Made by a program: the position numbers and the translations under genes | Assembly (NCBI GenBank): GCA_024401275.1 | Contig: JAKSLJ010000006.1 | Coordinates: 49,276-113,275 of the forward strand | Reading direction: 5' to 3' | DNA: 64,000 bases | From: Bacteroidaceae bacterium | Lineage (GTDB): Bacteria > Bacteroidota > Bacteroidia > Bacteroidales > Bacteroidaceae | Shown here: positions 1-64,000 of the stretch, in pieces | Layout of the letters: every line of letters starts with the position of its first letter | Position numbering within the stretch: position 1 is the stretch's first letter | The notes under the pieces: model-generated | Told to the model about the DNA's origin: nothing | Database searches by the model: none | Seen by the model: the letters and a program-made list of their open reading frames with translations, nothing else

Positions 1-1054
1 AGCTTGTCTTCTGACCTGTGAGAACCTCTGTTTCCGTTGTCTTGATGACATCCTTTACCTGTGGCATGTTGTAGAAAGAATTGCGGAGTTGCTCGTTGAT
101 ACTTTCGTACATCCAGTACTTGCTCTGCTCATTGCGGCGGTAGTCGAAGTAGCCGTTTGCCTTTATGAAGTCGAAGTATTCGTAGATCATGTCGAAGACT
201 TCCTTGATGCCGTAGCCATAGAAACCGCTGTAGGTAAGCACTTTTGGCACCCAGCCGCTTTCGGAAGCTGGGAAGAAATGGAGGGCGTTGCGGAAATGGG
301 TTGCTGCCATCTGGCAAGCGTCAACATTGTCGCCGTCGCACTTGTTGACAACAATTCCGTCGGAAATCTCCATGATACCGCGCTTGATGCCTTGGAGCTC
401 GTCGCCAGTGCCTGCCACTTGAATGAGAAGGAAGAAGTCCACCATAGAGTGGCAAGCTGTTTCGCTCTGTCCAACGCCGACTGTTTCCACGAAGATTGTG
501 TCGAAACCGGCAGCTTCGCAGAGGATGATTGTCTCACGAGTCTTGCGTGCCACACCACCGAGCGAACCTGCCGATGGCGAAGGGCGAATGAAGGTGTTCT
601 CGCGAACGCATAGTTTCTCCATACGAGTCTTGTCGCCGAGAATACTGCCCTTTGAGCGCTCAGAGCTTGGGTCGATGGCAAGGACAGCGAGCTTGCCTCC
701 CTTGCGGTCGAGGACATGACAGCCGAACTCGTCGATGGAAGTACTCTTGCCAGCGCCAGGAACGCCGCTGATACCGATGCGGATGGAGTTTCCTGCGTAT
801 GGCAAGCACTTGGCAATGACCTCCTGAGCCTTTGCCTGATGCTCTGGAAGTACGCTTTCAACGAGCGTTACAGCCTGTGAAAGCACTGTGATATTGCCTT
901 TCAAGATGCCGTCAACCATCTCATCTACAGAGAGTTGCTTCGGGCGTTTGCGTATGCGTTTGAAATAAGGATTGACTATTGAAGGCTGTTCTACGCCAGC
1001 GTTTACAACAAGTCCTTTGTATTCGTCGCTATTTTCTGGGTGATGATGCATCAT
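1..1054 (-). CDS. meaB: MeaB/ArgK-family GTPase (3' end cut by window edge)
   Basis: G3E-type P-loop GTPase that, by family knowledge, loads and protects adenosylcobalamin-dependent methylmalonyl-CoA mutase in the cytoplasm. Reading down from the ATG at 1054 gives about 351 residues without a stop. The Walker A motif GVPGAGKS lies at residues 97-104, followed by a switch region ending DTIFVETVGVGQSE and the guanine-specificity motif NKCD. An alternative Met is the next codon. The family is usually 330-370 aa, so only the last few residues should be missing. It sits 42 bp downstream of the DUF1573 gene on the same strand and is probably co-transcribed. The mutase genes are not in the window. 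Confidence 0.93.
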   Translation of the reverse strand, partial: MMHHHPENSDEYKGLVVNAGVEQPSIVNPYFKRIRKRPKQLSVDEMVDGILKGNITVLSQAVTLVESVLPEHQAKAQEVIAKCLPYAGNSIRIGISGVPGAGKSTSIDEFGCHVLDRKGGKLAVLAIDPSSERSKGSILGDKTRMEKLCVRENTFIRPSPSAGSLGGVARKTRETIILCEAAGFDTIFVETVGVGQSETACHSMVDFFLLIQVAGTGDELQGIKRGIMEISDGIVVNKCDGDNVDACQMAATHFRNALHFFPASESGWVPKVLTYSGFYGYGIKEVFDMIYEYFDFIKANGYFDYRRNEQSKYWMYESINEQLRNSFYNMPQVKDVIKTTETEVLTGQKTS

Positions 1055-1096
1055 GGCATTTACAGATTTACGGATTTACAATTTACCATTTATGGC

Positions 1097-2221
1097 TTAC
1101 AATTTAAATTTTACGTCGATAACCGTCTTGCGGTTGTTCGGATCGTTTGTGAGAATAAGGATGCGAGGCTGTGTCTTCAAATCCTTCAGATTCTTCTTCA
1201 CGCCTTTTACTTTGAGAACAGTTGTCTCGCCTGGCTCAAGAGTGGTCTTGTTGAGAGTGATGTTGAGGCCAGGTGTGTATGACTGGATTGTGGAAATCTG
1301 GAGATTGGACTTTCCAGTGTTCATGAGTATTACATCGCCTTTCAGTGATTTGTTGAGCTCTATAATGTTAGACGAGAGGTCAAGGACTGGCAGACGATTA
1401 CGCTGAGATTCAGAGTATTGGATGGCAGGGAGCTTGATTGCTGATACAAGAATCTCACGCTCCTTAGAGTGAGTCTCGCCTGGGTTTGGATTGATTCCTA
1501 CCGTAAACTGATTCAGACCATAGCGCGGAAGCATGTTGGCATTGAGCGTGAATGTCATTACGCCTTGCTTGCCTGGCTGAATGGCATTTGGTGTTGTCTG
1601 GACTGTCATGTAATGAGGCAGGAAGATAATCTGTGGGCTGATAGGCTCTTGGCTCATGTTGGTGATGATAATCTTCTCTTGCAGTGATTCGCCACGGTAT
1701 GTGTCGGCAAATTCCACGTTGTCACGAGAGAGCTTCATCTTGCCCATGAGAATTGCTGCTTGATTGCCATCGCCAACGGTTGAGCCTCCTTGTTTTGCTG
1801 CGCTATAGGCTACCACATTTCCTTTCACGGTAAGGTAATAAGGCTTCTCGAATTGGTCACTTATGAGGGCGACATCTTTTTGGAAATGTCCAAGAGACTC
1901 TGCGTCATAGGTTACTTCCACGGTGAAATTTTCGCCCTTGCTGATGTTCTTCTTTGGGTAAGTTACCTTGGTGCAACCGCAGAAAGGCTTTGCCTGATTA
2001 AGAAAAAACTCAGAACCGCGGTTCTTCATCTTGAAAGTTGCGGTAACTGGCTGTTGGAAGGTTATGTCACCGAGATCAATGACATCAAACTCCGCATCGA
2101 TGTTTTGGGCGAAGACCCTCTCCGACTCCCCCACGAGGGGAGAGATCCATAGGGCTGTAAGGAGGAGTACAAGAAAGCTCCTCAAGCTCCCCGATGGGGA
2201 GATGTTAATAGTCTTATTCAT
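1097..2221 (-). CDS. DUF1573 domain secreted protein
   Basis: A 374-aa protein with an N-terminal export signal and a DUF1573 (Ig-like, ASH-type) domain at about residues 40-130, recognised from the pattern FxxxNxG followed by CGCTKVTYPK. The rest reads as further beta-sandwich repeats, with a second copy near residues 165-260. Family members are periplasmic or surface proteins of Bacteroidetes with no defined activity. It lies between the macroglobulin-like gene (60 bp upstream) and meaB (42 bp downstream), all on one strand, suggesting one transcript. The signal-peptide segment is odd: its DNA (about 2114-2190) contains two GC-rich palindromes that look like an intergenic repeat read as coding sequence. 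Confidence 0.85.
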   Translation of the reverse strand: MNKTINISPSGSLRSFLVLLLTALWISPLVGESERVFAQNIDAEFDVIDLGDITFQQPVTATFKMKNRGSEFFLNQAKPFCGCTKVTYPKKNISKGENFTVEVTYDAESLGHFQKDVALISDQFEKPYYLTVKGNVVAYSAAKQGGSTVGDGNQAAILMGKMKLSRDNVEFADTYRGESLQEKIIITNMSQEPISPQIIFLPHYMTVQTTPNAIQPGKQGVMTFTLNANMLPRYGLNQFTVGINPNPGETHSKEREILVSAIKLPAIQYSESQRNRLPVLDLSSNIIELNKSLKGDVILMNTGKSNLQISTIQSYTPGLNITLNKTTLEPGETTVLKVKGVKKNLKDLKTQPRILILTNDPNNRKTVIDVKFKL

Positions 2222-2292
2222 AAGGTTATAGTATGTTCAAAATATGTTTTCTGAATCTATTAAAGATTCCCCCTTTGGGGGTTAGGGGGTCA
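2105..2292. repeat. GC-rich palindromic repeats inside and between genes
   Basis: CTCCCCATCGGGGAG and a second C-run/G-run dyad (CTCCCCTCGTGGGGGAG on the minus strand) fall within codons for the signal peptide of the DUF1573 protein. A related unit, TTCCCCCTTTGGGGGTTAGG, lies at 2268-2287 and contributes the last codons and stop of the macroglobulin-like gene. A similar C/G-run element lies near 14870-14906. This is a family of short palindromes rather than a coding feature. Confidence 0.6.
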
Positions 2293-5200
2293 CATTAATG
2301 TTAATGGCACCTGTGCGACCGTAGAATTCTGGAGAGTAAGCGCACTGAACGGTGCAAGTGCCGCTCTGGTAGTCGCCAACGCGGTCGATGAAATATTCTG
2401 TTTCAAATGTGTGAGTGCCCTTGCGGAGCATGTCGCAGTAGTAGCAAGTGCGAGAGTCCTGAGGTGCCTCGTAATAGCCGCCGTTGCTCCAACGATAGCC
2501 GGAAGTCTGGCTGACAGGCTCAAGGCAAGCCGCGCGCTTGTCAACAATCTGCACAAAGTCGTAGTCGCGATCGGCAACAACTGTGATGCGAACCTTGACC
2601 TTTTCGCCAACTTTCAACGAAGTAGAAGCTGTGCCTTCTGGGCTGATGACCTCGCGAGTGATCTTCAGACCTTCTGAGAAGTCTGCGACATTTGTTGCTT
2701 TTTGCTTGAACTGAGCATAGACAGCGCCCCAAGAAACCTGGTCGTTTGTCTTTTCGAATTCTACGACAGGAATGATGTTCTTCTCAACATAGATGTCCTT
2801 TGAGTAGCCCTTGCCGTCAGCACCGAAGGCTGAGATGATGGCGTAGTCAGAAGCTGTCGCTTGAGACGCAGGGGCTTTTGTGGAGTTCTTGCCGTTTGTG
2901 CGAGCAGGAGAAACGAAGGCATAGACATTGTTCACTGTGTTGATAGGAGTGTCCCACATCTGGTTGCGCTTCTGCATGAGGAGCCAACGCTGGTACTCGG
3001 CAATTGTCTGCTGGTCGTTAGGCGTGATGGCCTTGAGAGCTTCGATGACCATTGTCTGTGTTGGCTGCTTGTAGTCGCGCCAAGAGTAACCGGCACGGCG
3101 AGTGTCGAAGTAACGGCCGTCGAGTTCCTTGTAAACAGAATATTCGTTGATGCTCTGGATAAATTCCTTTGCCATCTTTGTCTCGCCCATATAATGGAGT
3201 ACGATGGCGAGCTTTGCCTTCATGTAAAGCGAGTTCTTGCGTTCCTGCTTCTTGAGATACTTGATGACGAAATCGGCATCTTTCTTTTCTTCGCCAGCAA
3301 GTTTTTCGCCAGAGAGAGCCTTGAGATAGACATACTGAAGGGCGTAGCAATCATATATATAAGGTGTGATGCCGTTCTTTTCCTCCTTCTTCCACTCGAT
3401 GATTTCCTTATGAGCTTCTTTCTGGAGACAAGCCATCGCCTTCTTGAGCATGTCGCTTGTTGCCTGTTGCTTGCCAATCATGTTGTTGAGACGCACGAAG
3501 AGTTCGCAGATTTCCGATGTCATCCAGTAAGATGTTTGCATATCTGGACACCAGCTCCAGCCGCCATCGCTCTTCTGTTCGTCCTTGAGCTTCTTGATGA
3601 GTTGCTCCTGGTTGTAAGTGAGCTTGTTCTCGTCGTAGAAGTTTCGGAGCATCTGGATGCGCTCGGTCTCGTTCTTTGCGTCCATGACCCAAGGAGTCTC
3701 GTTGAGGAGGAGAGTCTTGAGCTCGGCGTTCTTTTCGAGAGGGGAAGCGGCGGTGTTGCCCGAAGCTGACGCTTCGCGCACAGGGGCTGTTTCGTTTTGA
3801 CGGAGGATGGTCTGCTTTGTCTTCTCCGGCATCGCCTTGAGGATGTTTGCGCCGAGAGCGTTTGCGTAGTAAGCGGCAGCCTTAGAGTAGATGGTAGTCT
3901 GGTCTTGGCTGTTCATGTAAGGGAGAGTCTCGAGCATAAGCCATGCAGGATTCTCTGTCCATTCTACGGTGAGCTTCTTGTCTGTAGCGTCGGCAGGGAA
4001 GAGGTCTGCAGTAGTGACAGTTTCCTTGCCTGGCTTTATCATTGTGATTGACTTGGTAGTCATCACAGGCTCTACATTATCTATAATAGCAAGGTAATGC
4101 TGCTCGCCGTCGGAATAGCCGTCAGCCTCAGTGAAGATCTTTACGATATAGAGAGGGAGGATGGCAGAAGCGGAGGTGTTGCCCGACGGAAAAGCGTCGG
4201 GAACAGTAGCTGCAAAGGCTTCTGGATTGAGATTGAAGTTTACGGCAGCCGTTTTGCCTGCTTCGAGAGTGTTGTTAGTGCTTTCTGTGTAGATAACTTT
4301 CTCGGTTTCTGGGTCAAGAATCTCAATGGTTGTCTTTGTGTTGAGAGTCTTTTCCGAGAGATTGCTGACTATGGAAGCGAGCACACCCTTGTCGCCCTTG
4401 CGGATGAAGCGAGGCATGTTAGGCGAAATCATCAACTGCTTTTGAGCGATAACTTCGTCCTGGAGCATGCCGTTGTTCATTTCCTTGTCGTGAGCAAGAG
4501 CACGGAACTTCCATGTTGTTGTGCTTTCTGGCAGAGTGAACTTGATGTTAACATCGCCGTTCTTGTCTGCCATGAGCTGTGGATAGAAGAAGGCTGTCTC
4601 GGCAAAGTTGCTGCGCATCTGTATAGGCTCTGTCGTAGTAGCATTCTCAGGAGTTACCTTTATGCCAGCAATCTTTCCTGCAACAGTGTTTTTCCTCAAT
4701 ACGCCGTAGCCAGCGACAACAACCTCCTCTAGTGCAGCATGGTCCTCTTCAAGAGTCACATTGAGTGTAGATATTCCAGCAGTGGAAAGGGTCTGAGACA
4801 TATAGCCGATATAAGAGACTATGATAGAAGCTCCCTTCTTGCTGAGCCTGATAGTATAGTTGCCGTCAATGTCTGTAACCACTGAGTTTTGTGTGTCCTG
4901 TTCCTTAACCAAGACACCGATAATCGGTTCGCCAGATTCGTCAACTATAGTTCCACTAACCTCCTGGGCAGCCACACTAACCTCAGAATTCTGTTTTGCC
5001 ACTGGTGCAGCAAATACAGGTTGCTCTTCCACAACATCATAAACTCTGGCACCACCAGCAGCTGCGTCAAGCAACACTGCCTTCGAGTAGTGGCGGTATT
5101 TTCCTTCATAGCTGAAAGGCCAGATGTAGAATTTGCTAAGGTCAGGTTCCTTGAAAGAAGCAATCTCATAATATCGATTGATTCTCAGCGAAGAAAATAT

Positions 5201-8137
5201 GGTATGGTTCGTGTTCCATTCTGCACTTGAATAACCTGTATTAATGCCAAGTTGCGTGTTCCATGCTGACGAAGCAATGGCATCAAGACTCTTGTCGTAG
5301 AGATTGGCAAGGAGTTGGTAATCGCCTGTTCCCTTGGTGCGAGGATTTGTAATGTTCAGCGTCCATTCTTCTTTCTGTCCAGGGATAAGCCTGTTGCGGA
5401 ATGTCTTCCAAGTAACATTAAGACTCTTTTCTGGTTCTGGCTGATAGAGGCAATACTGATGTGAATAAAGAGTGTCGTTCTTCACCCAAGCGTAAGAAAC
5501 GAGAATGTTCTTGCCCTTGACAGCCTTGAAATCCTTGCGAATAAGAGAGTTCGAAGCATGAAGAACAGTTGACTCCTTGTGCTTGCCGCCTTCGAAAACA
5601 TCATAGAATATCTCCACATCCTCAGTCGAAGTGCCGAACTGAAGTGTGATAACGTCATTCTCGTCCTTGAAATTCTGGTGAGTGATGTAATTCCAGTGTT
5701 TTGTGTATTCTACTGGAGTTTTGTCATCAAGTGAGAAGATGGTAAAGTTGACCGTGTCGTTTTCTACAATATCTTTATACGAAGCCTTGCCAATTATCTT
5801 GTGCTTGCCAGAAGGAAGAGTCTTTATAGCCTCGTTAACTTCCTTTACGGTAGAGTATTGCTTAGACTGATTGTCAATCTTGAATGCAAGCTTGGCTTCC
5901 TTCATGTCCTTTCCGGCACTGTTCTTGGCGGAAACGGAGAAACCAGAATTCTCATCATTGCGGAACTTGTCCTTAATGGAAATCTTGAACATCAGTGGCT
6001 TGTTGGAAGCGGTGAGGCTCTCTTCACCTTCACGAGTTTCGCCGGAGATGCTCGTAACGGCAGCTTCTATCTTATAATGATAGCAGATTATGTCGTTCTT
6101 ATCGTCTATCTTCTGGTCTTTTGGAATAGCGAGTGGTACAGTAGCTTCAAACTCACCCTTGTCGTTTGTCACCACGGTGTCTCTCTTTATGTCACCAATG
6201 CCGTAGCCTCTCCACCAACACCACCAAGGCAATTGGCGGTTTACGGTGTAGGCAACCTTTGCATTTGCCACTGGAACGCCGGCGTAAGTCTTAGCCACAC
6301 CAGTGACTTTGATGGTATCGCCAAGCTGGTATTCCTTCTCATATTTCTTGAAAGTGACTTCAAACGTAGGGCGTTTGTATTCCTCAACATTGAAATACAT
6401 TTCTGTTTCATCTTCTTCCCCCTCAACTTCAATGAGCCATTCGCCAGTGAGTCTGTCTGTCGGAAGAACGAAATCCGCAGTGGCTGTGCCGAAATCATCG
6501 GTTTTCACAGTCTTGCTTGCTATCTCTAGATAGTTGGCGTCTTTGAGTGTGAACTCTATCTCTTCGTTTGCCACGACATTGGTTTTGATGCCGTTTGTTA
6601 TCTTATGCGAGATGGCAGCCACATGAACTGTCTGACCAGGACGGTAGATGCCGCGGTCAAGGTACATGTTGATGTGATAATCTTCCTTTTCTGGAGTGTA
6701 GGAGCGGAATTCTTGTTCGTAGATTCTTGTATAAGGCATGCCGTTGTCCGTATCAGTATAAGCTACGATACCGCGGTAGCCGCTATCTTTAGTCTTGGCA
6801 TTCTTTACCTCATGGCCAGTCTTTGAATCAACGACAACAATTCTTTCCTTTCTGTCTGGCAGACCGAGACGAATAATCTTAAGGTCGCTGACGTAGAAAA
6901 GCGCGTAGTCAACAGTGCGGGTTGAAGATTTGTTTATCGCAAAATTGTCAGGATGTTTGTATGAAGGTTGATCCTTTTCGTCCTGAGACTCAAGTTTCAG
7001 CATATAGACACCGCACTTAAGAGCAGGGATTGTGATGCTGTCTTTTGCCTCAGTGTAATAGTTCTCAATGTTGAAGTTCTTGGCAATTTCTATCTGTCCT
7101 TTGTAGCCGTTGCCTGACTTTTCTGCATAATTCGAGAGCAGATTCTCGTAATATTTGTTGCGGTCGTTCTCAGGAATATCACGACCAGCCACATTAAGCG
7201 GAATGATGGTTAGCTTTGCTTTGCTGACGTTTTTTGACGTTGTCGGAAGAGTTGTTACTTTGTCTGAGCGTACAATGCTCGGGATAGAAAGAAAATTCAG
7301 CGAAGCTTGCTGTTCGTTCTTCTCAAAGTTTTCGAATATCGTAGCCTCCTTCGTTCCAGCCCATTGCTTGCGGTAAGTTTGCAAAAGCTGGTAGCGTTCA
7401 GCAGCAGAAATGTTAGAATTGCCTTTACAATACTGATAATACTGCTTTGCTAGTAGAGCGCCTTCTGGAAGATCCTTGTACTCTTCAATGTATGTAGGCA
7501 GGTTCTGGTTGCCTTTATTCACATTCCAATTCTGAGCCAAATAAGCGCAAGCGCGGCGGTTGCCATGTTCTTTGTAGTAGTTGAAGAGGCGTTCATGCTC
7601 GTAAGCTTCAATGCCTATCAGGGAGAGTATGTCGCGGTTGAATATCTCGGAACCTGAACCTTCCTTTATGATCATGGTCCAATCGTCAGTCTTTGTGTTG
7701 GCAAGAATGTCCATGTCGGCAAAGGCTTCCTCGAGATAATCTTTAGAAGTTTTGCTGTTTTTTATCTGCAAAGAATGAAAACCGCGTGAGATGGCGAGGT
7801 TAAGGATAGCGTAAGCCACCTTGTCCTTGCTCTTCATTTTCTCGGTTTTCTTCAGAAGGTTCTGGGTTGTTATTGCTGCAGAGTCAGGAGCCAGTTCATC
7901 CATAATCTCCACTTTCTTGAGTTCCGCCTTCAGCAAACTGGCATATGCTTTTTCGCTTTCCGACTTCTTTGAAATCTTGTCAAGAATCTTAAGGCAAGTT
8001 TGAGGAAGGTCCTTTGCCATAGCCTGGTCATGCTCCTTCCACAGCGACTCCAGCGACTGGGCGTTGCAGAAAATTGGCAGCATTGCAAGAACAACCGTTA
8101 TCAGGTGTGCGATGAATGATTTGTGATTCTTTGCCAT
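2282..8137 (-). CDS. Alpha-2-macroglobulin family protein without thioester, with SusC-like carboxypeptidase-regulatory insert
   Basis: A 1951-aa exported protein; the signal peptide ends near NAQS. The macroglobulin MG2 signature LDRGIYRPGQ is near residue 496. A carboxypeptidase-D-like regulatory domain runs from about 1060 to 1130 (GTIVDESGEPIIGVLVKEQD, DGNYTIRL), followed near 1140 by LEEVVVAGYG, the sequence usually seen before the plug of SusC-type TonB receptors. An A2M domain and an alpha/alpha-toroid follow (SDGGWSWCPDMQTSYWMT, about 1540). Where thioester members have CxEQ, this one reads LPYMNSQDQTT (about 1405), so the thioester is absent. Family members trap proteases at the envelope. 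It heads the operon with DUF1573 and meaB. Its final codons lie in a palindromic repeat. Confidence 0.92.
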   Translation of the reverse strand: MAKNHKSFIAHLITVVLAMLPIFCNAQSLESLWKEHDQAMAKDLPQTCLKILDKISKKSESEKAYASLLKAELKKVEIMDELAPDSAAITTQNLLKKTEKMKSKDKVAYAILNLAISRGFHSLQIKNSKTSKDYLEEAFADMDILANTKTDDWTMIIKEGSGSEIFNRDILSLIGIEAYEHERLFNYYKEHGNRRACAYLAQNWNVNKGNQNLPTYIEEYKDLPEGALLAKQYYQYCKGNSNISAAERYQLLQTYRKQWAGTKEATIFENFEKNEQQASLNFLSIPSIVRSDKVTTLPTTSKNVSKAKLTIIPLNVAGRDIPENDRNKYYENLLSNYAEKSGNGYKGQIEIAKNFNIENYYTEAKDSITIPALKCGVYMLKLESQDEKDQPSYKHPDNFAINKSSTRTVDYALFYVSDLKIIRLGLPDRKERIVVVDSKTGHEVKNAKTKDSGYRGIVAYTDTDNGMPYTRIYEQEFRSYTPEKEDYHINMYLDRGIYRPGQTVHVAAISHKITNGIKTNVVANEEIEFTLKDANYLEIASKTVKTDDFGTATADFVLPTDRLTGEWLIEVEGEEDETEMYFNVEEYKRPTFEVTFKKYEKEYQLGDTIKVTGVAKTYAGVPVANAKVAYTVNRQLPWWCWWRGYGIGDIKRDTVVTNDKGEFEATVPLAIPKDQKIDDKNDIICYHYKIEAAVTSISGETREGEESLTASNKPLMFKISIKDKFRNDENSGFSVSAKNSAGKDMKEAKLAFKIDNQSKQYSTVKEVNEAIKTLPSGKHKIIGKASYKDIVENDTVNFTIFSLDDKTPVEYTKHWNYITHQNFKDENDVITLQFGTSTEDVEIFYDVFEGGKHKESTVLHASNSLIRKDFKAVKGKNILVSYAWVKNDTLYSHQYCLYQPEPEKSLNVTWKTFRNRLIPGQKEEWTLNITNPRTKGTGDYQLLANLYDKSLDAIASSAWNTQLGINTGYSSAEWNTNHTIFSSLRINRYYEIASFKEPDLSKFYIWPFSYEGKYRHYSKAVLLDAAAGGARVYDVVEEQPVFAAPVAKQNSEVSVAAQEVSGTIVDESGEPIIGVLVKEQDTQNSVVTDIDGNYTIRLSKKGASIIVSYIGYMSQTLSTAGISTLNVTLEEDHAALEEVVVAGYGVLRKNTVAGKIAGIKVTPENATTTEPIQMRSNFAETAFFYPQLMADKNGDVNIKFTLPESTTTWKFRALAHDKEMNNGMLQDEVIAQKQLMISPNMPRFIRKGDKGVLASIVSNLSEKTLNTKTTIEILDPETEKVIYTESTNNTLEAGKTAAVNFNLNPEAFAATVPDAFPSGNTSASAILPLYIVKIFTEADGYSDGEQHYLAIIDNVEPVMTTKSITMIKPGKETVTTADLFPADATDKKLTVEWTENPAWLMLETLPYMNSQDQTTIYSKAAAYYANALGANILKAMPEKTKQTILRQNETAPVREASASGNTAASPLEKNAELKTLLLNETPWVMDAKNETERIQMLRNFYDENKLTYNQEQLIKKLKDEQKSDGGWSWCPDMQTSYWMTSEICELFVRLNNMIGKQQATSDMLKKAMACLQKEAHKEIIEWKKEEKNGITPYIYDCYALQYVYLKALSGEKLAGEEKKDADFVIKYLKKQERKNSLYMKAKLAIVLHYMGETKMAKEFIQSINEYSVYKELDGRYFDTRRAGYSWRDYKQPTQTMVIEALKAITPNDQQTIAEYQRWLLMQKRNQMWDTPINTVNNVYAFVSPARTNGKNSTKAPASQATASDYAIISAFGADGKGYSKDIYVEKNIIPVVEFEKTNDQVSWGAVYAQFKQKATNVADFSEGLKITREVISPEGTASTSLKVGEKVKVRITVVADRDYDFVQIVDKRAACLEPVSQTSGYRWSNGGYYEAPQDSRTCYYCDMLRKGTHTFETEYFIDRVGDYQSGTCTVQCAYSPEFYGRTGAININVTP

Positions 8138-8188
8138 TTTTGAGCTTTTTGTTTGCTAAAATAGGTGAAACAAGTACTTTTATCGGGG

Positions 8189-8222
8189 CAAAGTTATGAA
8201 AAAAAGAATGAATATCGTCCTA
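8189..8222 (-). promoter_or_regulatory. Promoter of the macroglobulin operon
   Basis: On the minus strand TAACTTTG (8196 down to 8189) is a good Bacteroidetes -7 box, about 50 bp before the ATG at 8137, leaving a short 5' UTR. No clean TTTG -33 box was picked out. Confidence 0.55.
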
Positions 8223-8349
8223 ATATAAAAGAAATTTTACATTATACTACTTCTTTTTAACATATATTATATGTTCGGGCGCGTAATAGGTTTGTGACTT
8301 TTGGTGTTCCTTCTTTGTTTTTTGGGGATTCCTTCTTTAGGCTTTCAAT

Positions 8350-8600
8350 GTGTAATTCCTGAAGTTTTGATCCGTTTTCCTTGGGATTTCAATTCGTTTT
8401 CCTTGGAGTCTTGATCCGTTTTACTTGGGGCTACGATTTGTAATCCTTGGCGGGACGTGTCATTTTCTTATAAGAAAAATAATTTTTTCTTACTAGAAAT
8501 TGTTTTGTTTCTTATAAGAAAATTTTTCATTTCTTGTAAGAAAATTAATCGTAATCCTTGGAGAAATGTTTTGTAATCCTTGGAGAAACATTTTGAAACT
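8350..8600. repeat. Degenerate tandem repeat plus TTTCTTATAAGAAA palindrome cluster
   Basis: This 750-bp gap (8138-8887) has no gene. From 8350 to 8460 four degenerate units of about 26 bp share a TTGATCCGTTTTCCTTGG-like core. They are followed by palindromes TTTTCTTATAAGAAAA (8463-8478), TTTCTTACTAGAAA (8486-8499), TTTCTTATAAGAAA (8508-8521) and TTTCTTGTAAGAAA (8530-8543), then two more TAATCCTTGGAGAAA units (to about 8590). Function unknown. Confidence 0.7.
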
Positions 8601-8753
8601 TTAGGAAATATGTGTTTTCTTTCTGTGGAAAAAATGGCAGAATAGGGCGGGGGAGTCTTACCTTTTTTACAGTAGAAAAAATAAGGAAAAGACATGTTGT
8701 TTGCCGTTAGTGAATGAAAATAAATCAAGAAATCATAACTAAAACCTTTTCAA

Positions 8754-8771
8754 ATGATACATTTGTATCAT
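8754..8771. promoter_or_regulatory. Perfect inverted repeat, likely operator of xylan cluster
   Basis: ATGATACA-TT-TGTATCAT is a perfect 8+2+8 dyad about 41 bp upstream of the -7 box of the esterase-transporter-xylanase cluster. Its position and symmetry fit an activator or repressor site; the regulator is not in the window. Confidence 0.5.
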
Positions 8772-8790
8772 ATAAATAATGTTTCCGTGC

Positions 8791-8819
8791 TTGATTATCG
8801 CATTTTTTTTGTAAATTTG
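8791..8819 (+). promoter_or_regulatory. Promoter of the xylan cluster
   Basis: TAAATTTG at 8812-8819 matches the Bacteroidetes -7 box. TTG at 8791 lies 18 bp upstream, within tolerance of the -33 box. The start codon is about 70 bp downstream. Confidence 0.6.
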
Positions 8820-8887
8820 CGCAAAATTATAATGGACTATTATTTCTTTGTGATTGAAATCTAATCCGAGAAAACAAATAACTTAAT

Positions 8888-10102
8888 ATGATTATGAAAA
8901 AACTATGTAGCCTATTTTTGGCATCATTTTTGGGCTTTCTTACAGCTAACGCTCAGAACACAAATGCACAGGATATGCAATGGACTGGCACCTGGGCAAC
9001 AGCTGTTGAATACACAGGACCAAGTGACATGCCAAAGAAGAGCCTGTCAAATCGTGCTGTTCGTGAGATTATCCATGTGTCAATCGGTGGCGATTTGATG
9101 CGTATGCAGTTCAGCAATGTCTTCGGAAACGAGGCTGTTGAAATCAAGTCCGTTTATATTGCAGACACAAAAGACCTTTACGACATTGATGTAAAGACTG
9201 CCAAATATCTTACGTTCAACGGCAAGCGCAGCGTGAAGATTGAGGCAGGCAAGGACATTTACTCTGACAATATCAAATACAACCTCAAGCCACTTCAGCG
9301 CCTTTCAGTTACCATTTCTTACGGAAACCAAACTCCGGAGCACGCTACATCTCATCGCGGTTCTCGTACAACTTCTTATATCATCGAAGGCGAGGCAAAG
9401 CCAAAGTCTGACTTCGGCGTGGAATCTGCTGAACGTCTTGACCACTGGTACAACATCGCATCGCTTGATGTCATGGCTCCAAAGGAGACTCCGGTTGTTG
9501 TAGCCCTTGGCAATAGCATCACAGACGGTCGCGGAACAACTACTAACCTCCAGAACCGCTGGACAGACCGCATGGCTGAAGCTCTCGAAGGCAAGGTGGG
9601 AGTCCTCAATCAGGGTATCGGCGGCAATGCTGTTCTTCGCGGCGGTCTTAGTCAGCCTGCTCTCGTTCGCTTCGATCGCGATGTTCTTGCTCAGACTGCA
9701 GCAAAGACCCTCATCATCTACGAAGGCGTAAACGACATTGGCGGTGCTAGAGAAAACAGCGACAAAGACAACAGTATCGTTAGAGCAAACGAGCTTATCG
9801 AGGCTTACAAGACCATGACTGAGAAGGCTCACGCTGCTGGCATGAAGGTTTATATAGCAACAATCTGTCCTTTCAAGGGCAATGGCTATTACACTTTCTT
9901 CCATGAGGCAGCTCGCCAGACTGTTAACGAATGGATTCGCACTCAGAAGGTTGCTGACGGTGTCATCGATTTTGATGCAGCTGTTAAAGACCCTCAGGAC
10001 CCTGCAAAGCTCCTGCAGAAGTACAGCGATGACTGGCTACACCTCAATCCAGCAGGCTATGAACTGATGGGAAAGCTGGCTGCTGAAGCTATAAAGAAGT
10101 AA
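8888..10102 (+). CDS. SGNH/GDSL esterase, probable xylan-side-chain esterase
   Basis: A 404-aa exported enzyme. The signal peptide ends near TANAQN; a second Met at codon 3 (MKKLCSLF) may be the true start. An N-terminal beta-sandwich (about 30-190) precedes an SGNH hydrolase fold. Block I GNSITDG has the nucleophile Ser210, block II is GIGGN, block III GVNDIGG, and block V WLHLNP supplies the catalytic His. By family, this releases acyl groups, commonly acetate from carbohydrate. Clustering with a GPH symporter and GH10 xylanase makes an acetyl-xylan esterase role likely, resembling the Prevotella bryantii xyn cluster. Substrate is inferred, not shown. Confidence 0.88.
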   Translation: MIMKKLCSLFLASFLGFLTANAQNTNAQDMQWTGTWATAVEYTGPSDMPKKSLSNRAVREIIHVSIGGDLMRMQFSNVFGNEAVEIKSVYIADTKDLYDIDVKTAKYLTFNGKRSVKIEAGKDIYSDNIKYNLKPLQRLSVTISYGNQTPEHATSHRGSRTTSYIIEGEAKPKSDFGVESAERLDHWYNIASLDVMAPKETPVVVALGNSITDGRGTTTNLQNRWTDRMAEALEGKVGVLNQGIGGNAVLRGGLSQPALVRFDRDVLAQTAAKTLIIYEGVNDIGGARENSDKDNSIVRANELIEAYKTMTEKAHAAGMKVYIATICPFKGNGYYTFFHEAARQTVNEWIRTQKVADGVIDFDAAVKDPQDPAKLLQKYSDDWLHLNPAGYELMGKLAAEAIKK

Positions 10103-10168
10103 TCAAGCCCTTCTAGCTCTCCCCTTAACGCAAAAAGAAAATAATAATATTTAAATACATTAACCATA

Positions 10169-11563
10169 ATGGAAAATTCACAAAACAATGGCTTTTACAA
10201 GCTTAGCTGGATGCAGCGCATCGGCTACGGTTCTGGTGACCTAGCACAGAACCTCATCTTCCAGACAGTGGCTGTTTACATGATGCTGTACATGACAACA
10301 GTATTGAAAATCAGCCCTGAATTTGTCGGCACACTTATCCTCGTGGTACGACTCCTCGACTGTATTTGGTCACCTGTGGTTGGCCGCTACATCGACAACA
10401 ACAATCCTAAGTTCGGAAAATACCGCTCTTACCTCCTCTATGGTGGTATTCCTTTGACAATTGCGGCATGCTTGCTCATGCTTCCTCAGGTGGCTGCGTG
10501 GTCAGAAGGTGCCAAGATGGGTTATGCTGTAGTAAGCTATGGTTTATTAAGCATGATCTACTCCGTGGTAAACATCCCGTACGGCTCTATCATGGCAAGT
10601 ATGACTCGTGACAACGACGAGGTTCTCAAGCTTACTTCCACTCGTATGGTATGCGCCAACATCGGTCAGATCATTGTTCAGGCAGGTTTCCCAATCGGCT
10701 TGGCTGTTTTTGCCGGCGCAAGCATCAACTGGGATCAGGCATTGTTCATGGCTATCGGTACTATCCCGGCGTTCATAATCCTTCCATCGCTTCCATTCCT
10801 TAAGAGCAAATTGGGTAAGAAAGGGCTTTACTACACACTTCTTGCCATTGGTTTCATTGGTTTTGCTATCCTTTATATCGTTCCTAACGTATCAAATGTG
10901 GCAGAATGTAAGACTTTGGTACAGACAGCCAAGGTGATGACTGGTGTCGGCTTGCTCGTAGGTTCACTCATGTGGGCGCTCGTTCCTGAAGTTATTACTG
11001 AGGCTGAGTATCGTACTGGCAATCGTCCTGCTGCTACAGTAAACGCTCTGGCTGGTGTTGCCTTCAAGGCAGGTTTCTCTATCGCTGGATGGATTACTCC
11101 GCTTGTAATGGGTATGATTGGTTTTGACCTCTCAAGCGAGTCTTCTGCACTCGAGACCGACCCATACGCTTGGTTCTCGGTAACATCGCTGTTTGCTATT
11201 GTAGGTCTTGGTCTTCTGTTCTATTGTTTCAAGAGCTGCAAGGAGAATATTGCCACCACTCCAGAGAAGCCTGTTACCTACGGCGAGATGTTTGCCGAGT
11301 TCAAGGCAAACAAGTGCTTGCAGTTGATGATTGGAATCTTCATTGTCGTATTCCTCGCATCATTCATCAGCGGTCCTGTAAACGCTTACTACATGAATCT
11401 GGCAGATTATTCTGCAACAGTTCAGAACGCTATCCTTTGGTTCACAACAATCATTCCTGCTATCCTTCTCATCGTTGTAGGTTTCCTCATCTACAAGTAT
11501 CCACTCACTGACGAGAAGCTTGACGAAATGAACCGTGAGATTGAAGCTCGTAACAAGAAATAA
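10169..11563 (+). CDS. GPH-family (MFS) sugar:cation symporter
   Basis: A 464-aa inner-membrane transporter with about 12 hydrophobic segments. The N-terminus (GYGSGDLAQNLIFQ) and the loop DNNNPKFGKYRSYLLYGG are hallmarks of the glycoside-pentoside-hexuronide:cation symporter family. It starts 66 bp after the esterase and ends 45 bp before the xylanase, so the three genes look like one unit. Likely substrate is xylose or xylo-oligosaccharide, inferred only from the neighbours. Confidence 0.92.
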   Translation: MENSQNNGFYKLSWMQRIGYGSGDLAQNLIFQTVAVYMMLYMTTVLKISPEFVGTLILVVRLLDCIWSPVVGRYIDNNNPKFGKYRSYLLYGGIPLTIAACLLMLPQVAAWSEGAKMGYAVVSYGLLSMIYSVVNIPYGSIMASMTRDNDEVLKLTSTRMVCANIGQIIVQAGFPIGLAVFAGASINWDQALFMAIGTIPAFIILPSLPFLKSKLGKKGLYYTLLAIGFIGFAILYIVPNVSNVAECKTLVQTAKVMTGVGLLVGSLMWALVPEVITEAEYRTGNRPAATVNALAGVAFKAGFSIAGWITPLVMGMIGFDLSSESSALETDPYAWFSVTSLFAIVGLGLLFYCFKSCKENIATTPEKPVTYGEMFAEFKANKCLQLMIGIFIVVFLASFISGPVNAYYMNLADYSATVQNAILWFTTIIPAILLIVVGFLIYKYPLTDEKLDEMNREIEARNKK

Positions 11564-11570
11564 GATTATT

Positions 11571-11590
11571 CCCTCCCATTTTTGGGAGGG
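11571..11590 (+). terminator. Intercistronic hairpin
   Basis: CCCTCCCA-tttt-TGGGAGGG is a perfect 8-bp stem followed by TTT, between symporter and xylanase. It ends only 18 bp before the xylanase ATG, so it may attenuate read-through or stabilise upstream mRNA rather than fully terminate. Confidence 0.55.
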
Positions 11591-11608
11591 TTTATAACCA
11601 TAACGAAC

Positions 11609-12742
11609 ATGAAAAAGATACTTTTATCAGCAGCGTTGCTCTGCTCTCTTGGCGTAAGTGCACAGAAGAACATGCAGCTTCGTCAGCTTATTCCTGCAGA
11701 GAACATCCTTATCGGTGCTACTGTCAACCAGTGGGTTGTGGCTGCTGATCTCGGACTTTCTGAGCATCAGATAGACGACCCAAGCTACAAACTTGTGGGA
11801 AATCGCGAGCAGATGAAGGTTGAGATGAGTGTGGTGCCAAATGAGTTCAACTGTGTGACAGCGGAAAACTGCATGAAGTCTGAGGTCATTTCTCCTAAGA
11901 AAGGCATCTTTGACTTCGTACTCGCAGACCAGTTCGTAGAGTATGCTCAGAAGCACAACCTCACAATCATTGCCCACGCTCCTATTTGGCACTCTCAGTG
12001 TGCTCGCTGGCTTTGCCACAACGAAGACGGAAGTCTCGTTAGCAAGGAGCAGCTCAAGGCTAACATGCGCTTGTACATCAACACAGTCTATGGTCATTTC
12101 CGTGGAAAGATCAAGGGCTACGATGTTGTAAACGAGGCTATCGAAGACGATGGCTCTTACCGCAAGAGCGACTTCTACAAGATCATGGGTGAGGAGTTCA
12201 TTGACTGGGCATTCCAGTGCGCTCAGGAAGCTGATCCTAACACAGAGCTTTATTATAACGACTATTCAATGTCAGCTCCTGGCAAACGTGCCACTGTTGT
12301 AAAGATGGTTCAGCGTCTCAAGAGCAAGGGCATCCGTATTGATGCTGTTGGTTTGCAGACACATATCGGCATGGACTTCCCTGATTTTAAGGAATATGAG
12401 AAGTCTATCACTGAGTTTATCAACGCTGGTGTTGATGTTCAGCTTACAGAGACTGACATGTCTATTCTGCCAAACCCTTACACAGGTGCTGATGTTTCAA
12501 CACGTTTCCAATACACTCCAGAGAAAGACCCTTACAAGAACGGCATCAATGCTAAGCAGTTGAAGCCTTGGCAAGACCGCTTCAAGGAACTTTTTGCCAT
12601 CATCAACAAGCATTCCGCTCATGTAAAGCGCGTTACTTTCTGGGGCATTACAGACGCTTCTTCTTGGAAGAACGACTTCCCAATCCCTGGTCGTACGGAC
12701 TATCCTCTTCCATTCGATCGCGAAGGAAAGTTCAAGTTCTAA
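11609..12742 (+). CDS. GH10 endo-1,4-beta-xylanase
   Basis: A 377-aa secreted glycoside hydrolase. The ATG at 11609 is chosen because it begins a clear signal peptide (MKKILLSAALLCSLGVSAQ); the in-frame TTG at 11582 lies inside the upstream hairpin. GH10 landmarks: AHAPIWHSQ, acid/base Glu176 in DVVNEAIEDDG, nucleophile Glu281 in QLTETDMS, and WGITDASSW near the C-terminus. It cleaves internal xylan linkages with retention. No carbohydrate-binding module is visible, and the length fits a single-domain enzyme acting in the periplasm or at the surface. Confidence 0.95.
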   Translation: MKKILLSAALLCSLGVSAQKNMQLRQLIPAENILIGATVNQWVVAADLGLSEHQIDDPSYKLVGNREQMKVEMSVVPNEFNCVTAENCMKSEVISPKKGIFDFVLADQFVEYAQKHNLTIIAHAPIWHSQCARWLCHNEDGSLVSKEQLKANMRLYINTVYGHFRGKIKGYDVVNEAIEDDGSYRKSDFYKIMGEEFIDWAFQCAQEADPNTELYYNDYSMSAPGKRATVVKMVQRLKSKGIRIDAVGLQTHIGMDFPDFKEYEKSITEFINAGVDVQLTETDMSILPNPYTGADVSTRFQYTPEKDPYKNGINAKQLKPWQDRFKELFAIINKHSAHVKRVTFWGITDASSWKNDFPIPGRTDYPLPFDREGKFKF

Positions 12743-12759
12743 TAGTATAAAGGTAAGAA

Positions 12760-12791
12760 AAAGGCTCGTGTCAGATTGAACACGAGCCTTT
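12760..12791. terminator. Bidirectional terminator
   Basis: AAAGGCTCGTGT-cagattga-ACACGAGCCTTT is a perfect 12-bp stem between the convergent xylanase and glycerophosphotransferase-like genes, flanked by A-rich and T-rich runs, so it can serve both strands. Confidence 0.8.
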
Positions 12792-12803
12792 GTTGTTTCA
12801 TAT

Positions 12804-13856
12804 CTATTTCTTTATCCTTCCGAAAGTCTTTATGCTGGTGTATTTGCGCCAGAGATTGACTTTACGGTATTCTGGTACGCCGTGACGACGGATGAAGTCG
12901 CGAGCTCCTTCAAGCATACGATGGGCAACTTTTCCGTCGGTGTAAGGGTCGTAGTTGCGTATAATCCATTGTCGCTTCTCAAGGGCAGGATCGTCAGTGA
13001 TGGCGGCACGATAGGCTGCCGGAATCTCCTCCGGCGTGTCGCAGTTCTGCCAATAGAGGTCTTTTGCTACGGCACGAAGGGTGATGACAGGCTTGTCGAG
13101 AAGGAGGAATTCGTATATTGTTGATGATGTGTCGGAAATCATAGCGTCTGCCATCAGCATGTACTTGGTGACGGTGAAATCGTCAATGAAGAGAATGTCC
13201 TTCTCTTCGGCAGCAAGCTGTCGGTAGTTTTCTATGTGATGCTGCGGCGTCAGCGGATGGAATTTCATTATGACGAGAGTGTCCTTGTTCAGTCGCACGA
13301 GTGAGCGCAAAGCCTCCTTCATGTCGCCGAGTGAAGTGAGCGATGGTGAGAATGTCGGAGCATAGAGGACAATGCGTTCCTTGCCATGCTCGTCAAGGAG
13401 CTTTTGGCGCATATCGTCATAGTCATGACGATGGCGCGCTATCCAGTCCTGTCGTGGCCAACCTGTCTCAAGAACCTCAAAGTCGCCATACTTCTGAGAG
13501 AGTTTTTTGAACGGTCCTGTGAAGAATGGTCCTTGAGTGAAGTAAGTGTCAAAGTAGCGACGGATTACCCAGTGGTCTTTCTTCTCTGCGGCATAGCCAT
13601 GGAAAACTTGAATCTTAACTCCTGAGAGGTAGTAAGGCACGATGTTTCCCGGCACGAAGACTGCTTCTGGATGATAGTCGTAGCACTCCTGAATAGAATA
13701 CGTGTATCGCACCTCGTCCTTGTAAGGGAAGTCTGTTATCTTGCGTTGGTCGATGAACCAGAGTATGTCGTTGTCGCCTTCAAGAACGGCTTCGTCATGG
13801 ATGGGACGGAGAATGTCTATGGCGTATTTGTTTTCGCAGAAGAGAAGGATTTTCAT
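12804..13856 (-). CDS. CDP-glycerol glycerophosphotransferase-like glycosyltransferase
   Basis: A 350-aa GT-B-like protein of the TagB/TagF/SpsB family. The ATG at 13856 (MKILLFCENKYAIDILRPIH) is chosen; an upstream start would overlap the next gene. The C-terminal half has the family signatures VLYAPTFSPS, MKFHPLTPQ and SDTSSTIYEFLLLDKPVI, the last being the conserved nucleotide-binding SDxSS block. In Gram-negatives such enzymes add polyol-phosphate or related groups to surface glycans; the acceptor is unknown. It follows the hydrolase/nucleotidase fusion at 59 bp on the same strand and probably shares its promoter. Confidence 0.88.
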   Translation of the reverse strand: MKILLFCENKYAIDILRPIHDEAVLEGDNDILWFIDQRKITDFPYKDEVRYTYSIQECYDYHPEAVFVPGNIVPYYLSGVKIQVFHGYAAEKKDHWVIRRYFDTYFTQGPFFTGPFKKLSQKYGDFEVLETGWPRQDWIARHRHDYDDMRQKLLDEHGKERIVLYAPTFSPSLTSLGDMKEALRSLVRLNKDTLVIMKFHPLTPQHHIENYRQLAAEEKDILFIDDFTVTKYMLMADAMISDTSSTIYEFLLLDKPVITLRAVAKDLYWQNCDTPEEIPAAYRAAITDDPALEKRQWIIRNYDPYTDGKVAHRMLEGARDFIRRHGVPEYRKVNLWRKYTSIKTFGRIKK

Positions 13857-13915
13857 AATGCGCAATTCGTTTTTTGGTTTTTCTGTTGCAAAGTTAATGT
13901 TTTTTTCTTCAAAAA

Positions 13916-14860
13916 TTATCCCAACCTCTCGAAGAAGGTGCAGATGTCTTCCCAGCACTTGAATGTATCGCTGCCAAACTGGATGTTTGTGCCCATGAAA
14001 TCCGGCTCTTCCTGGCGCGTGATGTAGAAATCACCGAGGAGCAGCTGCGGCTTGTTGGTGAAGATTATGGAGTCGTGTGCCGGTGCGGAAAGGTACTTTT
14101 CCACCCACGTCTGCACATTATTTATATATGTATGGTCGTTGGTAGGTGCGTCTGCCACGATGTAAACCGTATATTTCTCGATAAGCTGGTAGTAGGCAAT
14201 GCGCAGTGAAGAAGCTGCCTGCATGTATTGGTCGTGAAGGCAATCGAAATGGATGAAGAGCGGTGGCAGTTCAATGCCTTGCTGCTTATTGCGAATCTTG
14301 CGGATGAGCGGCAGTAGGTAGTTGTGGACGGCATGATCCGTAAGACGATGCTCACCGTGGAAATGGATGGCGTTAGGATAATGCTCGCGGAAGAGGTCGA
14401 AGGTGTGGACGATAGGGTCCTCATCGCCGAAAAGACCGTAAACCCTGCCACGCTCTTCGTCGGTGATGTCCTGGAAACAGAGCTGCGTGATGGCTGCGTA
14501 TTCCTTCACCATAGCCTTCGTGATGATGAACTCCTGTACGCCATCGGCACGAGGATTCTGGAAAGTCAGCTTGCCGATCATGCCGTGGGAAGACATCGTA
14601 TCGCCCATCTGGAAAGCAGGATTGACGAGAATGCGATCGAAGCCCTTGAGCTGTTCGGTGTACATGCCGCCCATGGAAGTGCCGACGATGATGTCAGGCT
14701 GCTCTTCCTCCGCCATCTGCTTGAGCATGGCAATGGCTTCCTCCGGAACGATAGGTATATCTCTTGCTACGACCTCATCGTCAGGCAGACTTGCGCGGAG
14801 AAGTTTTACCGTGCCTGACTGTGCTGATGAGCCGAAGCCGTGTACGTACATCAGTTTCAT
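13916..14860 (-). CDS. YqiA/UPF0227-like alpha/beta hydrolase fused to a degenerate NT5C-type HAD domain
   Basis: A 314-aa protein with two parts. Residues 1-190 are a YqiA-type hydrolase: HGFGSSAQSG oxyanion region, nucleophile Ser62 in GTSMGG, acid near Asp146/148 (FGDEDP), and a His in HRLTDH (171-176). Residues 198-314 resemble the end of the 5'(3')-deoxyribonucleotidase (NT5C) family: VYIVADAPTND, WVEKYL, IIFTNK, LLGDFYI, IQFGSDTFKCWED. The HAD DxD motif reads D206-C-L208 and the DDR motif reads TRQEE, so phosphatase activity is probably lost. It precedes the glycosyltransferase gene. The fusion call rests on my own motif alignment. Confidence 0.75.
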   Translation of the reverse strand: MKLMYVHGFGSSAQSGTVKLLRASLPDDEVVARDIPIVPEEAIAMLKQMAEEEQPDIIVGTSMGGMYTEQLKGFDRILVNPAFQMGDTMSSHGMIGKLTFQNPRADGVQEFIITKAMVKEYAAITQLCFQDITDEERGRVYGLFGDEDPIVHTFDLFREHYPNAIHFHGEHRLTDHAVHNYLLPLIRKIRNKQQGIELPPLFIHFDCLHDQYMQAASSLRIAYYQLIEKYTVYIVADAPTNDHTYINNVQTWVEKYLSAPAHDSIIFTNKPQLLLGDFYITRQEEPDFMGTNIQFGSDTFKCWEDICTFFERLG

Positions 14861-14933
14861 AATAGACCTTCCCCCAGCCCCTTCCTTGCAGGACGGGGAG
14901 GGATGTGTTTTGCGTTTTTTTTATAATTCGCAG

Positions 14934-14962
14934 CAAAATTAAGAAAAAAAAGTACTTTTGAA
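14934..14962 (-). promoter_or_regulatory. Promoter of the hydrolase-transferase pair
   Basis: Minus-strand TAATTTTG (14941 down to 14934) is a -7 box about 75 bp before the ATG at 14860. The leader contains a C/G-run palindrome (about 14870-14906) of the same type as in the DUF1573 gene. Confidence 0.5.
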
Positions 14963-15025
14963 AAGGAAATGCGTGAAAATGTGCAATATTTCCAACGATT
15001 TCATTGGAGTTTAAGAATAAAGTGT

Positions 15026-15033
15026 TAACTTTG
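15026..15033 (+). promoter_or_regulatory. Promoter -7 box for FISUMP-like pair
   Basis: TAACTTTG at 15026-15033, about 60 bp before the ATG at 15096. No strong -33 box was seen. Confidence 0.5.
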
Positions 15034-15095
15034 CCGTTGAATAATGGCTATTTGTGGCTACAATATAGCCTTTGTTATCTAAAAATTGCAAGGAT

Positions 15096-15734
15096 ATGAA
15101 TCTAAGGTATTTGACTGAGTTGGCGCTGCTGCTCATAGCTACGGCAGCAATGGCACAACAGAAAATGACCGTACATCTGAATAATGGACAGCAAATTACA
15201 TACAATATCAGTGACGTGAAGTATGTAGAGATTGAGGCTGAGTCGTCAACGGACAATCCGGCTGCTGACGGTGTTGGTGGTGTAGTGGGCGATCCCGTTG
15301 ACCTCGGCTTGTCAGTTAAGTGGGCAAGCCATAATCTTGGTGCTACGTTGACCAGTGATGATGGCGGTCGCTTCACATGGGCCGATGCCGGCAGCAATGC
15401 CATAAAGTGGGGAGATGGATGGCGATTGCCAACAAACGAGGAATGGGAGGAACTGTATCAAAACTGTAGATGGAGTTGGGAGGTTCGTGATGGTGTTGGT
15501 GGCCGTGTGATAACAGGTCCAAGTGGTCGCAGCATCTTTATCCCTGCAACTGGTGTGTCGTTCGATAATAAGGTGCAGATACGTGGTTGCATCGGTATAT
15601 ACTGGACGGCAGCCGATGCACAGAGCCTGCCAGGTGTGCCAGCTTCGGCAGTAGGCGCTTACTTTGATTCTGCCAACATCTACCGTATGGAATATCCATG
15701 TACTAACACTTTCTCTGTAAGATTAGTGAAATGA
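15096..15734 (+). CDS. Secreted FISUMP/DUF1566-like protein
   Basis: A 212-aa exported protein; the ATG at 15096 gives the best signal peptide (MNLRYLTELALLLIATAAMA). After a short beta-rich segment (VHLNNGQQITYNISDVKYVE) comes a Fibrobacter succinogenes major paralogous (FISUMP)-like domain: VDLGLSVKWASHNLGA, FTWADA, WGDGWRLPTNEEWEELY, ending in a C-type-lectin-like stretch IYWTAADAQS...FSVRLVK. Such domains are surface-exposed. The stop overlaps the next start (ATGA), so the two are translationally coupled. A remnant of a related gene lies just downstream. Confidence 0.78.
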   Translation: MNLRYLTELALLLIATAAMAQQKMTVHLNNGQQITYNISDVKYVEIEAESSTDNPAADGVGGVVGDPVDLGLSVKWASHNLGATLTSDDGGRFTWADAGSNAIKWGDGWRLPTNEEWEELYQNCRWSWEVRDGVGGRVITGPSGRSIFIPATGVSFDNKVQIRGCIGIYWTAADAQSLPGVPASAVGAYFDSANIYRMEYPCTNTFSVRLVK

Positions 15735-16216
15735 GACGCCTGTTGATGAACATATTACTATTCTGCTTTACGCTGTCAGTCTTCGCTGTCAGTGATACGT
15801 GGCTTGTGTTGCAGTTGCGTGGCGGCAGCAAGGTGGCCTACATTATTCCTGGTAAGACGCAGGTGTCGTTCCAGGACAATGACATGATTATATCATCGCC
15901 AAAGATGGAGGTCAGATACAGCAAGGCGAGTGTCTGTAATTTTAGCTTCAAGGCAGAAGGTGACGTGGTGGATGGCATTGAGCCGACAACGGTGAGTGAT
16001 ATTAAAATAAGGCATGTAGCAGATGATGTCGTTGAGATTACGGGAATAAATCCAACACAGGCGATACACGTCTATACAGTCAATGGCATAGAACAATCGC
16101 CAAACATCATTCGTACAGGAGATTCGGCAACCGTGTCGCTAGCATCGTTACCGATCGGTGTGCTGCTGATAACCATCTCCAACGCAGATATTCCAGCCTT
16201 TAAGGTGGTACGCTAA
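15731..16216 (+). CDS. Small secreted protein with C-terminal sorting-like tail
   Basis: A 161-aa exported protein (MRRLLMNILLFCFTLSVFA signal). The middle is beta-rich (QVSFQDNDMIISSPKMEVRY). The final 80 residues (IEITGINP-like, IHVYTVNGIE, LPIGVLLITISN, FKVVR) resemble the Ig-like tails of Bacteroidetes secreted proteins handled by type IX secretion; that link is an inference. It overlaps the FISUMP-like gene by 4 bp. No enzymatic motif is seen. Confidence 0.7.
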   Translation: MRRLLMNILLFCFTLSVFAVSDTWLVLQLRGGSKVAYIIPGKTQVSFQDNDMIISSPKMEVRYSKASVCNFSFKAEGDVVDGIEPTTVSDIKIRHVADDVVEITGINPTQAIHVYTVNGIEQSPNIIRTGDSATVSLASLPIGVLLITISNADIPAFKVVR

Positions 16217-16230
16217 CTAACTTCATTTTC

Positions 16231-16422
16231 CTCCCTGCTGCTGGCCGTCGCAAAGACTGTTATCGCAGCGATGCTGGTTCGCACGGCTCCTACTGGTCGT
16301 CATCGCTCTACACGAGTGCTTCGTTCAGCGCGTACTCCCTCGATATCAATTCAAGCTATGTTTACACGAACACCCAGGGCTGGCGCTACGACGGTCAGTC
16401 TGTCCGAGCTGTCTGCCCGTAG
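16231..16422 (+). pseudogene. Orphan C-terminal fragment of a FISUMP-like gene
   Basis: A 64-codon open stretch without a start encodes LPAAGRR...GSYWSSSLYTS, VYTNTQGWRYDGQSVRAVCP and a stop. The YWSSS and GQSVRAV signatures mark the variable end of FISUMP/DUF1566 proteins. It lies 14 bp after the preceding gene, so it looks like a leftover of a paralogue, or a silent 3' cassette for the gene at 15096. Confidence 0.65.
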
Positions 16423-16500
16423 TGCCTGTAGGGTTAGATTTTACCTCATTCCCCCTATTCCTTTATTCCTTAGAGTTCTGGTTGGGGGGATGCGAAAGGG

Positions 16501-16780
16501 AGTGGCCTCTCTCCAAGGGCCACTCTTCGCACGGCTGAAGGCCGTAAACATTATAGCCTAGGGCAACGCCCTAGGAATGAATGTGGTGGGGGAAATTCGC
16601 CGCAACGCGGCAACAACAATGATGGGCAACGCCCTGAAACATAGCCCAAATATCCCTTCGTATTTGGGTTGTGAAATATTGTTGTTGCTGCGTTGCAGCG
16701 ATTTCCAAACGAATCTATATTTACCTAGGGCATTGCCCTAGGCTAGAATGTTAACGGCTTTTAGCCGTTTTTGTTGCCAC
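16501..16780. repeat. Long inverted repeat built of nested palindromes
   Basis: 16217-17115 has no intact gene. Arms at 16531-16620 and 16678-16768 are inverted copies, each with three internal palindromes in the same order: ACGGC..GCCGT, CCTAGGGCAAcGCCCTAGG, and GCcGCAACGCgGC. The loop (16621-16677) adds GGGCAACGCCC and CCCAAATA..TATTTGGG. Between arms a stem pair changes from C-G to T-A (GCcGC..GCgGC versus GCtGC..GCaGC), preserving pairing. A further hairpin, AGTGGCC..GGCCACT, lies at 16501-16524. This may be a REP/REPIN-like mobile palindrome; no transposase is nearby. Confidence 0.8.
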
Positions 16781-16932
16781 TTCCGAGTCAGGTGATAGGT
16801 CAACGACTCATTCCCACACTACAAAAGCAAGACACTGCGTACGAATTTGATGTACTCAATGCCTTGCTTTTTTTATTATGGAAACTTTGATGAGGATGTG
16901 TTAGGGTATGAGAGATAACTCTATCCTCCCTT

Positions 16933-16954
16933 GGTGTCCTGAAGGCAGGACACC
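16933..16954. repeat. Perfect hairpin upstream of toxin-antitoxin genes
   Basis: GGTGTCCTG-aagg-CAGGACACC forms a 9-bp perfect stem. It lacks a following T-run, so it may be a short palindromic repeat rather than a terminator. Confidence 0.5.
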
Positions 16955-17026
16955 TCCGAGGCGTGTCATTTTTGATGACAACAGTAATTTTTCTTGTAAT
17001 TTCTTTTATCTTTCGGAATAAATCCG

Positions 17027-17034
17027 TAACTTTG
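17027..17034 (+). promoter_or_regulatory. Promoter -7 box of the PIN toxin-antitoxin pair
   Basis: TAACTTTG at 17027-17034, about 80 bp before the first ATG at 17116. Confidence 0.5.
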
Positions 17035-17115
17035 CACCCATGTTGTAAGATAATAGTTTACTATGGGAGAACTGACTCCCCAAAATATTAATGAACTAAA
17101 TAGAATACAGATAAT

Positions 17116-17406
17116 ATGAAACAATATACAATAGAAGAACAGGAACCACAGATGGTTAACGAATCTGCGGCTGCTTATAATGTCAGAACAGCATCTGTAT
17201 TTACTGGCTACCAAATGCAAATACTTGAAAGCATAGCAAATGTAAAGGATGAGCATACTATGCAGGATATACGCAACCTTATTGCAGAATATTTCTCCAA
17301 CAAGGCTCTTGATGCCATGGATAGACTTTGTGACGAGGGAAAACTCTCCAATGAAACTGTTGAGTCCTGGCATACAGAACACATGCGTACTCCCTACATA
17401 TATTAA
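17116..17406 (+). CDS. Putative antitoxin of a PIN-type toxin-antitoxin pair
   Basis: A 96-aa acidic, helical protein with no domain I can name (MKQYTIEEQEPQMVNESAAA, ending HTEHMRTPYIY). The antitoxin role is inferred from size, position 5 bp upstream of a PIN-domain gene, and the shared promoter. Partners in such modules bind and block the PIN nuclease and repress the operon. Confidence 0.65.
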   Translation: MKQYTIEEQEPQMVNESAAAYNVRTASVFTGYQMQILESIANVKDEHTMQDIRNLIAEYFSNKALDAMDRLCDEGKLSNETVESWHTEHMRTPYIY

Positions 17407-17411
17407 TTTAG

Positions 17412-17828
17412 ATGGAGAAGATAGTATTAGACACCAATTGCTTGGTCTCGTCTTTGAAGAGAACAAGTTGCTATTATCCGATATGGAGAGATTTCATGAC
17501 AGGCAAGTATTGCTTGTGCTTTACTGATGATATACTGAATGAATATCAAGAAATTATAGAAGAGCGGACTGGTTCCGCCGAGATTGCCAGTAATGTCATT
17601 TCTGCTATTCAAAACAGGAGTAACACAAAACACATTGAAGTGTATTATCGTTTCGAACTTATCCAAGCAGATAAGGATGACAATAAATTCGTAGATTGTG
17701 CTATAAAAGCAGATGCAAGGTTCATTGTCTCTAACGACAAGCGCTTCAACGTATTAAAGACAATCCCATTTCCTCATGTTGAGGTTATAGATATCCTTCG
17801 TTTCTTAGAGGAACTGAAAAATTATTAG
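17412..17828 (+). CDS. PIN-domain ribonuclease toxin
   Basis: A 138-aa PIN-fold protein. Acidic catalytic residues appear in order: Asp7 (VLDTNCLVSSL), the Glu of NEYQEII, the Asp of DDNKFVDCAI, and the Asp of SNDKRF. The family cleaves RNA and, in toxin-antitoxin pairs, blocks translation. Length is typical for the putative PIN toxin family. It follows its presumed antitoxin by 5 bp. Confidence 0.85.
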   Translation: MEKIVLDTNCLVSSLKRTSCYYPIWRDFMTGKYCLCFTDDILNEYQEIIEERTGSAEIASNVISAIQNRSNTKHIEVYYRFELIQADKDDNKFVDCAIKADARFIVSNDKRFNVLKTIPFPHVEVIDILRFLEELKNY

Positions 17829-18045
17829 AAGGAATAGTTGGAATGTTTCTCATCTATTTTTTTTCTGAGCATTGATTTCTTTTTGCAGAAGTAAGTTGTT
17901 TTCTTTTACACATAGTTAAACATTTTGCGGTTTTTGGCAAAGTATTTGTATAATAATGTTCGAACGGCGACCGAAAAGAATGTTTTTTCTCGTCTAAGAG
18001 ATGGAATTTGGATTTTTGGCACGGCGTTTGTAATTATTTGAGTGT

Positions 18046-18095
18046 AGGGCGAAGATTTCTGAGCCGCCAACTTAGGGCAAGAATTTCTGAACCGC
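18046..18095. repeat. Two-copy direct repeat upstream of dnaK
   Basis: AGGGCGAAGATTTCTGAGCC (18046-18065) and AGGGCAAGAATTTCTGAACC (18074-18093) are near-copies at 28-bp spacing, 40-90 bp before the dnaK start. The 17829-18134 gap otherwise shows no gene and no convincing TAnnTTTG box. They may be regulator sites for heat-shock control, or chance duplication. Confidence 0.5.
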
Positions 18096-18134
18096 AAATA
18101 AAACGAACAATAATAATAAAAAGAAAATACAACT

Positions 18135-20078
18135 ATGGGAAAAGTAATTGGTATTGACCTCGGCACAACAAACTCATGTGTCGCAGTATTCGAAGGTAGC
18201 GAACCAGTGGTTATCGCTAACAGTGAAGGTAAGCGTACAACTCCTTCTGTAATCGGTTTCGTAGAGAACGGCGAGCGCAAGGTTGGTGACCCAGCTAAGC
18301 GTCAGGCTATCACAAACCCAAAGAACACTATCTACTCTATCAAGCGTTTCATGGGTGAGACTTACCAGCAGGTAGAGAAGGAAATCTCTCGCGTACCTTA
18401 TTCAGTAGTAAACGTAAACAACACTCCTCGCGTTGACATCAACGGCAAGCAGTACACTCCACAGGAGATCTCGGCAATGACTCTCCAGAAGATGAAGAAG
18501 ACTGCTGAGGACTATCTCGGACAGGAAGTTACAGACGCTGTGATCACAGTTCCTGCTTACTTCTCTGACTCTCAGCGCCAGGCAACTAAGGAGGCAGGTG
18601 CTATCGCTGGTCTTAACGTGCTCCGTATCGTTAATGAGCCAACAGCTGCTGCTCTTGCTTACGGTGTTGACAAGGCTAACAAGGACATGAAGATCGCTGT
18701 GTTCGACCTCGGCGGTGGTACATTCGATATCTCAATCCTCGAGTTCGGTGGCGGTGTATTCGAAGTGCTCTCTACAAACGGTGATACTCACCTCGGTGGT
18801 GACGACTTCGACCAGGTAATCATCGACTGGCTCGTTCAGGAATTCAAGAACGACGAAGGTGCAGACCTCACTCAGGATCCAATGGCTATGCAGCGCCTCA
18901 AGGAAGCTGCTGAGAAGGCAAAGATTGAACTCTCAAGCTCTACAGCTACAGAAATCAACCTCCCTTACATCATGCCTGTAGGCGGTGTGCCAAAGCACTT
19001 GATGAAGAATCTTACTCGTGCTAAGTTCGAGCAGCTCGCTAACAACCTCATCCAGGCTTGTCTCGTTCCTTGCCAGAACGCTATGCGCGATGCTAAGCTC
19101 TCTACATCAGATATCGACGAAGTAATCCTCGTAGGTGGTTCTACTCGTATTCCTGCTGTTCAGCAGATCGTTAAGAACTACTTCGGCAAGGAGCCTTCAA
19201 AGGGCGTTAACCCAGACGAGGTTGTTGCTGTAGGTGCTTGCATCCAGGGTGCTATCCTCAACAAGGAAGAAGGCGTAGGCGACATCGTGCTCCTCGACGT
19301 TACTCCTCTTACTCTTGGTATCGAGACAATGGGTGGCGTGATGACTAAGCTCATCGATGCTAACTCTACAATTCCTTGCAAGCAGACACAAACATTCTCT
19401 ACTGCTGCCGACAACCAGACTGAGGTAACTATCCACGTTCTCCAAGGTGAGCGTCCAATGGCTTCACAGAACAAGTCTATCGGTAACTTCAACCTCGGCG
19501 GTATTACTCCAGCTCCACGCGGTGTGCCACAGATTGAGGTAACATTCGACATCGACGCAAACGGTATCCTCTCTGTATCTGCAAAGGATAAGGCAACAGG
19601 CAAGGAGCAGTCTATCCGCATCGAGGCTTCTTCTGGTCTTTCAAAGGAGGAAATTGAGCGCATGAAGGCTGAGGCTGAAGCTAATGCAGCTGCTGACAAG
19701 GCTGAGCGCGAGAAGATTGACAAGCTCAACCAGGCTGACTCAATGATCTTCCAGACAGAGAACATGCTCAAGGAAAGCGGCGACAAGCTCGATCCAGCAG
19801 TAAAGGCTGAGGTTGAGGCTGCTGTAAGCAAGCTTAAGGATGCTCATAAGGCTGCAGACATCGCTGCTATCGACGCTGCTATCGCAGAGCTCAACGCAGC
19901 CGCTACTAAGATGTATCAGCAGGCTCAGGCAGCTCAGGGCGGTCAGCAGGCAGGTCCAGACATGGGCGGCTTCAACGGCGCAGGCGGTCCTTTCGGTGGT
20001 CAGCAGGGCGGTCCACAGCAGCCAAACAACAACGGCGGCGACAACATCCAGGACGCAGACTTCGAGGAGGTTAAGTAA
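18135..20078 (+). CDS. dnaK: Chaperone DnaK (Hsp70)
   Basis: A 647-aa cytosolic ATP-dependent chaperone. The N-terminal ATPase domain begins [17 protein letters not shown], with the second phosphate loop [16 protein letters not shown] and adenosine motif [11 protein letters not shown]. The substrate-binding domain carries [14 protein letters not shown] and the linker region. The lid ends in a Gly/Gln-rich tail closing with a DnaK-type acidic end ([11 protein letters not shown]). Length and order are standard. No grpE or dnaJ lies beside it. Confidence 0.98.
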
Positions 20079-20099
20079 TTTAGATTATTCTTAGAATAG

Positions 20100-20145
20100 C
20101 AATGGGGTGTGGCTCGCAATTGAGTCGCACCCCATTGTCGTTTTT
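20100..20145 (+). terminator. dnaK terminator
   Basis: CAATGGGGTG (20100-20109) pairs with CACCCCATTG (20128-20137), followed by TCGTTTTT. Confidence 0.85.
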
Positions 20146-20233
20146 GGTAGGTTGAGGCTGTGCAATGAGCAAAGCTTATATGACTGTGTCGAAAATATAA
20201 TTAATACTTCAGGAATGTGTGAATATTGTTGCT

Positions 20234-20241
20234 TACCTTTG
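20234..20241 (+). promoter_or_regulatory. Promoter -7 box of the QueD-like gene
   Basis: TACCTTTG at 20234-20241, about 65 bp before the ATG at 20308. Confidence 0.6.
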
Positions 20242-20307
20242 CACTTGAAAATAGAGGGGAAGTGTCTCTCTGTTCAGCATGTCTAACAACAAAAAATCAT
20301 TTGCACT

Positions 20308-20874
20308 ATGAGAAGTATTACGAAATTTGAACTTCAGTATGCGCATCGGTTCTATGGCTTTCAGGGCGAAGCGCAGTATTTGCACGGTCACACCGGAGTC
20401 CTGAAGATTGAGGTGGAAGATGATGTTACGCCACAGGTGAACATGGTCTTTCCTTGTAATGAAATAAAGAAGATTGCGTGGGATGTCCTTCAGAACTTTG
20501 ACCATGCGCTCATCTTGCGAGAGGACGATCCTCTTCTTCCAGCCATTCTTGATGTTTATGAGAAGCAGGGCATCAAGGACGGTCACAAGCTCAACACGAT
20601 GAAGGGCGAAGCTTTCAAGACGGAATGGGCAACGGCTTACCCTGACTGCCGCCTCGTGGTAACGAAAGAGACGATGACTGTTGAGGGCATGATAAAGATT
20701 GTCTATGACCTTCTGAAGAACAAACTCCCAATAGCCAAGCTTACCTTCAAGAGTGGAGCGAACAAGGCATCACAGGAATACTGCCCAGAGCACCACTTCG
20801 ACCGCTGCCCACTCTGCGGCGTAAAGCTTGACGAGAACGGAAAATGCCCTAAGTGCGGGTGGCAGAAGAAGTAG
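20308..20874 (+). CDS. 6-pyruvoyl-tetrahydropterin synthase/QueD-like protein with C-terminal zinc ribbon
   Basis: A 188-aa protein. The N-terminus has the zinc-binding layout of the PTPS/QueD fold: His13, then His26-Gly-His28. The cysteine normally four residues before the HGH motif is Ala22 (GEAQYLHGH), so the standard catalytic thiol is missing. A middle insert (residues 75-115) separates the core strands. The C-terminus has a zinc ribbon, CPLCG and CPKCG, not part of ordinary QueD. It stands alone with its own promoter and terminator. QueD makes 6-carboxytetrahydropterin for queuosine; the missing Cys makes that role doubtful here. Confidence 0.75.
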   Translation: MRSITKFELQYAHRFYGFQGEAQYLHGHTGVLKIEVEDDVTPQVNMVFPCNEIKKIAWDVLQNFDHALILREDDPLLPAILDVYEKQGIKDGHKLNTMKGEAFKTEWATAYPDCRLVVTKETMTVEGMIKIVYDLLKNKLPIAKLTFKSGANKASQEYCPEHHFDRCPLCGVKLDENGKCPKCGWQKK

Positions 20875-20895
20875 AGTGGGGGAGATAGAAAACGG

Positions 20896-20934
20896 AAAGA
20901 AGGATTGACGTTTGGCTTCAATCCTTCTTTTTTG
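20896..20934 (+). terminator. Terminator of the QueD-like gene
   Basis: AAAGAAGGATTGA pairs with TCAATCCTTCTTT across a 9-nt loop and runs into TTTT. Confidence 0.8.
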
Positions 20935-21122
20935 TATCCCTTCTTTTTTGTGATTCTTATAGATGTTTGTATAATCAAAAAAACAACAATTAATAATCAA
21001 AATATTGATGTGGGCATTTATGTTTTGATGGGCAAAGATGGTCAATCATGTGGTTGCGAGGAAGTCAGATAGTATTGTTTCATATAATATTTCTTGCTAT
21101 TCTTCGTTTTTATTATTATATT

Positions 21123-21416
21123 ATGGCAAGTAAACAGAAACATATCTGCAAGAAATGTGGCTACGAGGCGGAGGTCTATTCCGGCTATGGATTCTTCAAG
21201 CAGCGCATCAGTCAGGTGGTGTGTGGCGAATGTCACACGATACAGAACCTGACTGTGGGCGGTATCATTGCAGAGATTGCTCCATCCTTCGGCTCGGAGT
21301 ACGGCAGACTATGTCCGCAATGCATGAGCGACGACATAAAGGTGTGGGACGGCAAGACTTGCCCAAAATGTCAGGGCGAGATGCAGCCGAAGGGAGAAGA
21401 GGAATTCTGGTGCTGA
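21123..21416 (+). CDS. Zinc-ribbon protein, copy 1
   Basis: A 97-aa cytosolic protein with CxxC pairs ICKKC, VCGEC, LCPQC and TCPKC, enough for two zinc sites. The ATG at 21123 (MASKQKHICKKCGY) is chosen because the paralogue at 38990 has the same start and length. The two proteins differ at 8 of 97 positions. The sequence between fingers (YGFFKQRISQVV, NLTVGGIIAE, APSFGSEYGRL) is very conserved. I do not recognise a named family. It converges on the nuclease-STAND gene. Confidence 0.78.
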   Translation: MASKQKHICKKCGYEAEVYSGYGFFKQRISQVVCGECHTIQNLTVGGIIAEIAPSFGSEYGRLCPQCMSDDIKVWDGKTCPKCQGEMQPKGEEEFWC

Positions 21417-21479
21417 TGGAAGTTCAAGACAATTGTCATTTATTACATCATGTATTTTTATGGATGATTTATACTTTTG

Positions 21480-24400
21480 TCAGGTAATATCTATCTTATT
21501 TATTATTCTATTATTTCCAGAACACATCAGTTCCTCAAAAGTATCCATTAACGAGTTCATGGTTTCTGTATCAGAAATCTCATTCAGCCGTTTGTATATT
21601 ACTAAGAGAATTTCTGTTATCCTTTCATCCACAAAGAAATCGTACTCGCAATTCTCGTAGTCTAGAGACTGAATATAATCCAAACATTCACGCGGATATC
21701 GAATGACGCATTTTTGTATGTATTTCAGTTCCTCTATGACATCACGATACTTATTTGTGTTGAGACAAGAATATACATCAACAAAGAAATCAAATGCCTC
21801 ATCGGGTAATTCTTCGGCATGCCAACAATATGCTTGTACTACATCTTCTCGACCGTCATTAGAGAATCTTCTTAAGTATTGTTCACATAAGAGTTTGTAT
21901 TCCGCATGTTTATAACTCTTTAGACATATTTTCACAATATCAGCAATAACGTCTTCTTCGTTTAACGAGAGAAACTTTTCAAGTCTAGTGCTGTTTTCGT
22001 CTGCCATATTAGGCCCGGTAATCCCATAGAAGTATATCTCCGCTAGTAGTTCGTGAGTCCTAACATCTTCTTGGATTCTATCTATATAGTCTTCTACAAT
22101 CTTTGGATTGTTGTACCAATAATACTGAATTGTGTTAGCCAAAACATATAATGACTCAACTGGTAATCTATTGATATAATGTTTAAAGGTTGTTTGAGTT
22201 AAATTTTCATCATAATTCTTTTGGTCAAAGGTTTTGTATACGACAAAAAGTCTTACATCCTCACTGATTCTATCCTCTATCTCATTGATTAATTGATATC
22301 CAAGAGCTTTGCGCTGTTCAATACCACAAAGTTTTGTGATCAAGTCAACACAAATCCCTTGATAACTATTCAGAGCCTTAGTGAGCAAACTATTGGCACC
22401 TTCTTTTAGTCCATCTGCTTCAGGCAAAGAAATGTGCCTATGATTATCCTCATTTGGAAGAATGGCTACAGACATTAAGAATGGAGCCAATTCGTCAATA
22501 TATTTGTTTTCTGTCTCTAGATAATGCTGTATGATTTCCTTGAAATCGTGTGGATAACTCTTAACAAAATCTATATTCATGAACTGTTTAACATAAGGCC
22601 ATGCAAGACCTATTTCTATGCCTCCTTCAAGAAGTCCCTTGATTCCTGCGATCTTATAGATTGTCTTTATTGAATCATCCGCGAATAAATCAAAAACGAA
22701 AGACTTGAACCCAAGAGACTCATTACTTACACATTTCTTGAACTGGTCTGCATTTATGCGAATATCTACAGGTTTTCTATTATGATGCCATTGCTCATCT
22801 ATTGCGAATAACTCTAGCCACTTTTGAAACGATAGCTTTTGGAATTTCTTTTCACTTAAAGCTCCTCCACATATCTCTGCAAGGTGTACACTATGATCAG
22901 GTTTCTTAAGTTCATACGGCTTATTGTAATAACGACGGTTTAACTCTTGTCGTGTTCTTTTTATATCAGCATTCTTTATGTTGACAGGTATTGTTACAGA
23001 AATTAGTTTCCATTTGTTGTAGCCAATAAATGGATAAAGCCTTCTGTCATAATTTCTATCTTTGTTTGTGAGACCATCATTTTTACTCTTGTAGTTCAGT
23101 ATTTGCTTCTCGTATGATGATTTCTGATTAGTATCTTGTAGAAGATACCAGTTTCTTAACAAAATAAGGAAATAGTATTCTATGTCTCCATTAAGAAATG
23201 AATCCATCATGTCAAAATCGCATAGTGTATTATGAATCCATTCGTTATACAAAAGCGGATTCATCGCCATTGTCTCAAAGGCAATACAAACTGCACTTAC
23301 ATTGTTTGTTGCCAAGAGTTCATGAACCATTGGTTTTATTGTGCTTTCTTCATTAGAAAACATGCTAAGTTGTGATTTGTATAAATCGAGAAGCTTATGG
23401 TCATAATCATCCATATTATAACCAAATACTTTATTGTATGTGAAGCCTGGTATGTAGTGTTCTCTACTATCCTTTTTTATTATCTTTATAAATTCAGAAT
23501 GGAATACTACCATAAACTCTTTCGGATGTTCTTCTGCCAATTTCTTGCATAAAACATCCACAACCATGTAAGCGTCATGTCCCTTTTTTTGTTCCTTGTC
23601 TCTTAGAAGATAACTATTAATAAGCTTCTTTGCCTCCTCTAAAACGAAGTTCTTGTTTGTTTGCAAAGCGTCTAATAATGCGTCAATGAAAAAGTGAGAA
23701 TCAAGATTTGAAGACAGCAATGCATCCCTTACAAAAGCCCTGTTGTAATCATTATGACCTCTTAAGATAAAGTTCGTTATATATCTCTTGACGTCATTGT
23801 CTTTGCTCTGGTTTATACTTACAAATACTACTTTGGGATAATTGAAGGAAGCACAAGATAAATAATTGGCTATAGGATATAATAGTGGTGATTGCAGAGT
23901 AAGTGTTTTGACTAATGGCAATACTATATGTTCCAATGTTGTAAACCATTTGTCATGACGAATACCACGTAAAAAATAGGATAATAATTTCTCGTCTTTG
24001 CTACATATACATGATATAATCTCTTGCTCATAATTACAAACATCTTCCGACATTGCTATCAGAGAAAGGGTGAGCAATTTTAAATGTAATCTGATCTTTG
24101 AGGAGCTGAGTATAAGTCGTAAATCATTGGAATACAGTTCAGGAGTGTGTGCACGTTCATACTCCAATACCGCTTTTACCGTAGAACGCATCTCTATACC
24201 TTGGAAACAACCTTGTATATTTTCAAAGAAACTACCTTCTTTCTGTGTGTATAGCCGAGCAAGCGTATAATCGTAGAATGACTGATGGAAAAATGAATAA
24301 CAATTGTCTTTTTTTACGATGGCATTATTACTTGCTAAGTATTCCAGAGCAGATTCTCCATTTGCGTCAAGTGAAATGATTGGAGATAAAGTTTTCTGAT

Positions 24401-25739
24401 TTTGTGCACATTCTGCTATTCTTAGAAGCGTTGTTTCTACACAGCATTTCTCTAGTGTTTTTGGTGCATTTCCAAGAAGCAACCTCCAAAACTCATCATA
24501 AAGGTGATGGGCATTGCTAACTTTGAGGAAATGGTTGTTTTTTTGATAAACCATACAAAACAGATTCATTAAATGGGCTGTTTGTAAAAGTTCGGTTGTT
24601 TGAGTGTCAATTTGTTTGCTTAACCCTGTTTTAAGCATATCTAACACTCTTTTGACATCTTCCAGACAAAATTTCCCTAAGTCAACAAAATGTGCTTTGT
24701 GACATAAGGATTTGAGGTTATTGTCATATTCAAGATCATATTTCCGGCAAGACACAACAATTTTGACATCTTGATAAACCTTCAAATCAGAAATTAATGT
24801 AACAAACATGTTGATTTTGTCTCTGTCGTTTGTGAGGTATTGAGAGAGAGCATCAATTTGGTCAATAATTACAACAAGGTTACGCTGATCAGACTTCAAG
24901 TATTGAATATGTTCAATAAGCTTGTCAAGCCACATTTCGTTACTCATCATGTTCAGACTGTCTGCCTTTATGCAAAGAGTCTTGACCTGTTGTTTGTCAA
25001 GTTCCTCAATAAGTTTCTTAATAACGACAGATTTTCCTACTCCTGCCTGACCTTGTAAAATGCATAGGTTGCTGTTGCCTTCGGTTGAAGTTGAGTTTAT
25101 CCAATCCATCAAATCCCCGACCTCACGCCTAGTGATATGTGATTCTGATAAATCTGAGAAAAATGGGGTGATTCTTGAAAAAGGAACTCTATGTATTTCT
25201 GCAAATTGCTCTGCAAAATACTTCTCGTCCTTAATGGATGCCATCTTTTGTTCGAAAATCTTTTTCCATTTAATTAATGTCTGAGATAAACTTTCTTTGT
25301 CGCATTTTTCGGATTGATTAAAATGGTACCTTTGGGTCTTCTGATTCTCATTAGGTAAATTAATGAAGCTTTGAATGGCGTATGAATCTATGTGTCTCCA
25401 ATAGAATGTTTTATTATCAGTGTCGCAAGCTACAAATATAACAACCTCTCCTTTATTTAGATTTGCATAAGCAAAGACCTCGTTTGGTATATCATAATAT
25501 GCATCAGATTCTATAGGATGGTATGTTAGATGTTTAACTTGAACTGTTATTTTTGCATCCATGACAGATTCTTTATTTAATAGTTCAAGATAACCATCAA
25601 TCATAGGCAGATTACCGCCTCTTTCTAGCCTTTCTTTCACCCCTCCATGTTTGAAGAAAAGATTTTGCAGTAAGAGTATGCTGCCATAATCAAATTCATC
25701 AGAATTAGATGTTGATTTCTTTAAAACAAGTTTTGCCAT
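21480..25739 (-). CDS. Large nuclease-STAND NTPase (Avs-like defence protein)
   Basis: A 1419-aa protein. Residues 1-130 resemble the DUF4365 PD-(D/E)xK nuclease: IDGYLE with Asp48 and Glu52, VQVKH with Gln67 and Lys69, then a FYWRHID strand. A STAND/AAA NTPase follows: Walker A GQAGVGKS (230-237), Walker B LVVIIDQID (288-296), and a sensor Arg in VVSCRKYD. About 800 residues of leucine-rich helical hairpins form the C-terminus, the usual sensor region of antiviral STAND (Avs) proteins. By analogy it would recognise a phage protein and activate nucleic-acid cleavage. It starts 36 bp after the type III methyltransferase on the same strand, so it likely shares the restriction operon transcript. 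Confidence 0.75.
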   Translation of the reverse strand: MAKLVLKKSTSNSDEFDYGSILLLQNLFFKHGGVKERLERGGNLPMIDGYLELLNKESVMDAKITVQVKHLTYHPIESDAYYDIPNEVFAYANLNKGEVVIFVACDTDNKTFYWRHIDSYAIQSFINLPNENQKTQRYHFNQSEKCDKESLSQTLIKWKKIFEQKMASIKDEKYFAEQFAEIHRVPFSRITPFFSDLSESHITRREVGDLMDWINSTSTEGNSNLCILQGQAGVGKSVVIKKLIEELDKQQVKTLCIKADSLNMMSNEMWLDKLIEHIQYLKSDQRNLVVIIDQIDALSQYLTNDRDKINMFVTLISDLKVYQDVKIVVSCRKYDLEYDNNLKSLCHKAHFVDLGKFCLEDVKRVLDMLKTGLSKQIDTQTTELLQTAHLMNLFCMVYQKNNHFLKVSNAHHLYDEFWRLLLGNAPKTLEKCCVETTLLRIAECAQNQKTLSPIISLDANGESALEYLASNNAIVKKDNCYSFFHQSFYDYTLARLYTQKEGSFFENIQGCFQGIEMRSTVKAVLEYERAHTPELYSNDLRLILSSSKIRLHLKLLTLSLIAMSEDVCNYEQEIISCICSKDEKLLSYFLRGIRHDKWFTTLEHIVLPLVKTLTLQSPLLYPIANYLSCASFNYPKVVFVSINQSKDNDVKRYITNFILRGHNDYNRAFVRDALLSSNLDSHFFIDALLDALQTNKNFVLEEAKKLINSYLLRDKEQKKGHDAYMVVDVLCKKLAEEHPKEFMVVFHSEFIKIIKKDSREHYIPGFTYNKVFGYNMDDYDHKLLDLYKSQLSMFSNEESTIKPMVHELLATNNVSAVCIAFETMAMNPLLYNEWIHNTLCDFDMMDSFLNGDIEYYFLILLRNWYLLQDTNQKSSYEKQILNYKSKNDGLTNKDRNYDRRLYPFIGYNKWKLISVTIPVNIKNADIKRTRQELNRRYYNKPYELKKPDHSVHLAEICGGALSEKKFQKLSFQKWLELFAIDEQWHHNRKPVDIRINADQFKKCVSNESLGFKSFVFDLFADDSIKTIYKIAGIKGLLEGGIEIGLAWPYVKQFMNIDFVKSYPHDFKEIIQHYLETENKYIDELAPFLMSVAILPNEDNHRHISLPEADGLKEGANSLLTKALNSYQGICVDLITKLCGIEQRKALGYQLINEIEDRISEDVRLFVVYKTFDQKNYDENLTQTTFKHYINRLPVESLYVLANTIQYYWYNNPKIVEDYIDRIQEDVRTHELLAEIYFYGITGPNMADENSTRLEKFLSLNEEDVIADIVKICLKSYKHAEYKLLCEQYLRRFSNDGREDVVQAYCWHAEELPDEAFDFFVDVYSCLNTNKYRDVIEELKYIQKCVIRYPRECLDYIQSLDYENCEYDFFVDERITEILLVIYKRLNEISDTETMNSLMDTFEELMCSGNNRIINKIDIT

Positions 25740-25775
25740 AGTACTGATGCTGGAGTTTGTCTATTATAAAGGCTT

Positions 25776-27668
25776 TCAAAATACAAATATCGTTTCGTCT
25801 CCGCAGATGCTGCGTATCTTTAAACGGAGGGGTTTCTTGTCTGACTTGATAGTAGCATCCCATAGGTCTTGCGTCTTTTTGCCGTTGAGGGTTACTGCGC
25901 CAGTCTTTTCTATTCTTACTTCTACGTCGCTATGCCATGGTGCATCCGTGCCAGCTTCGGTGCAGTCAAGAGAGAGCCATTCTATACATTCAAGTCCTTC
26001 GTCGCTGATTTTTATAGGCGTAAAGCTTGCTTGTTTTCCGTCTGCGATTTTCTTTGCCTTTTGCTGTTCGCCTTTGAAGTTGAACTCGTCAATCTTTTTC
26101 TTCAGGTAGTCGCTGTGAAAGGTGTTAATCTTTACTTGCCATGCCTTAAACAATCCGTCGTTTACTTCTTCAAGAGTCCATGTGGCTTCGTCTTCGAGCA
26201 CGACTTCATCAAGCACAAACTTCAGGTCTCGAAGTTCAATCTCAATATCTGTCTGACGGTTCTCGTCATGTATGAACTGCTGCAGTTCGTCCATGTCTTC
26301 AACGTCAATATAGTAAACCACTACTTGCTTCACATCGTCTTTGAGGTCAGGCAATGCCTCTCGGATGATATGGTTCATCTCCGTCTTATCCATTACGCGT
26401 TTACTGCTATCAAGAAGGTTTGGCAGATATACAGGCATCTGTCCCTTTTGACTATCAGTTATACTGCCTGCCCAGAGCTTCTTGCTAAGCGAAGTATCCG
26501 TGTTAAGACCAGGAATAAGTTTCACTAACTTATCCATCGTTTGCACAGGGTTACGGAAAAGGCTTACGCCATCCTTAATGTCCATCATCTTGAACTGGGC
26601 ACCAGCTGCTACTAATCGATCACGAGCCGTTTGGATGCTATTGATGTTCACATCGTTATGGATGAATCTTCTGCCTAATTTATGAGCTACAGTAGCCGTT
26701 ACGCCACTACCACCGAAGAAATCTACGACGAGCATTCCTTCGTTACTTGAAGCTTCTATTACTCTCTGTAATAATGCTTCAGGCTTTTGCGTTGAGTAAT
26801 CAACACGTTGTGAATCTGTAGATGCAATGTACGGAATTTGCCATACATCTTTTACTTTTTTATCTGTAGAAATTTCATATATAATATTTCCTTCCTCATC
26901 TCTTGCTCGCATATTCTTTCCGTCAACCTTAACTCGTTTGCTTTGTTTAACTGCTTGCTCACGTTCTTCGGTAATGACATTATATAAATAATCATCTGAC
27001 TTTGTATATCGGAAAATTGTATCATGTTCGCATACAAAGTCGTGAGGGCTTGTTGATCCACTCATTTTATTGGTGTAATACCAGATGATCTCATTCCTGA
27101 AATTCTCTTCCCCAAATATCTCATCCAAGAGAATCTTTACATAATGTCCAATGTGATAATCAAGATGCACATAGATACTTGCCGTACCACTCATGACAGA
27201 CTTGATTGCCATAAGATTCTCATACATCCAGTTAAGGTACTTCTCCTTGTCCCAGATGTCTCCATACATTTTCTCCTCAAAAGCTTGCATCTCGCTATTA
27301 TCCAACTGCTGCTCAGCTTCGCTAATGGCTTTTTGAACTAACGGATTGCGTCGGATATAAATCTTCTTTGCATAGTCAGCACCAGAGGCAAAAGGAGGGT
27401 CAATGTAAACCAAGTCCACTTCTATGCCTTGTTCCTTCAGATAAGCACAGGTAGAGAGACACTCTCCGTGCATCACAAGGTTGTTCTGCGGGTTTTCGCC
27501 TACAGTCTCTCGTTCTGCAACCTCGTACAATGGCATACCACGCTGTATGCGAGTCTTCACCTGATTGTTGTCTTTGTAGAAGAGCATGCGATTGGTACGA
27601 ACGAAGTTGTCCAGACGTGCCTGTCCTTCGAGTGTATTGGGATAATATGGAATGTATCTTGTTGCCAT
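25776..27668 (-). CDS. mod: Type III restriction-modification DNA methyltransferase (Mod)
   Basis: A 630-aa adenine-N6 methyltransferase of the beta class. Catalytic motif IV, DPPF, is at residues 90-93 (LVYIDPPFASGADY), ahead of the AdoMet-binding motif FFGGSG near 315-320. The recognition domain lies between, at about 190-300. Residues after 350 form a long C-terminal extension. It protects host sites and supplies sequence recognition to Res. It follows res by 11 bp; the STAND gene starts 36 bp downstream. Confidence 0.92.
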   Translation of the reverse strand: MATRYIPYYPNTLEGQARLDNFVRTNRMLFYKDNNQVKTRIQRGMPLYEVAERETVGENPQNNLVMHGECLSTCAYLKEQGIEVDLVYIDPPFASGADYAKKIYIRRNPLVQKAISEAEQQLDNSEMQAFEEKMYGDIWDKEKYLNWMYENLMAIKSVMSGTASIYVHLDYHIGHYVKILLDEIFGEENFRNEIIWYYTNKMSGSTSPHDFVCEHDTIFRYTKSDDYLYNVITEEREQAVKQSKRVKVDGKNMRARDEEGNIIYEISTDKKVKDVWQIPYIASTDSQRVDYSTQKPEALLQRVIEASSNEGMLVVDFFGGSGVTATVAHKLGRRFIHNDVNINSIQTARDRLVAAGAQFKMMDIKDGVSLFRNPVQTMDKLVKLIPGLNTDTSLSKKLWAGSITDSQKGQMPVYLPNLLDSSKRVMDKTEMNHIIREALPDLKDDVKQVVVYYIDVEDMDELQQFIHDENRQTDIEIELRDLKFVLDEVVLEDEATWTLEEVNDGLFKAWQVKINTFHSDYLKKKIDEFNFKGEQQKAKKIADGKQASFTPIKISDEGLECIEWLSLDCTEAGTDAPWHSDVEVRIEKTGAVTLNGKKTQDLWDATIKSDKKPLRLKIRSICGDETIFVF

Positions 27669-27679
27669 TATAGTAATGC

Positions 27680-30562
27680 TTATTTAAAGAAATCGTTAAT
27701 CATTGATATGGTTTTCTGCACACGTTCTTCTGGAGTGATAGTGTCCTCCAAATATAGGAAGTCGAAGCGACTACGTCCGTATTTCTCATTATTGCGAGGA
27801 ACGAACACATCGCGCATGAACTCAAGTCGTTCCTTGAATTTGGCAGCATAGCCTGCGCCCTTTGTCTCGATGATGCAGATGCGGTCAAGTTTGCCTTCAT
27901 TGTCTCTACTGATTACGAGGAAGTCAGGAACATAGAGACCATCATATTGCCAATGCTTCCCTACCTTCTTGTAACACTGGATCTTGAAATTCGTCAGCGT
28001 GTCGTCACCATTGAAGTAATACTCTAACTTGCGGTCATGCATTATGCCACGGAGAGCTTCGCTGAAATATCCTAATTCCAGTCTGCTATCGAAGCGGTAT
28101 GGCAGATAGTGGTAAGTCTGGAGACGTTCTGGATGTGGGTCTTTCTCAACTTCCGACATGATGCCTTTCAATGTCATCTGAATGATTTCATCACTCATAC
28201 CGGGAATCTTTTTCATCTCATCTATCATTTTAAGCTTCTCCTCCGGGATTTTGCCTTTCTCTGGATGTGCATCCCAGTCAAGAATTTGCAATACATCTGC
28301 CTCCTTTGGATAAATTAGGCTGTCGTCAATGACATCTATTGCTTTTGGATGGTCAACAGACAGGATGCTTGCTTCGTCCGGTACGATTTCTTCCACGATG
28401 GTAAAATCGCGCTTAGGCACGAATGCCTTTCGTATCATTGAACGGATATGCTGGTGGTCGTATTCCTCTGAACGCGTTTGGTCATATATGGTTTGCAGTT
28501 GTGCCTCATGTTCCATGAGTTTAGCTACACTTAGAGTTCCCAATGACTCGCGTGCTATTTCGTGAATCCACCATTGGAAAGATTGGTTGTCAATACTGTC
28601 GAATGCCAGTTCATCGTAGCTTACCACTTGACCATTTATGTCCTGAACGGTAACAAGAGTTTTGTCCAGCTTACGCAACAAGGCAGGATCGGACAGACGA
28701 GCAGATGTATCCGGTTGTGATTCAACTTCAATGGTTTTATACAATACGCGGAACTGATAGAAGTCTATTGGTGGTACATCCTTGCGAGAGTAGCGCTCTA
28801 TGTGCTTACGAGGAGTTTCTGGCTTCTCTGCAAAATCTTTTAGCGAAATGTTCTGCTGTTGCTTGAGTTCCTTGTTAAGTTTGTCTGCATTCTGCTTGTT
28901 CATCCAGATGAGTGCGGACTCACGTTGTCCTTTGACCACCTTTCGCAGGCAGCGACAAGATGTCTGTAGCACCATGTTGTTAGGGCATACACCTTCGTGT
29001 GGTAAGATAACGCTTGTAAGACTCTTGCAATCCCATCCTTCCTTACCTATTTGTGCAAGAAGTATTATGCGAACACGACTCAATGGAGAGTTGAGATTCG
29101 CAAATTCTGCCTCAGAGCCTTCTGGTTCCGGGTATTGCTTATTGCCCTTATGGCGCTTTAGTATAACATCTGCAGGGTTCATGCCGCACTCTGTGACAAT
29201 CTCCGATACGAGAGGGTAGACAGAGTCTTCGAGTGTAGGAATCTGTCCACAATAGATAGCAAGTTTTGCGCTTGTGCCATCGGTATAAATGGTATCTTTG
29301 TATTTTTCGAGGAACTCTCGTACACCATTCCTCAGAATGTCTTCCGATACGCTATCTGCATATTTTACCGTAGGACGTTTCAGGAAATTATCAATTCCAT
29401 CTATCAAAGGATAATAATATACAACATTGCTGATATTAGTGTTCTTGATGACAAAGTTTCCGCCTATCGTTGTCTTTTCGGCTTTGTCAAGGTATGGCGT
29501 ACCAGAAAAACCAAGTACGTTGCAGAAACCTTTGCTTTCTGTTGCCCATTCGGTAACGACCTGACGAAGTTTTATCTCGCCATCAGTAGCATGGTGTACC
29601 TCGTCAATAAATACGGATAAATGTGGCATCTGACCGATAATCTTGCGGAGTTCATTGGCGATGTCATTCTTCTTCAACTCTTCTTTGAGTTTTTTATGCT
29701 CTTCCTCGCTCAAATGTGAACTATCAGAAAGCTGAGGGCTCTTTTCTGTATTGTTAAAACGGTCAAGGATAACCTTTTCTGCATTGGTAATAGCAATAAT
29801 GCCCATTGCCTCACCACCTATAAGGTGGTTGTTTATCTTCTGGGCGTTAGGATTTTTTACAATATTACTTTTTTTTGCGGATTTCAGTTCGTCAAGTATC
29901 TCAAACTGTATGAGTCTCTTTAGTTTTTGAGCCTCTACCTCTGAGAATATCCAAGAAGGATCAAATTCGCGAATGCTGCGCAGGCTGGGTATGATACTTG
30001 ACTTTAGGGCTGATGGCGCAAGAATGAGGAAATTGTGAGCCCAAACAGGATTCTCAGGTTCATTCTGTGCAAAATACAAATCAATGTAGATAAATGCTGC
30101 CATTAAGAAGGTCTTGCCAGCACCCATTGGAAGGCTGAAAAGATAATCGGCATACGTCACACCATAAAAAATGTCACGCAATGTTTGCTCATAATCAACC
30201 TCATTGGCATGGTGACGAATGAACTTTTCCAACTCAGGAGCAAGCTGTTTGCCATTCTTGTCTTTCAGACGTGAATATTGGAACAAAGCTAACGCAGCTT
30301 TGTTTGTTTCAAGTACATTACGTGTCTCTACGGTAAGTTCCTCTGCTCCTATGTTGGTGTCATTGAAGTAGCCTTCTGAAAACAACAAAAACAAAGGTTT
30401 CCCTTTGCACGCTATCTTCAGAAACAGGTATGTCTTTATTGCTTCAATCTGGGCATCACGCATCATGCCTCTCTGCTCAATGTACTGGAGCAAAGGGCGT
30501 ATGGTGCAATCCTCTGATTGAAACCATTGGTTTCTTTTGTGTGTTATTAGTTCGTAGAACAT
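27680..30562 (-). CDS. res: Type III restriction enzyme Res subunit (helicase-nuclease)
   Basis: A 960-aa SF2 translocase with nuclease. Walker A is PMGAGKTF near residue 147, the DExH box is IDEVHHA near 318, and motif III is GFSGTPY. Motifs V/VI follow (VILPHEGVCPNN, LQTSCRCLRKV). The C-terminal PD-(D/E)xK site reads DFLVIS...ICIIETKG near 880-900. With Mod it cuts DNA away from paired unmethylated sites. It lies between the DUF4268 gene (7 bp upstream) and mod. Confidence 0.93.
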   Translation of the reverse strand: MFYELITHKRNQWFQSEDCTIRPLLQYIEQRGMMRDAQIEAIKTYLFLKIACKGKPLFLLFSEGYFNDTNIGAEELTVETRNVLETNKAALALFQYSRLKDKNGKQLAPELEKFIRHHANEVDYEQTLRDIFYGVTYADYLFSLPMGAGKTFLMAAFIYIDLYFAQNEPENPVWAHNFLILAPSALKSSIIPSLRSIREFDPSWIFSEVEAQKLKRLIQFEILDELKSAKKSNIVKNPNAQKINNHLIGGEAMGIIAITNAEKVILDRFNNTEKSPQLSDSSHLSEEEHKKLKEELKKNDIANELRKIIGQMPHLSVFIDEVHHATDGEIKLRQVVTEWATESKGFCNVLGFSGTPYLDKAEKTTIGGNFVIKNTNISNVVYYYPLIDGIDNFLKRPTVKYADSVSEDILRNGVREFLEKYKDTIYTDGTSAKLAIYCGQIPTLEDSVYPLVSEIVTECGMNPADVILKRHKGNKQYPEPEGSEAEFANLNSPLSRVRIILLAQIGKEGWDCKSLTSVILPHEGVCPNNMVLQTSCRCLRKVVKGQRESALIWMNKQNADKLNKELKQQQNISLKDFAEKPETPRKHIERYSRKDVPPIDFYQFRVLYKTIEVESQPDTSARLSDPALLRKLDKTLVTVQDINGQVVSYDELAFDSIDNQSFQWWIHEIARESLGTLSVAKLMEHEAQLQTIYDQTRSEEYDHQHIRSMIRKAFVPKRDFTIVEEIVPDEASILSVDHPKAIDVIDDSLIYPKEADVLQILDWDAHPEKGKIPEEKLKMIDEMKKIPGMSDEIIQMTLKGIMSEVEKDPHPERLQTYHYLPYRFDSRLELGYFSEALRGIMHDRKLEYYFNGDDTLTNFKIQCYKKVGKHWQYDGLYVPDFLVISRDNEGKLDRICIIETKGAGYAAKFKERLEFMRDVFVPRNNEKYGRSRFDFLYLEDTITPEERVQKTISMINDFFK

Positions 30563-30569
30563 CTATAAC

Positions 30570-31490
30570 CTATTTATCGTATTTCTTAATTACCGCCTTA
30601 ATCTTCAGGCACATCTCGTATAGCCATGCGAAGCCTTGTTCCCAATTTTCACATTTGTTTATGTCAAAAGGTTTGCTCACGATGAAGCGAGAAGCTTTCT
30701 TTGCGTCACGCCATTCAACGGTAGTGCCAAGTTCCTTTTCAATCTCTTCTGCATGATCTTTGAACTTCTTGAAGATCGTCTTATCCTCATTGATATAGAT
30801 ACCTGCTGTTATGACATTCTTCTGGGTATTGACCGTCATGTCAATGTGATATGCAGACGAACCAACAGCAAGGTCATACCAATGTTGAGCCTGTGGGGTG
30901 CGTAATTTGAACGTCTTGGTAAATGTTGCATTACTGTTTGCATGGTTGTTGAACTCCTTCCAAAACTCTTGTTTTAGGGAAGCAGATTCCGAAAGGCTTG
31001 TACTTTTCTTCATAGCCTTAGCCCAATCGTTCGGACGTTCAATAATGCTAAATTTGGGCGCTGGCTCTGAGTCATTGATTTTCCACACCTCTATCTCAAT
31101 AAGGAAAAAAGCAGAATTCTCATCCGTATGTTGGTTGAGCCATTCTATAGCCTTGCGATGTTCGTCGCGAGCTTTCTTCACAATCCAGATTATAACTTCA
31201 GCATCCTTACCTGAAGCGTATGTTATAATCTTGCCAAGATGGTCGTGATTGGTTTCTTCCAACTGATTCTCAATAATAATCTTACGCCCAGTACCTTCTT
31301 CAGTGGCATAAAGGTCAACGCTGAAATCGCCGACGTTTGACTCTTGCTCTTCAAGGATAATGTCAATTCCAACCGCCTCACTCAGCAATTCAAGGTTTTC
31401 CTCCTTTGCTAACCAAGGTGTGAAGTCTTTTGCTTCGTGCTTCCAGATAGAACGAAGATCTGTTATCTTTTCAAGTTTACCGAGTTTCAT
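30570..31490 (-). CDS. DUF4268 protein with PD-(D/E)xK-like core
   Basis: A 306-aa protein of the DUF4268 family. The N-terminal half has a nuclease-like pattern, VGDFSVDLYATEEGTG then KIIIENQLEETNHDHLGK, where Asp and Glu-Asn-Gln take the place of a D...ExK site. The C-terminal half (from about 165) is an alpha/beta domain ending in a basic helix. Members often sit in restriction or other defence loci, as here between the ATP-binding regulator (10 bp upstream) and res. Its activity in this context is unknown. Confidence 0.8.
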   Translation of the reverse strand: MKLGKLEKITDLRSIWKHEAKDFTPWLAKEENLELLSEAVGIDIILEEQESNVGDFSVDLYATEEGTGRKIIIENQLEETNHDHLGKIITYASGKDAEVIIWIVKKARDEHRKAIEWLNQHTDENSAFFLIEIEVWKINDSEPAPKFSIIERPNDWAKAMKKSTSLSESASLKQEFWKEFNNHANSNATFTKTFKLRTPQAQHWYDLAVGSSAYHIDMTVNTQKNVITAGIYINEDKTIFKKFKDHAEEIEKELGTTVEWRDAKKASRFIVSKPFDINKCENWEQGFAWLYEMCLKIKAVIKKYDK

Positions 31491-31500
31491 ATTATTTAAT

Positions 31501-32889
31501 TTATCTTATCACCTCCCAATGTCCGGTCTTATCGCTTCCTACACGCTTTATTAATCCTGCTGATTGCATAGCTGCAATGTCACGTTTTATGGTTATAATA
31601 CTGGTGCCTAATGATTCTAATATTGTTTTGGCAGTTACAGTATCATTTACAGTATCATTTATCGTGCCATTTTTTATGATATGATAAATCTTTTTCTGTC
31701 TTTCAGTAAGTTGCGATAATTTTACCGTATCATTTACTGGGACATTTACAATATCATCCTTTCGCTCGTCCTCGACAGTTCCGACATTATTGGCGATCTC
31801 ATAATACCTATCAGACAACTTGTAGCCATCTTGTGCTGAGATGAGTAATCCTTCGTCGATAAGTTTGCGTAGTGTTACCTCATCTGTATGGCGTTGGCTT
31901 TCGCCTTGCGAAGCACGGAAGAGGGCGAGAAGGTCGAATACATTGAGTTTGTTGTTTGCTGGTCGGGCATTCTGCAACTCACGAGCATAGAGCATGAAGG
32001 CAGGGTACTTGATTTCGCCAGGGAGTCGTAGGCATACCTGCCATTCGTCTGTCAAAGAATAATCAGGCAAACGCTTTCCATCCATTAGGCAATGGTAGAA
32101 CATCTTATCAACGCCTTGTCCGCTCTTCTCGATGAAACCTGCCTTCTGCAATACCTCGGTGATGAGTTTGCAACGTGGCATACTATTAACCGTAAGGATA
32201 TTGTCCACATCAACACCAACAGGGAAACCTCCAGCATTGGTGATGATGAGTTGGTCGGGATATTGCTTGATGACCACATCGCTCTGAATGTACATCACAC
32301 GATGGCAGCAAGCATTGAGGATTGCCTCTCGTACTACTTCTCGATTGAACGCAGGAATGTCACCAATGCGGAAACCGTCATTGTAGTGTTGCAATGGATT
32401 GCTGGCAGGTTGGTTGATGTAGTTCCACACAGAATCAACCATCAGTACAAGTGGTTCTTGGAATTCCTGACGTGCAGTGTATTCTATCATAGAGTGATAT
32501 AGGCGGTACTCTACAGTCACGCGATTGCAATACAGATGCTTGCGTATTGCTTCTGACTTGCCAAGAAGGATGAGGGCAGCATTGGTCAACTGACCATCCT
32601 TATTCATGAGAGCAAAATCACGGAGCACCTGCAAAGTTGGTGTGCTCACAAACTCTGGCTTGTTCCAACGTTGGGCATAGCCCTGCTTTATCACACGGAT
32701 TGCTTCTTCGTCAAGGTCTTCAAGCGAGAGTCCTTCGCAGATCTTCTCAGAGAAGTCAGGTTCGGACTCTTGCAGAATCTTGAGATACATGGCATCGGAC
32801 ATTGGCTTGAGTTCTTCGCCGACACGCATCAATGGCACGTCTTCGGATTCGCGCATCTGCTGGAGCTGCTGTATGGTGAATTTATTCAT
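31501..32889 (-). CDS. ATP-binding regulator (HATPase_c_4 / RecG-C-like) with C-terminal winged helix
   Basis: A 462-aa protein. The ATG at 32889 (MNKFTIQQLQQMRES) is chosen; an upstream TTG would overlap the HTH gene. The middle carries the GHKL-type ATPase signature of this family: REAILNACCHR, IITNAGGFPVGV, and GFIEKSGQGVDKM. The N-terminal AlbA_2-type Schlafen domain is poorly conserved. The C-terminus has a repeated VNDTV element then a winged helix (LTERQKKIYHII, SIITIKRDIAAM). It probably senses a ligand and controls this restriction operon, a known arrangement. Confidence 0.78.
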   Translation of the reverse strand: MNKFTIQQLQQMRESEDVPLMRVGEELKPMSDAMYLKILQESEPDFSEKICEGLSLEDLDEEAIRVIKQGYAQRWNKPEFVSTPTLQVLRDFALMNKDGQLTNAALILLGKSEAIRKHLYCNRVTVEYRLYHSMIEYTARQEFQEPLVLMVDSVWNYINQPASNPLQHYNDGFRIGDIPAFNREVVREAILNACCHRVMYIQSDVVIKQYPDQLIITNAGGFPVGVDVDNILTVNSMPRCKLITEVLQKAGFIEKSGQGVDKMFYHCLMDGKRLPDYSLTDEWQVCLRLPGEIKYPAFMLYARELQNARPANNKLNVFDLLALFRASQGESQRHTDEVTLRKLIDEGLLISAQDGYKLSDRYYEIANNVGTVEDERKDDIVNVPVNDTVKLSQLTERQKKIYHIIKNGTINDTVNDTVTAKTILESLGTSIITIKRDIAAMQSAGLIKRVGSDKTGHWEVIR

Positions 32890-32927
32890 TATTGTTGCGG
32901 TCTTTGCTTTTGATACGTTTATCTCAA

Positions 32928-33149
32928 TCAAGAATTCTTCTCTTGGTTGAACTCTTCTTGTCTTACAAGTTCCTGTACAGGCACCTCGAGTGCATTAGCA
33001 ATAGCGATAAGTGCCTCAAGACTTGGTTGGGTGGTATTGGTCACCCACTTGGAAACAGTTGCAGGATCCTTGCCCAGTTTGTCGGACAACCATTTGTTGT
33101 TCAGGTCGCGTTCTGCAAGTACTACCCGTATTCTATTTAATTTTGCCAT
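32928..33149 (-). CDS. XRE-family HTH regulator
   Basis: A 73-aa Cro/CI-type protein. The helix-turn-helix is at about residues 20-45 (LSDKLGKDPATVSKWVTNTT), followed by EALIAIANALEVPVQELV. It is the first gene of the type III restriction operon and divergent from rloA, so it probably regulates both through the 300-bp spacer. Confidence 0.9.
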   Translation of the reverse strand: MAKLNRIRVVLAERDLNNKWLSDKLGKDPATVSKWVTNTTQPSLEALIAIANALEVPVQELVRQEEFNQEKNS

Positions 33150-33466
33150 GATTGAATCGCTTTGTTTGGTGCAAAAATACTAAAAATAAATGATATAAAT
33201 GCAGAAATGCTCAAAATTCTAATAGAAAAAAGCAAAATATTGACAGACTTATCAATATTTAGATGCGATAATGGCAAATAACGTTTCCCGTTTATACTTA
33301 ACGAGTATTTTTGCGTATGAAAATAGGGAAAATTGATTGTTACGAATGACATTTATCTATAAAAGTGTTAAATATGGTGATGAAAGTTCTTTTTTTTCTG
33401 CCAAAACGGATGTAAAATCAAATTAAATGCTTAATTTTGCAGAAAATCTACAAAATCAACAATCAG
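33150..33466. promoter_or_regulatory. Divergent control region between the restriction operon and rloAB
   Basis: Minus-strand TATTTTTG (33179 down to 33172) serves the HTH-led operon with a leader of about 20 nt. Plus-strand TAATTTTG (33432-33439) serves rloA. The AT-rich sequence between them has no obvious long dyad. A TTG within the rloA -7 box creates a false upstream start. Confidence 0.6.
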
Positions 33467-34690
33467 ATGATACTTAAAATCGAATTTGAAAACTTCTTCT
33501 CTATAAGAGACAGAATAAGGATTGATTTCAGAGCCGCAAACATAAATACTGCATTGGCTCGTGAACTGGGACATAATGTTCTGAATTGGAATGGCGTTCC
33601 TGTTCTTAAGTCTGTAGGATTGTTCGGCCCTAATGCGTCAGGCAAGTCAAACATACTTAAAGCGATCAATTTCTGCTGTCGAATGATTTTGGATTCACAC
33701 CTTAACAATGAGGGTGTGGTATTCAATTTCGAACCATTTAAGTTCGAGGGATATCAGGACAAGCCTAGCAAATTTTTGATTGATTTTGTATGCGATAATG
33801 TAGAATACGAATACTCCTACGAACTCACAAAGAACCGAATATTATCAGAAAGTTTATATCATTATCCTGTAGGTAGGCGTGCGAAAATATTTGTCCGTGA
33901 TATAGATGGTCAGTATAGCTTTGGTTCCGGTGTTTTTAGTAAGCCTACAGATGTTGTGTTGAACACTAGCGACAAGAATCTATTCCTCAGTCGAGCAAGC
34001 TCAATGAATAGAGAGCTTACACAAAAGCTATATCGTTATTTTCAGAATCAGTTCCTGCTAGGTTTGGTAAATGTTAACGAGATGATGGTTCTTGAAAGTT
34101 TCAATAGTTTCAAGAAGGTTATCCTCAAAGCTCTGGAAATATGTGATACAGATATAACTGACATTGAAGCCAGGAAGGAACAGGTATTTGCTCCAGCTGC
34201 CGTATTGGGACAGATTGAGGTGAAACTTGTAGATGTGTTGAAGTTCAAAACATTCCATCGCAATCAAAAAGATGTAATGTTTGATATGGATATGGAGGAA
34301 TCTGATGGAACAAGAAAACTTTTTCAGATACTTCTCCGTCTTCTTGATGTTGTGAAGAACAGAAAAGGCATCATGCTTGATGAGTTTGACATGGGACTCC
34401 ACACTCGATTAGCCGATTTCATCTTAGATCTGATACATGCATCAGAAGGTAGCCAGCTTCTGTTCTCTTCTCACAATACAAATCTTATTGATGTAAAGAG
34501 ACTAAGAAGAGATCAAATCGTATTTGTCAATAAGACGGAAGATGGCGCTACTGAGGTCTATTCATTATATGACTTCAAGGATTTCCGAGAGAACATGGAT
34601 GCAGAGAAAGGCTATATACAAGGTCGCTTCGATGCAGTACCTTATGTTGATTCTTCTGTTGATAGTATAAAACAATTATTGGAGGGATAA
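33467..34690 (+). CDS. rloA: RloA/AbiLi-like AAA ATPase
   Basis: A 407-aa SMC/ABC-like ATPase. The start is the ATG at 33467 (MILKIEFENFFSIRDRIRI), since the longer form begins inside the -7 promoter box. Walker A is GLFGPNASGKSN, the signature region follows SDGTRKLFQILLRL, Walker B is GIMLDEFDMGL, and the H-loop is LFSSHNTNLI. It pairs with RloB 2 bp downstream. The RloA/RloB pair matches the AbiL abortive-infection system (AbiLi ATPase, AbiLii TOPRIM-like); defence is inferred from that family and location. Confidence 0.88.
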   Translation: MILKIEFENFFSIRDRIRIDFRAANINTALARELGHNVLNWNGVPVLKSVGLFGPNASGKSNILKAINFCCRMILDSHLNNEGVVFNFEPFKFEGYQDKPSKFLIDFVCDNVEYEYSYELTKNRILSESLYHYPVGRRAKIFVRDIDGQYSFGSGVFSKPTDVVLNTSDKNLFLSRASSMNRELTQKLYRYFQNQFLLGLVNVNEMMVLESFNSFKKVILKALEICDTDITDIEARKEQVFAPAAVLGQIEVKLVDVLKFKTFHRNQKDVMFDMDMEESDGTRKLFQILLRLLDVVKNRKGIMLDEFDMGLHTRLADFILDLIHASEGSQLLFSSHNTNLIDVKRLRRDQIVFVNKTEDGATEVYSLYDFKDFRENMDAEKGYIQGRFDAVPYVDSSVDSIKQLLEG

Positions 34691-34692
34691 CC

Positions 34693-35250
34693 ATGGCAAG
34701 TAGAAGAGAAAAGGCACCCGATAAAAGGATGCGAAGAATTGCCTTGGTGATATGCGAAGGTGAAACCGAGGAAAATTATATCAACCTATTAAAGAGGTGG
34801 TATAAATCCCCTGTACGCATTGTATCTCATGTTGAAGGAACTAAGATTAGTCAGTCGCTTGTAGATAAACGCACAAAGGAACTTAAGATTTCTGCACTAG
34901 ACAAGGTTGATACATTTTTGATGTATGATATGGATGTTACTGCCGTCAACGAGAAAGTTACGTCATGCAAAGCAGAACTCCTATTGAGCAACCCATGTTT
35001 TGAAATTTGGTTGCTTCTACATGCGAAAGACCAGAAGTCTTCCTTAAACACAGATGCGGTACTAAAGGAACTGAAAAAGAGTGCCACTGTATGGAACAAC
35101 TATAACAAGTCGGTTTATACTGATACACAAAAGGCATTTTTGAAAGAACATATAGGCGTAGCCATTGACAGAGCAAAAGCACTTAGGGAATTCCAGAATC
35201 CTTCTTCTAATATTTATAAATTGGTGGAGATTCTCAAGGATAAACTATAA
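34693..35250 (+). CDS. rloB: RloB/AbiLii-like TOPRIM protein
   Basis: A 185-aa RloB-family protein. The TOPRIM glutamate lies in VICEGETEENYI and the acidic pair in FLMYDMDVT, with the conserved NPCFEIWLLLH segment at the centre. It is the expected effector nuclease for the ATPase encoded 2 bp upstream. Length is normal for the family. Confidence 0.9.
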   Translation: MASRREKAPDKRMRRIALVICEGETEENYINLLKRWYKSPVRIVSHVEGTKISQSLVDKRTKELKISALDKVDTFLMYDMDVTAVNEKVTSCKAELLLSNPCFEIWLLLHAKDQKSSLNTDAVLKELKKSATVWNNYNKSVYTDTQKAFLKEHIGVAIDRAKALREFQNPSSNIYKLVEILKDKL

Positions 35251-35360
35251 TATTTATAGCCTCAATCATCAATTATACTTGAAGACCAAGACATCAAAAA
35301 ATATGTAGCAAGTATGTGATTTTTTATGTGTTTATTTTGGGTTATTTGGGTGAAAATGAG

Positions 35361-35551
35361 TACCTTTGCATCGATTTTGTTACATGTTGCTTTTGGATGC
35401 TTATTTCCGTTTTTGCAACATGTAAGCAACACCTGATGCTAACGCATTGATAGTCAATATAAGTCGTTTTCGAGGAGGTGAAGTAAGTTTGATAAACAGA
35501 CAATAAGTAAAAATAGGGGAAGGGGGTGTAACTTGCTGAGTTACACCCCCT
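35361..35551 (+). ncRNA. Candidate small RNA with own promoter and terminator
   Basis: TACCTTTG at 35361-35368 starts a stretch with no ORF. It contains TTACATGTTGC (35380-35390) and its exact inverse GCAACATGTAA (35415-35425). It ends in the hairpin AGGGGGTGTAACT-tgctg-AGTTACACCCCCT (35521-35551). Predicted transcript is about 180 nt. An AGGAGGTGA near 35472 precedes only a tiny reading frame. It could instead be a stray promoter plus the rloB terminator. Confidence 0.4.
35521..35551. terminator. Strong hairpin terminator after rloAB
   Basis: A 13-bp perfect stem AGGGGGTGTAACT/AGTTACACCCCCT with a 5-nt loop between the convergent rloB and the small membrane-protein gene. Confidence 0.75.
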
Positions 35552-35618
35552 TCCTTGTACTCTTTAGGATAAACATGATTGTCTGCATCAGACTCGCCTT
35601 TGAAAATCTTTCATCTTT

Positions 35619-35885
35619 TTAATCTTGTTTTGTGTCTTTATTCCATTTCTGTTTCAAGCGTTTCATACCTTCAACACCAAGGATGGTTATACCTCCGTAT
35701 TGGAATGTCTTCGCCAACCCGAACAGAATGAACCAAAGCACCCCTTTTGCAGACGTGCTGAGGGGTAATAACATTTGGGCAAATGATAGAATATAGCAAG
35801 GTATGCAGCACAGCAATACTATCACTCCTGTTCTGAATGACAATTTGCTTAGCCATTGTTTTATTTCCCCTATTAGTCTTTTCAT
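35619..35885 (-). CDS. Small membrane protein
   Basis: An 88-aa protein with two likely transmembrane helices (TGVIVLLCCIPCYILSFAQM and GVLWFILFGLAKTFQY) and a basic C-terminus (MKRLKQKWNKDTKQD). No family recognised. It follows the flavodoxin-fold gene by 107 bp and may be at the end of that transcript. Confidence 0.55.
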   Translation of the reverse strand: MKRLIGEIKQWLSKLSFRTGVIVLLCCIPCYILSFAQMLLPLSTSAKGVLWFILFGLAKTFQYGGITILGVEGMKRLKQKWNKDTKQD

Positions 35886-35992
35886 TAGATGTAATTATTG
35901 CTCTACTTATATAGACAAGTGAAGACCCCAAATATTTTAAAAAGAAAGGCAGATACGATTCCTTTATCTTTCAATGGTGGGGAAATTTAAGC

Positions 35993-36619
35993 TTATCTGA
36001 TGAAGTGCATTGGTGTCCAAGGCTCACGCTCAGGAGCGTCTGTTGTCTCAATGCCATGCATCTTCTTGAGAGTCCACGCCATGTTGTTGGCGAGAGTGCG
36101 CATTGTCTGCATGCCTTCCATGTCCTGCGCCGACTGTCCTTCTTCACGACCGTACGCGATGTTCCAATACTGCGAACCGACGAGCGGCATATTGCACATC
36201 TGGAATGGCATCTGAAGTGCCTGGAAAGCTGCTGTTGCTCCACCTCTACGGCAAACGGTAACTGCTGCTGCCGGCTTGCCCTGGAAGTTTGCGCCACCGG
36301 CATAGAGCATTCTCTGCTGCATACACAGAAGCTGTCCTGAAGGCTGTCCCCAATAAACTGGTGAACCGAGGATGATGGCATCGCACTCAGCCATCTTTGC
36401 TATGACTTCATTGGTGATGTCCTGATCGCCAAAGACGCAGCGGCTGTCGCCATTGTTCTTGCAGGCTCCGCAAGCGATGCAACCACGAACAGCCTTGTTG
36501 CCTATCCACATCACTTCGCTTTCTACACCTTGCTTCTCAAGCTGCTGAGCTATCTCGTTGAGCGCTGTGAATGTATTGCCCTTCTGACGTGGGCTTCCGT
36601 TTACAAGTAATACTTTCAT
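35993..36619 (-). CDS. Flavodoxin-family NAD(P)H-dependent oxidoreductase
   Basis: A 208-aa FMN-binding protein. The N-terminal FMN phosphate loop is VNGSPRQKGNTFTAL, then a Cys cluster CIACGACKNNGDSRC near residues 47-61, and the second flavin loop ILGSPVYWGQPSG. This matches the iron-sulfur-flavoprotein / NADPH-dependent FMN reductase family; whether the cysteines hold a cluster is unknown. It follows yccF by 43 bp, probably co-transcribed. Confidence 0.88.
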   Translation of the reverse strand: MKVLLVNGSPRQKGNTFTALNEIAQQLEKQGVESEVMWIGNKAVRGCIACGACKNNGDSRCVFGDQDITNEVIAKMAECDAIILGSPVYWGQPSGQLLCMQQRMLYAGGANFQGKPAAAVTVCRRGGATAAFQALQMPFQMCNMPLVGSQYWNIAYGREEGQSAQDMEGMQTMRTLANNMAWTLKKMHGIETTDAPEREPWTPMHFIR

Positions 36620-36662
36620 TGTATGGGGTGAGTTTTATGTTTGTTTCTAATTTTTCCGTCAA

Positions 36663-37040
36663 TTAACTATTCAGATTAACTTCCTTTCCGAAAGGAGCAA
36701 GCGACAGCTTAGCCATCTTGAAGTGCTGCTTGCCCCATGGAATTCCAACTATCGTGATGCAAAGCAACAAACCGAAGAACATGTGCATTATCCACGCCCA
36801 CAATCCGCCGAAGATCAGCCAAAGGATATTGAGCGGAATGCGAATGCAACCTATCGGACAATCCGTATCACGGACAGTAGAACCGAATGGCCATAGGCAG
36901 AGCAGTCCAATCTTGAATGTCTGTATGGCTACAGGTATTCCGATGATTGTTATGGCTAATGCCAAACTTCCCGAGAAATAGCCAATGGCGGCTTCCAAAC
37001 CGCCAAAGAGCCACCATATTAAGTTTCCAAGTATTTTCAT
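36663..37040 (-). CDS. yccF: YccF-domain inner-membrane protein
   Basis: A 125-aa protein with two copies of the YccF repeat, each a glycine-rich hydrophobic helix pair (NLIWWLFGGLEAAIGYF, then NILWLIFGGLWAWIMHMF) followed by an IxGIPxxxQxFK motif. Function of the family is unknown. A minus-strand TATTTTTG (37091 down to 37084) lies 44 bp upstream. Confidence 0.9.
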   Translation of the reverse strand: MKILGNLIWWLFGGLEAAIGYFSGSLALAITIIGIPVAIQTFKIGLLCLWPFGSTVRDTDCPIGCIRIPLNILWLIFGGLWAWIMHMFFGLLLCITIVGIPWGKQHFKMAKLSLAPFGKEVNLNS

Positions 37041-37198
37041 TTTCTTATCAGTATTACGGGTCGGGGACCTTCATAAAACGATGCAAAAATAGTAAAAATA
37101 TTTGAAATACAAACAATTCTGATTATTTATCTGCAAATTCGGAACAAATTTGTCAACTTTCGTATGTTCAGCATAGCGAGTAACAGCCTCACCGCGTA

Positions 37199-38416
37199 CT
37201 ACTTACCTTGCAGTTTCTGCTGCAGTTTCGTGCATTCTTCTTCACTCAGTCCGCACTTTATGACATAGTCGCGAGCAGCCTTCTGGATATCAACGCTTGC
37301 CGGATTCTTGCCAGTCCAGTCAATCTTTGCAAAGTCATCAACTTCAGAAAGATTCTCGAAGAGCCATACGAGTCTGTCCACCGACAAGGACTTGCGCAGA
37401 TTGTAGCTTGCGTCGTCCTTCTGTATCTTGTAGAAATTGATGAGCGTCTGCATATAGTCATCGGCAACCTCCTGATAAGAAGCTCCTGCCAACGACTCAA
37501 GGAGTATGATGACGAATCCGCAGCGATCTTTGCCCTCATTGCAATGAACGAGATAAGGAGGCTCGCGATTGAGCATAAAGCGGAGACCTTCGCCCATCTT
37601 TTTCATGAATGTCTCGGAATAAACATCGGCTGTAAGTCCGAGTGCAATCGTGCTTCCCTCGTCAAAAAGCTGCAGGCAATAAGGTGAAGTAAATCCGTCC
37701 ATGTTGCGATAGTTGGCTATCTTCTCGTTCGTGTCGGCAAGGTCTATCTCGGTCTTTATGCCAGCCTGTGCAGCCAATTTGTCAACATAAGCATAACGAA
37801 CACAATTGTCTTTCGGGTTCAGCGGATTGCTTGAACGGTAGAGCACACCGCTTGCCATGCCTGTAGTCTTCACCTCACGGAAATTCGCGAATACTTCATC
37901 AGAGGAGTAGTCGCTGCGGTTCGGCGTGTAGATGGACTTCATAACCTCCCATGTCTCCTTGTAGCCGTTGTGCTTGGCAAGGCTTATCTCGATTTTGTCG
38001 CCAATCTTGCCTCCAATGCGCTCCGAGAAATTGCCATGAAGAAGACCGAATCCGTACATCTTGCCCTCAGCATTATAGTCGCAGAAGCAAGTCTCAAACA
38101 CGCCGACTTCGTTGAATCCAGTCACGAAAGGCACATTGTGGAGAGTTATGTTTTCGCCTATCTTCACATCGAGCAAATCGGAATATTCAAAACCGGCTTT
38201 CAGAAGATCGCTTGGAGTGAACGATGGCACAAGCATTCCGTAGCCGTCTATGTCAGCGATGTTTCCGTTTATCGGTTTGACATTCAGGATGTCTTGTGCA
38301 GTTGAGGCTGAGTTGTCTGTCATGTCTGTTTCGTTATCCTGCTGACAACCAGTGAGTAAAGGAGAAGCAATGGCTACAATAGCAGCCATTGCAATAGATT
38401 TAACATTCATTTTCAT
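37199..38416 (-). CDS. Tyrosine-phosphatase-like lipoprotein
   Basis: A 405-aa lipoprotein; the lipobox LLTGC gives Cys24 as the lipidation site. The C-terminal half is a protein-tyrosine-phosphatase-like domain with P-loop HCNEGKDRCGF (C-x5-R present) and an upstream IDLAD segment; this fits the Y_phosphatase3 type. The N-terminal 160 residues form an unnamed beta-rich domain. It acts outside the inner membrane. Its promoter carries the same 59-bp-spaced dyad as two lipoprotein genes at 53.9 and 55.8 kb. Confidence 0.85.
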   Translation of the reverse strand: MKMNVKSIAMAAIVAIASPLLTGCQQDNETDMTDNSASTAQDILNVKPINGNIADIDGYGMLVPSFTPSDLLKAGFEYSDLLDVKIGENITLHNVPFVTGFNEVGVFETCFCDYNAEGKMYGFGLLHGNFSERIGGKIGDKIEISLAKHNGYKETWEVMKSIYTPNRSDYSSDEVFANFREVKTTGMASGVLYRSSNPLNPKDNCVRYAYVDKLAAQAGIKTEIDLADTNEKIANYRNMDGFTSPYCLQLFDEGSTIALGLTADVYSETFMKKMGEGLRFMLNREPPYLVHCNEGKDRCGFVIILLESLAGASYQEVADDYMQTLINFYKIQKDDASYNLRKSLSVDRLVWLFENLSEVDDFAKIDWTGKNPASVDIQKAARDYVIKCGLSEEECTKLQQKLQGK

Positions 38417-38462
38417 TGTGTTTTAGTTAATGTTTTTGAGTTTTTGTTTTTTGATTTCTGAG

Positions 38463-38560
38463 TGCAAAGGTATGGTGTCCTGAAAAGGTTTCGCAAACAA
38501 TTCATGAAATGTTTTCGGACATATCGTGAACTTCACGGCAAGTACGCTCTTTTCACCGAA
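38463..38560 (-). promoter_or_regulatory. Dyad-controlled promoter, copy A
   Basis: On the minus strand: TACCTTTG at 38472 down to 38465, TTTGCGAAACCTTTTCA upstream of it (overlapping the -33 box), and GTGAACTTCAC centred at 38531, 59 bp from the -7 start, flanked by a GCGTAC half-site. The same layout occurs at 53634 and 55669. Confidence 0.75.
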
Positions 38561-38696
38561 TGTACGCTTATTCCTGCAAAACATAGCGCAATGACCGTAA
38601 AAAACAATCAGAAAAGGAAATGAAATATGAACAAAAAATACGCGCCTATATATGAGTATTAGAAAATAAACAATTTCATCAGAGCCACCACCATCT

Positions 38697-38832
38697 TTCT
38701 CAAAGATTTTCTTTTGTTTTTTCTCAAAGATTTAGAGCCCCTTGATAAGGGGCGGCTATAATGCAGGGTTACTTCGTCAAGTAAGTTTCTTTTATTTCTT
38801 ATCCAGTTTCTTTGAGCTACATATAATCTTAG
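38697..38832 (+). repeat. Dispersed repeat, about 135 bp, copy 1
   Basis: Contains CTCAAAGATTTAGAGCCCCT, then GATAAGGGGCGGCTATAATG and a GAGCTACATATAATCTT end. An inverted near-identical copy lies at 63411-63535. A 37-bp core copy lies at 53732-53768. The core CCCCTTGATAAGGGG is a palindrome. Confidence 0.8.
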
Positions 38833-38989
38833 AGCGGTACATTAGAGGGGCCATACATTTGTGCAATTAGTGAGATTTGTGTTCAACAATAAAAATAGAA
38901 GCAAATCTTACAGCACTCATTACATGAGTATTCTTGTTAGAATTATTGTAAGATTTTTGTTTATTTTCGCACCGTTCATTACGGTTATT

Positions 38990-39283
38990 ATGGCAAGCAT
39001 ACAAAGACATATCTGCAAGCAATGTGGCTACGAAGCAGAAGTTTATTCCGGCTACGGATTCTTCAAGCAGCGCATTAGCCAGGTGGTATGTGGCGAATGT
39101 CGCACCATACAGAACCTGACTGTCGGTGGCATCATTGCTGAGGTTGCTCCATCCTTTGGCTCGGAATACGGCAGATTGTGTCCGAAATGTATGAGCGACG
39201 ACATAAAGGTCTGGGACGGTAAGACTTGCCCAAAATGTCAAGGCGAAATGCAGCCCGTTGGCGAGCCAGAATTCTGGTGCTAA
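38990..39283 (+). CDS. Zinc-ribbon protein, copy 2
   Basis: A 97-aa paralogue of the gene at 21123, identical at 89 of 97 residues, with the same four CxxC pairs (ICKQC, VCGEC, LCPKC, TCPKC). The ATG at 38990 is fixed by matching the other copy. Same orientation as copy 1, 17.6 kb apart, with the restriction, STAND and RloAB genes between. Function not recognised. Confidence 0.78.
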   Translation: MASIQRHICKQCGYEAEVYSGYGFFKQRISQVVCGECRTIQNLTVGGIIAEVAPSFGSEYGRLCPKCMSDDIKVWDGKTCPKCQGEMQPVGEPEFWC

Positions 39284-39358
39284 GGTGCCACCATGGGGAA
39301 AGTTATGACCAAAACTTCAAGTTTATTCCAATTTTCTTGCATAAATCAGCGGAATGTT

Positions 39359-39366
39359 TTAACTTT
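39359..39366 (+). promoter_or_regulatory. Promoter -7 box of the secreted protein at 39453
   Basis: TAACTTTG about 87 bp before the ATG at 39453. Confidence 0.5.
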
Positions 39367-39452
39367 GCCGACGATTAATATCTTTAATCAGACAGTTATT
39401 ATTGTTTTATCGAAAGAAAACTAGAAACCTTAATTCAGACAAATAACATCCT

Positions 39453-40268
39453 ATGAAAAAGCTTGTTTCATTACTTGCCGTATTGGCAATTAGCGTCTCC
39501 CTATTTGGACAAAGCACAAATTACAGCCAGTATAAACTGAACCAGAAAGATGCTGAATCAGTCAAGGCAGCAAAGACCTGCATGGCATTGCTAAAGCGCT
39601 GGAATGAAGGCATCAATCGCCATTCCGCTTCCGAAGTGTCAAGTTACTTTGGTAAGGTGGCTTTCTATTACACTGACTGTTTGGAGTCGGCAGACATTGC
39701 CAAGAATCTGAACTCCATGTTCAAGAAAAATCCGCAGTATAAGCAGACACTGAGCAATATAGAGGTCAATGTGGTAAATGAAAATCATGTTGAGATTTAT
39801 TTCAACAAGAATGTCAAGACATCCCCTAGTGCTCAAGCAAAGTCGTATCCGTCATATCTCGTTTTCGACTATTACGATGGTTCTGCAAATATCAAGAAGG
39901 AAAGCGATAAGGTTACTGACGCAAATGTTGCGAAGAAGGCGAAGAACATCGTTAAAGTAAACAACAATATGCCGCTCAGTGCTCTTTTCTGCCCTGCGAA
40001 TGTGAATAAATACGTGAATACAGGTTACTGGGAACTCGTAGGTTTTGATGGTGATGCAAAGGTGGGACCGATAGCCGCAGCAATATCAAATGCTACGGAT
40101 TTTGCGCGTAGCACAATGTTTGGCACCATCCATAAAGGCTACAAAGGCAATCCGAACACATATTACGTAGGAGGTCATGCTGCCGGTGGACAGTCTGGCT
40201 GGTACGTCATCTATGTCTATGATAGCGTCAAGAAAACTCTTCGAGCTATCAATGGCGGTTCCGAGTAA
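39453..40268 (+). CDS. Secreted protein of unknown function
   Basis: A 271-aa exported protein with a signal peptide (MKKLVSLLAVLAISVSLFGQ). The N-terminal part (residues 35-130) could be an NTF2/SnoaL-like fold (LLKRWNEGINRHSASEVSSY), only a guess. The C-terminus is glycine-rich (VGGHAAGGQSGWYVIYVYDS). No catalytic motif seen. Converges on the gene at 40280. Confidence 0.6.
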   Translation: MKKLVSLLAVLAISVSLFGQSTNYSQYKLNQKDAESVKAAKTCMALLKRWNEGINRHSASEVSSYFGKVAFYYTDCLESADIAKNLNSMFKKNPQYKQTLSNIEVNVVNENHVEIYFNKNVKTSPSAQAKSYPSYLVFDYYDGSANIKKESDKVTDANVAKKAKNIVKVNNNMPLSALFCPANVNKYVNTGYWELVGFDGDAKVGPIAAAISNATDFARSTMFGTIHKGYKGNPNTYYVGGHAAGGQSGWYVIYVYDSVKKTLRAINGGSE

Positions 40269-40279
40269 CTCCTTTTTCC

Positions 40280-40852
40280 TTATTTCACCACAATCTTCTT
40301 GGTGCTGCCGTCAGACATCCTTACGATATTGACGCCCTGCTCCGAAGTTTCCATCTTCTTGCCATCCACGCTATAAGTCCCCGTAGTCTCCGGTTCATCG
40401 AAGGTTACGCGGTCAACTACTTTTGTGGCTTTATATTCCTTAGCGCCGTTGTATATGCCCACAATCCTGTTCGGCAAGTTGTTTGTGCCGGTGCCGTTAG
40501 GAATGCAGGTGCAAGTCAGGGCGTCTGGAGCTATTGAGGTCACGGACGACGGAATATAGACGCGCTTGTTCGAGAAGTATTGGAAAGCCTTGCTGGCAAT
40601 CGTTTCAGTGCCATCCATTACGTAGAAATATTCGCCATAGCCATTAAGAAGGAGCGCCTGAACCAATGTCTTTCCATCGGCACTGTACAATCCGATGCAA
40701 GTGCTTTTGTCGTTATATCCTGGGCGGTAAGGACATTCCACCTCAATCACCCTGAAACCGTTAGGGCAGTAGATGTAGTCCGTTGTGTTCTCTTGTGCAA
40801 AGGCAATGAGGGAGAAAAGTGTCAGTGAGAGAGTGATAAGAGTCTTTTTCAT
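40280..40852 (-). CDS. Secreted BspA-like repeat protein with conserved C-terminal tail
   Basis: A 190-aa exported protein (MKKTLITLSLTLFSLIAFAQ). A single BspA-type leucine-rich element is visible (IASKAFQYFSNKRVYIPSSV). The C-terminus, YSVDGKKMETSEQGVNIVRM then DGSTKKIVVK, matches the tail of the protein at 62024 (GMNIVKMADGSAKKIIVK). That tail resembles a Bacteroidales secretion tail. Likely surface or secreted. Confidence 0.68.
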   Translation of the reverse strand: MKKTLITLSLTLFSLIAFAQENTTDYIYCPNGFRVIEVECPYRPGYNDKSTCIGLYSADGKTLVQALLLNGYGEYFYVMDGTETIASKAFQYFSNKRVYIPSSVTSIAPDALTCTCIPNGTGTNNLPNRIVGIYNGAKEYKATKVVDRVTFDEPETTGTYSVDGKKMETSEQGVNIVRMSDGSTKKIVVK

Positions 40853-40854
40853 AC

Positions 40855-40900
40855 TTAAGTGCTTTATGTGAAGTTTATTAAGTGCTTTATGCGAGGTTTA
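40855..40900. repeat. 23-bp tandem repeat in leader of BspA-like gene
   Basis: Two head-to-tail copies of a 23-bp unit (core TTAAGTGCTTTATG) differ at 2 positions and abut the start codon at 40852. They would be in the mRNA leader. No clear -7 box was found upstream. Confidence 0.65.
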
Positions 40901-41053
40901 TTTCCTGTTGCGAATGTTGACCATTAGCTAATTCGCATTTTAGCGGACAGTAATAGTTTTGTATATAAACTCCAACTGGTTTTGTATACGGAATTTTTTG
41001 CAACTCCTGGAGTTTCTCCACGCAATCGGTCACATTTTAGCAGACATTCTCCT

Positions 41054-41168
41054 TACCTTTGCAGACGATAAAGCAAGCTTCTGCTTCGTTTTTTAAGAAA
41101 CTGACATGAACAACTTCATTGCGATATGAAAGAAATAGGGGATGTGCCATTTTACTTTTGACACATCC
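41054..41168 (+). promoter_or_regulatory. Orphan promoter and hairpin: possible short transcript
   Basis: TACCTTTG at 41054-41061 has only a 7-codon ORF behind it, then GGATGTG..CACATCC (41139-41168). CATTTTAGCRGACA occurs twice, near 40935 and 41033. A short RNA or a remnant promoter are both possible; the hairpin also sits at the end of the AddA-like gene on the other strand. Confidence 0.35.
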
Positions 41169-41189
41169 TCCAGATTAATCCCTTAAAAG

Positions 41190-44100
41190 TTAAACAAATC
41201 TCACAACAAGTCCGCTACTTGGATAGAATATCAAGCGGTCAACAATAGTCTTGCCTGCCTGCTTGAGAGCTGCTGCATAGCAATCAAACTGCCCCTTGTA
41301 TTTGCCTGCATAGAAGCCTTTCTCGTTATTTTCGTCCTCAATGTGCGTAACACCTAATTGGCACGTCTTATAATCAACCAGCACACATCCTTCTGCGGTC
41401 TCCCATACGAAGTCCATGCTGCCAGTAAAGATTTGTCCATTGAACTTGTGCTTGAATCCTAATTCGTGATATGTTTTAACAGGTTTGCCGTATTTCTCTG
41501 TCATGAGTCCATAAAACCTTTTCCAAGTATCAATAATGTCCGTAGCAGTTGTATCTCCTGGTTCTAAACCATAAGCAGCCAATGTTGCGTTAATATGCTC
41601 AATGCTACTGTCGGACTCTATGCCACAGAATATGCTGTGAATGCAATTACCTATAACATTATCTTCAATAGAACCCTTGAGGCGCAGACGCTTATTCCAA
41701 TACGCTACACGCTCTACCTTCCCCATATCCTTCATGCCACTTGGTTGTTGGTCGCGCAAAGGAGCATCGCAAATATTGCTCTTAAGTGTTTGCACAAAAA
41801 CAGGAGGCATATCTTCTCCAGCGACCTCGCCGAAAGCAGGTTCAAAAGTTGCATTTTCCTCGGACTCTGCAGTCACACCTTCAGATGTGTCTTCAGAACC
41901 TTCTTCAGAAGTTAACTCTGGCTCAGGCTCTTCCAAATGTTCAATCTTGAAAGATACTTCAATACCAAGACAATCATAATCGTCACCAGAAGGATTACTG
42001 TTAGTTGAGAGTCCAATCTCATCAAACCAGTTGAGTTGGGCAGCACCTTTCGCGGAGATTCGTGCGGCAAGTATAAGTACATCCGCAGCACGAGTCATAC
42101 CTACATACATTAATCTTTTACCTTCACGAACATTCTCTTCCTTGATGGCTTTTATGTGTTCCTCATCGCAACACTGAAGCATCTCTGGAGTAAGATTAGG
42201 GCTGGCCCCAAGAACCCATGGCTGTAAGCGAAGTCTCATTTGTGGATACAGATTCTCTTTCGTTGGTAACTCAGGATGTTCCGTATTGACACCTTTATAG
42301 TTTCTTGACCCCCAACGAGGGGAATCATTCAGTTTGTTGTTGAGAGAAGCCAAGATAACATATTTCCACTGAAGTCCCTTAGAGCCATGATATGTTGTGA
42401 GCGTTATGCCATCTGGATTGCCATCTATGGTCATTGGAGCATCCCAAGCATAGTTGATAAAGCCTGGAATTGTAGAAGGAATGGCCATCGTACAGCATCT
42501 CTCCTCATATTCAGCAGCTAAATCCATAACATACTGAAGAATAGAAGCATCACCACACATTCTTACTGCCTCTGAATAAAGATCCTGTTCAACGATAATC
42601 GTCTCAACAATATTCTTGATGGAATGATGTTGATAATTTGGGCGTGAGGCAACAATGCGTTTAATCATAGGAACATCCGCAAGAAACTCTCCGCGTTCCT
42701 CCTTAGGAAGCTCGTCCCATGCAAGCTTTTCGTCTATAATCTTTCCGTTAATGTATCCTTTAGCCGTAAGGTTAGCTATCTGCGTTTTTGCAATTTCATC
42801 GTATGGGTTATCGATAATCTTCAGAATCGCAAAAATCAAGTCATAGACACCTACTCGCTTAATGTCATCATCGTCTTTTATTGTCCTTTCATACGAGCGA
42901 TTAACAGGTAAGTCGTATTCATATAATATGTCAGCCAGTTCATTTAAGTAGTCATTACCACGAGCAAGAACGGCTATATCAGAAGGAGTAACTCCCTGAT
43001 TGTTTACAAGATCGTTGATATAATATGCCAAATCTCCAATTTCCTCAGAAAGATTTTTTCCATGCAATTCAACAAAGCGAAGACTATTCTCTATCTGCTT
43101 TCCGTCTTCCGCTTTCTTCTCACATGTTTTTAGGACTACACGCTCTTCACTCATCTCACTGAAGAGAGGAATGAAGGTTTTATTGACAGCGTCAACAATG
43201 GCTGGTACAGAACGATATGACGTATCAAGTGGCTTTGCAAGTTTGCATGAATCGATACTGTCAATATTGTCCACAACAGCATCTGTTAGTATAGAGTCTG
43301 TTCCACGGAAACCATAGATAGCCTGCTTAGCATCGCCAACCCAATAGCTTTGAACTAACAGATTTGACAACCTATCGAACATTTGAACCTGCAAAGGAGA
43401 ACAGTCTTGGTATTCGTCAACAAAGGCATACTTATATTCCTCGGCAATCTCTTTTCTCACGTCTTCCAATTGCGGTTCTGTAAGCAGGCGGAACATATTG
43501 CGCTCCATATCGCAAAAGTCAAGGATGTTATGACGCTCCTTATAGTCTTCGTAGCCGCTTTTCCATCTTTCTGCAAGATTAAAGATAGTAGTGATGTACT
43601 TTTCTTCAAGGGCGACAACCTCCTCGCTTTGAGCATACTGAGCGTATGAACCAATAAAATCTTCACCAATACTCTTCAATGCTTTGGTTCCTCCGAGAAG
43701 GGTTGAAAGATCCTTCGCAAAACCATAGCTTTCTGTTACATTACCATGCAACTTCTTCCAAGCCTCTGCGTTACCCTTTGACGTACAAAAAGGTTTAGCT
43801 TCATCCAGAATACTGTTCAATTCTTTGTAGGAAGGTGGCAAAACATGAAGGCCTTCTATCTTAAAGCGTCTAACCAGATTCAGGGAATGCTCAAGACTTG
43901 GTTTGAGATCCTTGATGTTGAAGCCGCTTGCCAAATCCACGATTTTCTTCAAGTCTTCTTTCCAGAATGTTGTATTCGACTTGTCTGCTCCGTATGGCAG
44001 AGCCTTCTCCATAGAGAATAGTCTTCCGTATTCATTGAGGAAATGCAGTTCTTCAGATGTAAGCACCTCAGACAAAGACTGATCTATATAGAATGCTTTG

Positions 44101-44438
44101 TCCTCATCAGTCAAAACATTCTGCTCAGGAGTTATGCCCAAGAAGAACCAATAGCGCTGGATGAAAGCGTTGCAAATACCATGTATTGTATTGATAAGAG
44201 CGTTGTCAAGTCTCTGAGCCATAAGCTCTAATTCAGGCATATTCTCCTTCTTAGCCTTTTCGTAAAGCTTTACTTTGGCTCTTTCACGAATTTCTTCAGC
44301 TGCCTTAACAGTAAAAGTGGTAATGATGACCTGCTCTGGTTCCACTTTTTTCTCAATAATCAGGTTGGCAAGTGTTTCTGTCAAAGTGTATGTTTTACCA
44401 CTACCAGCACTTGCACTTATGTATGTTATATTCTTCAT
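41190..44438 (-). CDS. AddA/UvrD-like helicase-nuclease
   Basis: A 1082-aa SF1A helicase with a C-terminal PD-(D/E)xK nuclease. Walker A SASAGSGKTYTL starts at residue 8; motif Ia is ITTFTVKAAEEIRERA; motif II FVDEYQDCSPLQ is near 342; motif V TYHGSKGLQW near 685; motif VI MYVGMTRAADVLIL follows. The nuclease is at about 990-1025 (GSMDFVW, LVDYKT). Together with the AddB-like partner it could unwind and degrade DNA ends. The gene overlaps the AddB-like gene by 1 bp. Its place in a four-gene operon with a protease and a sensor nuclease suggests a defence role rather than housekeeping AddAB. Confidence 0.85.
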   Translation of the reverse strand: MKNITYISASAGSGKTYTLTETLANLIIEKKVEPEQVIITTFTVKAAEEIRERAKVKLYEKAKKENMPELELMAQRLDNALINTIHGICNAFIQRYWFFLGITPEQNVLTDEDKAFYIDQSLSEVLTSEELHFLNEYGRLFSMEKALPYGADKSNTTFWKEDLKKIVDLASGFNIKDLKPSLEHSLNLVRRFKIEGLHVLPPSYKELNSILDEAKPFCTSKGNAEAWKKLHGNVTESYGFAKDLSTLLGGTKALKSIGEDFIGSYAQYAQSEEVVALEEKYITTIFNLAERWKSGYEDYKERHNILDFCDMERNMFRLLTEPQLEDVRKEIAEEYKYAFVDEYQDCSPLQVQMFDRLSNLLVQSYWVGDAKQAIYGFRGTDSILTDAVVDNIDSIDSCKLAKPLDTSYRSVPAIVDAVNKTFIPLFSEMSEERVVLKTCEKKAEDGKQIENSLRFVELHGKNLSEEIGDLAYYINDLVNNQGVTPSDIAVLARGNDYLNELADILYEYDLPVNRSYERTIKDDDDIKRVGVYDLIFAILKIIDNPYDEIAKTQIANLTAKGYINGKIIDEKLAWDELPKEERGEFLADVPMIKRIVASRPNYQHHSIKNIVETIIVEQDLYSEAVRMCGDASILQYVMDLAAEYEERCCTMAIPSTIPGFINYAWDAPMTIDGNPDGITLTTYHGSKGLQWKYVILASLNNKLNDSPRWGSRNYKGVNTEHPELPTKENLYPQMRLRLQPWVLGASPNLTPEMLQCCDEEHIKAIKEENVREGKRLMYVGMTRAADVLILAARISAKGAAQLNWFDEIGLSTNSNPSGDDYDCLGIEVSFKIEHLEEPEPELTSEEGSEDTSEGVTAESEENATFEPAFGEVAGEDMPPVFVQTLKSNICDAPLRDQQPSGMKDMGKVERVAYWNKRLRLKGSIEDNVIGNCIHSIFCGIESDSSIEHINATLAAYGLEPGDTTATDIIDTWKRFYGLMTEKYGKPVKTYHELGFKHKFNGQIFTGSMDFVWETAEGCVLVDYKTCQLGVTHIEDENNEKGFYAGKYKGQFDCYAAALKQAGKTIVDRLIFYPSSGLVVRFV

Positions 44439-47113
44439 TATCGTTTCAAGAATCCAAAATTAGAAAATCCGTTTTCTGTTTTCAAATCGTTGTAAGTAGC
44501 CAACGGCATAAGGTTTCTCTCCTCAGTATTACATCCATAATCCAAGTACTCAGGTTCAAGACCTTCGCCATTTTCTACACGCCCACCCATTATCTCTTCT
44601 CTGCGATACTTGTACGAATTCTTTATCTTCTCAAAGATGTCTGTTACAGCATTTTCATCAATGTCTATGCGATAAGAATTTTCTCCTTTGAAATGGCTCG
44701 TGCTATAGAGATGACCTTCAGGCATAAGGAAATATGCACATTTTGCAACATTCTTATTGTCTTTCGCCTTAATGAGCTGTTGATAGAGTACCAGCTGGGC
44801 TGCCGTGTTGTTCTGGAGCTTACCCACATAATACCGCTTTGAAGAAGTCCATTTGAAATCAAATACAACCACATCTCCATTTTCGTCTTTAAGCGTCATA
44901 TCAACAAATCCCTTTACAGGTATGGCGATATCATCAGCAGTGCGCAAACCTATATCTGTCTCATCAATAGGATATTCGCACTCCAAGACCTCAAGATTAT
45001 TACTCGAGATAATCTCCTTCAGGTTATCAATGCATACCTTCAACTCTGTTTTCAGTTGCTTCATCGCCATAATGTTCTCTTTCTGCAAAAGGACTGCACC
45101 GTATGCATTTATCACTTTGTCAAAAGCTTCACTGTAATCTGTGGTATCTGCCGATGGAGAGAAGAGTTCTGCGATAACGGCATGCGCAACATTTCCTTGA
45201 GTACGCTTCACACCTTCCAATTCAATGGTATTGCTGCCCCTTAACTTCAGGACATAGTCCATGACATAGTCTATAGGGTATTGAATAAGAGTCTCCAATG
45301 AAGAATGGCTTTCGTGCGTAGGCCAGTTAATCTTTTCTGCATTTTCAATATAAGCATACTTTGGCTGACTACCATTCCAGAAATTTTCCATTTCAATTTC
45401 AGGAATCCCATCAAACGAAACCTGCTTATAGAAATCTTCAATATTCACATTGTTTTCAAGCCAAATCATGACAGGATGCTTTGCCAAGTTCGTTGAACCG
45501 CTCTTGTCGCATTTCACTATAACAAGCTTTTCGTCCACATGGGCGAACGGATACATCATCACTGCATTGTAGTATGCACGCTCCTGAACTTTGTTCCAGA
45601 AAGTCATCTTGTCTTTAAGCGAATTGTATTCCAAGGCTGACAGGAATGAACAAGAAAGACGATGCTCTGATACGCCATATACATCACACCATATTGCAGT
45701 CTTTGCATTGTCAACGATGGCTGCCCCAGAACTGATCGTGTCACGACATCCTGCCTGGGCATGATACTGACAGAAATCGCCTGTTGAAGAAAGACTTGCC
45801 ACCCAACCTTCTACCAAAGAATATTGTACCTTATCGCGCTCCTCTTGCTGTGTTAACTTAGAGAAGCTGTTCAGCATATCAAGCAGTTTGAAGAGTTGCT
45901 CGCGTATTTGTTTTTCTTCAGCGCTTTCGTTAAGGATTATTATACGTTGCTGACACCACGTGCACAGTTCCTTTGCAAAAAGCCAAAGCTTAGCACGATC
46001 TATCAATATGTCTTCTTGCTGCTGATTTTCTGTTATGTGGTCAAATTCATCTATGTCAGGAAGGAAGAGTGAAGCATAAAGTTCCCTCTTCTTGAGGTTT
46101 GAATTTTTCTTTTCATCAAGTTCCTCTGGAGTAAGTTTTTCAGCATCTTCTATTTCAAGGTAATCACCTGCAATATACGCATCAATCAACTCCTGGCACT
46201 CTTCGTTTCTATACCCTCCTTTACCTACTATCATATCCGCAAGGTCATAACGGAATTTTCCTGGAAGCGGATGGACAGGAGTTGTGAGCCACTGAAGTAG
46301 AGTGTTAAGGTCAAGCGGCTTATTGAACAGGTTGATTCCAAGGGCAAGCAACTGAAGCGTTATAGGACTTGCATTGCTGAGTGTGGAGCCAGCGACGGGA
46401 TGACCAGCCATACGGAGCCAGTTGTCCTGAAGTTTGTTGTCGCCATTGATCCACACATTGTAGGCATCATCTGGAAGGGATGTCAAATATTGTATAGCAT
46501 CTTCTTTTAGAGTAAACCATAAAACTTCAAGTTTCTCTGGTGAGAGGAGCTTTGTGTAGTCATCCTGAAGCTTGTATTCTATTTTGCAGCCGCCATCTTC
46601 AAGTAGCGTAAGTAACTGCTGAACAAACGGTTTCAGCATTTTCTTTTTGAATGGCACTATTATATGACTGCCTTTCAGTATAGTAGGATTCTTTTTGAGA
46701 GCTTCAAATACTTTCTTATGAAATTCAACATTTCCTGGACAATGAAAGTCCTTCTCCACATCAGAAAGCACTTTCATTCTCTGGCTTGCAGTTGGCATGT
46801 CGAAGGTCCATCCATATTCTGCAAGTTCATCTCGCCACAGTAGACACTTCTGGGCAGTTGTCAAAGCTGCCTTCTCAAAAGATGCGCTGAACACATTATT
46901 TTGATTTTGCTCCATATATTTGGAGAACACCGAGTAATATTCAGCCAGTCGTTCACCAGCAGAAATATCCTTTTGGTAAACACCAAGCATAGTTGCCAGC
47001 ATGCCTACCAAACCGCTTGTGTTTTTGTATTCACAGTCAAAAGCAATGTTTCCATGCTTCTGAAAATCAATGTACAGATGTCCATTATACTCAGGACTAT
47101 AGTAAATCTTCAT
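44438..47113 (-). CDS. AddB-like PD-(D/E)xK nuclease
   Basis: An 891-aa protein. The ATG at 47113 (MKIYYSPEYNGHLYIDF) is chosen; longer in-frame versions would read back into the protease gene. The C-terminal RecB-type nuclease is near residues 735-775: GFVDMTLKDENGDVVVFDFK, then a Gln-Leu helix (AAQLVLYQQLI). The N-terminal two-thirds is an inactivated helicase-like body, as in AddB. The four-cysteine iron-sulfur staple of classical AddB is not visible. It should form a heterodimer with the AddA-like product. Confidence 0.78.
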   Translation of the reverse strand: MKIYYSPEYNGHLYIDFQKHGNIAFDCEYKNTSGLVGMLATMLGVYQKDISAGERLAEYYSVFSKYMEQNQNNVFSASFEKAALTTAQKCLLWRDELAEYGWTFDMPTASQRMKVLSDVEKDFHCPGNVEFHKKVFEALKKNPTILKGSHIIVPFKKKMLKPFVQQLLTLLEDGGCKIEYKLQDDYTKLLSPEKLEVLWFTLKEDAIQYLTSLPDDAYNVWINGDNKLQDNWLRMAGHPVAGSTLSNASPITLQLLALGINLFNKPLDLNTLLQWLTTPVHPLPGKFRYDLADMIVGKGGYRNEECQELIDAYIAGDYLEIEDAEKLTPEELDEKKNSNLKKRELYASLFLPDIDEFDHITENQQQEDILIDRAKLWLFAKELCTWCQQRIIILNESAEEKQIREQLFKLLDMLNSFSKLTQQEERDKVQYSLVEGWVASLSSTGDFCQYHAQAGCRDTISSGAAIVDNAKTAIWCDVYGVSEHRLSCSFLSALEYNSLKDKMTFWNKVQERAYYNAVMMYPFAHVDEKLVIVKCDKSGSTNLAKHPVMIWLENNVNIEDFYKQVSFDGIPEIEMENFWNGSQPKYAYIENAEKINWPTHESHSSLETLIQYPIDYVMDYVLKLRGSNTIELEGVKRTQGNVAHAVIAELFSPSADTTDYSEAFDKVINAYGAVLLQKENIMAMKQLKTELKVCIDNLKEIISSNNLEVLECEYPIDETDIGLRTADDIAIPVKGFVDMTLKDENGDVVVFDFKWTSSKRYYVGKLQNNTAAQLVLYQQLIKAKDNKNVAKCAYFLMPEGHLYSTSHFKGENSYRIDIDENAVTDIFEKIKNSYKYRREEIMGGRVENGEGLEPEYLDYGCNTEERNLMPLATYNDLKTENGFSNFGFLKR

Positions 47114-47186
47114 AGAAATTGGTTGTAAAAAATCGTTTTCTTTATAGTCTTTACATAAACCTACTATATTGCAAAATACCCAAAGC

Positions 47187-48434
47187 CTAATCAAGTACAA
47201 GTTTTGAAGCCTCAAATTCTTCTGCCATGACCTCAGAAAAGAGATTTGCAACCTCTTGAGTCTCAAGATGCATTTTTTTCCCAAGTGACATCAAAACATT
47301 GATCTCCTCAACATTGATGTTAAGATCTGCCATAGCAAGTTTCACCAAGAATCTCAACATTGCCGGAGCCAGTTCCGCATCAAGTTTAAGAATACGTCGA
47401 ATGGTTTTGCCTAATTCGGACTCCCTGTCTTCAACATTCATAACATCAGCATAGAATTCCTTAGGCTGCATTTGTGAATCAGAAATGAGTCCGTATATCT
47501 GCATCAGCTCTTCTGATGTTATCTCTCCATCAGCTTCTGCCATTTTTGTTCCTGCGAGAGCAACAAACTTTGCGATAAGGAAATCCAGTTCCGAATCACG
47601 CAACTTGTAAAGAATAGACATCAAATAGTTCATCTCTTCTTCGTACGCTTCATCACCGATTTCGCTCTTTAATGCCATGAGAAGTAATGATTTTACACGA
47701 ATAGCCTTTTCCGGATGAGTATGCTGGAACACATCTTCAAAACGACTGATTTGCTTAAGTTCCTTATCGATACTATTCAAGTATTGGTCAAAGTTTCGGA
47801 AACCTAAATCGCCTATCGCCAATCCACACTCAAGTTTCTCTAATGCAGAGAACACAATGTCAAGGTCTGGACATGCCAGATATGCATAGCGGTCAGCTAT
47901 AAGTTCTGCCAGTCTTGACCATAAGAGGTACTTCTCATTGATAAGTCCAGTGAAGTTTTCTTCATTTGGGTAGATGAAATTCGTAATAAGTCTTAATGTG
48001 GAAGTGTCCTCAATTATGTGTCCAAGTTCATGACCCATGATGGCTTTCAACTCATCAATAGTCATAGTGCTTAGCAGAACAGAGTTTATTGTTACAATAT
48101 GTGGATCTCCCTTGGTTTGGCTTGCAAAAGAAGCAGCATTGAGCTCACGAGAAAATTCGATGTATAGTTCTACATCCTTCTTGAAACCCAAGGTTTCTTT
48201 AACCTCTTGGAATGCATTGTACACATCCGTGTACATCTCTGGATAGCGTCTTAACAACTTTTCGTCAAGCAGGATGCCTCCTTTTTGATTGATTTCCTCA
48301 CGTACTGCCGCATTAGATGCTTTTGCACATTTAAGCGTTTTCATAACTTTAAGTACAGCATCACCTTGCAAGGCATCATACAATTGCTGACGCAGTTCTT
48401 GTTCAAGTGGAATTTGGATGATTCTTTTTGCCAT
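47187..48434 (-). CDS. M48-type zinc metallopeptidase with TerB-like C-terminus
   Basis: A 415-aa soluble protein with no signal or membrane helices. The zinc site is GHELGH with His135, Glu136 and His139; the third ligand is likely the Glu of AELIADRYAY. The C-terminal part has a TerB-like pattern (KMAEADGEITSEELMQIYGL near 290, LAMADLNINVEEINVL near 370). Cytosolic M48 proteases coupled to TerB-type helices are uncommon. It is 12 bp after the EVE-like/nuclease gene and 73 bp before the AddB-like gene. Confidence 0.82.
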   Translation of the reverse strand: MAKRIIQIPLEQELRQQLYDALQGDAVLKVMKTLKCAKASNAAVREEINQKGGILLDEKLLRRYPEMYTDVYNAFQEVKETLGFKKDVELYIEFSRELNAASFASQTKGDPHIVTINSVLLSTMTIDELKAIMGHELGHIIEDTSTLRLITNFIYPNEENFTGLINEKYLLWSRLAELIADRYAYLACPDLDIVFSALEKLECGLAIGDLGFRNFDQYLNSIDKELKQISRFEDVFQHTHPEKAIRVKSLLLMALKSEIGDEAYEEEMNYLMSILYKLRDSELDFLIAKFVALAGTKMAEADGEITSEELMQIYGLISDSQMQPKEFYADVMNVEDRESELGKTIRRILKLDAELAPAMLRFLVKLAMADLNINVEEINVLMSLGKKMHLETQEVANLFSEVMAEEFEASKLVLD

Positions 48435-48446
48435 AATATAAAAAGA

Positions 48447-50036
48447 TTATTTCATTTTTGCGACTACATCACGTCCGATAAACTTTTGTAATTCATTGAA
48501 AATTTCAGGTTTTAACAAGTCATACCAAGTGTGATCGAAAACAAGGTCTTGCTCACCGCGGAAAGCCTCCTTCTTACGTTTGTAGATACGAATGATATTT
48601 TTGTCGCAGATGCCAAACATCTTTGCTGAAAGTGGGTTTGCGTATGACATTCCCTGGTTATATGCCTTCTGCCTCTCATTATTGTTATACATATCATACT
48701 TTGCCTCAATGAGGAAAGGAGCCTTAACTTGGTACTGACTTTCTGCATCTTTGAAGAAAACAAAATCAGGAATAGCCTTCTCCTTTCGTCCAAATTTCAC
48801 AATAACCTGGCGAGTCCAGTCTTTTCCATCCTCCGAGCTATAGCCAAGTTTCTCAAGAAGCGGAATAAGAAGTTTTTCCTCTACATCCTTCTCTATCTTA
48901 CAGTCTTTGGCAAAATCTATCTCAGGTGCTTCGATACGAGGAAGAACAGATGTGTCAAATCCCTTAGCTTCAAACATGCGCAGCAACTGGTTATAGTCTT
49001 CTATTTTCAGTTCTACACCATTGATTCCACGAAGTTTACGACGAACTATTGAAACGTTCTTCATATATGGATCTTCTGTAAGTTCTTTGAAAGATATATG
49101 AGGAACTTCTATCTTGTTCACCACCAAAGAACGGTTGCACCAATAATCAAAAGGATTAACATTACCGTCCTGCCCTGCACGCCATACCGAATGAATACAA
49201 CTGTTAGGAGCAACGGCGTAAACCACAATGATATCACCACGTCTTGTAGCCTCATTGCATGCCCATACATTTTCCGTAATATCGGGCATAGCTTTATAAT
49301 CATCCTTACTTGCTCCTGTTAACCAGATACGAGTTGGAGCAGGCAAGTTATCGACTTGCACCTTATTGTCATCATTATCTCCTATAGCATTTGGAGCAAA
49401 GGAATAAAGCAAAGCGCAAAGCTGAGCCTTCGTAAGTTCGTTTTCTGCTCGATATTTATCCAAAATACAGCAAACATCATAGTAATATAGCAATCGCAGA
49501 TCCGGGTTCTTCTGGAGCGGAATACCAGGAAGCTCAATCCCGAGGTAGTTACAGCGATTTTCAAAAACCTGATAGTTCTGATTAAACAGAATTGGATAAT
49601 ACAGACTTTCTTCCCACATAGCATACATTGCAATTGATAATTGTGGAATATATGATGCTTTGAGTCTGAGGTCTCCAGACGAGCAGAAAACACTTAAAGG
49701 AACAATTTCTTTAGATTCTTCTGTCTCATGTCCCCAATAATAAAGTTCAATGCCTCCCATGAACTGAGAGTAGAACTCGCCTTCATCCTCAATTTTAGCA
49801 ACGTCTTCGTTTTGATTTAAGAAATCACGAATTGACAAATAGGCTAGGTTGAATAATTTAACAAACACGTCGGGACTATATGCATTGTAATAGTCCTTTT
49901 CCTTTTTTTCCACAAGAGAATAGATAGTTTCCAATTTCTTGTCCCATAGTTCATCCTCGTCAGCCTTAAAGGTAAAAGCATCAACAACAGCTTTTCCTTC
50001 TGGCGACTCAAGAAAAATTTTGTGAATGTAGTTCAT
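48447..50036 (-). CDS. EVE/PUA-like sensor fused to HSDR_N-type nuclease
   Basis: A 529-aa protein. Residues 1-225 are an unnamed helical domain. Residues 235-300 (APTRIWLTGASKDDY, VWACNEATRRGDIIVVYAVA, CIHSVWRA) have the look of an EVE/PUA fold, a pocket used to read modified bases. The C-terminus is a restriction-type nuclease near 390-460: EEKLLIPLLEKLGY, IPDFVFF, PFLIEAKYD, with Asp and Glu-x-Lys in place. It leads the four-gene operon. The nuclease call is firm, the EVE call moderate. Confidence 0.7.
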   Translation of the reverse strand: MNYIHKIFLESPEGKAVVDAFTFKADEDELWDKKLETIYSLVEKKEKDYYNAYSPDVFVKLFNLAYLSIRDFLNQNEDVAKIEDEGEFYSQFMGGIELYYWGHETEESKEIVPLSVFCSSGDLRLKASYIPQLSIAMYAMWEESLYYPILFNQNYQVFENRCNYLGIELPGIPLQKNPDLRLLYYYDVCCILDKYRAENELTKAQLCALLYSFAPNAIGDNDDNKVQVDNLPAPTRIWLTGASKDDYKAMPDITENVWACNEATRRGDIIVVYAVAPNSCIHSVWRAGQDGNVNPFDYWCNRSLVVNKIEVPHISFKELTEDPYMKNVSIVRRKLRGINGVELKIEDYNQLLRMFEAKGFDTSVLPRIEAPEIDFAKDCKIEKDVEEKLLIPLLEKLGYSSEDGKDWTRQVIVKFGRKEKAIPDFVFFKDAESQYQVKAPFLIEAKYDMYNNNERQKAYNQGMSYANPLSAKMFGICDKNIIRIYKRKKEAFRGEQDLVFDHTWYDLLKPEIFNELQKFIGRDVVAKMK

Positions 50037-50066
50037 GATAGTTTATGCTGTCTAAGATTAATGACG

Positions 50067-50137
50067 CAAAGTTATAGATAAATTTGTGAATCCCAAAATT
50101 ATAGATCAGAAAAAGCATTTTTCATGCGAAAAAATGC
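50067..50137 (-). promoter_or_regulatory. Promoter and palindrome of the four-gene operon
   Basis: Minus-strand TAACTTTG (50074 down to 50067) lies about 30 bp before the start at 50036. A dyad GCATTTTTC-atgc-GAAAAAATGC at 50115-50137 lies about 40-60 bp upstream of it, a plausible regulator site. It differs from the GCCATTATTTGGC element of the neighbouring genes. Confidence 0.5.
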
Positions 50138-50243
50138 CAAGTTCCAGCTTATTTTGCAGTTATATACTGAAACTTTCTGGCATCTTACATTCCTAATCCA
50201 CTCAAAAAAAATCTAGGTAAACGCTTTTTTATATCGCTTGAAA

Positions 50244-50840
50244 TTAAAGATTATAGCTGGCAACAAGAACGTCATACTCTTTTGCTGCTAGATTGCTACA
50301 GATTCGTTTGATTGCATGGCCGACCTGTATCCACACACCAATGAAGTCTGCGTTTTGGATTGCGGATTTATATGCGTGAGCATAAGTGTACAATGTGCTA
50401 AGGTGTGAAAGAATATCCTCAACAGAATAGTCTGATTTACAGGTTTGCTCATTCTCGCAGCCCTCAATCTCAATGCAGCCGATATCTATGAGAAAATCAA
50501 GCATGTCGCCTTCATTAGGGAGAAACTCTGTGCGGATTTCTGGAATGTCGTTGAAAAGTTCAACTTCCGTTCCTTCAACAGAACAATGATCAAGATAGAG
50601 CGACTCGGTTTCCTGCATGATAGGAGCGATAGAATCGTACTCTTCTTGTAGCAGACAAACCACAGAACTAAGGTTGCAATACGCGGCTTTCTGGCTTGGA
50701 GTAATGTCGTGAAGGAGAAGTTTCTCTCCGTGGAAAGCCAAGATGTTAAGCAGGTTCATCATTTCGTCCATCGCATTTTGGAGAGCATTGAATCGTTCCT
50801 GCAACGTGAATGTCTTTATGTATTTTTTCATGATTTTCAT
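50244..50840 (-). CDS. Unknown protein with WYL-linked promoter
   Basis: A 198-aa soluble, acidic, helical protein (possible start also at codon 4, MKKYIKTFTLQERF). No domain recognised; several Cys residues cluster at CIEIEGCENEQTC. Its promoter is nearly identical to that of the gene at 52167, and a WYL regulator gene lies between them. Confidence 0.6.
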   Translation of the reverse strand: MKIMKKYIKTFTLQERFNALQNAMDEMMNLLNILAFHGEKLLLHDITPSQKAAYCNLSSVVCLLQEEYDSIAPIMQETESLYLDHCSVEGTEVELFNDIPEIRTEFLPNEGDMLDFLIDIGCIEIEGCENEQTCKSDYSVEDILSHLSTLYTYAHAYKSAIQNADFIGVWIQVGHAIKRICSNLAAKEYDVLVASYNL

Positions 50841-50850
50841 TGTTTGATTG

Positions 50851-50883
50851 CAAAGTTAGGTTCAAAGTCTGCCAAATAATGGC
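50851..50883 (-). promoter_or_regulatory. WYL-locus operator-promoter, copy 1
   Basis: On the minus strand GCCATTATTTGGC (50883 to 50871), 12 nt, then TAACTTTG (50858 to 50851). The GCCA..TGGC ends are a dyad that would cover the -33 region. Confidence 0.7.
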
Positions 50884-50969
50884 GGATTTTGAAAAAAGTT
50901 TCAATTATTCGCAAAAAATCCCCCACCAGTCTGGAGTGAGGGATATAAATATTCATTTGTTATGATTGA

Positions 50970-51944
50970 TTACTCCTCGTCTGTTTCAAATGAATCAGGG
51001 TTGTACATACAGCCCATTTGGGCAGTCCACTCTGCCATTCTGTCATGCAGCCATTGCGGCTCTATGACTTTGACATCAATGCCCTGATACAGCATTGCAC
51101 GCATAAAATCAGGCTCTGGGCGAAGTCTTAGCTCGTAGATTGCGGTCTTTTCGTTCTCCTCAATCTTTTTTTGCGAAGGATGGAACGGAAGATTATCGAC
51201 ATACGGAACCTGCCAATAAGGCACTTCTATCAGTACTCGTTCAAGCGGAGTGGTGTAATTTGCCCATACTCCATAGAACTCTGCGAAATATGCACGTGTG
51301 GAAAATCCTTTCGGATATTTGAAAGTCTCTGGCAGTACCCACAATCGGTCGATGCGATCAAGGGCATAAACCTTTATCACTCCAAACTTATCCCATTTGG
51401 AGAGTTTCTCGTCGTTGTGTGCCGTCTCGCTGAGGTCGTTAGCAAGCAAGTACCATCTGCGCTCGTGCATCTTTAAGCCAAGAGGTGCAACCTTGAAATT
51501 GTGATTGCTGCGTTCCTGTCCGAACTTGGTATATTGCATCTCTATAACCTTGGTATTCTGAAGAGCACGCATAATATCTTCAAGCCACACCTCTCCTGAC
51601 GGCACGTGCTCCAGAATAACTCTGTCGCGCATGTTCTTGCTCTCTGCCACGGCATTGCTGATAGCCATAGATTGTAGCAGCCATCGTGTAGCATCGTCTT
51701 TGAACAAAGAGTGGCGATTTGTTATGGTGTATTTCTGCGTACCAGGCACTCTTTCTATTATCGCACCGAATGTTCCAGGAATCTTTTGACGCCAATTATA
51801 GAACGTCTTCTCAGCAAGTTCACGCTGATCGTCATCATACTCAAGGCGATAACGCCAACTTTCCTGCAATTCAGCGAAGGTCTTGTCTTCCTTTGCCAAC
51901 TGTGCAATAAGCCACAGATACTCTTTGAAAAGTACTTTTGCCAT
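50970..51944 (-). CDS. WYL-domain transcriptional regulator
   Basis: A 324-aa protein. An N-terminal winged helix (about 5-75, LYDDDQRELAEKTFYNWRQK region) precedes a WYL domain (about 140-210): VIEMQYTKFG, APLGLKMHERRWYLLAND, VKVYALDRIDRLWVL. A C-terminal WCX-like extension follows. BrxR/CapW-type WYL proteins repress phage-defence operons and respond to ligands. It lies next to the four-gene operon and between two genes with matching operators. Confidence 0.88.
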   Translation of the reverse strand: MAKVLFKEYLWLIAQLAKEDKTFAELQESWRYRLEYDDDQRELAEKTFYNWRQKIPGTFGAIIERVPGTQKYTITNRHSLFKDDATRWLLQSMAISNAVAESKNMRDRVILEHVPSGEVWLEDIMRALQNTKVIEMQYTKFGQERSNHNFKVAPLGLKMHERRWYLLANDLSETAHNDEKLSKWDKFGVIKVYALDRIDRLWVLPETFKYPKGFSTRAYFAEFYGVWANYTTPLERVLIEVPYWQVPYVDNLPFHPSQKKIEENEKTAIYELRLRPEPDFMRAMLYQGIDVKVIEPQWLHDRMAEWTAQMGCMYNPDSFETDEE

Positions 51945-52006
51945 ACTATCTTTATATATTAATGTATAGTTATAATTATATTCGGTTTGTTCTTTGAATT
52001 ACACTG

Positions 52007-52014
52007 CAAAGGTA
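52007..52014 (-). promoter_or_regulatory. Promoter -7 box of the WYL gene
   Basis: Minus-strand TACCTTTG (52014 to 52007), about 63 bp before the ATG at 51944. Confidence 0.55.
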
Positions 52015-52104
52015 GTAAAAAAGTTAGCATTTCCTTTACCAACTTTCTAGTTTTTTTATTTTTTTGAAATATTTTACCGAAATTCAAAACTTTTTCGAAA
52101 GACA

Positions 52105-52137
52105 GCCATTATTTGGCAGACTTAGAACCTACCTTTG
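52105..52137 (+). promoter_or_regulatory. WYL-locus operator-promoter, copy 2
   Basis: GCCATTATTTGGC (52105-52117), 12 nt, then TACCTTTG (52130-52137). Same spacing and flanking sequence (CAGACTTaGAACCTA) as copy 1 on the other side of the WYL gene. Confidence 0.7.
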
Positions 52138-52166
52138 CACCCAGAAACAATAAAAATCAAAAAACT

Positions 52167-53042
52167 ATGGACAAAAATACTGTTTTTTTCGGTACTAAGG
52201 GCTTGACAGCCACTTCTGCAAACTTCGTTGCTAATCTTGCCAAGGAATATGTTGACCGTATTCTTACCGAGTTGGATAACATCAATTTTCTCAACAAGGA
52301 TATTGAGATTATCGGTTCTGACAAAAAGAATCGTGTGAAATCGGGTGTTACTTCCCTCGCTGACGTCGCCGATAAGCTTAAGGCTATCGCTGATGCCCAC
52401 GCTCTCATCGCTTGGCTCCGTGAAGGAATCAAGGCAAAGGATGCTATGGCATACGAGCTTAAAATGCTTAATTACGAGAATTGGTCTGGCAAAAAGCCTG
52501 CCGAGGCTCCCGAATCTCCTACATATCTTACTCGCGAAGACATCCTCTCTGAGATGACTGCCGAGGAGCGCAACCGTATGTATGCTCTGAAGTCTGCCGC
52601 TGCTGTCTATGGTAAGTTTCTTCATCCGGGAGAAGCTTTCTCTGAAGCCAAGAAGGACCTTGCCGAAAGAATCGTGAATCCTATCAATTATTTGGCTAAT
52701 GGTACAAACACCATCATCAACTACTACACTCCAAGCCTTTCTGTAGAGGAGGTGGATAGCACCTTCTTTGAGCTTCAAGCCAAGTATCGCGAATGTCAAG
52801 CTCAATACAATAAGATAGAGCACAACATCACCTCCCGACTCTTGGCTGACAAGGCGTCAAAGGATGCCGAATACGCCAAAGCCTTGGCTGCATACAACGC
52901 AAAGCACAACGAGGAACTATGCGCACTCGAGGAGTATCGCAACAAGCGATCAAATGAAATCAACGACCTCAAGATCATTATTCCTACGTCGCTTGAGGCA
53001 ATGTACCAAACTGTTCGACAGTTGGGAAAGCACAAGGAATAA
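52167..53042 (+). CDS. Unknown coiled-coil protein with WYL-linked promoter
   Basis: A 291-aa soluble protein. The ATG at 52167 (MDKNTVFFGTKGLTATSANF) is chosen, as an upstream start would overlap the promoter. No signal peptide. The C-terminal 100 residues (from about FELQAKYRECQAQYNKIEHN) are strongly helical and probably coiled coil. No family recognised. Divergent from the WYL gene and under the duplicated operator. Confidence 0.65.
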   Translation: MDKNTVFFGTKGLTATSANFVANLAKEYVDRILTELDNINFLNKDIEIIGSDKKNRVKSGVTSLADVADKLKAIADAHALIAWLREGIKAKDAMAYELKMLNYENWSGKKPAEAPESPTYLTREDILSEMTAEERNRMYALKSAAAVYGKFLHPGEAFSEAKKDLAERIVNPINYLANGTNTIINYYTPSLSVEEVDSTFFELQAKYRECQAQYNKIEHNITSRLLADKASKDAEYAKALAAYNAKHNEELCALEEYRNKRSNEINDLKIIIPTSLEAMYQTVRQLGKHKE

Positions 53043-53064
53043 ATGAACCCCTAATAAACTCGTA

Positions 53065-53099
53065 GGCAATGCGGACGGACTGCCGCAAACCGCATTGCC
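53065..53099 (+). terminator. Terminator hairpin
   Basis: GGCAATGCGG pairs perfectly with CCGCATTGCC (53090-53099), 23 bp after the coiled-coil gene. No long T-run follows. Confidence 0.6.
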
Positions 53100-53354
53100 G
53101 AATCGCTCTTTAGATTGTCCTTATTCCAGGAAATACTAGGATTTATACCAATGCTTTTTTGTAGGCAAAGGAAATCCACACTCTCTGCATCTCCAACCTC
53201 TTTTCGGCAACAGGCCGAGCGGTCTGTGACAACACCGCCAAATGATTTTGCTTTTGATGGAGCATGCAGGTTCTTGATCTGGTTTTCATTCTTGCATATC
53301 TGGACAGTTGAACAGGGCAGCGGGGCTTGGCGCACAGTATCGCCAAGATGGCAC

Positions 53355-53421
53355 TCCGATACTCGGTTGGCGAAAGCTTACACACCGTTGCAAGCTCGTG
53401 AGTTCGATTCTCACTATCGGA
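53355..53421 (+). pseudogene. tRNA-like remnant
   Basis: TCCGATA at 53355-53361 pairs with TATCGGA at 53415-53421, and an intact T-arm GTGAG-TTCGATT-CTCAC precedes it, followed by ACA. At 67 nt it is too short and lacks a normal anticodon arm. Possibly the remnant of a tRNA-based attachment site; none of the neighbouring genes is an integrase. 53100-53350 otherwise shows nothing recognisable. Confidence 0.45.
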
Positions 53422-53442
53422 ACATAGAGCGTTTTGGTAAGT

Positions 53443-53536
53443 TGGAAACGACGCCCCATGTCGTTAAACCGCCGCAGAAGCATATATTAGCGCTGCCTTC
53501 TTCGCTCCCTAACGACGCCATGGGGCGTCGTTTCCA
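53443..53536. repeat. Inverted-repeat element TGGAAACGACGCCCC, copy 1
   Basis: Left arm TGGAAACGACGCCCCATG.. and right arm ..CATGGGGCGTCGTTTCCA are inverse copies around a 40-nt centre; arm inner parts end in TCGTTAA and TAACGAC. A second copy lies at 63561-63641. No ORF inside. A MITE- or REP-like unit. Confidence 0.8.
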
Positions 53537-53558
53537 AAGATCTGCCCAATTGTAATAA

Positions 53559-53617
53559 AATCACCAAAAGTCGAGAGATTTTTTGTTGGTTTGTTGGTGT
53601 TTGTTGGTGTTTTTTCC
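53559..53617 (+). repeat. GTTGGTTTGTTGG low-complexity repeat, copy 1
   Basis: AAAGTCGAGAGA followed by TTGTTGGTTTGTTGGTGTTT matches 60699-60750. Weaker versions (AAAACTTGTTTGTTTGTTTG) occur near 55605 and 63250. All lie upstream of, or beside, secreted-protein genes. Confidence 0.6.
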
Positions 53618-53633
53618 GTGCAATAAATGAATA

Positions 53634-53720
53634 AAGCGTACAGTTTGTGAAATTCACAGATTGTACGCTTTCTTTTCATATACTGTTTGCGAAACCTTTT
53701 CAAAACCCCATACCTTTGCA
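53634..53720 (+). promoter_or_regulatory. Dyad-controlled promoter, copy B
   Basis: The dyad AAGCGTACAGTTTGTGAA (53634-53651) pairs with TTCACAGATTGTACGCTT (53653-53670) with 2 mismatches. TTTGCGAAACCTTTTCA (53686-53702) supplies the -33 box, and TACCTTTG (53711-53718) is the -7 box, 59 bp from the dyad centre. Confidence 0.8.
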
Positions 53721-53731
53721 GCGTCAAACAT

Positions 53732-53768
53732 TTAGAGTCCCTTGATAAGGGGCGGCTATAATGCAGGG
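53732..53768 (+). repeat. Core of the dispersed 135-bp repeat
   Basis: TTAGAGTCCCTTGATAAGGG then GCGGCTATAATGCAGGG, matching the core of the copies at 38697 and 63411. It lies in the mRNA leader of the lipoprotein gene at 53873. Confidence 0.75.
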
Positions 53769-53872
53769 ATTGACAAAAACTCAAAACTAAAAACTCAAAA
53801 CTAAAAACATTAACAAACCCAGTTCCCTGCCGTTTTTCGGCTGGAACATTAAAAAAACAAAAACGAGACATT

Positions 53873-55438
53873 ATGAAAAAGCATTTTAATCTTATCGGCA
53901 ATGGCAAAGTAATGACTTGCGCCGCTTTAGTAGGACTTTCATCAGTTTTCGGACTTTCAAGTTGTCAGCAAGACGACTATGTAGATGAACCAACTAACAC
54001 CCCAAGTGCCACACAGAGCACGACCCAGGTATCTGCTAATGACTCCGTATTCGTGAACAATTTCAAGTTCGATTATGACAATTGCGGTACCACTTCTCCT
54101 GACCAGTATGTAGCAGACATTAACTTCGGTCCAAAGCACACCGTTGCACAATCTCGCTCAATAACAATGGGAACCGTACTGGCAGTTGCCAAGGGAGTTG
54201 CTACATTGTGTCAAGCAGGAAATACGATAGCTAAAACATTCGCAGAAGACCCTGTAGCAAAGCAGCTTGAGACTATTTCCATGGATCTGAAAGAAGTTAA
54301 GGGTATGGTCGAAGACCTTACGGAGGCACTGCAAGACAATGATGCCGCAAAGTACTACAATGAACACATGTGGCAATACTATAGTTTTGCTACCAACGGC
54401 GATTATCTCAACCAATATTTTCAATTCCTTAGAGAAGGCGACATTGAGTCTGCATACGGCATTGCCGATAGTTGGGCAAAGCAGAAACTCGACTGTGGAG
54501 ATCCTTCATTGGCAATTACGAAAATGATGAACTATATCCCTGATTTCCGCACAGGTGGCAAGATGAACATTGCTCAGATGTACGATTATTGGGTGTTCCA
54601 GACCACACCTTGGGAACATCTGGGCTACCAGAAGCGCGAACAGCTCCGCCTTGCCGACATAACAATGTGTGCATCAGGCTATATCCTTGCACTTGCACAC
54701 TACAAGCATCAGTATGACATTGCAGAGAAAGCAGACAGGAAAGTTGACCTAGCTGAACTTGGTATAAATATCAACGCACTTAATGGCGCGTTCAAGAAAT
54801 TCATAGACTTCTATAGCAGAGAAGACATCGCAACTTTCCCTCGTCATGACGACAAGCTTATTTGCCAGATAAAGAACGCTAACATCGTATTCAACAAGGA
54901 TATCAAGATTCGCGATATGAAGAACCATCCTTGGCAGCCAAACAATACTACCAAATATGATTTGAAGACATTGATGTATGGCGATGTAAATACAAGCAAT
55001 CAGACCGTTCTCGATCGCTCCATCAACCAATCTGAGGCAGAAGCTATCTTCAACTACTACAAGGCCCTCAAGAAGAAGGACAGCGATGAGAAGGTTACCT
55101 TCGAGAAGATCATGGAGGATGCAGGTTTCAATCTTGACGGTCTTGACGCAAGCAAGAAGCATATCATGACTCTCAGCGACGGATGCTGGATGGAGAAAGA
55201 ACACTGGTACAACCGTAACTTTAACTGCTACTTCAACCATGTGGTAGTTGCCAATGATAAAAACGAGGATCCTATCCGTAAGAACTGGAAAGTGGGATGC
55301 ATGTGGATTGAATTTCGTAAAGAGCATCATGCGATGCAAACAGAGACTCTCAAGTGGTGGGATCACTATTCAACCGACGACTGCCAGTACTTCTACACTA
55401 ACATCGAAAAGCGCTTCACGAATATGAAGCCATACTAA
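53873..55438 (+). CDS. Large orphan lipoprotein
   Basis: A 521-aa lipoprotein (lipobox GLSSC, Cys31). After a low-complexity Thr/Ser linker the protein is mostly helical; residues 99-165 include a hydrophobic then amphipathic stretch (TVLAVAKGVATLCQAGNTIA, ETISMDLKEVKGMVEDLTEA). No family recognised. Its promoter dyad is shared with the genes at 55831 and 37199. It ends at a strong terminator, so it is its own transcript. Confidence 0.75.
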   Translation: MKKHFNLIGNGKVMTCAALVGLSSVFGLSSCQQDDYVDEPTNTPSATQSTTQVSANDSVFVNNFKFDYDNCGTTSPDQYVADINFGPKHTVAQSRSITMGTVLAVAKGVATLCQAGNTIAKTFAEDPVAKQLETISMDLKEVKGMVEDLTEALQDNDAAKYYNEHMWQYYSFATNGDYLNQYFQFLREGDIESAYGIADSWAKQKLDCGDPSLAITKMMNYIPDFRTGGKMNIAQMYDYWVFQTTPWEHLGYQKREQLRLADITMCASGYILALAHYKHQYDIAEKADRKVDLAELGININALNGAFKKFIDFYSREDIATFPRHDDKLICQIKNANIVFNKDIKIRDMKNHPWQPNNTTKYDLKTLMYGDVNTSNQTVLDRSINQSEAEAIFNYYKALKKKDSDEKVTFEKIMEDAGFNLDGLDASKKHIMTLSDGCWMEKEHWYNRNFNCYFNHVVVANDKNEDPIRKNWKVGCMWIEFRKEHHAMQTETLKWWDHYSTDDCQYFYTNIEKRFTNMKPY

Positions 55439-55487
55439 ACCGAACCGCAAAAATCAATCAAGAGCGAAACTTTTAATATATAATGTC

Positions 55488-55532
55488 AGCCATCCGCAGA
55501 ATACATAACGGTATCTGCGGATGGCTTTTTTG
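55488..55532 (+). terminator. Terminator of the lipoprotein gene
   Basis: AGCCATCCGCAGA (55488-55500) pairs with TCTGCGGATGGCT (55514-55526), followed by TTTTTT. Confidence 0.85.
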
Positions 55533-55668
55533 TGTGTGCAGTCTCATCTGTGGTTATCAGTGAGATCTGTGGGAGCCCCAGCCTTTCGGATTTTGAAGAG
55601 ATAGTGTGAGAAAACTTGTTTGTTTGTTTGCGTTTTTCCCCCGTTTTTTCCCGTACAATAATTGAATT

Positions 55669-55753
55669 AAGCGTACAGTTTGTGAAATTCACAGATTGTA
55701 CGTTTTCTTTTCATATAGTGTTTGTGAAACCTTTTCAAAACCCCATACCTTTG
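55669..55753 (+). promoter_or_regulatory. Dyad-controlled promoter, copy C
   Basis: AAGCGTACAGTTTGTGAA at 55669-55686 with its inverse to 55705, TTTGTGAAACCTTTTCA, then TACCTTTG at 55746-55753; centre-to-box distance 59 bp. Near-identical to copy B over about 95 bp. The rest of the 55439-55830 gap holds a terminator and a T/G-rich repeat. Confidence 0.8.
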
Positions 55754-55830
55754 CATCGTCAAACAAATCAAATGACACTCAAAACTTAAAACTTTAACAT
55801 TAAAAATTTAAAATTAAAACTCAAAACATT

Positions 55831-56427
55831 ATGAAAAAGTTTCTTTCAAAAATCATGTTCGCAACAGTAGCAATCATTTCAGCTACAGGTTTCACATCTT
55901 GTAACAACGCCGACGATCCTATCGTTCCAGAGCAGGCAGCCGCTCAGGAGAAGCCGGATAAGAGCAACGCGGTTCCAGCTTATGGAGTAGTTCTGTCAGA
56001 CAACATCCTTGACATGTACGATGTAATGCTTGTTCTGCACAGTGGCGACCAGTCAAAGGAAGTAGTTCTGACAAAAGCCAATGCTCAATCACAAGAAAAC
56101 ATCGATGCTAAAAATATTAGGTATCAGTATTTCTATACTGAAGTAAACGGAAGGCAGGGTGTAGGCTATGTAGAAGCCAAGGTCACTCCGAAGGCAAACA
56201 TCAAGACAACCCTTGCAAGCATGCCAGAAGAAGCACTTACCATGGTCTACGGATCAGGCCCAACGAAGGCTGTATATGAAAACGGCAAATTTATGGGTGA
56301 AATAGATAAGCAGCTAATAACAGTTCGTTCACACATCCTTCCAAGCAAGATGCTGCTTGAGGACAATGGAGCAATGGTGTATGACTCTTGCGCAAAAGTC
56401 ATTGTAGCCGCTCTCTCACAGAAGTAG
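55831..56427 (+). CDS. Small orphan lipoprotein
   Basis: A 198-aa lipoprotein (lipobox GFTSC, Cys24) with an acidic Pro/Ala linker, then a beta-rich body (YGVVLSDNILDMYDVMLVLH, QYFYTEVNGRQGVGYVEAKV). No family recognised. Expressed from dyad promoter copy C; read-through past the weak hairpin at 56438 would include the clostripain-family gene. Confidence 0.72.
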   Translation: MKKFLSKIMFATVAIISATGFTSCNNADDPIVPEQAAAQEKPDKSNAVPAYGVVLSDNILDMYDVMLVLHSGDQSKEVVLTKANAQSQENIDAKNIRYQYFYTEVNGRQGVGYVEAKVTPKANIKTTLASMPEEALTMVYGSGPTKAVYENGKFMGEIDKQLITVRSHILPSKMLLEDNGAMVYDSCAKVIVAALSQK

Positions 56428-56437
56428 TAAGATGTAA

Positions 56438-56472
56438 GCCATCCGCACGCATTCGAGCATCAAGCGGATGGC
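56438..56472 (+). terminator. Intercistronic hairpin
   Basis: GCCATCCGC (56438-56446) pairs with GCGGATGGC (56464-56472), with no strong T-run after it. The stem core equals that of the terminator at 55488. Confidence 0.6.
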
Positions 56473-56494
56473 ATCTTAATTTAATGAAACTATT

Positions 56495-58249
56495 ATGAAA
56501 AGTATCAAATCCATTTTCTTTGTACTGTTGGCCCTTGTGTCTTTCAGTGCATGTTCGGACCATGATGATTTCGACATTCCGGAAGCTTCAGACAAACCGG
56601 AAGTCAAGGAGGAAGGTCCTGACTATCTTGTCATGCTGTACGCCGTTGGAGGTGGAAACCTTGATGCGGCTATCATGTCAAACATATATCAGGCTCTCGA
56701 TGTAGGCAGCAGCGACAATGTCAAGATGACTGTCCAGTTCAAGCTCTCTGCCAAAGAGCAGAAACTGTACCCTCAGTTTGACGGCACACGCCGCCTGGAT
56801 CTTGACGACAACGACCATCTTGTAGGCACAATGAAGGAGGCTGTGGCAGACTATCCTATCATCAGTAATTCTTATCAAGTGTTCGCGAAACTCTTTTCGC
56901 AATTGAAGAGTGAATCTATTGCAAATTCGCTTTACGACATGGCGAAAAGCGATGCTCTCGCAGACTTTATCTCGTGGAGCATGAATAAGCATCCTAATGC
57001 CAAGCGTACCATTCTCATCATTAGCGGTCACGGTTCAGGCTGGCAGCTGGCTAGGGACGGCAAGCAGGACAGTCGTGCCAACAAGCAGATCAGCCGTGCC
57101 ATCTTGCAGGATGACAACACAAAGGCACTCATGAGTCTTGGTTCTGTTGTTGATGGCGTCAAGAAATCGGCAGGCATGGTTGACTTGCTGTATGATGACG
57201 CTTGCCTTATGAGCATGTACGAGAATCTCTATGGTTATGCCGACTGCGCGAACTATCTGCTTGCTGCTGTAGAACAGACTCCAGGTGCTGGTGGAGACTA
57301 TTCGAAACTTATCAATGACTTAAAGAAGACTGGCACCTCCTATGCGGGACTTGAGGCTACGATGCACAACTTTGCAGACTATCTGGTTTCAGATAAATGG
57401 TGGACAAGCGGTAAACTGATAGGTTTGGGCTATGGCGGCAAATACCACGACATTGCACTTTATGACCTCTCCAAACTCCCCATCCTGACTGCTGTGCTCA
57501 ATAAGGTTGCCGATACGATGGCGAAGAAGTTTACCAGCGATGAGTCGGTGGAGCCAACAGTCAAGGGAATTACTCTCGGAGAGCATTTCTCGGGCTACAT
57601 AAACTATGCATTCACTAACTGTCAGATAGCGTACGTCAACGACTTCTATTCACTCGATTACATACCTGAGTCACTTTGCCCTTACGTAGAGGCAGACCAA
57701 TTGGAGGAGTACCCTTATGCCGCGAACTCTGTATATTTGTCAAGTCTCGTCGATTGGATGAAATATGGCGAATCTGAAAATGCACGGAATGCCCACGAGA
57801 GTTTCCCTGAGGAGTGGGCTTGGTTGCAGAGAGTAATCATTACCCAGAGCGTACCGTCATTCTCTCTCACCGACATTCTTCGTATTCTTGACAATAAGCT
57901 TACGGAGGCTGGCGCAAGGAACAATCCGTTCAAGCAGCTGAGAGCAGAGATGCTTGCGGCACTCAAGGAAGTTGGTCACATCTCATGTACTTTAGGCGAC
58001 GAAAAGCCGGGCATCGATCAGGCATACGAGTTGTGTTCGCCAGGCATTACGATAGTACCGTTCAACGATGCATATTACGACAAGGTTTCCAACACCTTCC
58101 TCAAAGAGATTCCGACATACCAAGAAGCATTGGGCATCTACCAGCAGACAGACTTCGACAGGCAGGTGGGATGGAATCGCGTACTTCAGCACATCGGCAT
58201 TTTCCCAGACCTGTTTTCTAATCCTGCACGAAACCGTGTCGGCAAGTAG
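56495..58249 (+). CDS. Clostripain-family (C11) cysteine peptidase lipoprotein
   Basis: A 584-aa lipoprotein (lipobox SFSAC, Cys20). The C11 core has PDYLVMLYAVGGGNLD, catalytic His in LIISGHGSGW and catalytic Cys in YDDACLMSMYENLY, followed by the family's AAVEQTPGAGGDY. The C-terminal 250 residues are a partner domain. Bacteroidales C11 proteases cut after Arg/Lys, often in self-activation. It acts at the cell surface or periplasm. No separate promoter box was found in the 67-bp gap upstream, so it is likely part of the dyad-controlled unit. Confidence 0.9.
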   Translation: MKSIKSIFFVLLALVSFSACSDHDDFDIPEASDKPEVKEEGPDYLVMLYAVGGGNLDAAIMSNIYQALDVGSSDNVKMTVQFKLSAKEQKLYPQFDGTRRLDLDDNDHLVGTMKEAVADYPIISNSYQVFAKLFSQLKSESIANSLYDMAKSDALADFISWSMNKHPNAKRTILIISGHGSGWQLARDGKQDSRANKQISRAILQDDNTKALMSLGSVVDGVKKSAGMVDLLYDDACLMSMYENLYGYADCANYLLAAVEQTPGAGGDYSKLINDLKKTGTSYAGLEATMHNFADYLVSDKWWTSGKLIGLGYGGKYHDIALYDLSKLPILTAVLNKVADTMAKKFTSDESVEPTVKGITLGEHFSGYINYAFTNCQIAYVNDFYSLDYIPESLCPYVEADQLEEYPYAANSVYLSSLVDWMKYGESENARNAHESFPEEWAWLQRVIITQSVPSFSLTDILRILDNKLTEAGARNNPFKQLRAEMLAALKEVGHISCTLGDEKPGIDQAYELCSPGITIVPFNDAYYDKVSNTFLKEIPTYQEALGIYQQTDFDRQVGWNRVLQHIGIFPDLFSNPARNRVGK

Positions 58250-58288
58250 ATACCCAACTTATAGATGCAATTCCCCAAGAGTTGAAGA

Positions 58289-60595
58289 TTACAACTTCAT
58301 GCTTGGCTTCAGCACATCATGACACTGTACCTTCTCAAACTTTGGCTGTGAGTATATGGCAGTGGCACGAATGTCCTCTACATTAGCACCAAACTTCACT
58401 GTGTAGCGACCGGCAGCTGTCTCCCAACATTGTGTTGCTTCGTTGAAAGAAGCGAGGTCGTAAGCAGAAACCTTCATCGTGAGTGTCTGGCTCTCGTTAG
58501 GTTTCAGTTCACGAGTCTTTGCGAATGAACGCAACTCGTTTGCTGGCTTCTCAAGACCTCCTGAAGGTGCAGAAACATAAAGCTGAACAGCTTCCTTGCC
58601 TGCTACAGAGCCAGTGTTTGTTACTGTGATTGATGCTACGAAACCGTCCTTTGTAGCCTTGACAGTTGGCTTGCTGTATGAGAATGTTGTGTAGCTCATA
58701 CCATAGCCGAAAGGATAAGAAACCTCCTTGCCAACGGTGTTGAAGTAGCGGTAACCAACATTCAGATCTTCCTTGTGGAGAGTGAAGTCATTGAACTCCT
58801 GCTTGCCATTGACGCGAACGCCGTTGCGAACATTTGGGAAATTGGCAGAAGAAGGAACATCTGATAGTGCGATAGGCCATGTCATGGTGAGCTTGCCTGA
58901 AGGAGTAGCCTTGCCAGTGAGAACATCCGCTACAGAATAGCCGCCTTCCTGTCCTGGCTGCCATGCGAGGAGAATTGCGTCTGGCTTGCCCTTCCAGGAA
59001 GCTGTCTCGAGGACATTACCCATGTTCAGAATCACAACCACCTTCTTGTTCTTCAGATGGAAAGCAGAGCACACATTGCCAATGAGCTGCTGTTCCACCT
59101 CAGTGAGGTTGAAATCGTCTGCCTCCTTGCGATCGCTACCTTCACCTGCCTGACGACCGATGGTAATGATAGCCATCTCCGACTCCTCTGCCTGAGAATT
59201 GATGATGTCGCGAGAGAGTGAAAGTTCAGGTAACATTGCCTTGCCCCAGAACCATCCGTGGTGAGGAACTGCAGCAGAAAGATTGTCCTGATAGCTCTTG
59301 TAGCTCTTATAGACATTGGCGAGCTTCTCGTTTACCTGAAGTCCAGCTTCGTTGAGTCCTGTCATCATGTCGATAGTGTAAGCCTTGTTCACATCGCCCG
59401 AGCCAGTGCCACCAGCTATGAAATCGTATGATGTGATGCCGAATACAGACACTTTCTTGATGTCCTTCATCGGGAGAGTGTTTGCTGTGTTCTTGAGAAG
59501 CACCATACCTTCGTTTGCGCTCTGTCGTGTTACGGCTGCGTGAGCCTTGAGGTCTGGCTTGTTGCTGTACTTGTAGTTGCGGTATTTAGGGGTCTTGAGA
59601 AGGTATTCAAGGATTCGCTTTACGCAGATGTCAAGGTCAGCTTCCTTGAGTTCGCCACTCTTAACCTTGTTGATGATCTCCTGTGTCTGAGCCTGTGTAC
59701 CAGGTTCCATAAGGTCATTGCCAGCCATGATCTGAGCGGCAGTGTTGCGCTGTCCTGTCCAGTCAGTCATCACGATGCCCTTGTATCCCCATTCGTCGCG
59801 AAGGATAGTGGTAAGGAGGTCGCGGCTTTCCTGAGTGAAAGGACCGTTCAGACGGTTGTATGAAGACATTACTGTCCATGGGTCAGATTCCTTTACGGCA
59901 ATCTCGAAGCCCTTGAGGTAAATCTCACGAAGAGCACGCTGAGAGATTACCTCATCAACCTCCGTTCTTCTTGTTTCCTGAGAGTTGCCGGCATAGTGCT
60001 TGATGGAAGTTCCGACGCCTTGGCTCTGAATACCACGCACATATGCAGCGGCAATCTTTCCTGTTACGAAAGGATCCTCTGAGTAATACTCGAAGTTGCG
60101 ACCACATAGAGGAGAGCGATGGATGTTCATGCCCGGAGCGAGGAGAACATCGCAGCCATATTCGAGCACTTCGTTGCCGATAGCCTTGCCCACTTCCTCT
60201 ACAAGCTCCTGGTTCCATGTGCAGGCAAGTGCTGTTCCTACAGGGAAACCTGTGCAGTAGTAGGTGTTGCTATCGTTGCGTCTCGTAGGATTGATACGAA
60301 CACCAGCAGGACCGTCGGTAAGGATGGAAGCAGGAATTCCGAGACGAGCTATTGGCTGTGTTGTACCAGCAGCACCAGGAACGAGGTCAGCGTGAGCGCC
60401 AACCATACCGTTATTACCATCTTGGTTTCCACCTGTAGAACCCTGACGACTGGTACCTACCACGATTGTTGCTTTTTCCTCAAGAGTCATCGCCTTGAGA
60501 ATTTCGTCCACGTTGTTTGGTTGCAGTTTTAGTTGGGCATTAGCAGATGTAAAGCCAACAAGCAGCATGGCTGCCGAGAAGAGGATTTTTTTCAT
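58289..60595 (-). CDS. GH3 beta-glucosidase
   Basis: A 768-aa exported glycoside hydrolase (signal MKKILFSAAMLLVGFTSANA). GH3 N-terminal barrel: TDGPAGVR, LAPGMNIHRSPLCGRNFEYY, IKHYAGN, and nucleophile Asp278 in GIVMTDW. The GH3 C-terminal domain and a fibronectin-III-like end (VQLYVSAP) follow. It splits terminal beta-linked glucose (or xylose) from oligosaccharides; substrate not determined. Monocistronic and convergent with the C11 gene. Confidence 0.95.
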   Translation of the reverse strand: MKKILFSAAMLLVGFTSANAQLKLQPNNVDEILKAMTLEEKATIVVGTSRQGSTGGNQDGNNGMVGAHADLVPGAAGTTQPIARLGIPASILTDGPAGVRINPTRRNDSNTYYCTGFPVGTALACTWNQELVEEVGKAIGNEVLEYGCDVLLAPGMNIHRSPLCGRNFEYYSEDPFVTGKIAAAYVRGIQSQGVGTSIKHYAGNSQETRRTEVDEVISQRALREIYLKGFEIAVKESDPWTVMSSYNRLNGPFTQESRDLLTTILRDEWGYKGIVMTDWTGQRNTAAQIMAGNDLMEPGTQAQTQEIINKVKSGELKEADLDICVKRILEYLLKTPKYRNYKYSNKPDLKAHAAVTRQSANEGMVLLKNTANTLPMKDIKKVSVFGITSYDFIAGGTGSGDVNKAYTIDMMTGLNEAGLQVNEKLANVYKSYKSYQDNLSAAVPHHGWFWGKAMLPELSLSRDIINSQAEESEMAIITIGRQAGEGSDRKEADDFNLTEVEQQLIGNVCSAFHLKNKKVVVILNMGNVLETASWKGKPDAILLAWQPGQEGGYSVADVLTGKATPSGKLTMTWPIALSDVPSSANFPNVRNGVRVNGKQEFNDFTLHKEDLNVGYRYFNTVGKEVSYPFGYGMSYTTFSYSKPTVKATKDGFVASITVTNTGSVAGKEAVQLYVSAPSGGLEKPANELRSFAKTRELKPNESQTLTMKVSAYDLASFNEATQCWETAAGRYTVKFGANVEDIRATAIYSQPKFEKVQCHDVLKPSMKL

Positions 60596-60845
60596 GTATT
60601 TGGTTTTAAGATTAAGAATTCATGTGGCAAAATTAACGAATTTTCTTCATATATGCAAATATTATTGAAATAATATCCTGTTTTGCTCCGCCCAAGCCGA
60701 AAGTCAAGGGAAAACTTGTTGGTTTGTTGGTGTTTGTTGGTGGTTTTTGCATTTTCGCGTAGTGTTTATTCTGCTATTAAGTGAATTTTTGTTTCAAAAT
60801 TTCGTTTTTTATGTACAATTTCTTACGATAATCTCATTTTTTTTG

Positions 60846-60853
60846 TATTTTTG
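60846..60853 (+). promoter_or_regulatory. Promoter -7 box of the DUF4105 gene
   Basis: TATTTTTG at 60846-60853, about 32 bp before the ATG at 60885. The 60596-60884 gap also holds the T/G repeat copy at 60699-60750. Confidence 0.5.
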
Positions 60854-60884
60854 CACCGATTTTCAATGATTATAGTGTAAAAAG

Positions 60885-62027
60885 ATGACAAGACAGACTC
60901 TGACATTTGTGGCTATATGGCTATTCTCTTGCCTGTGTGGTTATGCACAGGGAGAGGAAAATCTGTTGGAGAATCCCGATGAAGATTTTGTCATCGCTTC
61001 AGTCATCGTGGCATCATCCGGAGAGGAAATTTACTCGGAAGTGGGACATGCTAGCCTTAGACTCCAATGTCCGGAACATAATCTCGACTTCGTGTTCAGC
61101 GAGGAGTCGGAGGATGTGAGCCATAAGGTGTTGCAGTTCTTTGCCGGAAATCTCAAGATGGGCGTGAGGGCGGTGCCTACACGGAAGTGCATAAATGAGT
61201 ATGCGGAAGATAGTCGTGGACTGCTGGAATATAAGCTCAATCTGCCTATAAAGGTGAAGCAGCGATTGTGGCAGCAGATGGATGAACGACTGGAGGAAGA
61301 CGACATTCCATACGACTTCTTGAATAATGGTTGCGCGGTATCTGTGCTTTCATGGCTGGAGGAGGCTATTGATACAGATAGTTTACAGTATGCAGAATGG
61401 CCTGAATATTATGATATGACTCGAAGGGAAATAGTCTCGAATAATGTCATGAGTCCGTGGGGGCATGTTTTTTTCACGATATTCATTGCTGGCGATTGCA
61501 ACGATCCTGATGTAAGCAAAAGCGCAAAGGTGGTGCTCCCAAAGGATTTGGTCGAGGTGCTTGGTAAAGCGAAAGCATACGGCCGACCATTGCTGAACGG
61601 CAAGCCGACAACCTTGCTCAAGCCGACAAGGGAAGTGCGATATTCATGGTTCACGCCTGATATGTTAGCCATCATCTTGTTGCTGATTGCCATTGCAAAT
61701 GTGTTTGTGCGAAAAGCATTGCTGCGGATTCCAGTGTTGGCTATTGGTGCTGCGATAGGATGTTTTGTCCTGTATCTCGTGTGCTTCTCTGATCTCACAT
61801 GCACCGAATGGAACTGGCTCGTCGTGCCATTCTTCCCATTGCCACTCCTTGCATGGAAATGGCGAAAGCATTGGGCTCTCCCGATGGCGGCAATCTGTAT
61901 AGCTTGGTCGATAGCGATGTTAGCAAGTCCTCATGAGTTGGAGGATATGGCGTTGATAACTATTGCGGTAGCAACCGCAGTCACATATTTCGAAATTCAT
62001 AAATCATCAAAACCCCTTAAGGTATGA
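60885..62027 (+). CDS. DUF4105 (Lnb N-terminal periplasmic) membrane protein
   Basis: A 380-aa protein with a signal peptide (ending GYAQGEE). The DUF4105 domain (30-230) has the conserved SEVGHASLRL, FAGNLKMGVR, and PYDFLNNGCAVSVLSWLEE. Four transmembrane helices follow (from SWFTPDMLAIILLLIAIANV to the end). Such domains are papain-like in fold; the His and Cys here fit, but activity is unproven. Stop overlaps the next start (ATGA). Confidence 0.85.
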   Translation: MTRQTLTFVAIWLFSCLCGYAQGEENLLENPDEDFVIASVIVASSGEEIYSEVGHASLRLQCPEHNLDFVFSEESEDVSHKVLQFFAGNLKMGVRAVPTRKCINEYAEDSRGLLEYKLNLPIKVKQRLWQQMDERLEEDDIPYDFLNNGCAVSVLSWLEEAIDTDSLQYAEWPEYYDMTRREIVSNNVMSPWGHVFFTIFIAGDCNDPDVSKSAKVVLPKDLVEVLGKAKAYGRPLLNGKPTTLLKPTREVRYSWFTPDMLAIILLLIAIANVFVRKALLRIPVLAIGAAIGCFVLYLVCFSDLTCTEWNWLVVPFFPLPLLAWKWRKHWALPMAAICIAWSIAMLASPHELEDMALITIAVATAVTYFEIHKSSKPLKV

Positions 62028-63007
62028 AGAAATTAAATTTGTTAAGACGACTATCTGTTTTGGTCGTGATGTTTGCTTTAGGCAGTTTGACTGCTATGGC
62101 AGCAAACTATAAAGATTTCTATTCTAAAGTAACAGTGAAATCTACAGGTAACGGAAAAGTGTACGTTTCTTACAAAGAGAAGGCAGAAGCACCTGAATTT
62201 GCTGACGAATCAACAGCAGAAAGTGGAGCTGACAACAAAGCAGCAATTACGATGAATCACAGCTATTATTTAAGTACACAACCTGAAGAAGGTTACGTTT
62301 GGGAAGGTTTGTACAATAATGAAGAATGTACAGAAAAAGTGACAGTTAAGGACAATTCATTTATTGTTCCTGCTCAAACTAATGTAGATGATGCTACATA
62401 CACTTACTACGCAAAATTCGTTCTTGGTGTAGATGCTAACCTTACAATTAAGGCAGGCAAGTATGGTACTTTCGTAGCTCCATACGACGTTACTCTTCCT
62501 GAGGGTGTTACTGCTTATATCGTGACTGTAGAAGAAGATAAGGCAAAACTCACTGCACTTGATTTGAAAGATAGAATTCTTCCTGCTGGCAATCCAGTCA
62601 TCGTAAAGAGCGATGCAGATGTAAACGAATCATACTTAGGTTTGCCAACAGAAGAAGTGTCAGTAACAAAGAATGGTCTCGTAGGTTTCTACCAGTCAGG
62701 CACTGAGGTTCCTGCTGGCGCTTATGTCCTCCAGACGCAGAACGGAAAGCAGTGCTTCTACAAGGTTGGTGATACTGTGGTAACTGGTGTGAAGAACCGC
62801 TGCTATCTTCCTGCTCCTGCCACAAATGAAGCTCGTATCAGCATTGTGCTTGAAGATGATGCTGCTACTGCCGTAAAAGGTGTTAATGCGGAAGCTATTC
62901 CTGCTGAATACTATTCTGCAAACGGCATGAAGGTTGCAGCTCCTCAGAAGGGCATGAACATCGTCAAGATGGCTGATGGCTCTGCAAAGAAGATCATTGT
63001 TAAATAA
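62024..63007 (+). CDS. Secreted protein with conserved C-terminal tail
   Basis: A 327-aa exported protein (signal ending SLTAMAAN) translationally coupled to the DUF4105 gene. Two beta-rich parts: residues 28-135 (STGNGKVYVSYKEKAEAP, HSYYLSTQPEEGYVWEGLYN) and 135-270 (KAGKYGTFVAPYDVTLPEGV, then KDRILPAGNPVIVK), typical of Prevotella surface proteins. The tail YSANGMKVAAPQKGMNIVKM then ADGSAKKIIVK matches that at 40280. No enzymatic motif. Confidence 0.72.
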   Translation: MKKLNLLRRLSVLVVMFALGSLTAMAANYKDFYSKVTVKSTGNGKVYVSYKEKAEAPEFADESTAESGADNKAAITMNHSYYLSTQPEEGYVWEGLYNNEECTEKVTVKDNSFIVPAQTNVDDATYTYYAKFVLGVDANLTIKAGKYGTFVAPYDVTLPEGVTAYIVTVEEDKAKLTALDLKDRILPAGNPVIVKSDADVNESYLGLPTEEVSVTKNGLVGFYQSGTEVPAGAYVLQTQNGKQCFYKVGDTVVTGVKNRCYLPAPATNEARISIVLEDDAATAVKGVNAEAIPAEYYSANGMKVAAPQKGMNIVKMADGSAKKIIVK

Positions 63008-63026
63008 TTATTAACCCTGTAGTAAA

Positions 63027-63191
63027 ATGAATAAGAAGATATATATTGCTCCTGTATCGGAAGTGGTGATGATTGAGACTTTGCAGTTCATTGCTGACAG
63101 TATTCCAATGGATGATACTACTCCTGCCGACGGAAGCGGAATGGAATCTAAGGCTGTTGGCTTTATCGTCGATGACGATGAAGAACTGTAA
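63027..63191 (+). CDS. Small acidic peptide, 54 aa
   Basis: MNKKIYIAPVSEVVMIETLQ, then a middle FIADSIPMDDTTPADGSG and an acidic end VGFIVDDDEEL. It starts 19 bp after the secreted-protein stop, so it is the third gene of that transcript. No signal peptide. The KKIYIAPxxEVVxxE start recurs in small Bacteroidales ORFs of unknown role. It could be a precursor peptide, but no modifying enzyme is nearby. Confidence 0.55.
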   Translation: MNKKIYIAPVSEVVMIETLQFIADSIPMDDTTPADGSGMESKAVGFIVDDDEEL

Positions 63192-63410
63192 TTAAGCCAG
63201 TGGAATAATATGAAAACTCCCTTTTTTACACGAGTCCCTTGAAGAGATAGTGTGAGAAAACTTGTTCGTTTGTTTGCGTTTATGCGGAAAAAATGCGGAA
63301 TTGTTTTTTCCGAATGGCACTTCGCGGTGGGATCAACTCGAAGGGCGTCGCAAAACGCGACTCCCCTTTAAACTGGATTCCCATTTTGGGAATGCAGATG
63401 CCGGAGCTTC

Positions 63411-63535
63411 TCCAAGATTATATGTAGCTCAAAGAAACTGGTAAGAAATAAAAGAAACTTACTGAGCGACGAACCCTGCATTATAGCCGCCCCTTATCAA
63501 GGGGCTCTAAATCTTTGAGCAAAAAACGAAGAAAA
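63411..63535 (-). repeat. Dispersed 135-bp repeat, inverted copy
   Basis: Near-identical on the minus strand to 38697-38832, including CCCCTTGATAAGGGG and GGCGGCTATAATGCAGGG. Small differences lie mainly in the middle (TCGTCGCT versus TACTTCGT). The 63192-64000 stretch has no credible gene. Confidence 0.8.
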
Positions 63536-63560
63536 TCTTTGATAACAATGACGCTCTTGT

Positions 63561-63641
63561 TGGAAACGACGCCCCACGGCGTCGTTAAACCGCCGCAAAG
63601 CAAACATCGCCCATTAACGACGCTATGGGGCGTCGTTTCCA
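63561..63641. repeat. Inverted-repeat element TGGAAACGACGCCCC, copy 2
   Basis: Same arms as 53443-53536: TGGAAACGACGCCCCACGGC and CTATGGGGCGTCGTTTCCA around a shorter centre. Flanks differ from copy 1 apart from the TTAAACCGCCGCA inner shared block. Confidence 0.8.
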
Positions 63642-63881
63642 AAGTCGCTAAGAAATTTGTTTTTCCTGTTTATCTCGTTTTTTGTTTTAATAATCTACGG
63701 GTGGAAAGTGTGAAAATGCCACCAAAAAAGTGACCAAAAAGTAACCAAAAAAGTAACCAGAAAAGCCGAATGAGGAAAATTTTCGCTGCTTCGGAGAGCG
63801 TTTTCTGGTCATTTTTCCCGATTTTGGCATGATTTGGAGGGTGGGCGAAAAACTTTTTTCTTGATGTCTATTAAGAAATTG

Positions 63882-64000
63882 GCGCCCTACAACTCGCCGC
63901 AAAACAAAAAAAACGGGCTGTAAGCCCAATCAGCACCTAGCCCAGGGGCAAGCGAAGCGACACCCTGGGTTATAGTTAAGCGGCATTGGAGCGCCCTACA
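63882..64000. repeat. Palindromic repeat cluster at window end
   Basis: GCGCCCTACA at 63882-63891 recurs at 63991-64000, 109 bp apart. Between are GGGCT-gta-AGCCC (63915-63927) and CCCAGGG..CCCTGGG (63941-63969). The order resembles the arms of the 16531-16768 element. Upstream at 63715-63765 is a short AACCAAAAAAGT tandem. Confidence 0.65.

Follow-up and report, generated by a model that had tools for sequence, protein, structure and literature searches.

A Bacteroidaceae operon that looks like an undescribed combination of an EVE-like nuclease, an M48-TerB peptidase and a second AddAB-like helicase-nuclease

The locus considered here raises the question of whether four closely spaced genes, encoding an EVE-like nuclease (EVEn), a metallopeptidase and the two subunits of an AddAB-like enzyme, work together against foreign DNA or are independent neighbours. 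They lie in a Bacteroidaceae contig (JAKSLJ010000006.1), and the window referred to below is the whole stretch of 64,000 nucleotides that was analysed. The operon looks like an undescribed four-gene combination for destroying invading DNA. The operon and its upstream region contain the following features:

50970..51944, minus strand: WYL-domain regulator, 324 aa (Pfam WYL 3.2e-10, WCX 5.8e-6)
50918..50944, minus strand: terminator-like hairpin of 10 pairs with a T run, 3' of the WYL gene
50244..50840, minus strand: 198-aa protein between WYL and EVEn, no Pfam match
50115..50137, minus strand: perfect 8-bp inverted repeat with a 7-nt loop, directly upstream of the EVEn promoter
50067..50097, minus strand: Bacteroidetes-type promoter TTTG-N19-TAACTTTG before EVEn, ending 30 bp ahead of the gene
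48447..50036, minus strand: EVEn, 529 aa, EVE-like domain (about 236-354) and HsdR_N-type PD-(D/E)XK nuclease domain (about 380-490)
47187..48434, minus strand: M48-TerB, 415 aa, M48 metallopeptidase GHELGH (residues 134-139) and C-terminal TerB-like domain
44438..47113, minus strand: AddB2, 891 aa from ATG, AddB-like subunit with C-terminal PD-(D/E)XK nuclease
41190..44438, minus strand: AddA2, 1082 aa, UvrD-type helicase with C-terminal PD-(D/E)XK nuclease

Minus-strand open reading frames confirm the existence of the four genes and their positions, and the gaps of 12 and 73 bp and the 1-base overlap of the last two genes, as given in an earlier note on this DNA, hold with an AddB2 ATG start at 47113. 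M1 at this ATG is an invariant column among nine aligned homologues; the 948-aa frame that the mechanical ORF list begins at a TTG would run 98 bases into the M48 gene. The G+C content of the operon is not distinctive, and a Mod/Res-type restriction cluster is found 8 kb away within the window.

AddB2-AddA2 is a second AddAB-like helicase-nuclease and not the housekeeping one. That the two genes encode a two-subunit enzyme of this type, as the note had suggested, is borne out by their domains and by conserved motor and nuclease residues. In Pfam, AddA2 matches UvrD-helicase (8.8e-46) and, weakly, PDDEXK_1 (0.0022), and AddB2 matches PDDEXK_1 (1.1e-14). Walker A residues G11, G13, K14 and T15 of AddA2, its D340-E341 and the nuclease residues G929, H933, D1008, D1021, K1023, Q1049 and Y1053 are invariant in 11 sequences, as are G640, H644, D738, D752, K754, Q773 and Y777 of AddB2 in nine. 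The pair resembles core AddAB and RecBCD in the UvrD-type motor and C-terminal PD-(D/E)XK domain of AddA2, in having a second subunit (AddB2) that also ends in such a domain, and in the B-then-A gene order. It differs from core AddAB in being additional to it and in AddB2 having no conserved Fe-S cysteines. Core AddB has the cysteines of an Fe-S cluster as a defining set, and the core AddB of the same genome ends in C894-x2-C897-x5-C903, whereas no cysteine column was invariant in AddB2 (the best were present in 7 and 5 of 9 sequences).

Since a core addAB is located elsewhere in the same genome (locus L036; AddB 905 aa, AddA 1060 aa), among housekeeping genes, the case that the earlier note had named as speaking against its proposal, i.e., AddB2-AddA2 being the only addAB of the host with the other two genes absent from relatives, does not hold. 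A core AddB match was likewise found elsewhere in all nine other AddB2-bearing genomes tested. Against the curated NCBIfam models AddA2 reached 193.7 bits with addA_Gpos (cut-off 707.65) and AddB2 11.5 bits with addB_alphas (cut-off 486.5), both far below threshold. An AddA2 profile, built from some of the frames that it was used to score, gave 136-165 bits for core AddA and 786-1390 for AddA2 frames above 1000 aa; the frames at L080, L081 and L142 (912, 786 and 1013) were not among its builders. AddB2 had no match among solved structures.

The EVE-like plus PD-(D/E)XK architecture claimed for the 529-aa protein was upheld by profile-profile alignment, HSDR_N matches and invariant nuclease residues. 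A Pfam search returned only sub-threshold HSDR_N (8.4e-4) and HSDR_N_2 (0.012), and at E up to 0.5 these models matched 26 and 22 of the 37 family members, respectively; the Pfam EVE model matched none of the 37. Residues 236-354 aligned end-to-end with 14 EVE domains in hhalign (93.9% probability, E 1.6e-7), as against 0.3% or less in 11 controls (two unrelated alignments, eight column shuffles and one reversal). On this profile evidence EVEn holds an EVE-like domain that is too divergent for the Pfam EVE model. E382, D424, E444, K446 and Q461 are invariant in 37 sequences. The protein also has a long N-terminal region with no recognised fold, and comparison with solved structures gave no useful match. 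EVEn relatives are spread over Bacteroidota, Treponema, Deinococcus plasmids and viral contigs (13 of the latter), and a scan of phage records found none. On one Deinococcus plasmid EVEn adjoins BREX genes, and at locus L083 it is next to a GmrSD-type gene.

The 415-aa protein matches Peptidase_M48 (4.5e-12) and TerB (3.9e-6) in Pfam, and its H135, E136, H139 and E177 are invariant in six sequences. It had been described as cytosolic, and it looks cytosolic by a crude 19-residue hydropathy test, in which the maximum mean was 1.29, i.e., there is no strongly hydrophobic stretch. HtpX is a membrane-anchored M48 peptidase, to which M48-TerB is alike in the HExxH motif and the M48 profile; it differs in having no membrane-anchor-like stretch and in scoring only 15.6-33.2 of 245-422 bits with HtpX models. 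Solved structures matched the peptidase part only. Scans for M48 revealed no relative in viral contigs and no match in plasmids. M48-TerB relatives are mostly solitary and their contexts vary; EVEn, AddB2 and AddA2 were absent from all 17 other loci.

The WYL regulator reported near the operon is present, and the adjacent WYL protein may control operon expression. A terminator-like hairpin and one further gene (198 aa) separate it from the operon, and the WYL gene is probably a transcription unit of its own; terminator-like hairpins in the region (7 sites, 8.0 expected) do not exceed chance in number. A WYL gene was found at most three genes from EVEn in 8 of 48 loci, and WYL genes were weakly enriched near EVEn (8 among 260 near genes, as compared with 4 among 434 lying farther off; p 0.037) with a profile built partly from those same counted genes. 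Nine Bacteroidetes-type promoter sites were observed in the window against 1.96 expected by chance. One of them (44486-44455) lies directly ahead of AddA2, and there may therefore be an internal promoter within the operon. The 8-bp inverted repeat is a possible operator or weak terminator.

Co-occurrence of the four genes in relatives, which the earlier note had proposed as a check, went against a conserved set. One family sample covered 301 genomes per gene: 48 had M48 relatives, 18 of these with a match along most of the protein, and EVEn and AddB2 occurred in 8 genomes each. At the order level AddB2 was present in 3 of 393 genomes, the window's own genome being included in both AddB2 counts. 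All four genes were together only in the genome of the window, and the idea of a conserved four-gene set was rejected. Parts of the set recur. In another Bacteroidales genome (L100) the order is WYL, 74 bp, AddB2, 4-bp overlap, AddA2, 29 bp, EVEn; the proteins are 33-42% identical to those of the window and the gene order differs, and this is an independent recurrence of EVEn with AddB2-AddA2, seen once. AddA2 of L100 carries a 740-aa C-terminal extension, in which a second EVE domain was unsupported (3.7% and 13.9% probability). The pairing of EVEn with M48-TerB also recurs once, at a second locus (L035) of the window's genome, where EVEn is followed after 7 bp by a 49-aa frame and then a full M48-TerB gene. 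The 49-aa frame is identical to the start of the window's M48 at 25 of 48 positions (score 120, as against 60 or less for any of 18 other M48 relatives). The L035 M48 is itself not the closest relative, being 28.5% identical to that of the window while most others are 30-34% identical. Genes next to these loci were called by a simple longest-ORF method, and their starts are rough.

The AddB2-AddA2 pair is found again in other Bacteroidales and on plasmids, and several loci lie beside restriction, SIR2 or toxin-antitoxin genes: GmrSD-type and methylase genes at L075, an MmeI-type enzyme at L146, Schlafen-AlbA proteins at L075 and L080, and, in four of the five plasmid records viewed (of nine), genes of the SIR2, toxin-antitoxin or Abi kind. 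Since an SprT-like (Spartan-type) metalloprotease gene is directly upstream of AddB2 at L076 and another lies three genes from AddA2 at L077, a zinc protease stands beside the pair more than once. A phylum-wide search added AddB2 matches in 8 further genomes of 395; the two best have no adjacent AddA2 and were read as other AddB proteins. AddB2 scans gave no relative in viral contigs and one partial match in phage records. The operon's flanking genes were found in 12 and 7 of 16 same-genus genomes, and no empty site was shown in these, as the flanking genes belong mostly to multi-copy or rearranged families.

We consider it likely that the operon has some role in defence, and it was probably acquired horizontally as an anti-phage or anti-plasmid function. 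Counted for the division of labour set out below were the second, non-core AddAB, the intact catalytic residues, the EVE-like domain, the sporadic distribution, the recurrence of EVEn with AddB2-AddA2 and with M48, and the defence-gene surroundings; counted against it were the single occurrence of the four-gene set, the mostly solitary EVEn and M48-TerB relatives, the L035 M48 not being the closest relative and the absence of a direct Pfam EVE match. EVEn would recognise incoming DNA, probably via a modified base that the EVE-like domain reads, and would cut it with an HsdR_N-type nuclease whose identity rests on sequence. AddB2-AddA2, with its conserved sites, would then load on the cut ends as partner of EVEn and degrade the DNA. 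In the weakest step, M48-TerB would remove end-shielding proteins, or activate or destroy a partner upon infection. Leaving the exact task of the protease aside, the division of labour in which EVEn cuts and AddB2-AddA2 degrades is held tentatively, at somewhat under an even chance.

It is conceivable, if on the doubtful side, that the operon is a stack of defence genes that act independently. EVEn would then serve by itself as a modification-dependent restriction enzyme and AddB2-AddA2 by itself as a helicase-nuclease defence module, and the tendency of defence genes to accumulate would be the only reason for their common promoter. Neither AddB2-AddA2 nor M48-TerB is near EVEn in 47 of the 48 named loci; EVEn presumably is able to act on its own, and any cooperation with partners is tentative. 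Similarly, AddB2-AddA2 occurs with neither EVEn nor M48 in 8 of 8 other family, 2 of 2 order and 5 of 5 viewed plasmid loci, and the 73-bp gap and the promoter-like site before AddA2 would permit uncoupled expression. Such a stack fits less well with the 12-bp, 73-bp and 1-bp spacing on a single strand, the tight run of EVEn with AddB2-AddA2 in another order at L100, and EVEn with M48 at L035. The SprT-like genes at L076 and L077 would suit a back-up DNA repair function, in which a metalloprotease and the second AddAB deal with breaks or with DNA-protein crosslinks and not with invaders, SprT/Spartan being linked with crosslink repair in the partial source available. We regard this as decidedly improbable given the patchy distribution, plasmid carriage, restriction, SIR2 and toxin-antitoxin neighbours and a nuclease with a base-reader domain; moreover, no such protease is beside AddB2 at L075, L080, L146, L147 or in the five plasmid regions viewed. 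Least probable is an abortive system in which EVEn or AddB2-AddA2 senses DNA damage or ends and activates M48-TerB, which kills or arrests the cell. The HELGH peptidase with conserved catalytic residues in the operon would agree with it, as would the M48 peptidase gene within the RRDM defence island, for which E. coli served as test host (the available part of PMC12255303 gives its companions as Type I restriction, DarTG and RptR and leaves a TerB fusion unmentioned). Against it, M48-TerB has no substrate and no toxin-like size or partner, and its relatives are mostly solitary.

Phages use end-binding proteins to block RecBCD and AddAB. An additional AddAB of different build, found on plasmids and in defence-rich regions, would naturally serve as a back-up, and where tested AddB2-AddA2 is always additional to core AddAB; the protease beside it suggests a way of handling end-bound proteins. 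The pair also offers a testable partner for the little-described EVE plus HsdR_N nuclease family. One may speculate further, as an unlikely possibility, on a new class of defence in which an Fe-S-less AddB2-AddA2 has interchangeable partners (EVEn, M48-TerB or SprT, Schlafen-AlbA, methylase). In the version of the window EVEn would mark and open modified phage DNA, the protease would strip phage end-proteins set against RecBCD/AddAB, and AddB2-AddA2 would degrade the DNA free of the recombination control of core AddAB.

Among known systems, PADLOC-DB 2.0.0 (2023) held no family matching AddB2 or EVEn, or AddB2 of L075 and L100, and gave M48-TerB one weak match (REase_II, 0.0039). Gabija (GajAB) shares a UvrD-like helicase, and the GajB match (1.1e-36) spans only this shared part; membership was rejected, there being no GajA-type gene in the operon. 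Gabija is proposed to act on DNA ends unprotected by RecBCD in the available part of the preprint PMC12407980. EVEn resembles the EVE-HNH protein VcaM4I and EVE-McrB in joining an EVE-like reader to a nuclease domain; it differs in that the nuclease is HsdR_N/PD-(D/E)XK and not HNH or McrBC, in its long N-terminal region and in an EVE domain too divergent for Pfam. The accessible text of PMC7641849 describes EVE-McrB and a Nocardia EVE gene close to UvrD helicases that carry a fused Cas4-like nuclease, and within that text no EVE-HsdR_N protein or AddAB partner of EVE is mentioned. As far as the excerpt of PMC5704561 goes, UvrD-Cas4 fusions likewise combine a UvrD-type helicase with a PF12705-type nuclease and are additional to RecB, but each is one fused protein, whereas AddB2-AddA2 is a gene pair, each member with a nuclease, accompanied by EVEn and M48-TerB. 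Neighbours of those fusions in the same excerpt include Type III restriction, WYL and Schlafen genes.

The recurring, always additional AddB2-AddA2 pair, a second AddAB-like pair, is of more interest than the single four-gene operon. The nuclease residues are kept in AddB2 (9 aligned homologues) and in AddA2 (11 aligned homologues, with helicase motifs likewise retained), and both proteins score far below the curated AddB and AddA models. The core AddB of the same genome has a C-terminal C-x2-C-x5-C, whereas no invariant cysteine column was present in aligned AddB2. This core AddAB (905 and 1060 aa) is encoded on another contig, amid housekeeping-type genes, and in all nine other AddB2 genomes tested core AddB was matched away from AddB2, in one of them (G380) over part of the query only. 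AddB2 occurs in 8 of 301 genomes of the family and 3 of 393 of the order, its own genome counted in both. AddA2 adjoins it at all eight family loci fetched (seven genomes; one AddA2 frame is short and three are cut off at contig ends) and at both order loci. Nine of 72,556 plasmid records held AddB2 matches, at 22-25% identity, and in the five records viewed a UvrD-helicase gene that scores as AddA2 directly follows AddB2.

The earlier note had guessed that the 529-aa protein, EVEn, joins an EVE-like domain to a nuclease. As domain architecture this was right, since in a profile-profile comparison with 14 EVE domains from Bacteroidota genomes residues 236-354 covered the EVE domain along its full length, at 93.9% probability and with E 1.6e-7 when counted as a single comparison, and the controls (eight column-shuffled alignments, two unrelated ones, and a reversed one) gave 0.3% or less. 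None of the 37 EVEn family members has a Pfam EVE match. Pfam matches to HSDR_N and HSDR_N_2 are weak in EVEn itself, and at a lax cut-off were found in 26 and 22 of the 37, respectively. The nuclease residues E382, D424, E444, K446, and Q461 are invariant in the alignment of 37 relatives.

The four genes run together on the minus strand at 41190-50036, with the placement and spacing first described (gaps of 12 and 73 bp and a 1-bp overlap), and a Bacteroidetes-type promoter lies immediately 5' of EVEn, the first gene. The WYL gene is treated as a neighbour outside the operon because a terminator-like hairpin (10 pairs and a T run, 3' of the WYL gene, of a kind not above chance count) and a 198-aa gene with no Pfam match intervene. 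Three near-identical 33-bp promoter stretches, TTTGyGAAACCTTTTCA...CCATACCTTTG, also occur in the window, and their near-identity suggests a small co-regulated gene set:

38465-38497, minus strand, before a gene of 405 aa
53686-53718, plus strand, before a gene of 521 aa
55721-55753, plus strand, before a gene of 198 aa

The complete four-gene set was seen nowhere outside the window. The 415-aa protein is an M48 peptidase (GHELGH) with a TerB-like domain at its C-terminus, matched to some degree in 48 of 301 family genomes and over most of its length in 18, own genome counted. None of 17 other loci examined has EVEn, AddB2, or AddA2 nearby; two of them (L038, L041) are part of runs with PP2C, DUF4062, FGE-sulfatase-like or papain-like genes. 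EVEn relatives were gathered from 48 named loci, 13 viral contigs, and two plasmids, and M48-TerB was near EVEn at none of the named loci, a lower bound as several contigs are short. At one of the 48, L100 of the uncultured Bacteroidales RUG12169, WYL, AddB2, AddA2, and EVEn form a tight run, in which AddA2 (4257-9611, plus strand; 1784 aa) is extended at its C-terminus by about 740 aa that have no Pfam match. L035, in the window's own genome, carries a second EVEn (35% identical), followed after 7 bp by a free-standing 49-aa frame (6247-6393, minus strand) that aligns with residues 1-48 of the M48-TerB protein in the window, 25 of the 48 being identical. Next comes an M48-TerB gene that is complete and more distantly related. 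Such a short frame was not clearly present at any other fetched locus. EVEn thus meets AddB2-AddA2 once more, at L100, and M48 once more, at L035, in neither case as a recent copy of the operon in the window. At two others of the 48 named loci, in unrelated genomes, it is core-type addA, not AddA2, that stands beside EVEn:

L114, 873-4091 (minus) and 4571-6136 (plus), EVEn/core-type addA pair
L123, 6247-9612 (plus) and 9689-11179 (plus), EVEn/core-type addA pair

The earlier note had proposed a sensor, a protease switch, and a DNA-degrading effector; its four genes are confirmed, and its interpretation is plausible and borne out in part only. The operon is plausibly a variant on a known kind, in which an M48-TerB protease is added to a nuclease that would read base modifications and to a DNA degrader resembling AddAB. 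Published work covers EVE genomic contexts (PMC7641849), UvrD-Cas4 proteins (PMC5704561), and an M48 peptidase within a defence island (PMC12255303). No description of this gene set was found in the literature searched, most subscription papers lying outside its reach; PADLOC 2.0.0 dates from 2023, and a later or closed description may exist.

The context points to a probable defence function, because occurrence is sporadic, plasmids and viral contigs carry these genes, and the neighbouring genes fit. Within the window lies a cluster of restriction type:

21480-32931, minus strand, five genes: nSTAND-like NTPase, N6/N4 methylase, ResIII helicase, DUF4268 protein, and RecG-C-terminal-like ATPase

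The DUF4268 protein of this cluster, 306 aa long, hits PADLOC candidate family PDC-S11 (9.6e-121). Elsewhere, GmrSD-type, C5, and D12 methylase genes lie near L075, an MmeI-type enzyme precedes AddB2 at L146, and Schlafen-AlbA proteins of about 950 aa lie downstream of AddA2 at L075 (16079-18946, plus strand) and L080 (14844-17696, plus strand). Four of the plasmid pairs have nearby SIR2 (L139), VapC-type toxin-antitoxin (L140), AbiEii (L141), or AbiEi/RelE/RES genes (L143), while at L142 the neighbours are transposase and multiubiquitin genes. BREX genes adjoin EVEn at one locus, and several of the 13 IMG/VR viral contigs with EVEn relatives (L148-L160) carry them near a contig end.

The sequences show which domains are present, that the catalytic residues are conserved, that the genes are spaced as in an operon, and that the genome has a core addAB as well; beyond this we infer that EVEn would open incoming, probably modified, DNA, which AddB2-AddA2 would then degrade from its ends. 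Inhibition of core AddAB is common among phages. A preprint reports that Gabija targets DNA from which phage end-binding proteins exclude RecBCD (PMC12407980), and it is conceivable that another, differently built AddAB could play a similar part. SprT-like zinc protease genes lie directly upstream of AddB2 at L076 (10771-11232, minus strand) and three genes from AddA2 at L077 (953-1393, minus strand), and it is tempting to speculate that a protease could clear proteins shielding the DNA.
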